From: a virus
DNA: 24,096 nt
Reading direction: 5' to 3' (one strand)
IMG/VR virus record: IMGVR_UViG_3300048879_000412
Location: 1 to 24,096 of that record
The position numbers were made by a program, and so were the translations under genes. The notes below the pieces were generated by a model. The model did not search any database and was not told the origin of the DNA. It was given only the letters and a program-made list of their open reading frames with translations. Positions 1 through 24,096 of this stretch are shown here, one piece after another. How positions within the stretch are numbered: the first letter of the stretch is position 1; each line of letters begins with the position of its first letter.

Positions 1-1104
1 TTGCACGATGTAGAAAAATTAAAAACCTACGCATTCCCTGAACCTGAGAAAAAAGAAAGCTCATCAGGTATAAAAAGTCTTACGGGAAAACAATACACGC
101 CAAAACAACATTTGCTACTTATCACCGCAGATGATTGGGAGGAGTTCGTCGTGGAATGGGGGACTTTTCAGAAAGACACCTATCACCTCGTTACTAGACT
201 GGGCGGCGCGTACGATAAAGGGATAGATGTCGCGTGTTTTTTAACTGGTGATGGATTTCAGGGGGAATGGCATAATTTTCAATGCAAATACTATAAGGGC
301 GATCCGCTTACGCCGCGCACTGCAGTTTCCGAAATAGGAAAGATTTTATGGCACATTTATTCAGGCGAAATTACCGCACCCTCTGCCTATTATTTTTTCG
401 CTCCGAAAGACTGTGGGCCATCTCTTAAGAAGCTTTTATTAAATATACCTGATCTAAAAGGCGAATTAATCAACAGATGGGAAGACTGGTGTTCAAAAAC
501 CATAACTTCTACTCAAACGATCTCGTTGGATGGAGATTTTGAAACATTTGTAAATGAGTTTGATTTTAGCATTTTTAAATTCAAGCCATTGGATGAGGTA
601 ATAGAAGAGCATAGGAAGACACCTTATTTTACCAATAGATTTGGTGGAGGACTACCGGACAGGCCTCCAGCCCAAACCCCTCCAACTGAAATCATGAATA
701 CTGAAACAAGATATGTAACACAGCTACACGAGGCTTACGCTGATCATCACAAGAAGCCGATAAATGAATTTGATTTAGAGCAGGACATAAACTTTAAACC
801 ACACTTTGATAGGCAAAGAGAGTCTTTTTATTCAGCAGAATCCCTAAGAACATTTGCGCGTGATTCTGTGCCTCCTGGCACTTATGAAGCACTAAAAAAT
901 GAAATGTATGATGGTGTGGTTGATACAGCTGAAACTGTGCACTCAGATGGCTACCAAAGGCTCACTGAGGTTTTGAAAGAAGCAAAGAACACGCCTTTAG
1001 ATTCTAACGAGCTAGTTCACGTTACAAAAGTGAAGGACAGATTCGGCATTTGCCACCAATTGGCTAATGAAGACAAATTAACCTGGGTAAAAAAAGATGG
1101 ATAA
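1..1104 (+). CDS. ABC-3C system effector: REase-like domain plus ABC-3C C-terminal domain
   Basis: Predicted nuclease effector of an ABC-three-component conflict system. The N-terminal part (about residues 40-130) reads as a restriction-endonuclease-like (Mrr-type) fold. A helix with W46-E47 precedes a Gly-rich turn, then D72-K-G-I-D76, and after a spacer Q94-C-K96, matching the D...QxK core. The C-terminal part (about 235-365) has the HF-RQRE-FYSAESLR and GICHQLANED signatures that I recognise from ABC-3C C-terminal domains. It overlaps the next gene by 8 bases, so the two are probably translationally coupled. The frame opens with TTG at the first base of the window, so the true start may lie upstream and the N-terminus may be incomplete. 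Base composition is clearly more AT-rich than the phage genes after 3461. The family assignment is from recalled motifs; cleavage activity is inferred. Confidence 0.75.
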   Translation: MHDVEKLKTYAFPEPEKKESSSGIKSLTGKQYTPKQHLLLITADDWEEFVVEWGTFQKDTYHLVTRLGGAYDKGIDVACFLTGDGFQGEWHNFQCKYYKGDPLTPRTAVSEIGKILWHIYSGEITAPSAYYFFAPKDCGPSLKKLLLNIPDLKGELINRWEDWCSKTITSTQTISLDGDFETFVNEFDFSIFKFKPLDEVIEEHRKTPYFTNRFGGGLPDRPPAQTPPTEIMNTETRYVTQLHEAYADHHKKPINEFDLEQDINFKPHFDRQRESFYSAESLRTFARDSVPPGTYEALKNEMYDGVVDTAETVHSDGYQRLTEVLKEAKNTPLDSNELVHVTKVKDRFGICHQLANEDKLTWVKKDG

Positions 1105-1597
1105 AGCATTAAAATCTGAGCATATCTTTAATAGCGCCATTGAGACAGGTATCCGATCGCTATGCATACTGGCTGAAGATACAGATATGCAATATGACTT
1201 ACAGCAACTTTTGGCATTTGATCATCTTGTAGTGCATACTGGTGATGTAGAGAATGCCCCACCTAGTTTGCACCCCAACATACTGCAACGTAACGGAGAG
1301 CTGTTGGTGCGACGCCCTCTTATTGAACGAGGGCTTTTGCTTATGGAGAGTAAAGGTTTATTAAAGCGCTCTATTAGCTCAGATGGCTTTTATTATTCAG
1401 CTACAGATTTAGCTACTGCATTCATAGATAGTTTGACTAACGAGTACATCATCGAATTGCGGGAACGTGCGCGATGGGCAGTAGAGAAATATAAGGATTA
1501 TGGAAATAGGTTTTTTGCAGAGGTATTTAATAATGCCTTTGATCGGTGGAGTGAAGAATTTCAGGTTGCTGAAATTTCAATAAAGCAGGCAAGCTAG
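1097..1597 (+). CDS. ABC-3C system middle component
   Basis: A 166-residue protein encoded between the nuclease-like effector and the SMC-like ATPase, the usual place of the ABC-3C middle component. Recognisable family features are the SLHP motif followed by GELLVRR (about residues 55-73), then a long helix ending in a glycine turn (ESKGLL). Next comes a short strand pair with the F-Y-Y-S-A-T pattern, which looks like a winged-helix wing, and a C-terminal helix with ELRERARW. No catalytic residues are apparent. The expected role is an adaptor linking the ATPase to the effector. The ATG overlaps the end of the upstream gene by 8 bases, and the gene stops 9 bases before the ATPase start, so all three are likely one transcript. 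The C-terminal residues after RARW are less typical. Confidence 0.75.
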   Translation: MDKALKSEHIFNSAIETGIRSLCILAEDTDMQYDLQQLLAFDHLVVHTGDVENAPPSLHPNILQRNGELLVRRPLIERGLLLMESKGLLKRSISSDGFYYSATDLATAFIDSLTNEYIIELRERARWAVEKYKDYGNRFFAEVFNNAFDRWSEEFQVAEISIKQAS

Positions 1598-1606
1598 GGT
1601 ACAGAT

Positions 1607-3442
1607 GTGGAATTAAGGTTTTTAAAATTTGTCGGGCCTAAGAAAGAACCAGCAGAAGTCTCTTTTGACTCTGGTTTAAACTTAATCTATGGGCCTTCAA
1701 ATACGGGGAAATCATCTATTTTAGATGCGATTGATTTCATGTTTGCTCGTGAACGTTCACTCAAGGAAATCCCTGAGCATGAGGGATATGATCAGATTTT
1801 TCTAGGAATTGAATTCTCTAACGACGAGCAATTTACTTTTGTACGTAATATTACTGGTGGCGATTATCAGTGCTTTCCTGGGCTTCATAAAGAAAAGCCT
1901 GAGGACTTAAAGCCTGATATACTAAAAGCGAAAAAAGCTACAAAGAAGCATCCTGCAATAACCGAGTTCATTCTACAAAGAATCGGGTTGGATAACAAAA
2001 AACTAAAGAAGAATGCTGATAACAAAACTATTAGCCTAACGCTTCGCAATTTGTTGCCACTCACCTTAATAAGCGAGACAAATATTCAAAAAGAAGGGTC
2101 TCCCTTTATTAGCGAACAATATACTGAGCAAACAGAGCATAAATCCAGATTAAAACTTCTTTTGACTGGGGTGGATGATAGCACTCTATTACCAGCTGAG
2201 GCAGAAAGTAGAAGGGTTTCATACAATGCTCGCATTGAGTTTATAGATGAACTAATAAACGAGCATTCAGAAAAAATTGAAAATGATATACCTGAAGATG
2301 ACTCGCAAGAAGAACTGCAGTCTCAAAGAGAAAAATTGTCTAAAACTATTGAGCGTGAACATTCGCTTTTAGAAAGTACGGAAGAACAATATGGCTTACT
2401 TATATCCGAAAGGACTGGTTTCCGAAAAGAACTAGAACAAAACGAAGAAAGAGAAGCTGAAATTTCGGAGATGCTTGGACGATTTAGCTTATTAAAAGAG
2501 CAATATCTTTCGGACATCAAACGACTGGAAAATATATGCGAGGCAGGCTCCATAATAGCCGTATTGCCTTCTGAGAAATGTCCTTTGTGTGGTAGCAAAG
2601 TTTCTGAGAGTCAAGAACACGAAAATTGTGATGGGAATTTGAAGGACATCGTAATTGCTGCGGAGTCAGAAAAAAGAAAGTTGGCAAAGCTATACGAAGA
2701 ATTGATGGATGCAATGAATCAGCTGAAGCTAGAGAAAAAAAATATACAAGATAAAATACCAAAAATCTCAAAGAACATTAGCTCCGTAAACGAAAAATTA
2801 TCTGAATTGAATCCCGAGTTATCATCCAAACGCAGAAATTATACAGATTTACTGGATATCAAATTGAGTATTGATCACTCTCTTGAAATGTTTGAGCAAT
2901 TAGGAAAATTGCAAGAAAAAAAGGCGGCTTTAGAAAAAAGTGCGCCAGAAGAAAAAGCCTCTGATTCCAGCGAAACTTCATTGCCAACAAAAGCGATCAA
3001 TGACCTTGCACAGTATTTAAAAGAATTGCTCGAAAACTGGCATTTTACAAATTCTGATAATGTTTATTTTGATAAAGAAACGGGTGACTTTGTAATTAGT
3101 GGGAAGCATAGAATTAGCAATGGTAAGGGGTATAGAGCAATCACCCATGCTGCTGCGACTTTGGCGCTTATGAAATTTTGTGAAGAAAGAGATCAAGCAC
3201 ACCCAGGATTTGTATTATTAGATTCTCCGCTTTTGGCATATGAGGAGCCAGATAATGAAGAAGATGATTTAACAGGTACGGATGTTAACAAAATGTTTTT
3301 TGATTACGTCAGCAACTGGAAATCTCGGCAAGTTATAATTTTCGAGAATAAAAAGTCTATCCCCAGTGAGTATGCTTCTGGAGAGCAGATCATACACTTC
3401 ACCAAAAATGAAACAGGAAGATACGGCTTCTTTCCAGTATAG
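1607..3442 (+). CDS. ABC-3C system ATPase (SMC/Rad50-like)
   Basis: A 611-residue ATPase of the SMC/Rad50/RecN type. Walker A is GPSNTGKSS at residues 29-37. Two long, charged, Glu/Lys-rich segments of coiled-coil character (about 195-320 and 340-450) flank a zinc-hook-like C325-P-L-C328. Walker B is GFVLLDSP (534-541, D539), followed by the DSPLLAYEE stretch. The C-terminus keeps an FEN motif in an ATPase-like core. Such proteins sense foreign or aberrant DNA and license the effector in ABC-3C systems (established family logic, Krishnan and co-workers' ABC ATPase classification). I choose GTG at 1607 because AGGG lies just upstream and the encoded N-terminus (MELRFLKFVG) fits the first strand of the ATPase fold. 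An ATG at 1605 is in another frame. Eighteen bases after its stop the composition changes to phage type. Confidence 0.85.
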   Translation: MELRFLKFVGPKKEPAEVSFDSGLNLIYGPSNTGKSSILDAIDFMFARERSLKEIPEHEGYDQIFLGIEFSNDEQFTFVRNITGGDYQCFPGLHKEKPEDLKPDILKAKKATKKHPAITEFILQRIGLDNKKLKKNADNKTISLTLRNLLPLTLISETNIQKEGSPFISEQYTEQTEHKSRLKLLLTGVDDSTLLPAEAESRRVSYNARIEFIDELINEHSEKIENDIPEDDSQEELQSQREKLSKTIEREHSLLESTEEQYGLLISERTGFRKELEQNEEREAEISEMLGRFSLLKEQYLSDIKRLENICEAGSIIAVLPSEKCPLCGSKVSESQEHENCDGNLKDIVIAAESEKRKLAKLYEELMDAMNQLKLEKKNIQDKIPKISKNISSVNEKLSELNPELSSKRRNYTDLLDIKLSIDHSLEMFEQLGKLQEKKAALEKSAPEEKASDSSETSLPTKAINDLAQYLKELLENWHFTNSDNVYFDKETGDFVISGKHRISNGKGYRAITHAAATLALMKFCEERDQAHPGFVLLDSPLLAYEEPDNEEDDLTGTDVNKMFFDYVSNWKSRQVIIFENKKSIPSEYASGEQIIHFTKNETGRYGFFPV

Positions 3443-3450
3443 TGCCTAGG

Positions 3451-3460
3451 GTATAATACC
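3451..3460. promoter_or_regulatory. Small palindrome containing TATAAT before the gpZ-like gene
   Basis: The bases from 3450 to 3460 read GGTATAATACC, a 5-bp inverted repeat around a central A, and TATAAT lies at 3452-3457. It resembles a -10 element, but it is too close to the ATG at 3461 to drive a leadered transcript of that gene, and no matching -35 hexamer is visible 16-18 bases upstream. It could be a small operator or chance. It sits exactly at the compositional seam between the defence operon and the phage genes. Confidence 0.25.
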
Positions 3461-4045
3461 ATGACCTTCGATATCACAGTACAACACGACTTCAAGAAAT
3501 TGAGGCGGCAGTTAAACGCGCTTGAAACCAAGGTCGCTCCGCAGGCAACGATCCGCACCCTCAACCGTGTGGCCGAGAGTGCAAAGGTAGCAAGCACCAG
3601 ACACATCGCCCCGCAAATGAACAGCAGGCAGGCTGCTGTCAAACGCCGGATCGAAACGCAGCGTGCCACGTTCAAACGGCTTTGGGTAACGCTGGTGGCA
3701 CGCGACCGTGCGCTGCAGTTGATTGAGTTCGTGGTTGGCAGCAAGAAGCCAACCCAACAACCAGGTGGTAAGCGTGGGCTGGTCAAAGCGAAAGTGTACG
3801 GCAAGACACGGACGTTGACCGATGCCTTCATCGCCCCGCGCAGAACTGGCGACAGCAAAACAACGGTTTACATCCGCAAAAGCAAGAAGCGCAAACCGCT
3901 CAAACTGTTGTACGGCCCTGGCATCATGCAGTTGTTCCGACAGAAAGAAAACGATGCCATCATGCAGGCAACGGTGCGCGAACGATTCGGAATCGAATTC
4001 GCACGAAATCTTGCCTTCTACATCAACCGTTTCAAACGCCGCTAG
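3461..4045 (+). CDS. Minor tail protein Z homologue (gpZ family)
   Basis: A 194-residue, strongly basic protein. Its N-terminal half has the gpZ-like arrangement: a short beta start (MTFDITVQHD), then a helix with LETKVAPQATIRTLNRVAESAK, then a segment that crosses to RFGIEFARNLAFYINRF at the end. In lambda, gpZ acts at tail completion near the head-proximal end and sits between FII and U. Here the FII-like and U-like genes (12704 and 13036) are adjacent, and this gene is about 9 kb upstream, ahead of the packaging genes. ATG at 3461 has only a weak AGGG upstream, and a TATAAT-containing palindrome lies directly before it. The family call rests on recalled sequence pattern. The function in this phage is inferred. 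Confidence 0.7.
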   Translation: MTFDITVQHDFKKLRRQLNALETKVAPQATIRTLNRVAESAKVASTRHIAPQMNSRQAAVKRRIETQRATFKRLWVTLVARDRALQLIEFVVGSKKPTQQPGGKRGLVKAKVYGKTRTLTDAFIAPRRTGDSKTTVYIRKSKKRKPLKLLYGPGIMQLFRQKENDAIMQATVRERFGIEFARNLAFYINRFKRR

Positions 4046-4075
4046 ATCTGGCTGAATCCAGTGGATTAGTCACAG

Positions 4076-4105
4076 GTACTCCGGAGGGGTCCCCCTTACG
4101 GGTAC
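4076..4105. repeat. 30-bp interrupted dyad, candidate cosN-like site
   Basis: The symmetry centre is at 4090.5. Outer arms GTAC (4076-4079) and GTAC (4102-4105) pair, as do C4081/G4100. The inner arms AGGGG (4085-4089) and CCCCT (4092-4096) pair around a TC centre. Ten of fifteen positions are Watson-Crick and two more are G-T. This kind of imperfect twofold symmetry is what a dimeric endonuclease such as terminase nicks in cos phages, but a repressor operator would look similar. Confidence 0.45.
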
Positions 4106-4208
4106 GCCGAGGGCGCGGCGTTTTACTAGGGTCAGAATGAAAAAAAGCATTTCGTTTCGTTTTTTTGAAGCGCTAACCTTTGTATATCAAAGACTTAGTA
4201 TCTAAAAA

Positions 4209-4240
4209 AGCGAAATGGGGTCTGCAGCGGCCATTTCGCT
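4209..4240. repeat. Perfect 10-bp inverted repeat (stem-loop) upstream of methyltransferase
   Basis: AGCGAAATGG at 4209-4218 is exactly complementary to CCATTTCGCT at 4231-4240, with a 12-base loop. No T-tract follows, so it is not a standard intrinsic terminator. It lies 44 bases upstream of the methyltransferase ATG and could be a terminase or autoregulatory binding site, or a leader RNA hairpin. Confidence 0.6.
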
Positions 4241-4284
4241 AACGTGCTGTATGCACAGAATTTAACAACAAAACAGGAAAGATT

Positions 4285-5520
4285 ATGAAAGTCGAACTGA
4301 TCGAAATCGGTCGGGTGATTCCGTATGCGCGTAATCCCCGCAAGAATGAAGCTGCCATTGCCAAAGTAGCCGCCTCGATTAAGGAGTACGGTTTCCGCCA
4401 GCCTATCGTGGTGGATGAGGAAATGGTTATCATTGCGGGTCACACGCGCCTGCAGGCCGCGCAGACGCTGGCATTAAAGAAAGTCCCCGTGCATGTGGCT
4501 ACCGGCCTCACACCGGCGCAGATAAAGGCATACCGGCTGGCCGACAACCGCACACATGAAGACGCTGAATGGGACGAAGAACTGCTGGCGATTGAACTCG
4601 GTGAATTGAATGATCTGGGTTTCGATTTAGATCTGACCGGCTTTGATGCGATTGAACTGGAAGAGCTGCTCGATGGTGCAGCGATGGATGGATTAACCGA
4701 AGATGATGCCATTCCGGAAGCGCCGGAAGTGCCTGTCTCCAAGGAAGGTGATATCTGGCTGCTGGGTGATCACAAGCTGATCTGCGGTGACAGCACCAAG
4801 GCCAAGACTATGAAGGCGTTGATGGGTGACGAGCTGGCCGACATGGTGTTCACCGATCCACCCTACAATGTCGATTATGGTCAAACCATGAAAGACAACG
4901 TGCGCGGCACTAAGCGCAAAATCAAAAATGATAATCTCGGTGCGGATTTTAAGAAATTCCTCACAGATGCCTGCACTGAGATGGTGAAAGTCTGCAAGGG
5001 AGCTTTGTACATCTGCATGTCCTCCTCCGAACTACACACCCTCCACAGCGCCTTTGCAGATGCCGGTGGGAAGTGGTCGACCTTCATCATCTGGGGGAAG
5101 AATCACTTCACCATGGGTCGCTCCGATTATCAACGCCAGTACGAGCCGATCCTTTATGGCTGGCCGGAGGGCAATAAACATTTCTGGTGTGGTGCGCGTG
5201 ATCAAAGCGATCTGTGGCATTACGATAAACCGAAAAGCAACGATCTGCATCCGACCATGAAGCCGGTGGAGCTGGTGTGCCGTGCGCTCACGAACTCCAG
5301 TAAAACCAAGGATATCGTGCTGGACTCGTTTGGCGGCTCCGGCACAACCCTGATCGCTGCCGAGAAATTGCAACGTAGAGCGCGGTTGATTGAACTTGAT
5401 CCAGCCTATGTCGATGTGATTGTGCAGCGCTGGGAAGAGTTCACCGGCAAAAGCGCGATGCTTGCCGGTGAAAAGAAGTCCTTTAAGGACGTTGCTAAAA
5501 AGCGTCAGGCGGCTTCCTGA
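4285..5520 (+). CDS. ParB-domain DNA adenine/cytosine-N4 methyltransferase
   Basis: A 411-residue SAM-dependent DNA amino-methyltransferase with an N-terminal ParB/Srx-like domain. Residues 1-90 carry the ParB signature: NPRK at 17-20, then IKEYGFRQPIVVD and the AGHTRL box at 51-56. The catalytic domain follows: DPPY at 191-194 (motif IV), HPTMKP at 322-327, and the SAM-binding FGGSGTT at 349-355 with LIELDPAYVD after it. Motif IV before motif I indicates the beta class (N6-adenine or N4-cytosine). No cognate restriction gene is adjacent, so it is probably an orphan phage methylase that protects or marks phage DNA. The ParB part may bind DNA near the packaging site; that is inference. The start is supported by AGGAAAG eight bases upstream. 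The 3' end overlaps the convergent DUF3489 gene by 16 bases. Confidence 0.9.
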   Translation: MKVELIEIGRVIPYARNPRKNEAAIAKVAASIKEYGFRQPIVVDEEMVIIAGHTRLQAAQTLALKKVPVHVATGLTPAQIKAYRLADNRTHEDAEWDEELLAIELGELNDLGFDLDLTGFDAIELEELLDGAAMDGLTEDDAIPEAPEVPVSKEGDIWLLGDHKLICGDSTKAKTMKALMGDELADMVFTDPPYNVDYGQTMKDNVRGTKRKIKNDNLGADFKKFLTDACTEMVKVCKGALYICMSSSELHTLHSAFADAGGKWSTFIIWGKNHFTMGRSDYQRQYEPILYGWPEGNKHFWCGARDQSDLWHYDKPKSNDLHPTMKPVELVCRALTNSSKTKDIVLDSFGGSGTTLIAAEKLQRRARLIELDPAYVDVIVQRWEEFTGKSAMLAGEKKSFKDVAKKRQAAS

Positions 5521-6008
5521 TCCTCCGGCAGGATATGATAGCCGTGCTTACCATCGCCGTTGGTAAACCCTTTAACTGGTATGCCGTGCTTTTTACGCAT
5601 GTTGGAGAGATGGCCGCGTACCGAGTGAGGCTTCCAGCCGGTGGCATCGATTAGCTCGGCCATGGTTGCTCCTTCCTCGCGGGATAGGAGGCTAATGATA
5701 ATCGACTGCTTGGTTTCGCGTTTCGGCTCGTTACTTGGCGTTACATCCTGTTTCTCCGCGCTACATGACGTTACGCTTTGTTTCTGGGTGTTACCAACCG
5801 CTTCATGTCCTGCATCGCTGATCAGGTAAATCTCCTCACCGCGATCGGAGAAGCGTTTATTGATCACGCCTTTGGCAAGCATTGAGTCGAGGCTCTTTTG
5901 CCTGATCATGGGGTTTTTAATATCCGTCATGAAGGTGGTTACGCAGGAAGCTGGCGATTTTGCAGCTTCGGAAAGAATTGCAGCTTGTGCAGTTGATAGT
6001 TTGGTCAT
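5505..6008 (-). CDS. DUF3489 domain protein, putative DNA-binding regulator
   Basis: A 167-residue protein and the only convincing minus-strand gene in the window. The C-terminal half (about residues 98-162) matches the DUF3489 pattern: a helix KQSIIISLLSREEG, then TMAELIDATGWKPHSVRGHL, which has helix-turn-helix spacing, then a wing-like NGDGKHGYHI strand pair. The N-terminal 70 residues also look like a small winged helix (LSTAQAAIL, then GVINKRF and EEIYLISDAG). The two parts are joined by a Ser/Thr/Gln-rich linker with a short KQxVT repeat. The start at 6008 has AAGGAG seven bases upstream on the minus strand. It is divergent from the small terminase (118-base gap) and convergent with the methyltransferase. 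A transcriptional regulator of the late genes is plausible but not shown. Confidence 0.75.
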   Translation of the reverse strand: MTKLSTAQAAILSEAAKSPASCVTTFMTDIKNPMIRQKSLDSMLAKGVINKRFSDRGEEIYLISDAGHEAVGNTQKQSVTSCSAEKQDVTPSNEPKRETKQSIIISLLSREEGATMAELIDATGWKPHSVRGHLSNMRKKHGIPVKGFTNGDGKHGYHILPEDQEAA

Positions 6009-6126
6009 GATTAACTCCTTGGTTTGGTTAACAATTTGCCCTTAAGGACACCACGATGAATGCTTCGATTCGGAACTTAATCAAGTCAATTCGATGGAAA
6101 AAGTTGAATAAAGTGAGTGTCTTAGT

Positions 6127-6699
6127 ATGCCAACCATGTATCCAGTTACCACGATTGCCAAGTTGTTCGGCGTATCCGAGCGACGTGTGCAGCAATATGC
6201 CCAGGATGGCATCATCCCGAAGCCGGTCAAAGGGCAGTACGAGCTGGTGGCATGCGTGCGCGGCCTTATCAATTATCTGCAGCAGCGTGCTTTCGGTCAG
6301 GGTGTAGCCCCGCAGGATACGCATCTGGAACGAGCGCGATTATTGAAGGCGCAGGCAGATATGGCCGAGATCGAACTGGCCGAGCGTACCGGCAAGCTGG
6401 TGACGGTGGAACGAGTGGAAACGGATTGGTCGGAAATGGTCACGGCCTGCCGCGCCAAGATGCTCAGTATTCCGACTAAAACCGCGTACCAGATCGCACA
6501 TTTGGAAAACCCACAAGAGATTGAGAAATTCCTCAAGCGCATCATCTATGAGGCGCTGGCGGAGATGGCTGCCCATGATTCAGACGAAGACATATCAGCA
6601 GATGATGAAGACGGTGATGCAGGCTTGGATGCCACCACCGGAGCTGACGGTGAGCCAGTGGGCGGATCAGAACCGGAGGCTGAGTCCGGAAGCGAGTAG
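6127..6699 (+). CDS. terS: Terminase small subunit, Nu1-like
   Basis: A 190-residue DNA-recognition subunit of the packaging motor. Residues 6-35 form the winged-helix DNA-binding motif (VTTIAKLFGVSERRVQQYAQ, then DGIIPKP), typical of the Nu1 family. Next comes a helical segment with LERARLLKAQADMAEIELAERTGKLV (about 70-95), which in Nu1 mediates self-assembly, then a helix with CRAKMLSIPTKTA. The C-terminus (about 150-190) is very acidic and repetitive. It overlaps the large-subunit reading frame and is probably the gpA contact region. The start codon has no strong ribosome site. ATG at 6136 is an alternative, but it would shorten the protein by only three residues. A stop at 6109 prevents a longer frame. 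Confidence 0.85.
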   Translation: MPTMYPVTTIAKLFGVSERRVQQYAQDGIIPKPVKGQYELVACVRGLINYLQQRAFGQGVAPQDTHLERARLLKAQADMAEIELAERTGKLVTVERVETDWSEMVTACRAKMLSIPTKTAYQIAHLENPQEIEKFLKRIIYEALAEMAAHDSDEDISADDEDGDAGLDATTGADGEPVGGSEPEAESGSE

Positions 6700-8404
6700 C
6701 GAACCTGGCACATGGGTTACCGACCGCGCACCCTATCAGCGTGGGATGATGGACGCGGTCAATGAGCCTGGTGTTTCCGAGGTAGTCTATATGACCTCGT
6801 CCCAAATCGGGAAAACGGAAATACTCAATAACATCATTGGGTATTTCGCACACCAAGACCCGTCGCCGATGCTGCTTATCCAGCCCACGCTGGATATGGC
6901 AGAGACGTGGAGCAAGGATCGCCTTGCTCCAATGATCCGCGATACGGATGCGCTGACCGATCTGTTTGGTGATCCGCGCAGCCGCGACAGTAACAACACG
7001 CTGCTGCATAAGAAATTCCCTGGTGGGCATATCACCATGGCCGGTGCAAACAGCCCATCATCGCTGGCAAGCCGCCCGATCCGCATTGTGTTGCTGGATG
7101 AAGAGGATCGCTACCCGCATTCAGCCGGTACGGAAGGTGATCCAGGCTCGTTGGCGCAGAAACGTACCACGACCTTTTGGAATCGGCTGCTGGTCACCGC
7201 CAGCACGCCGACGATTGAGGACGAGAGCAAGATTGAATCGCGCTATCAGCAAAGCGATCAGCGCAAGTTTTATGTTCCCTGTCCGGAATGCGACACGTTT
7301 CAGGTGCTTTCCTGGCAGCAGATCAAGTTTGAAAAAGAGAAACCAGAGGAGACTGTTTACGAATGCGAACATTGCAAGGCACGGCTTAAAGAAAGCGACA
7401 AGATGTGGATGCTTTCTCAGGGTGAATGGAGAGCTGAAGCAGCATTTAACGGAATCGCCGGATTTCACGTCAACGAACTCTACAGCCCATGGGTTAAGTG
7501 GTCGGAGATGGTGGTTGGTTTTCTCAAAGCCAAGCGTTTACCCGAAACGCTTAAGGTATGGATTAATACATCGCTGGGAGAAACATGGAAAGAAGCGACA
7601 GAAGGGCTAGACCCATCTGGCCTGCTCAAACGGAAGGAAAACTGGGGTCGCGTAGCGCCTGAAGGTGCGATCGTCATTACTGCCGGTGTTGACGTGCAGG
7701 ACGATCGGCTTGAGGTGGAAGTGATCGGCTGGGGCATCAGTCAGGAAAGCTGGTCGCTGCAGTATCATGTGCTGCACGGTGACCCCGCACAATCCAAAGT
7801 ATGGGAGGATTTAACCAATGTGCTTACGCAAACGATTAAAACGAAAGATGGAAGAACTCTGCCGGTGGCTTGCGCGTGCATTGACAGTGGTGGTCACCAG
7901 ACTCAACGGGTTTATGAATACTGTAAAGGCCGTGAGTATCAGCGCATTTACGCGATTAAAGGCGCAAGCCAGATCGGTAAGCCGCTGGTTAGCAAATTCA
8001 GTAAAAACAATAAGCTCAGAGTCAAACTCTTCACGATCGGAACGGACACCGCGAAACAAATGATCTACTCGCGGCTGAAAATACATCAGCCAGGGCCAGG
8101 TTATTGCCATTTCCCTGCCGACTATCCGGAAGAGTATTTCAAGCAGCTCACCGCCGAGCGCATCCAGACCAAGTTTGTCAACGGCCACCCCACTCGTGTG
8201 TGGGTGATGCCGAAAGGCCGCCGCAACGAGGCGTTGGACTGCCGTGTCTATGGCATGGCTGCGTTGCATATCCTGAATCCGAATCTGGATCGTCTTGCCA
8301 AAGAGCAAGAACGTGAACGGTTGCGGAAACCGGAGAAGCAGGAAGCACCGGAGACCAAGCCTGCCAATGAATGGATGGGCTACGAAGATTGGAACTTTAA
8401 CTAA
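6575..8404 (+). CDS. terL: Terminase large subunit, gpA family (packaging ATPase/nuclease)
   Basis: A 609-residue protein from the chosen start. It cuts the concatemer and drives DNA into the procapsid at the portal. The family signature PPELTVSQWADQNRRLSPEA lies near residues 21-40. The Walker A-type loop is SSQIGKTE (75-82) and Walker B is IVLLDEED (171-178). Two CxxC pairs, CPEC (236-239) and CEHC (264-267), form a zinc ribbon. The nuclease domain has acidic residues in VDVQDDRLEVE (D373), CIDSGG (D437) and EALDCRVY (D555). The frame stays open back to 6521, but that part is Arg/Ser-rich shadow sequence. ATG at 6575 has GGAG ten bases upstream; ATG at 6617, closer to the conserved start, is possible. 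The gene overlaps the small subunit by about 125 bases. Confidence 0.93.
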   Translation: MIQTKTYQQMMKTVMQAWMPPPELTVSQWADQNRRLSPEASSEPGTWVTDRAPYQRGMMDAVNEPGVSEVVYMTSSQIGKTEILNNIIGYFAHQDPSPMLLIQPTLDMAETWSKDRLAPMIRDTDALTDLFGDPRSRDSNNTLLHKKFPGGHITMAGANSPSSLASRPIRIVLLDEEDRYPHSAGTEGDPGSLAQKRTTTFWNRLLVTASTPTIEDESKIESRYQQSDQRKFYVPCPECDTFQVLSWQQIKFEKEKPEETVYECEHCKARLKESDKMWMLSQGEWRAEAAFNGIAGFHVNELYSPWVKWSEMVVGFLKAKRLPETLKVWINTSLGETWKEATEGLDPSGLLKRKENWGRVAPEGAIVITAGVDVQDDRLEVEVIGWGISQESWSLQYHVLHGDPAQSKVWEDLTNVLTQTIKTKDGRTLPVACACIDSGGHQTQRVYEYCKGREYQRIYAIKGASQIGKPLVSKFSKNNKLRVKLFTIGTDTAKQMIYSRLKIHQPGPGYCHFPADYPEEYFKQLTAERIQTKFVNGHPTRVWVMPKGRRNEALDCRVYGMAALHILNPNLDRLAKEQERERLRKPEKQEAPETKPANEWMGYEDWNFN

Positions 8405-8419
8405 GCAAGAGAAGTCAAC

Positions 8420-8608
8420 ATGAGCCGTAAATCTAAATGCGACTACAGCACCATCAAGATTCCGTGTGAATTCCTGAATGGAACGCTACGGGCGCACCTG
8501 GTGAAAATTAAGGACAAGGAGATTTTCCTGTCCCGCCAACACACAATCAAAATGAACGACGCTATCTGCATGCCCATGTGGTTAGCGAAAAAGGAGGGTC
8601 TGGTATGA
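8420..8608 (+). CDS. Small phage protein of unknown function
   Basis: A 62-residue protein that I do not recognise. It has Cys residues at 7, 16 and 50, alternating short strands (IKIPCEF, LRAHLVKI, EIFLSRQHT) and a C-terminal ICMPMWLAKKEGLV. No membrane segment or known motif is apparent; a small beta-rich fold is likely. It sits 15 bases after the large terminase, with AGAAG before the ATG. Its TGA overlaps the ATG of the next gene (ATGA), which indicates translational coupling. Position suggests a role in head assembly, but this is inference. It is probably real because the reading frame fills the gap exactly. Confidence 0.65.
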   Translation: MSRKSKCDYSTIKIPCEFLNGTLRAHLVKIKDKEIFLSRQHTIKMNDAICMPMWLAKKEGLV

Positions 8609-8835
8609 GCATCACTGCAACACAGGCACAGGCCGCGCTCGATGCGTGGGTTGCTGCCGATCTCGCTGTAGCCAAGGGTCAAAGCTACACGATGAACGGG
8701 CGCTCGCTGACATTGGCAAATGCCAAAGAGATCAGAGAGCAGATTCAATATTGGGAACGTCGGGTGGCTGCCTTCGCGCAGACCGTCCAGCAAAATCAAC
8801 AAGCAGCATTAGCGGATTTTAGCGATGGCTATTAA
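8605..8835 (+). CDS. gpW-like / DUF6148 small head protein
   Basis: A 76-residue protein with the pattern AQAALDAWVAADLAVAKGQS, then SYTMNGRSLTLANAKEIREQ and a final helix IQYWERRVAAF. This is the form of DUF6148 proteins, which resemble the gpW head-completion protein of lambda and lie at the same place, between the large terminase and the portal. gpW closes the filled head and gives the tail a binding site. The reading frame is open from 8578, but ATG at 8605 is chosen because AAGGAGG lies seven bases upstream and overlaps the previous stop as ATGA. Its stop overlaps the portal start by 11 bases, so the three genes are coupled. Head joining is inferred from position and pattern. Confidence 0.75.
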   Translation: MSITATQAQAALDAWVAADLAVAKGQSYTMNGRSLTLANAKEIREQIQYWERRVAAFAQTVQQNQQAALADFSDGY

Positions 8836-10390
8836 TATTATAGACAAAACGATTGAGATTATCTCACCGGAGGCAGCGCTGCGCCGTGATACAGCACGCA
8901 AAGTGCTTAAAGCCCAGCGTGCCTATGAAGCCGCGCAGCCTTCGCGTCTGCGTAAAATCAAAACCGATTCAGGCTCCGGCGACGCTATTGTAGAGCGTGC
9001 CGGTGAATCTTTGCGCCTGCAGGCCCGTCACCTGGACGAAAACCACGATCTGGCCGGTGGGGTGCTGGATGTGCTGGTCAATAACGTGGTGGGACGTGGC
9101 GTAGCGGTCGAGCCGCAGGTCAAACTGAAAAACGGAGAGTTGGCTAAATCGGTTAACGATCAGCTGATGGAGCTATGGGAGGAATGGGTACGTTTTCCGG
9201 AAGTGACATGGGAAAGCCATTGGAATCACATGCTGCGCCTGCTGGCTCGGCACTGGTTCCGCGATGGTGAAGTGCTGGTAAAACACATCGAAGGCACTAA
9301 CGCCTCCATCGATCATGGGACGATTGTACCGTACTCGGTGGAAATGATCGAAGCAGATTTTCTGCCCTTCGATCTGAACGATACGAAAAAGAAGATTGTG
9401 CATGGTGTCGAGAAAAATGCATGGCGCAGGCCACGCGCCTATTACCTTTACAAGGAACATCCTGGCAATTCCCATACGCTGGTAACGCGGCAGGATGTTA
9501 AACGCTTCCCTGCTGAGAAGATGCTGCATCTGAAAATCACAAAGCGGATCAGCCAGACACGCGGTATTTCTGTCTTTGCCAGCGTGATGACGCGCATGGA
9601 GGACATCAAGGATTATGAGCTTTCGGAACGGCTGGCCGCAAAAGTGGCCGCCAGCATTTGTGCATTTATCCGCAAAAGCCTCGATGGGCCTGCCACCGGC
9701 GTACAGGTAGATGATGCTGGCCAGCGCCTCATGAAAATGCAGCCAGGTATGATCTTCGACAATCTGCTGCCTGGTGAGGAAGTCGGCATGATCGACAGCA
9801 ATCGCCCGAACACCATGCTGGAGCAGTTTCGCAATTCTCAACTGCGTGCGGTGGCTGCCGGTACGTCGACAGGCTACTCCTCGATATCGAAAGATTATCG
9901 CGGGACGTACTCCTCGCAGCGGCAGGAGCTGGTCGAGCAGTCGGTGCATTATGCCGTGCTGCGCGAGTATTTCATTGAGCGTTGCGTCCGCCCGATCTGG
10001 GAGCGATTCGTCACCATGGCGGTATTGTCTGGCCAGCTGAAGATCTCCGAAAATGAGATCAACAAAAGCACATTGATCAAAGCTGGATTCCAAGGGCCGG
10101 TGATGCCGTGGATCGACCCGCAGAAGGAAGCAGTCGCAGAGGAAAAACTCATCCAGGCCGGACTTAAGGCACGGGCGCAGTCTATCCGCGAACGTGGTGG
10201 TAATCCGCAGGAGACGTTTGAGCAAATCAAGCAGGAACGCGAGCAGGATAAAGAAGCGGGACTCACCTTCTCGACCAGCAATGGAGCTAAATCCGCAACA
10301 TCTAACCCAAAACAAGGAGAATCCGATGCCGAAGAAAACGACACCGACTCCGGAGAAGAAGAATCCGGAGCTACTGACACGAACGATTGA
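8825..10390 (+). CDS. Portal protein, lambda family
   Basis: A 521-residue protein forming the dodecameric vertex ring through which DNA enters and leaves and on which the capsid nucleates. Diagnostic segments of the lambda-type portal are ARHLDENHDLAGGVLDVLVN near residue 60, GRGVAVEP, WEEWVRFPEVTWE and HWFRDGEVLVKH. RGISVFASVMTRMEDIKDYE and GTSTGYSSISKDYRGTYSSQ (about 340-365) follow. The C-terminal 70 residues are hydrophilic, rich in Gln, Glu, Asp and Ser, and overlap the protease start. The full length matches the family. It overlaps the gpW-like gene by 11 bases and the next gene by 65 bases in another frame. The acidic tail probably contacts the protease or scaffold; that is inferred. 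Confidence 0.92.
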   Translation: MAINIIDKTIEIISPEAALRRDTARKVLKAQRAYEAAQPSRLRKIKTDSGSGDAIVERAGESLRLQARHLDENHDLAGGVLDVLVNNVVGRGVAVEPQVKLKNGELAKSVNDQLMELWEEWVRFPEVTWESHWNHMLRLLARHWFRDGEVLVKHIEGTNASIDHGTIVPYSVEMIEADFLPFDLNDTKKKIVHGVEKNAWRRPRAYYLYKEHPGNSHTLVTRQDVKRFPAEKMLHLKITKRISQTRGISVFASVMTRMEDIKDYELSERLAAKVAASICAFIRKSLDGPATGVQVDDAGQRLMKMQPGMIFDNLLPGEEVGMIDSNRPNTMLEQFRNSQLRAVAAGTSTGYSSISKDYRGTYSSQRQELVEQSVHYAVLREYFIERCVRPIWERFVTMAVLSGQLKISENEINKSTLIKAGFQGPVMPWIDPQKEAVAEEKLIQAGLKARAQSIRERGGNPQETFEQIKQEREQDKEAGLTFSTSNGAKSATSNPKQGESDAEENDTDSGEEESGATDTND

Positions 10391-12293
10391 TCTCACGCGA
10401 GAATCGATTGTTGACGAAGAGAGCCGCCTTGTGCGGCTTTCTTTTTCCTCTGAAGAGCCGGTCACCCGCGCTTCATTTTTCAGTGAGCCGTGGATCGAAG
10501 TGCTGGGCCATGAGCGCAGCGAGGTTGATCTGCAGCGCCTGAATAACAGCGCTCCGGTGCTTTATAACCATGATCGCACCGAGCGCGGCAACCGTATCGG
10601 CGTGGTGGAACGTGCATGGGTCGAAGGTGGCCGTGGCTATGCCGAAATCCGCTTAAGCAAACGCGATGAGGTGGAAGGCTTCTGGCAGGACGTTAAGGAT
10701 GGCATCCTGCGTAATGTTTCCGTGGCTTACCGCATCAACGAGCGCAAGCTGGAAGAGGAAAACAAAGACAAACCAGATCTGTATCGAGTGACCAGCTGGA
10801 CACCGATGGAGATATCGCTGGTCGATATTCCCGCTGATCCCACCGTTGGGGTTGGTCGGAGTGCCGAGGATGATGCTCCTGACGAGCGCAGCCTTGATTA
10901 TCAACCCCAACTTAAACCAAAGGAGAAAACTATGCCTGATAAAGTCGTAGAAAAAGAAACGCCGGAGCGTAAGGAGTCGCCGCAAGTCGATGAAAAGCGC
11001 AAAGGCGAAATCATGGATGAAGGTGCAAAACGCGCACTGGAAACCGAGAAAGCACGCCGCACTGAGATTCGTAAGCTGTTTGAAGGCCACGATGATCACT
11101 CAGGCGTACGTGATCAATGCCTGGACGATCCGGAAATTGATGTCAATGAAGCCCGTAAGCTGCTGCTGGATGCTATCGGCAAGGATGAAAAGCCTGCCGC
11201 TAACGGCCAGCGTGTGGAAATGGGTGAAACCGATGTCGAGAAATTCAGCCGTGCGGCTGAAGACGCGATCGCCTTCCGTGCTGGTATTGCTGACGAAAAC
11301 GTGCAGCGCACCGAGCTTTATGGTTACACGCTGTTTGAGATGGCGCGTAAATGCTTGGAGATGCGCGGTATTCGTACCGAGCGTATGGATAAGCGTGAGC
11401 TGGTGGGCCGTGCCTTTACGCACAGCACATCTGATTTTCCGAAGATTCTGGAAAACAACTCCCGCAAGGCCATGCTGCGTGGTTATGACGAAGCGGAAGA
11501 AGTGTTCCCTCGCTTCACTCGTGCCGGTAACCTGTCCGACTTCAAACAGCACAGCCGTGTTGGTCTGGGTACGTTTGATACGCTGGATGAGATTCCGGAA
11601 AGCGGTGAATACAAGCACGGCACGATCGGTGAACGGGCGGAAAGCATTAAGCTGGCCACCTACGGTAAGCTGTTCAGCATTTCTCGCCAGGCAATCATCA
11701 ATGATGACTTAAGTGCATTTACCGATATCCCGCGCAAGATGGGCCGCGCTGCTGCCCGTACCGTGGGTGATCTGGTGTTTGCGATCATCAACGCCAACCC
11801 GACCATGAGCGATGGCACGGCACTCTTCCACGCCGATCACAGCAACCTGGCTGGCTCCGGCGCTGCGCCGACCGCTGCCACGGTGGGTGCTGGTCGTACA
11901 GCCATGCGGACACAAAAGGATGGTAAGGCAGTGCTGAATATCAGCCCTGAATTCTTCCTTGTGCCTGCAGCGCTGGAAGATACTGCCAAAGTGCTGATGG
12001 CATCAGAAACCGATCCATCCAAAACCAACAGCCGTATTCCGAACCCTGTTCGTAATGCTGCCGAGGTGGTGGTGGATGCACGTTTGGATGCGGCTTCACT
12101 CACGGCCTGGTATCTGCTGGCCGATCCGAATCGTTTCGATACGATCGAGGTGGGCTATCTGGATGGTGTGGCTGCACCGTTCCTTGATCAGCAGGAAGGT
12201 TGGACGATCGACGGTGTCGAGTACAAGGTACGCATCGATGCGGCGGCAGCGCCACTCGAGTTCCGTACCATGTACAAAAACGCTGGCACTTAA
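10326..12293 (+). CDS. Prohead protease / major capsid protein fusion
   Basis: A 655-residue single frame combining the maturation protease with the shell subunit. Residues about 34-178 are HK97-type prohead protease: SFSSEEPV, LNNSAPVLYNHDR (H82), ILRNVSVAYR (S132) and WTPMEISLVDIPADPTVGVG (E162 is the candidate third residue). A charged linker (about 180-300) looks like a scaffold or delta domain. The rest (about 300-655) is the HK97-fold capsid with the Mu gpT-like ALFHADHSNLA, RNAAEVVVDARLDA and VDQQEG-type end. The frame is open from 10194, but ATG at 10326 has AAGGAG seven bases before it; the segment upstream overlaps the portal in another frame. Such fusions are known. A second strong start lies at 10932 in the same frame. 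Confidence 0.9.
   Translation: MPKKTTPTPEKKNPELLTRTIDLTRESIVDEESRLVRLSFSSEEPVTRASFFSEPWIEVLGHERSEVDLQRLNNSAPVLYNHDRTERGNRIGVVERAWVEGGRGYAEIRLSKRDEVEGFWQDVKDGILRNVSVAYRINERKLEEENKDKPDLYRVTSWTPMEISLVDIPADPTVGVGRSAEDDAPDERSLDYQPQLKPKEKTMPDKVVEKETPERKESPQVDEKRKGEIMDEGAKRALETEKARRTEIRKLFEGHDDHSGVRDQCLDDPEIDVNEARKLLLDAIGKDEKPAANGQRVEMGETDVEKFSRAAEDAIAFRAGIADENVQRTELYGYTLFEMARKCLEMRGIRTERMDKRELVGRAFTHSTSDFPKILENNSRKAMLRGYDEAEEVFPRFTRAGNLSDFKQHSRVGLGTFDTLDEIPESGEYKHGTIGERAESIKLATYGKLFSISRQAIINDDLSAFTDIPRKMGRAAARTVGDLVFAIINANPTMSDGTALFHADHSNLAGSGAAPTAATVGAGRTAMRTQKDGKAVLNISPEFFLVPAALEDTAKVLMASETDPSKTNSRIPNPVRNAAEVVVDARLDAASLTAWYLLADPNRFDTIEVGYLDGVAAPFLDQQEGWTIDGVEYKVRIDAAAAPLEFRTMYKNAGT
10422..10446 (+). 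terminator. Terminator-like hairpin inside the protease gene (doubtful)
   Basis: AGCCGC (10422-10427) pairs with GCGGCT (10433-10438) around CTTGT, and a pyrimidine run TTTCTTTTTCC follows. The shape is that of a weak intrinsic terminator, but it lies in coding sequence for the conserved SRLVRLSFSSEEP segment, so codon choice could explain it. It begins 32 bases after the portal stop. Confidence 0.3.
10919..10925 (+). promoter_or_regulatory. Strong internal ribosome binding site for capsid domain
   Basis: AAAGGAG followed by AAAACT and ATG, with the same spacing as at the start of the DUF2190, tail tube and DUF2793 genes. The bases just before it (CAACCCCAACTTAAACC) are also like the spacers in front of those genes, although here they are translated. 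This is why I list the capsid portion as a second start. Confidence 0.65.
10932..12293 (+). CDS. Probable separately initiated major capsid protein (internal start)
   Basis: This is an alternative product from the same frame as the protease fusion. Codon 203 of the fusion is ATG at 10932, preceded by AAAGGAG (10919-10925) with a six-base spacer. The leader resembles the true starts at 12369, 13576 and 22099. The 453-residue product would begin MPDKVVEKE, keep the charged scaffold-like segment and the whole capsid domain, and lack the protease. Shell protein is needed in hundreds of copies and protease in few, so a strong internal start would set the ratio, as with nested C/Nu3 in lambda. The start signal is seen directly. 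That both forms are made is inference. Confidence 0.6.
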   Translation: MPDKVVEKETPERKESPQVDEKRKGEIMDEGAKRALETEKARRTEIRKLFEGHDDHSGVRDQCLDDPEIDVNEARKLLLDAIGKDEKPAANGQRVEMGETDVEKFSRAAEDAIAFRAGIADENVQRTELYGYTLFEMARKCLEMRGIRTERMDKRELVGRAFTHSTSDFPKILENNSRKAMLRGYDEAEEVFPRFTRAGNLSDFKQHSRVGLGTFDTLDEIPESGEYKHGTIGERAESIKLATYGKLFSISRQAIINDDLSAFTDIPRKMGRAAARTVGDLVFAIINANPTMSDGTALFHADHSNLAGSGAAPTAATVGAGRTAMRTQKDGKAVLNISPEFFLVPAALEDTAKVLMASETDPSKTNSRIPNPVRNAAEVVVDARLDAASLTAWYLLADPNRFDTIEVGYLDGVAAPFLDQQEGWTIDGVEYKVRIDAAAAPLEFRTMYKNAGT

Positions 12294-12321
12294 ATCCCAG
12301 CGTTAATTCAACCCCAACCGC

Positions 12322-12342
12322 AGCGGCTTCGAGCCGCTTTTT
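12322..12342 (+). terminator. Intrinsic terminator after the capsid gene
   Basis: AGCGGCT (12322-12328) and AGCCGCT (12332-12338) form a perfect 7-bp GC-rich stem with a TCG loop, followed directly by TTTTT. It sits 29 bases after the capsid stop and 26 bases before the DUF2190 gene, in the middle of the late operon, with no clear promoter after it. Confidence 0.85.
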
Positions 12343-12368
12343 AATGCCTAACTCAAAGGAGAAAACTT

Positions 12369-12701
12369 ATGGCAACTAACTACATCCAAGAGGGCAAAGC
12401 CCTCAACTACACCCCGTCCGGCGCAGATGTGTCTTCGGGTGATCTGGTGATCATGAGCGCTATTGCTGGTATCGCCAAAACCGATATCGCCGATGGCAAA
12501 ACCGGCGCTGTACACATTTCTGGTGTATTCAGCGTGGCAAAAGCCACTGGTGCAGTAGCGCAAGGCGCAAAGCTGTACTGGAACAGCAGCAACAGCAATC
12601 TCACCACTACCGCATCCGGTAATACGCTGGTGGGTGTGGCTGCAGCAGCAGCGCTTTCGGGCGATGCCACGATCCCACTGCTTCTCAACGTGGGTTTGTA
12701 A
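12369..12701 (+). CDS. DUF2190 capsid decoration/fibre-like protein
   Basis: A 110-residue, mostly beta-strand protein of the DUF2190 family. Recognisable parts are the N-terminal YIQEGKALNYT, the GADVSSGDLVIMSA-IAGIA segment, the AVHISGVFSVAKATGAVAQG segment, and the GAKLYWNSSNSNLTTTASGN-TLVGVAAAAA ending. Members lie immediately after the major capsid gene in many phages and are thought to decorate or stabilise the shell, as gpD does in lambda. The start has AAAGGAG (12355-12361), and a terminator hairpin separates it from the capsid gene. The stop is two bases before the next ATG. The family call is firm by pattern; the decoration role is inferred from position. Confidence 0.85.
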   Translation: MATNYIQEGKALNYTPSGADVSSGDLVIMSAIAGIAKTDIADGKTGAVHISGVFSVAKATGAVAQGAKLYWNSSNSNLTTTASGNTLVGVAAAAALSGDATIPLLLNVGL

Positions 12702-12703
12702 CC

Positions 12704-13018
12704 ATGGCATTCATCGAGCACATGCAGGAGCGTGATCTGGCGCTCCTGCAAACTCTGGATGGGCGCGAGGTGACCTATACGCCGGATGGTGGGTCGCCTC
12801 GCGTCATTTCCGGCATGCTGCAGGAGTTTTCAGAACTGACCTCTGGGGAAACGGTGGATGTTGTTGTCACCAGCCCTGTGCTGTCGGTTCGCAGCATCGA
12901 TATCCCAGAGATTCAAACCGGAGATCAATTCACCGTCGATGGTCAGGATTACGAAGTGGCAGTCATCCGGCCCGATAATGAAGGAATCACCGAATTAATG
13001 TTGGAAAAGCAGCCTTGA
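12704..13018 (+). CDS. Head-tail joining protein (lambda FII-like)
   Basis: A 104-residue protein starting two bases after the DUF2190 gene. The N-terminal helix FIEHMQERDLALLQTLDGRE leads into a compact beta barrel with TYTPDGGSPRVISGML, EFSELTSGETVDVVVTSPVL, DIPEIQTGDQFTVDGQDYEV and a closing strand ITELMLEKQ. This is the form of the gpFII-like head-tail joining family, which binds the completed head and gives the tail its docking surface. Size and position, between decoration protein and gpU-like gene, fit. There is no strong ribosome site of its own (the ATG follows the previous stop closely), so translation is probably coupled. In lambda the Z gene would come next, but here it does not. 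Confidence 0.75.
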   Translation: MAFIEHMQERDLALLQTLDGREVTYTPDGGSPRVISGMLQEFSELTSGETVDVVVTSPVLSVRSIDIPEIQTGDQFTVDGQDYEVAVIRPDNEGITELMLEKQP

Positions 13019-13035
13019 GCTGAAAGGAGAAAAAC

Positions 13036-13479
13036 TTGAAACACGCACGCACCCAAATTCGCAATGCGGTCACCACTTTGCTCAAGGGCAATACGACCGC
13101 AGACAACAATGTTTATGAAGCACGGGTTTACCCGATTAACGATCCAAAGCTACCGGCTTTGCTGATTTACACCAAGCAGGAAACGGTTGGTGAGCAATCT
13201 ATGAGCCGCCCACGCACGCAACAGCGCGAGTTGTTCCTCACGGTGGAAGCCTATGTCAAGGCACGCGGCAACGTGGATGAAGATACGGATAATCTGACAA
13301 TGGAAATTGAGCAGCTGATCGCTGCCGATCCTACGCTGGGTGGTTTGGTGAAAGATACTGCATTGGACACCACGGAAACGCAGTTCTCCGATGATGGAGA
13401 AAAGCCGGTGGCCGTTGCAATCCTGACTTTTTCGGTGCTGTACACCGTCAAGGAACATGAGCCGCAAACGCTGACGTAG
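13036..13479 (+). CDS. Tail terminator protein (lambda gpU-like)
   Basis: A 147-residue protein with the gpU fold pattern: an N-terminal helix RTQIRNAVTTLLKG, strands NVYEARVYPINDPKLPALLI and TQQRELFLTVEAYVKA, a helix DNLTMEIEQLIAADPTLGG, then LDTTETQFSDDGEKPVAVAI and LTFSVLYTV. gpU caps the growing tail tube and stops polymerisation when the tape measure length is reached. The start is TTG at 13036, supported by AAGGAG six bases upstream; no ATG occurs in a suitable place. An imperfect hairpin overlaps the last codons, and a terminator lies after it. Confidence 0.8.
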   Translation: MKHARTQIRNAVTTLLKGNTTADNNVYEARVYPINDPKLPALLIYTKQETVGEQSMSRPRTQQRELFLTVEAYVKARGNVDEDTDNLTMEIEQLIAADPTLGGLVKDTALDTTETQFSDDGEKPVAVAILTFSVLYTVKEHEPQTLT

Positions 13480-13500
13480 CCTCCCCGTCAGTGGCTCATG
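13456..13500 (+). repeat. Nested inverted repeat at the end of the gpU-like gene
   Basis: CATGAGCC (13456-13463) pairs exactly with GGCTCATG (13493-13500), and inside it CTGACG (13471-13476) pairs with CGTCAG (13486-13491). The stop codon lies in the loop. It is followed within four bases by a second, terminator-type hairpin. Confidence 0.6.
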
Positions 13501-13504
13501 CTTA

Positions 13505-13547
13505 AGGGCAGTCCCCCAGAAAACAAATGGGTGGCTGCCCTTTTTTT
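13505..13547 (+). terminator. Intrinsic terminator before the tail tube gene
   Basis: AGGGCAG (13505-13511) pairs with CTGCCCT (13535-13541), with further pairing of the CCC/GGG inside, and the run of seven T continues to 13547. It lies 29 bases before the tail tube ATG. No promoter is evident between them, so transcription of the tail tube must read through or the hairpin acts as a 3' end stabiliser. Confidence 0.85.
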
Positions 13548-13575
13548 ATTTCAACCCAACCAAAGGAGAATAACT

Positions 13576-13971
13576 ATGGCAACTCACGCTGGTAGCGAGG
13601 GTAAGGTCTTTATTGGATCGAACCAAGTCGCTGAAATCAAATCATGGTCGATGGAGATTACCTCCGACACCGTGGACGCTTCCATCATCGGTACTGCATG
13701 GCGGAAGAATCAGGCAACCATCAAAGGCTGGTCGGGCAGCTTTGAAGGTTTCTGGGACGAAACCGACACGATGGGGCAAGGCGCTCTGTCTGCCGGAGCC
13801 ACGGTGACGCTAAACCTATATCCGGAAGGTGACGATACTGGAGCCACCTACTGGAGCGGTGATGCGATCATCACGTCCATTTCCTACAACGCATCGTTTG
13901 ACGGAATCGTTGAAGCCTCTTTCAGCTTTACCGGCACTGGTGCGCTGTCTGAACAAACTGTTTCTGCATAA
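13576..13971 (+). CDS. Major tail tube protein
   Basis: A 131-residue protein that stacks in hexameric rings to form the tail tube. The beta-rich pattern is typical of small tail tube proteins: GSEGKVFIGSNQVAEIKSWS, MEITSDTVDASIIG-TAWRKN, GWSGSFEGFWDETD, ATVTLNLYPEGDDTGATYWS, GDAIITSISYNASFDGIVEA and SFSFTGTGALS. The frame is open from 13498, but the upstream part contains the terminator hairpin. ATG at 13576 has AAAGGAG seven bases before it, so the shorter start is chosen. The chaperone gene begins nine bases after the stop. High expression would be expected. The paired terminator upstream may set its transcript apart from the head genes. Confidence 0.87.
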   Translation: MATHAGSEGKVFIGSNQVAEIKSWSMEITSDTVDASIIGTAWRKNQATIKGWSGSFEGFWDETDTMGQGALSAGATVTLNLYPEGDDTGATYWSGDAIITSISYNASFDGIVEASFSFTGTGALSEQTVSA

Positions 13972-13980
13972 GGAGGAGTC

Positions 13981-14358
13981 ATGAGTGTTATTAATCGTGC
14001 TACTTCTCACTATGCGAAGCAGGAAAGACTGATCATCGCCGTACCCGAATGGGGTGATGAGTCCGGCCCACTGGAAATCCACGTTTTCCCGATGACGATG
14101 TCGGAAGTCAATATGATGCAAAAGGTCGCCAGTAAAAAGGCCAGCAACATCGAACAGGCTGCCAACATCATCGTGGTAAAAGCCAAGGATAAGGATGGCA
14201 AACGCCTCTTTAGTCTCAGTGATCGTGACAAGCTGATGCAGGAAGCCGACTACCGTGTCGTTTCCCGTATCGCCGAGCGCATCGAGGAGCATTTCTTCGG
14301 CGACATGGAGACCCATAAGGGAAACTCCGACGCGACCCAACCCGTAGAAACCAACTAG
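13981..14358 (+). CDS. Tail assembly chaperone, G product
   Basis: A 125-residue protein with an N-terminal beta part (RLIIAVPEWGDESGPLEIHV, FPMTMSEVNMM) and a helical C-terminal part (ADYRVVSRIAERIEEHFFG). Lying between tail tube and tape measure, it has the place and size of the lambda gpG class, which binds the tape measure together with GT during tail assembly. AGGAGG stands seven bases before ATG. Near its 3' end, at 14319-14325, GGGAAAC is a canonical -1 slippery heptamer in the correct phase (G GGA AAC). Without slippage, translation stops at 14356-14358. Confidence 0.85.
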   Translation: MSVINRATSHYAKQERLIIAVPEWGDESGPLEIHVFPMTMSEVNMMQKVASKKASNIEQAANIIVVKAKDKDGKRLFSLSDRDKLMQEADYRVVSRIAERIEEHFFGDMETHKGNSDATQPVETN

Positions 14359-14489
14359 CGCTGGCATGGCGGCTTTCTCGGCCTTTGGCTGAGATTGAAG
14401 CCATGTCACCGCAGCAATTCATGGAATGGGTCGCTTTTTTCGAACTTCAATCAGAAAACTTGAGTAAAAAACATGGCAAGATTCGGTAG
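13981..14489 (+). CDS. Tail assembly chaperone GT product by -1 frameshift
   Basis: Translation to K113-G-N on the G frame, then a -1 slip on GGGAAAC (14319-14325), continues from CTC at 14325 in the other frame to TAG at 14487-14489. The result is a 169-residue protein. The added 54 residues include LALAWRLSRPLAEIEAMSPQ and FMEWVAFFEL, which matches the usual T-domain composition of lambdoid GT proteins (WRL...P..E...M...FMEW..FF.L). The T frame has a stop just upstream of the heptamer (TAA at 14315-14317), so only slippage in this place makes the fusion. The end overlaps the tape measure start by 17 bases. The heptamer, phase and open frame are seen directly; the slip itself is inferred from the conserved mechanism. 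Confidence 0.85.
14319..14325 (+). promoter_or_regulatory. Programmed -1 ribosomal frameshift site GGGAAAC
   Basis: The heptamer has X XXY YYZ form with the zero frame reading AAG GGA AAC. It sits 33 bases before the zero-frame stop. Lambda uses GGGAAAG at the same place. No strong downstream hairpin is evident by eye. Confidence 0.85.
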
Positions 14490-16371
14490 TGCAGAATTTG
14501 TCATCCGTGCCGTAAATAAAACGCAGAAAACCTTCGCCCAGATTGGTCAGGGCGTGGATAATATGGATCGGCGTTTTTCCAAGCTCGGACGTGGCGTCAG
14601 TCGTTTAGGCGGCTTAATGGCCACCGCGTTCGTGGGCAAACAGGTGGTGGATGTCATCACCAAGTTTGAGAAGCTGGAAGCCTCTTTACGGACGGTGACA
14701 GGATCAGCTGAAAAAGCCAGTGTTGCGTTTGGATTTATTCAGGAATTTGCGGCCACCACTCCCTTTCAGTTGGAGGAAGTGACCGATGCCTTTATCAAGC
14801 TGAAGGCGCTGGGGCTGAATCCATCTGAGGAAGCATTGACCTCCTACGGTAATACGGCGGTGGCGATGGGCAAAAGCCTTAATCAGATGATTGAGGCGGT
14901 GGCAGATGCCGCCACTGGTGAGTTTGAGCGTCTGAAGGAATTTGGTATTAAAGCCAAGTCCCAAGGCGATCAGGTTACCTTCACTTTCCAGGGCGTGAGC
15001 ACCACGGTGGGTAAAAATGCCAAGGAGATTGAAGAATTCCTACGCTCTATAGGTGATGTGCAGTTTGCTGGTGCGATGGATGAGCAAGCCGATACGCTCA
15101 ATGTTTCATTATCCAACATGGGCGATGCCTTCTCCAAGCTGGTAAAAGCGATCGGCGATGCCGGATTGACCGATCTGTTGCAGATGATCGCCGATGGTGT
15201 CAAATGGCTGGCCGAGCAGATCACCAATTCGATTGAGCCTTTTAAGTTGGGTTTCAAGGCGATCATAGCCGAGGTGATAAAGTTCGGTAATCTCTTTATT
15301 GCCGTATTCAAAGGTGTGGGCCGTGCGTTCCAGGCTTTTGGCGAAACAATATCCGCTCGGTTTGAAGCGCTGGGCAAAGACCTGGCTGCCTTCATTGAAG
15401 ACCCGCTGGGTGGCGTATCGTTTGAAAATACCCGCGATGCGCTGGAGACCGGCCTGCTGGATGCAATGGGTAATGCCTTTGATAAGGCGCTGGAAGAAGC
15501 GCGGGAATTCAACGCCGCGATCGATGCAGAGATTCAGGATGCCACACTCAAAATTTATGAGGCACGGCAAAAGAAAAATGCATCGCTGGGAGATCTGTTC
15601 GAGGAAACGGAAACACCAGAAAAAACCGAGGAAACCAACAAGCAGACGGAGAAATTTAGCAAGCTGCAGCGCGAGGCGCAGCGCATCATCGAAGCCACGC
15701 GCACGCCGCTGGAACGCTACAACAAGGAAATGGAGCTGCTCAACAAGCTGCTGAAGGAAGGCCATATCAACCAGGAAACCTTCGGTCGTGCCATGGAGCA
15801 AGCCCAGGAGAAGCTGAAAAAGTCCTCGGAAAAAGCCGGTGATGTGATCAGCGATAGTTTCGGTGATTTAGGCAAAACCATGGAAGGCACAGTGGCCGAT
15901 GCGCTTGATGGCATCAGTGGCCGCTTTGATAGTTTCGGCGATTTTGCCAAAGGCTTCCTGTCCGATCTTAACCGCCAACTGCTGCAATTTGCCCTGAAGG
16001 ATTTGGGCATTACCGGCGAAGGTGGAATTATCGGTCAGATATTCAATGGCATTGGTGGTCTCTTCGGTGGCTCTGGTGGCGGTGGTGGAAGTGGGCTTGG
16101 CGGTCTTATATCGAGTGCTGCGAGTCTATTTGGTGGCTTCTTCGCCGATGGTGGCACGCTCAAAGCCGGTCAATTCGGCGTGGTGGGTGAAAACGGGCCG
16201 GAGCTGGCATTTGCTGGTTCGCATCCTCTGCAGATCGCACCGAATGGTGGTTCACCCATTACCGTTAACATGAGTGTGCAGACACCGGACGTGCAGAGCT
16301 TCCGGCAGAGCCAAAGCCAACTGGCGGCTGATATGGCGCGGTCGATTGATCGTGCAAGGAGGAATCTATGA
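14473..16371 (+). CDS. Tail tape measure protein
   Basis: A 632-residue helical protein that sets tail length and leaves the tail during infection. The N-terminal 250 residues match the tape measure family: KTFAQIGQGVDNMDRRFSKL, GLMATAFVGKQVVDVITKFE, LRTVTGSAEKASVAFGFIQE, FAATTPFQLEEVTDAFIKLK and LNVSLSNMGDAFSKLVKAIG. The middle is alpha-helical and charged. Near 535-570 a Gly/Ser-rich segment is followed by FFADGGTLKAGQFGVVGENG-PELAF, a common C-terminal module of these proteins. At about 1.5 angstroms per residue (the usual ratio) a tail of roughly 95 nm is expected. It overlaps the GT end by 17 bases and the next gene by four (ATGA). Confidence 0.92.
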   Translation: MARFGSAEFVIRAVNKTQKTFAQIGQGVDNMDRRFSKLGRGVSRLGGLMATAFVGKQVVDVITKFEKLEASLRTVTGSAEKASVAFGFIQEFAATTPFQLEEVTDAFIKLKALGLNPSEEALTSYGNTAVAMGKSLNQMIEAVADAATGEFERLKEFGIKAKSQGDQVTFTFQGVSTTVGKNAKEIEEFLRSIGDVQFAGAMDEQADTLNVSLSNMGDAFSKLVKAIGDAGLTDLLQMIADGVKWLAEQITNSIEPFKLGFKAIIAEVIKFGNLFIAVFKGVGRAFQAFGETISARFEALGKDLAAFIEDPLGGVSFENTRDALETGLLDAMGNAFDKALEEAREFNAAIDAEIQDATLKIYEARQKKNASLGDLFEETETPEKTEETNKQTEKFSKLQREAQRIIEATRTPLERYNKEMELLNKLLKEGHINQETFGRAMEQAQEKLKKSSEKAGDVISDSFGDLGKTMEGTVADALDGISGRFDSFGDFAKGFLSDLNRQLLQFALKDLGITGEGGIIGQIFNGIGGLFGGSGGGGGSGLGGLISSAASLFGGFFADGGTLKAGQFGVVGENGPELAFAGSHPLQIAPNGGSPITVNMSVQTPDVQSFRQSQSQLAADMARSIDRARRNL

Positions 16372-16967
16372 GTTTTGAAGAAGTACAATTCCCAAGCGAT
16401 ATCTCCTATGGCGCAACGGGTGGGCCGATGTTTCTTACCGATGTGGTGTCAACCGTATCCGGCCATGAGCAGCGTAACAGTAAATGGAGTCAAGCGCGTG
16501 CCAAATACAATGTCGCTTCTGGTGTAAAAACCGAAACGCAATGGCAGGCGCTGATTTCCTTTTTCCGTGCGCGGCGTGGTAAGGCGGTAGGCTTCCGCTT
16601 CAAAGATTGGAGCGATTACAAGGCCGAAAGCGTGCAGATCGGCGTGGGTGATGACAGCACCACCGAGTTCCAGCTGGTGAAGATTTACTCCAGCGGAAGC
16701 GTGGCGGTTTCCCGCACCATCACCAAGCCGGTGTCCGGCACGGTAGATATCTATGTCGACTCGGTGCTGCAGAGCAGCGGCGTGAGCGTGGACACCACCA
16801 CCGGCGTTGTGACCTTCAGCTCGGCTCCGGCTTTGGGCGAAGTGATCACCGCCGAGTTTGAATTTGATGTGCCGGTACGCTTTGACACCGATGAGATGGC
16901 CGTTTCGATGGACAGCTTCGATGCAGGCAACTGGAGCAGCATCCCACTAATTGAGGTAAGAATATGA
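16368..16967 (+). CDS. DUF2460 distal tail protein (GTA gp12-like)
   Basis: A 199-residue protein with the DUF2460 signature: the opening FEEVQFPSDISYGATGGPMF, then VVSTVSGHEQRNSKWSQARA, ASGVKTETQWQALISFFRAR, and RGKAVGFRFKDWSDYKA. The C-terminal half has the beta strands PVSGTVDIYVDSVLQSSGVS, TGVVTFSSAPALGEVITAEF and FDVPVRFDTDEMAVSMDSFD. In the Rhodobacter gene transfer agent the homologue forms the distal tail ring joining the tube to the hub. The start has AAGGAGG seven bases before ATG. It is coupled to both neighbours by ATGA overlaps. The family is clear by pattern; its position in the tail is transferred from GTA. Confidence 0.9.
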   Translation: MSFEEVQFPSDISYGATGGPMFLTDVVSTVSGHEQRNSKWSQARAKYNVASGVKTETQWQALISFFRARRGKAVGFRFKDWSDYKAESVQIGVGDDSTTEFQLVKIYSSGSVAVSRTITKPVSGTVDIYVDSVLQSSGVSVDTTTGVVTFSSAPALGEVITAEFEFDVPVRFDTDEMAVSMDSFDAGNWSSIPLIEVRI

Positions 16968-17827
16968 GAGTAATATCTCCACAGTTGGAGGCGCACTTTG
17001 ATGGTGGGCTGCAGACGCTGGCTACTTGCTGGAAAATTACCCGCGAGGATACCACCGAGATGGGCTTTACCGATCATGACGAAATGCTTAACGTAGACAG
17101 CCTGGATTACGACTCTATCGCCGGATTTACACCCACCACGGTGGAGAATAAATCCAATATGTCGGTGGACAACCTCGATGTGGAAGGTCAGGTTTTCCCT
17201 TCGAAGATCACCGAGGAAGATCTGCTGGCCGGTCTGTATGATTATGCCGAGATTGAGATTTTCGTCGTTAATTACGAAGATCTGTCACAGGGCAAACTGA
17301 TCATCAAACGTGGGCGGCTGGGTGAAGTGACGCTCAACAGCCAGATGTTTCAAGCAGAGGTGCGCGGCCTGACACAGCACCTATCACAGACCATCGGTGA
17401 TGTATTTTCTCCTTCCTGCAGAGCCATCCTTGGTGATTCCAAATGCAAGGTGGCACTGGCTGGGTTTACCGTCTCCACCACCGTCAGCGAGGTGGTTAAT
17501 AACCAGACCTTCAAGGCGAGCGCCCTCACAGAGGACGCAGGATGGTACACTGGTGGCGAAGTGGTCTGGACATCCGGCAACAACGCCGGTCGCCGCATGG
17601 AGGTGAAGGAGTTCGCTTCCACTCAGGTGGTGCTGGCGCTGCCAATGGGTAAAAGCATTCAGGCCGGAGACGGATTCGATATCATCGCTGGCTGCGATAA
17701 GACCCGCGAAACCTGCCAGAGCAAATTTTCCAACATTATTAACTTTCGCGGTGAGCCGGATGTACCTGGCGTTGACAAGCTGCTCACCACGGCTGGCACT
17801 TTAGACAAAACCAATCGCAATGGGTAA
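16964..17827 (+). CDS. DUF2163 tail hub protein with Fe-S cysteines (GTA gp13-like)
   Basis: A 287-residue protein of the DUF2163 / BR0599 family. The N-terminus has LATCWKITREDTTEMGFTDH, then LDYDSIAGFTPTTVENKSNM-SVDNLDVEG. The C-terminal part has paired cysteines: C152 and C161 in PSCRAILGDSKC, and C244 and C251 in GCDKTRETC, followed by FSNIINFRGEPDVPG. In the GTA tail-tip structure the hub protein holds an iron-sulfur cluster with these four cysteines, and gpL of lambda is also a Fe-S protein; all four are kept here. It is coupled to DUF2460 by an ATGA overlap. It should join the tail tip and the peptidase. Confidence 0.9.
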   Translation: MRVISPQLEAHFDGGLQTLATCWKITREDTTEMGFTDHDEMLNVDSLDYDSIAGFTPTTVENKSNMSVDNLDVEGQVFPSKITEEDLLAGLYDYAEIEIFVVNYEDLSQGKLIIKRGRLGEVTLNSQMFQAEVRGLTQHLSQTIGDVFSPSCRAILGDSKCKVALAGFTVSTTVSEVVNNQTFKASALTEDAGWYTGGEVVWTSGNNAGRRMEVKEFASTQVVLALPMGKSIQAGDGFDIIAGCDKTRETCQSKFSNIINFRGEPDVPGVDKLLTTAGTLDKTNRNG

Positions 17828-17833
17828 TGAGCA

Positions 17834-18319
17834 ATGACCTACATCAAACCTGAAGAAATAGTGGCGCAGGCCCGCACCTGGCTGGGTACAAAATATCATC
17901 ACCAAGGGCGGCTGAAGAAGTCGTCCTCCGGCCCAGGTGGGTGTGATTGCCTTGGGCTGATAATTGGCGTGATTGATGAGCTTGGCCTTCAGGATGGCGA
18001 AGGCAATGCGCTCACCAATGCCGATGAATTCAACTACTCAATGTATCCGGAGCGCGGCAGGCTGGTGAGCAGCATTGGCAAGCACCTCCGGCAAGTTCCG
18101 ATCGAACAGATGGCGGTGGGCGATGTCCTGCTGTTCAAAACGTTCAAAGACCCGCAGCATGTGGCGCTGCTGTCGCAGTATCCAGGCAATGGCCCTGGCA
18201 TTATTCACTGCAACTCCAGCGCCGGTCAGGTGGTCGAGCAGCCTCTCTCCATGACGTGGGTGAAGATGCTGACGCATGTATATCGTTTCAAAAAGAAACA
18301 ACTCAAATCGATTAAGTAA
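17834..18319 (+). CDS. NlpC/P60 tail-tip cysteine peptidase (GTA gp14-like)
   Basis: A 161-residue protein of the NlpC/P60 fold, expected to cut peptidoglycan stem peptides at the tail tip during DNA entry. The N-terminal helix has VAQARTWLGTKYHHQGR. The nucleophile lies in GGCDCLGLIIGVIDELG (C39), and the histidines are in DPQHVALLSQ (H109) and GIIHCNSSAG (H125). A short linker VGDVLLFKTFKDPQ is typical. The gene lies between the hub and the TIM-barrel tip protein, as in GTA clusters. The ribosome site before ATG at 17834 is weak; coupling with the previous stop six bases away is likely. No signal peptide is present, in keeping with a virion protein. Confidence 0.88.
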   Translation: MTYIKPEEIVAQARTWLGTKYHHQGRLKKSSSGPGGCDCLGLIIGVIDELGLQDGEGNALTNADEFNYSMYPERGRLVSSIGKHLRQVPIEQMAVGDVLLFKTFKDPQHVALLSQYPGNGPGIIHCNSSAGQVVEQPLSMTWVKMLTHVYRFKKKQLKSIK

Positions 18320-18324
18320 AAACT

Positions 18325-21300
18325 ATGGCTGATATTGTTTTACCTGTTGCTGGTGGTGTCGTTGGCTTTGTGCTGGGCGGCCCGTCCGGTGCTATCCTTG
18401 GCGCGAATCTGGGCGCTATGGCGGCTGGCACCTTCTTCCCGACCACGCAGCGGGTGCAATTGCCAACGCAGGAAGGCCCACGTCTTGCCGATTTGAGAGC
18501 GCAGACCTCCACCTACGGGAATATGATCCCGAAAGTGTATGGCACGATGCGGCTGGCCGGTAATGTCATCTGGTCGACCGATATCAAGGAAGTAAAAACC
18601 GAGAAAACCACCACGCAGACCAGCTCCGGTGGCGGTAAAGGTGGTGGCGGTGGGAAAACCACGACCAGCCAGACCACCGTGACTTATGAGTATTTTTGCA
18701 CGCTGGCAATCGCCGTGTGCGAAGGCCCGATCGACGAAGTGATCCGTGTGTGGGCTGACAGCAAGGTATTAACCGAAGATGTGCTGTCTGCAGCGCAGGG
18801 CAAGTACAACGTCCATCTGGGCGATGAAGACCAGGTGGTTGATGATATCATGGCCAAATATCTCACGGCTGGTACGATTCCGGCCTATCGTGGCATGGCC
18901 TATGTGGTGATTGAGGATTTCCCGCTGGCCGAATACGGCAACCGGATTCCCAACTTCACCTTCGAAGTGCGCCGGTCAGTGAAATTCACACCAAGCGTGG
19001 AAGACAAGATCACCGATATTGTCATCATTCCTGGCGCAGGTGAAATGGTCTATGGCACCAGCATTCAGACCAAGCAGGATGGTTATTTCCCCGTTGGCGG
19101 AGGCTTTACACCATCGGGCGATAAGAAACTCATCAACATGCATAATTATGAAGGTGTAGCCGATGCAATCGTCGCTGTAGATCAGGCAATCGATGTGCTG
19201 CCAAATCTGGAATGGGTGGCGGTGGTGGTGACATGGTTTGCCACCAGCACTGATGCCGGAGATTGCGAGATTATCCCAAAAGTGGAGTTCCAGGGCACCA
19301 CACAGGTATTGCCACAGGATTGGAATGTGGCAGGCATCAACCGCGCTTCAGCCGAGGTGGTGTTAAAGTTTGATCCGGAAACCCCGACCTATGGCGGCAC
19401 ACCCTCCGACCATACGGTGGTGCAGATCGTGGATCACCTGAAGTCCAAGGGCTTGAATGTGATGCTGTATCCGATGATTTTCGTGGATACGATCACGCCC
19501 GTACCGAAACCGTGGCGTGGCCGGATTGAGCCTGCCAATGCCACCGATGCTAATAGCTGGTTTACCAAAACCAACGGCTATAATGCCTTTATCACCCATT
19601 ACGCCAATCTGGTGAAAAATAAGGTGGATGCATTTGTCATCGGCTCGGAGCTGATCGGCATGACCGGCTTTACTGATACGCCAGGCAATTATCCGGCAGT
19701 GAATCAGTTGGTTTCGCTGGCCGCCACTGTCAAAGGCATCATGGGCGGCAGCACGGATATTACCTACGCTGCCGATTGGAGTGAATATCACAGCACTGGT
19801 GGCTGGTTTAACCTCGATCCGCTCTGGGCATCCAGCAACATTGATTTTGTAGGAATCGACAGCTATTTTCCTATCACCGAAGATCTGCCGCAAATTCAGA
19901 TTACCGAAGAGCTGATTCAGGAATATTGGGAAAAAGGCGAAGGCTGGGACTATTACTACACCGATTCGGTCGCTCGTACCGGACAAACCAGCTATGGCGG
20001 CAATCCAACCTATGCCTGGAAGAATCTGGAGCATTGGTGGAATAGCACGCATACCAATCCGGATATGAGTGGTACCAGCTGGACAGCGAAGATGAAGCCG
20101 GTCTGGTTTACCGAATTCGGCTTCCCCAGCGTTGATGGCTGCGCCAATCAGCCGAATGTGTTTTACGATCCGACCTCCAGCGAGAGCTTTTACCCTCGTG
20201 GGTCTAAAGGCCGCATCGACTTTCAGGCACAGCGCGAGGCGCTCAATGCCACGCTGGATTATCTGGATGCACGCAATCAGGAATCCGGCAAGAGCGATCT
20301 GGTACCACGCCGCTTTCTCTGGACGTGGGATGCTCGGCCATTTTCCTTCTGGCCAGATCTGGAAGGCGTGTGGCAGGATTCCATTTTATGGGCTACCGGC
20401 CATTGGGTGCAAGGCAAGCTGGGCAATTCCACGCTGGGTGCGATCGTGGCAGAAATTCTGCAGATGGCTGGACTTTCCGGCAGTGATTATGATGTGTCAC
20501 GGCTTACTGATACGGTGGAAGGGTTTATCATCGATCGCCCGATCACGGTACGCAATGCGCTGGAATACCTGACCACCGGCTTTTTCTTTGATGTGGTGGA
20601 AAGCGATGGCATTCTGAAATGTGTGCCACGCGGCAACGAATCGGTCAAAGCCGTGCCGGAGGATGATCTACTCCCCAGCAATAAGAAAGGCGTGCAGGAT
20701 ATTCTGGAGATCAACTACGCACAAGAGCTGGAACTGCCGCAACGGGTGAATGTGACCTATCTGGATCGGCCTTTTAATTACGATCCGGTGACGCAAACCT
20801 CGCAGCGCCAGACAGTGAGAGCCGTTGATCAGGTCACGATGAATCTGCCGATTGTGATGGGCGCAACGCTGGCTAAAAAGATCGCCGATGTCACCTTGTA
20901 TGGCACATGGAAGGAACGCACCAGCTTTCAGCTGAAGCTGCCGCCGCGCTATGTCCGGATTGAGCCAACCGATGTCATCACTGTGACGGTGAATGGCGTT
21001 GGGCATGAAATGCGGGTGGTAAAAACCGATATGGAAGCCAACGGTGTGATGAAAGTCAACGCTGTGGCCGAAGATATCAGCAGTTACGACTTTTACACTC
21101 CGCCTGGCGAAACCAGCTCCAACCTCCAGCCTCCGGCGCTGGTGCCGGATACAATTGTGAAGTTCATCGATGCACCGCCATTGCCGACCGATACAGTTCC
21201 CAATCAGGGACTGCTGCGGATCGGCGTGGCGGCAGATGGGCCGAACTGGAACGGATCGGCAGTCTATCGTTCTGACGATGGTGGCGAGGCAGGTGGTAAC

Positions 21301-22077
21301 ACCTTCACGCTGCTGGCTGGGTTGGATGGTGCTGCCACGTTCGGGGCGATCACCACTAATCTGCCTGCAGGCCCGTTTGAGACCTGGGATACCGTCAATG
21401 AGGTGGAAGTGATTCTTACCTCTGGTTCTCTGGCTTCAGTGAACGAGCTGGCGGTGCTGAATGGCGCTAACGCTGCATTGATTGGTGATGAGCTGGTGCA
21501 ATTCCAGAACGCCCAGCTGATCGGCGAAAGCACCTATAAGCTCACCAAGCTGCTGCGTGGCCGCCAGGGAACGGAATGGGCTATTGATGGCCATGCTGCC
21601 GGTGATCGATTTGTGCTGATCACTCCTGCGCTTTATACCACGGCAATCGCCAATAATCTTATTGGCCGTGAGCTGTATTATAAAGCGGTCAGCGTGGGCA
21701 ACACTCTCTCCACCACGGATGAAGAGGCTTTCACCTACACCGGACGCAATCTGAAACCGTTTTCGCCGGTGCATGTGAAAGGCACGCGCAACGGCTCCGG
21801 AGATCTCACGATCGACTGGATACGCCGCTCCCGCGTCGATGCCGAATGGCGTGATGGCGTGGGCATTCCGCTCGGTGAGGAAAGTGAAGCCTATGAGGTG
21901 GATATCCTCGATGGCGGCAATGTGGTGCGAACCATTGAAGTCACCAGCGCCACGACCAGCTACAGCGCCGCCGATCAAATCACGGATTTCGGATCGGCAC
22001 AAAGCAGCGTGGATGTGAACATCTACCAGCTTTCTGCGGTGGTGGGTCGTGGCTACGCGGCGGAAGCCAGCATCTAA
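18325..22077 (+). CDS. GTA TIM-barrel tail tip / host specificity protein
   Basis: A 1250-residue tip protein, the largest in the window. The N-terminus (MADIVLPVAGGVVGFVLGGP) is hydrophobic and Gly-rich, followed by NMIPKVYGTMRLAGNVIWST and a Gly/Lys/Thr linker near residue 100. Residues about 340-670 form the GTA TIM-barrel-like domain with KSKGLNVMLYPMIFVD, AFVIGSELIGMTG, ITYAADWSEYHSTGGWF and the KPVWFTEFGFPSVDG block near 590-605. The next part (about 690-900) is the phage tail-3 domain (ILEINYAQELELPQRVNVTY). The C-terminal 300 residues are beta-rich, with LLRGRQGTEWAIDGHAAGDR, and probably include fibronectin-like and host-contact parts. It should bind the host and hold the NlpC peptidase. 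Whether the barrel still cuts a sugar is uncertain. Confidence 0.9.
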   Translation: MADIVLPVAGGVVGFVLGGPSGAILGANLGAMAAGTFFPTTQRVQLPTQEGPRLADLRAQTSTYGNMIPKVYGTMRLAGNVIWSTDIKEVKTEKTTTQTSSGGGKGGGGGKTTTSQTTVTYEYFCTLAIAVCEGPIDEVIRVWADSKVLTEDVLSAAQGKYNVHLGDEDQVVDDIMAKYLTAGTIPAYRGMAYVVIEDFPLAEYGNRIPNFTFEVRRSVKFTPSVEDKITDIVIIPGAGEMVYGTSIQTKQDGYFPVGGGFTPSGDKKLINMHNYEGVADAIVAVDQAIDVLPNLEWVAVVVTWFATSTDAGDCEIIPKVEFQGTTQVLPQDWNVAGINRASAEVVLKFDPETPTYGGTPSDHTVVQIVDHLKSKGLNVMLYPMIFVDTITPVPKPWRGRIEPANATDANSWFTKTNGYNAFITHYANLVKNKVDAFVIGSELIGMTGFTDTPGNYPAVNQLVSLAATVKGIMGGSTDITYAADWSEYHSTGGWFNLDPLWASSNIDFVGIDSYFPITEDLPQIQITEELIQEYWEKGEGWDYYYTDSVARTGQTSYGGNPTYAWKNLEHWWNSTHTNPDMSGTSWTAKMKPVWFTEFGFPSVDGCANQPNVFYDPTSSESFYPRGSKGRIDFQAQREALNATLDYLDARNQESGKSDLVPRRFLWTWDARPFSFWPDLEGVWQDSILWATGHWVQGKLGNSTLGAIVAEILQMAGLSGSDYDVSRLTDTVEGFIIDRPITVRNALEYLTTGFFFDVVESDGILKCVPRGNESVKAVPEDDLLPSNKKGVQDILEINYAQELELPQRVNVTYLDRPFNYDPVTQTSQRQTVRAVDQVTMNLPIVMGATLAKKIADVTLYGTWKERTSFQLKLPPRYVRIEPTDVITVTVNGVGHEMRVVKTDMEANGVMKVNAVAEDISSYDFYTPPGETSSNLQPPALVPDTIVKFIDAPPLPTDTVPNQGLLRIGVAADGPNWNGSAVYRSDDGGEAGGNTFTLLAGLDGAATFGAITTNLPAGPFETWDTVNEVEVILTSGSLASVNELAVLNGANAALIGDELVQFQNAQLIGESTYKLTKLLRGRQGTEWAIDGHAAGDRFVLITPALYTTAIANNLIGRELYYKAVSVGNTLSTTDEEAFTYTGRNLKPFSPVHVKGTRNGSGDLTIDWIRRSRVDAEWRDGVGIPLGEESEAYEVDILDGGNVVRTIEVTSATTSYSAADQITDFGSAQSSVDVNIYQLSAVVGRGYAAEASI

Positions 22078-22098
22078 TCATTAACAAAGGAGAAAACC

Positions 22099-22803
22099 AT
22101 GTCCCAGACCGGAAGGTTGGGCCTGCCGTATATTGTCACGGCGCAGGCTCAAAAAGAAGTAACGCATAATGAGGCGCTGAACCGCCTCGATGCATTCGTG
22201 ACACCGGTGGTAGCCGACATTGCGGATGCACCACCGGGCAGCCCCACCGTGGGCGACTTATACATCGTCGGCACCAGCCCCAGCGGGGATTTCACCAGCC
22301 ATGAAAATGAGCTGGCGCAATATCTCACCGGTGGCTGGGTGTTCTATGCCCCATTCAAGTGGATGGATGCGGTGGTGGAATCGCTGGATACCCGCATGGC
22401 TTACGATGGCTCCAGCTGGGTGCCATTCGGCCTGATCATGAAGGACACCGGGGAATATCTGCGAGTGGAAAGCTGGCAGGAGGATGTTGATCTCAGCGTC
22501 GCCACCAATACCACCACCAACATTCCGGATCGCTCTAGCGTGCTGGCTGTCAATACGCGGGTGATTACTGCAATCACCGGCACAGTGACAACCTTTGGCG
22601 TAGGTGTATCCGGCGACACGTCTCGCTATGGCAACGGCATCGGCAAAGGACAGGATTCGACCAATACCGGCATGAGCTACCATCCGGTGACCTATTACAG
22701 CGACACGCCGGTCTTGCTCACGCCGGATAGCGGTTCTTTCAGCACAGGGGTTGTCAGGATCAATGTGCAATACCTCAAGCCACACGGCCCATGGAATTGG
22801 TAA
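22099..22803 (+). CDS. DUF2793 phage structural protein
   Basis: A 234-residue protein of the DUF2793 family, common after the GTA-like tip gene. The start SQTGRLGLPYIVTAQAQKEV-THNEALNRLDAFV is diagnostic, followed by SPTVGDLYIVG, WVFYAPFKWMDAVVESLDTR and MAYDGSSWVPFG. The C-terminal half has beta strands and a Gly/Ser-rich loop (TFGVGVSGDTSRYGNGIGKG), ending in VRINVQYLKPHGPWNW. A receptor-binding or tip-associated beta-structure is likely; the function is not known. AAAGGAG lies six bases before ATG, in the same form as other late genes. The TAA at the end overlaps the ribosome site of the next gene. Confidence 0.85.
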   Translation: MSQTGRLGLPYIVTAQAQKEVTHNEALNRLDAFVTPVVADIADAPPGSPTVGDLYIVGTSPSGDFTSHENELAQYLTGGWVFYAPFKWMDAVVESLDTRMAYDGSSWVPFGLIMKDTGEYLRVESWQEDVDLSVATNTTTNIPDRSSVLAVNTRVITAITGTVTTFGVGVSGDTSRYGNGIGKGQDSTNTGMSYHPVTYYSDTPVLLTPDSGSFSTGVVRINVQYLKPHGPWNW

Positions 22804-22813
22804 GGAGAAACCT

Positions 22814-22951
22814 ATGGAAACACTATTCATCGTTGCCTGCATGATCATGAGCGGACTGCTCATCTGGGGAATCGGCTGGTACTGTCTGCTGGCCGGTGGC
22901 ATCGCCACGGCCTTTATGATGCTGCTTTTTAGGATCGCCAGCCACAACTGA
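22814..22951 (+). CDS. Small membrane protein of lysis region
   Basis: A 45-residue hydrophobic protein starting at ATG 22814 after TAAGGAGAAACCT. It consists of two membrane-spanning stretches (about 3-20 and 24-40) with little loop between them. There is no recognisable family motif. Its size, strong ribosome site and place between the tail and lysis genes suggest a holin-like or holin-modulating role, which is inference. A longer frame opens at 22751 but overlaps the DUF2793 gene and lacks a ribosome site. A terminator follows 24 bases after its stop. Confidence 0.65.
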   Translation: METLFIVACMIMSGLLIWGIGWYCLLAGGIATAFMMLLFRIASHN

Positions 22952-22975
22952 TTTCAACAAAACAACCAACCAATG

Positions 22976-22999
22976 ACCCGCCTTCGAGCGGGTTTTTTT
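22976..22999 (+). terminator. Intrinsic terminator before the lysis genes
   Basis: ACCCGC (22976-22981) pairs with GCGGGT (22988-22993) around CTTCGA, followed by TTTTTTT to 22999. It lies between the small membrane protein and the next short gene and is preceded by CAACAAAACAACCAACC, like the other spacers. No promoter is evident directly after it. Confidence 0.85.
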
Positions 23000-23015
23000 A
23001 TGTCCGGAGAAAACC

Positions 23016-23207
23016 ATGGCAGAGAAACAAACACATAGTGAAAACACCAGCCTGCCGATGCATGTGGCCGTTTGCCAGGAGCGTTACAAGTCGCTGGAAC
23101 GCCGCCTTGCTCGTCTTGAGAAGATCATCTGGTGGTGGGGAACCATGATCGTCACCGGCCTCATCGGAATCATCATCAAATTAACAATCATTAACGGAGG
23201 CATCTAA
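23016..23207 (+). CDS. Small single-span membrane protein of lysis cassette
   Basis: A 63-residue protein. The N-terminal 45 residues are polar, with a likely amphipathic coil CQERYKSLERRLARLEKIIW, followed by one membrane segment WWWGTMIVTGLIGIIIKLTI and a short tail. The cytoplasmic coil plus single span resembles holin-associated small proteins of the XhlA type. Family is not certain. CCGGAGAAAACC precedes ATG. The stop is two bases before the holin start, so the genes are coupled. Confidence 0.7.
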   Translation: MAEKQTHSENTSLPMHVAVCQERYKSLERRLARLEKIIWWWGTMIVTGLIGIIIKLTIINGGI

Positions 23208-23209
23208 TC

Positions 23210-23659
23210 ATGGTTACATTACTCGGATCACTTATTGGCTTCATCAGCGCGGCATTTCCCGACCTGTTGAAGATCTGGCGCGATGCTGCTGACCGCAAAC
23301 ACGAGCTGACCATCCTGCGTCTGCAGATGGAACAGGCCGCGCAGGGACACCAGCAACGGCTGGAAGAAATCAACGCACTGGCGGATATCGCTGAATCAAA
23401 GGCGCTCTACAAAACCTATTATTCTGGCATCAAGTGGGTGGATGCGCTGAACGGCACGGTGCGGCCCGTCTTGGCGTATGCCTTCTTCCTTCTTTATTTC
23501 ACAATCAAATGCATGCAGTTCGCCATGGTCGATCTGGGCAATCCGCTGCCCTGGCACATGGACATGCTGTGGTCAGTTGAAGATCAGGCGATCTTTGCAG
23601 GCATCATCAGCTTTTACTTCGGCCAACGTGCCATGAGTAAAGTAAGGAGCGGAAAATGA
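23210..23659 (+). CDS. GTA-type 3TM holin
   Basis: A 149-residue protein that should form the membrane lesion releasing lysozyme. Three hydrophobic segments are seen: 3-19, 85-104 (RPVLAYAFFLLYFTIKCMQF) and 126-138 (QAIFAGIISFYFGQRAM). The middle is a charged helix (LRLQMEQAAQGHQQRLEEIN). KWVDALNGTVRPVLAYAFF and VEDQAIFAGIISFYFGQRAM fit the GTA holin 3TM family. GGAGG is nine bases before ATG. ATGA couples it to the lysozyme gene. Confidence 0.8.
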   Translation: MVTLLGSLIGFISAAFPDLLKIWRDAADRKHELTILRLQMEQAAQGHQQRLEEINALADIAESKALYKTYYSGIKWVDALNGTVRPVLAYAFFLLYFTIKCMQFAMVDLGNPLPWHMDMLWSVEDQAIFAGIISFYFGQRAMSKVRSGK

Positions 23660-24096
23660 GACACATCACAAAAGATGGTATCAACCTCATCAAGCAATTT
23701 GAGGGATTTGAGCCGGAAATCTATTTAGATGCCGCTGGCCTGCCAACGATCGGCTACGGCCACCTGATCCGCAAGGGTGAGCATAAGATGTTTGAAAATG
23801 GCATCAGTGAAGGTGCAGGCGAAGCGCTGCTTATTAAAGACGTGCTGGCCGCAGAAAATGCAGTGCTGCGGTTAATCAACGTACCATTGACGGATGGCCA
23901 GTTTGATGCGCTGGTATCATTCACCTTCAATCTGGGCGGTGGCGCTCTCCAGCGCTCCACACTCCGGCGTAGAGTTAACCGTGAGGAGCATGAAGATGTA
24001 CCACTAGAATTCTTACGCTGGGTGTGGGCTGGTGGACGAAAATTGAAGGGGTTGATCCGCCGAAGAGAAGCGGAGGCAATACTTTATATAAATTAA
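23656..24096 (+). CDS. Phage lysozyme (GH24 endolysin)
   Basis: A 146-residue muramidase of the T4/P22 lysozyme type, which cuts the MurNAc-GlcNAc bond of peptidoglycan. The catalytic triad is E16 in FEGFE, D25 in YLDAAG and T31 in PTIGYGH, with the family's 9 and 6 residue spacing. Further on are DVLAAENAVLRLINVPLTDG, QFDALVSFTFNLGGGALQ and GLIRRREAEAILY, the conserved C-terminal lobe. There is no signal peptide or signal-anchor, so export depends on the holin. AAGGAG stands before ATG, overlapped with the holin stop. The gene ends at the last base of the window, and any spanin would lie beyond. Confidence 0.95.
   Translation: MRHITKDGINLIKQFEGFEPEIYLDAAGLPTIGYGHLIRKGEHKMFENGISEGAGEALLIKDVLAAENAVLRLINVPLTDGQFDALVSFTFNLGGGALQRSTLRRRVNREEHEDVPLEFLRWVWAGGRKLKGLIRRREAEAILYIN

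Follow-up and report, generated by a model that had tools for sequence, protein, structure and literature searches.

An in-frame internal start at the protease-scaffold joint of a phage protease-capsid fusion gene, conserved among related fusions, points to a nested two-product gene

Phage heads contain hundreds of capsid subunits as against far fewer proteases, and a gene in which the two are fused seems to break this rule. Nested starts for proteases and scaffolds are textbook knowledge. In lambda and Mu, protease and scaffold share one frame and the scaffold is made from an in-frame internal start, annotated in the records inside the protease gene (nu3 within C, Z within I), whereas the capsid (E and T, respectively) has a separate gene. 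In herpesviruses, UL26 and UL26.5 give a protease-scaffold and the scaffold alone from one frame, with a protease of the S78 fold class, but the short form has a transcript of its own and no capsid protein is fused to it. HK97 has in common with the locus described here an S78-type protease (gp4) and an N-terminal delta scaffold on an HK97-fold capsid (gp5), but encodes protease and capsid in separate genes.

Fusion families as such are already known and named, and a fused "major capsid and protease" has been reported earlier, for example in PMC8601537 and PMC12760985. The names of NF045541 and PHROG 4523 describe a single fusion protein, and the descriptions compared do not mention an internal start. 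No report of an internal start in a protease-capsid fusion was found in a literature search, which is weak evidence because the search covered few subscription papers.

The window, i.e. the whole stretch of DNA analysed here, is 24,096 bases long, the length of its virus record, and no RNA family and no tRNA were detected in it. The frame 10326-12293 is open throughout and translates into 655 amino acids, with no stop codon between scaffold and capsid (Table 1). The protein matches, over nearly its full length, the NCBIfam family NF045541 "prohead protease/major capsid protein fusion protein" (665.7 bits over residues 29-654, above the curated cut-off of 525 bits) and PHROG 4523 "major head and protease protein". 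Matches to the Pfam families Peptidase_S78 and Phage_capsid_4 were also found. The gene lies between the portal and the cement protein genes, and by their coordinates the last 65 bases of the portal gene overlap its start in a different frame. His82 and Ser132, the catalytic pair of the protease, are invariant in 38 aligned relatives, so that the catalytic residues appear intact in the sequence. The closest relatives are found in alphaproteobacterial MAGs, mostly Rickettsiales, with protein identities of 97% (L040) and 94% (L041); phage DNA near-identical to the window was not found among the GenBank phages.

Table 1. Features of the fusion gene and its neighbours (window positions)
Feature	Position	Strand	Basis
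Portal protein gene	8825..10390	+	TIGR01539, E 2.9e-110
AAGGAG, Shine-Dalgarno sequence of the full-length fusion (start ATG 10326)	10314..10319	+	Sequence; predicted SD energy -8.5
Protease-scaffold-capsid fusion gene, 655 aa	10326..12293	+	NF045541, E 7.7e-200; PHROG 4523, E 4.5e-197
S78 prohead protease domain, residues 24-182	10395..10871	+	Pfam PF04586; alignment; confident predicted fold
Linker, residues 183-228, predicted disordered, poorly conserved as protein, carries the internal start	10872..11009	+	pLDDT <50 for residues 183-231
AAAGGAG, internal Shine-Dalgarno sequence	10919..10925	+	Sequence; kept in relatives
Putative second product from ATG 10932: scaffold (delta) + capsid precursor, 453 aa	10932..12293	+	Conservation; corresponds to the unfused capsid gene of split relatives
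Helical scaffold/delta domain, residues 229-300, possibly Nu3-like	11010..11225	+	Predicted helices; profile match to lambda Nu3
Major capsid domain, HK97 fold	11226..12290	+	PF25209, PF10124; PDB 8rkx, 9jod by sequence; HK97-fold capsids by fold
Terminator-like hairpin + T run, between capsid and cement genes	12322..12342	+	Similar element in relatives
Cement (head decoration) protein gene	12369..12701	+	PF09956, E 3.7e-29

The ATG at 10932 is codon 203 of the fusion (Met203), and AAAGGAG lies six bases upstream of it. The initial annotation had called this a strong in-frame internal start and had noticed that the bases before it copy the spacer pattern of the intergenic regions; both observations held. 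The extended pattern AAAGGAGAAAA-N(0-4)-[A/T]TG has four matches in the window, as against 0.01 expected, and besides 10932 these are the ordinary starts of the genes at 12369, 13036 and 22099. The ribosome site of the cement gene is nearly identical to the internal one. Furthermore, of the 103 ATG sites in the region 8.8-13.5 kb, 96% are less open than the stretch from the Shine-Dalgarno sequence (SD) to the ATG at 10932. In the AlphaFold model, the start is located in the disordered linker between the protease and a helical scaffold, which is followed by the HK97-fold capsid. Met230 (position 11013) was rejected as an alternative start, as it is preceded only by a weak AAGG and lies in a structured stretch.

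Having an in-frame internal start with a ribosome site at the protease/scaffold joint, the gene 10326-12293 very likely belongs with the nested two-product genes of lambda (C/Nu3) and Mu (I/Z), as a form in which the capsid is fused to the scaffold. The two-product logic would parallel that of both systems, and that of herpesvirus UL26/UL26.5, and to judge from the sequence the gene would work like C/Nu3, but as a fused variant. Unlike in lambda and Mu, the capsid is not encoded separately, and the internal start would make the capsid itself. That this product would have a scaffold-like N-terminus, as initially proposed, is supported. Residues 229-287 are all helical in the AlphaFold model (helices at 229-251, 256-267 and 273-287), and the scaffold domain shows some resemblance to the Nu3 part of lambda C: the S78-class profile scores 22.5 bits, and hhalign gives E 9.7e-5, as against 0.05 or worse for 40 shuffled controls. 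No signal of homology was obtained with the scaffolds of Mu (Z), JBD30 and Blf4. The capsid domain lies in the same frame (PF25209, E 2.2e-61), with fold matches to the capsids of HK97, D3 and Mu, and the closest capsids by sequence are of the Mu gpT type.

Initiation at 10326 would give the full protease-scaffold-capsid fusion, and initiation at 10932, which ribosomes presumably use, a scaffold-capsid precursor of 453 amino acids without the protease. This precursor would correspond to what split relatives encode in a capsid gene of its own, and to a precursor like that of HK97 gp5. The short product would build the procapsid with the scaffold inside, and the long fusion would co-assemble through its own capsid domain and thereby carry the protease into the shell. 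The protease would then remove the scaffold part and itself during maturation. If used, the conserved internal start would resolve the ratio problem with one gene and without a separate targeting signal for the protease.

A comparison with unfused relatives, which the initial annotation had suggested, showed that the starts of split capsid genes coincide with the internal ATG of fused genes. In the Faecalibacterium phage FP_Epona (gp38/gp39), protease, scaffold and capsid belong to the same families as in the window, but a stop codon separates protease and capsid into two genes. The same is found in 71 related split loci of this clade from gut Firmicutes, in which the capsid gene begins at the joint and its ribosome site overlaps the stop of the protease. 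Within this mostly split clade, L322/L339 and L347/L350 are fused, and keep ribosome site and ATG. The capsids of split L327 and fused L322 are 95% identical; ribosome site and ATG are unchanged between them, and their junctions differ only by small spacer changes. An error of one base in a homopolymer could make L322 look fused, but the fusions of L339 and L347/L350 are found in different contigs and with different spacers. This shows that the start of the split capsid gene is the same as the internal start of the fused gene, and that the frame can switch in either direction while leaving this start intact. Natural fused/split switches of this kind are seen among near gut-phage relatives (L322, L339, L347 and L350 as against L327, L328 and L332). 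Closer to the window, all intact relatives are fused and no split relative was found. Two candidates were discarded: L182, seemingly a split ClpP relative, is an artefact of Ns in the contig, and in L004 a single in-frame TAG interrupts the scaffold part, away from the joint, which is probably an assembly or sequencing error or marks a dead copy.

The joint is also a boundary at which modules have been exchanged. The fusion family NF045540/PHROG 133, which includes Pseudomonas phage F10 and phage mEp213, shares its scaffold and capsid half and the position of the internal start with the window protein, but its N-terminal protease is ClpP-like and unrelated to that of the window. Residue 199 of the window protein is where the match to the NF045540 profile (502.5 bits) begins, which indicates that the same scaffold-capsid half is joined here to two unrelated proteases. 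No ClpP-like protease was found in the N-terminus of the window protein, where Pfam identifies an S78 protease. At least four switches of protease type are seen on the capsid tree, in which L051 (S78) and L059 (ClpP) form a fully supported sister pair. A precise recombination breakpoint at the start could not be upheld for this pair, as their scaffold parts have diverged and the DNA becomes similar only within the capsid domain. Conversely, in R4C, VP882, RcCronus and ep3, the S78-scaffold half is joined to a different capsid family, and a clear internal ATG with SD is present at codons 189 (R4C), 185 (VP882) and 190 (RcCronus). The solved capsid of R4C (PDB 8gta) comprises residues 362-629 of the fused frame, so the mature shell contains neither protease nor scaffold.

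How the start arose is a separate matter. The initial annotation proposed that an intergenic region before a separate capsid gene became coding when the protease lost its stop, and that the relic start is still used. The match of the bases before 10932 to real intergenic ribosome sites fits this history, as do L322/L339 and L347/L350, which are fused among split relatives and have kept the same start. For the lineage of the window, however, the proposal found no support: all intact relatives near it are fused, and the fusion persists with S78 as well as with ClpP proteases. In a tree rooted on the archaeal virus Blf4, the split forms are nested within the fused ones, with an unsure root because Blf4 is a long branch. 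Moreover, protease-scaffold frames whose capsid gene stands apart have the internal start as well. For example, in Blf4 the protease-scaffold frame has AGGAG and an ATG at codon 198, at the same joint. Overall, we consider the loss of a stop a rather unlikely origin. Because the same start is present in lambda, Mu and Blf4, in which protease and scaffold share a frame and the capsid is separate, it may predate the capsid fusion. The simplest history may therefore be that the start was inherited from a nested protease/scaffold gene of the C/Nu3 or I/Z kind, to the end of which the capsid gene was probably joined later. In lambda itself, the strongest SD by scan in gene C (L371) precedes the ATG of codon 309, at the protease/scaffold joint, and not the annotated nu3 start (codon 239), which may be worth checking.

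Conservation of the start was assessed in fused genes collected from viral contigs, genomes and phage records, which were classified with profiles for S78 protease, ClpP protease and capsid. Clustering of 266 fused loci at 90% DNA identity resulted in 145 representatives, 92 of the S78 and 53 of the ClpP type; as they are related to each other, the counts given below are not independent events. We scanned the 70 codons after the protease, with 70-codon windows elsewhere in the same genes as controls. An in-frame ATG with an SD of at least 4 nt was present in 96% of both the S78 and the ClpP types, as against 11% and 13% of the control windows. With at least 5 nt, the values were 75% (S78) and 45% (ClpP), as against 0.9% and 2.2%. 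Out of frame, SDs of at least 5 nt were rare (S78 7% in +1 and 0% in +2; ClpP 4% and 2%).

If only the full-length product were made, every subunit would carry the protease, proteolysis would produce the mature capsid, and the SD-like stretch would be a by-product of a linker rich in Lys-Glu and ending in Met. The frame is indeed open throughout, and the protease would free all capsid copies anyway; the R4C shell, with residues 362-629, fits cleavage from either precursor. In 200 shuffles of synonymous codons, the amino-acid composition alone gave an SD of at least 4 nt in about 60 of the 92 S78 genes (mean; 30 of 53 for ClpP). These means are well above zero, so part of the signal comes from the amino-acid make-up (Lys-Glu before Met), and nucleotide choice adds the rest. 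However, the observed counts were higher (88/92 and 52/53), and none of the 200 shuffles reached them; for the S78 type, 88/92 with at least 4 nt and 69/92 with at least 5 nt compare with shuffle maxima of 70 and 46. A chance SD is thus rejected by the frame, control-window and synonymous-shuffle tests.

The pattern of variation among relatives also speaks against a single product. In about 20 close relatives, AGGAG and ATG are constant in a linker whose protein sequence is otherwise free to vary, and within the group of the window 22 of 27 distinct members keep GGAG and an in-frame ATG at the right distance, with 20 different junction peptides. In L062 and L134, GTG stands in place of ATG and AAGGAG is retained, which a need for methionine in the protein would not account for. 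There are exceptions: L014 and L047, which are closely related and come from two assemblies, carry AAG at the position of the ATG with no good substitute, as a single-product gene would allow, and L156 and L185 have weak SDs. The AAG codon (L014:566 and L047) represents a natural loss of the internal start position. Among the enterobacterial ClpP fusions, codons of a conserved peptide overlap the SD, and coding constraint could therefore explain part of the conservation there. Across the 145 representatives, the internal start appears conserved beyond protein constraint, and in frame only. Together with the split relatives, whose capsid gene starts at the joint, this makes a single full-length product rather improbable.

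The initial annotation further proposed a rare fusion and an abundant capsid. The comparisons support two products from one gene, inasmuch as a conserved in-frame start would yield the capsid precursor, but they do not bear out the claimed ratio. Predicted SD strength is equal at both starts of the window (-8.5 kcal/mol at 10326 and -8.7 kcal/mol at 10932), and in 15 annotated relatives, with means of -5.0 for the fusion start and -7.0 for the internal one, neither start is consistently stronger. SD strength therefore fails as a guide to the abundant product. It is very improbable that the internal start serves mainly for re-initiation or coupling, or is used only at a low level: the overlap of portal gene and fusion start by 65 nt is a coupling-prone arrangement and SD strength is equal at both starts, but the site at 10932 is open and strong by itself, and since the fusion frame has no stop near it, no ribosomes would terminate there to feed classical coupling.

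Extending the nested two-product reading from the window to fused protease-capsid genes in general, we find it somewhat favoured that these genes commonly make two products. The internal start would provide most of the capsid, and the long form would be a minority subunit that carries the protease into the procapsid by its capsid domain. Retention of this arrangement would extend over two unrelated proteases, two or more capsid families and several phyla of bacteria, and the annotated N-terminus of the capsid would be wrong in hundreds of phage records. If true, the start of the capsid protein would need correction in many annotated phages, and the exchange of proteases at the joint would be explained. 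It would also link the capsid fusions to the classical nested genes C/Nu3 of lambda and I/Z of Mu.

Several further features of the window were observed. The terminator-like hairpin at 12322-12342 sits inside the late operon, and a similar element was found 3' of 28 of 142 related fusion genes, as against 55 of 2900 random windows (~2%); it may have a role in setting the amount of the capsid message. Adjoining the phage head genes, positions 1-3442 carry matches to defence-type ABC-three-component (ABC-3C) systems, namely CTD6 (1-1104), the middle component MC2 (1097-1597) and an AAA ATPase (1607-3442). At 4285-5520, an N6/N4 DNA methyltransferase is fused to a ParB-N domain. The tail genes at 14473-22077 are similar to those of the Rhodobacter gene transfer agent (RcGTA), with matches to the RcGTA tape measure profile, DUF2460, a phiJL001 Gp84-like hub protein and a GTA TIM-barrel protein of 1250 amino acids. 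The combination of an RcGTA-like tail with lambda/Mu-like head genes indicates a mosaic phage.
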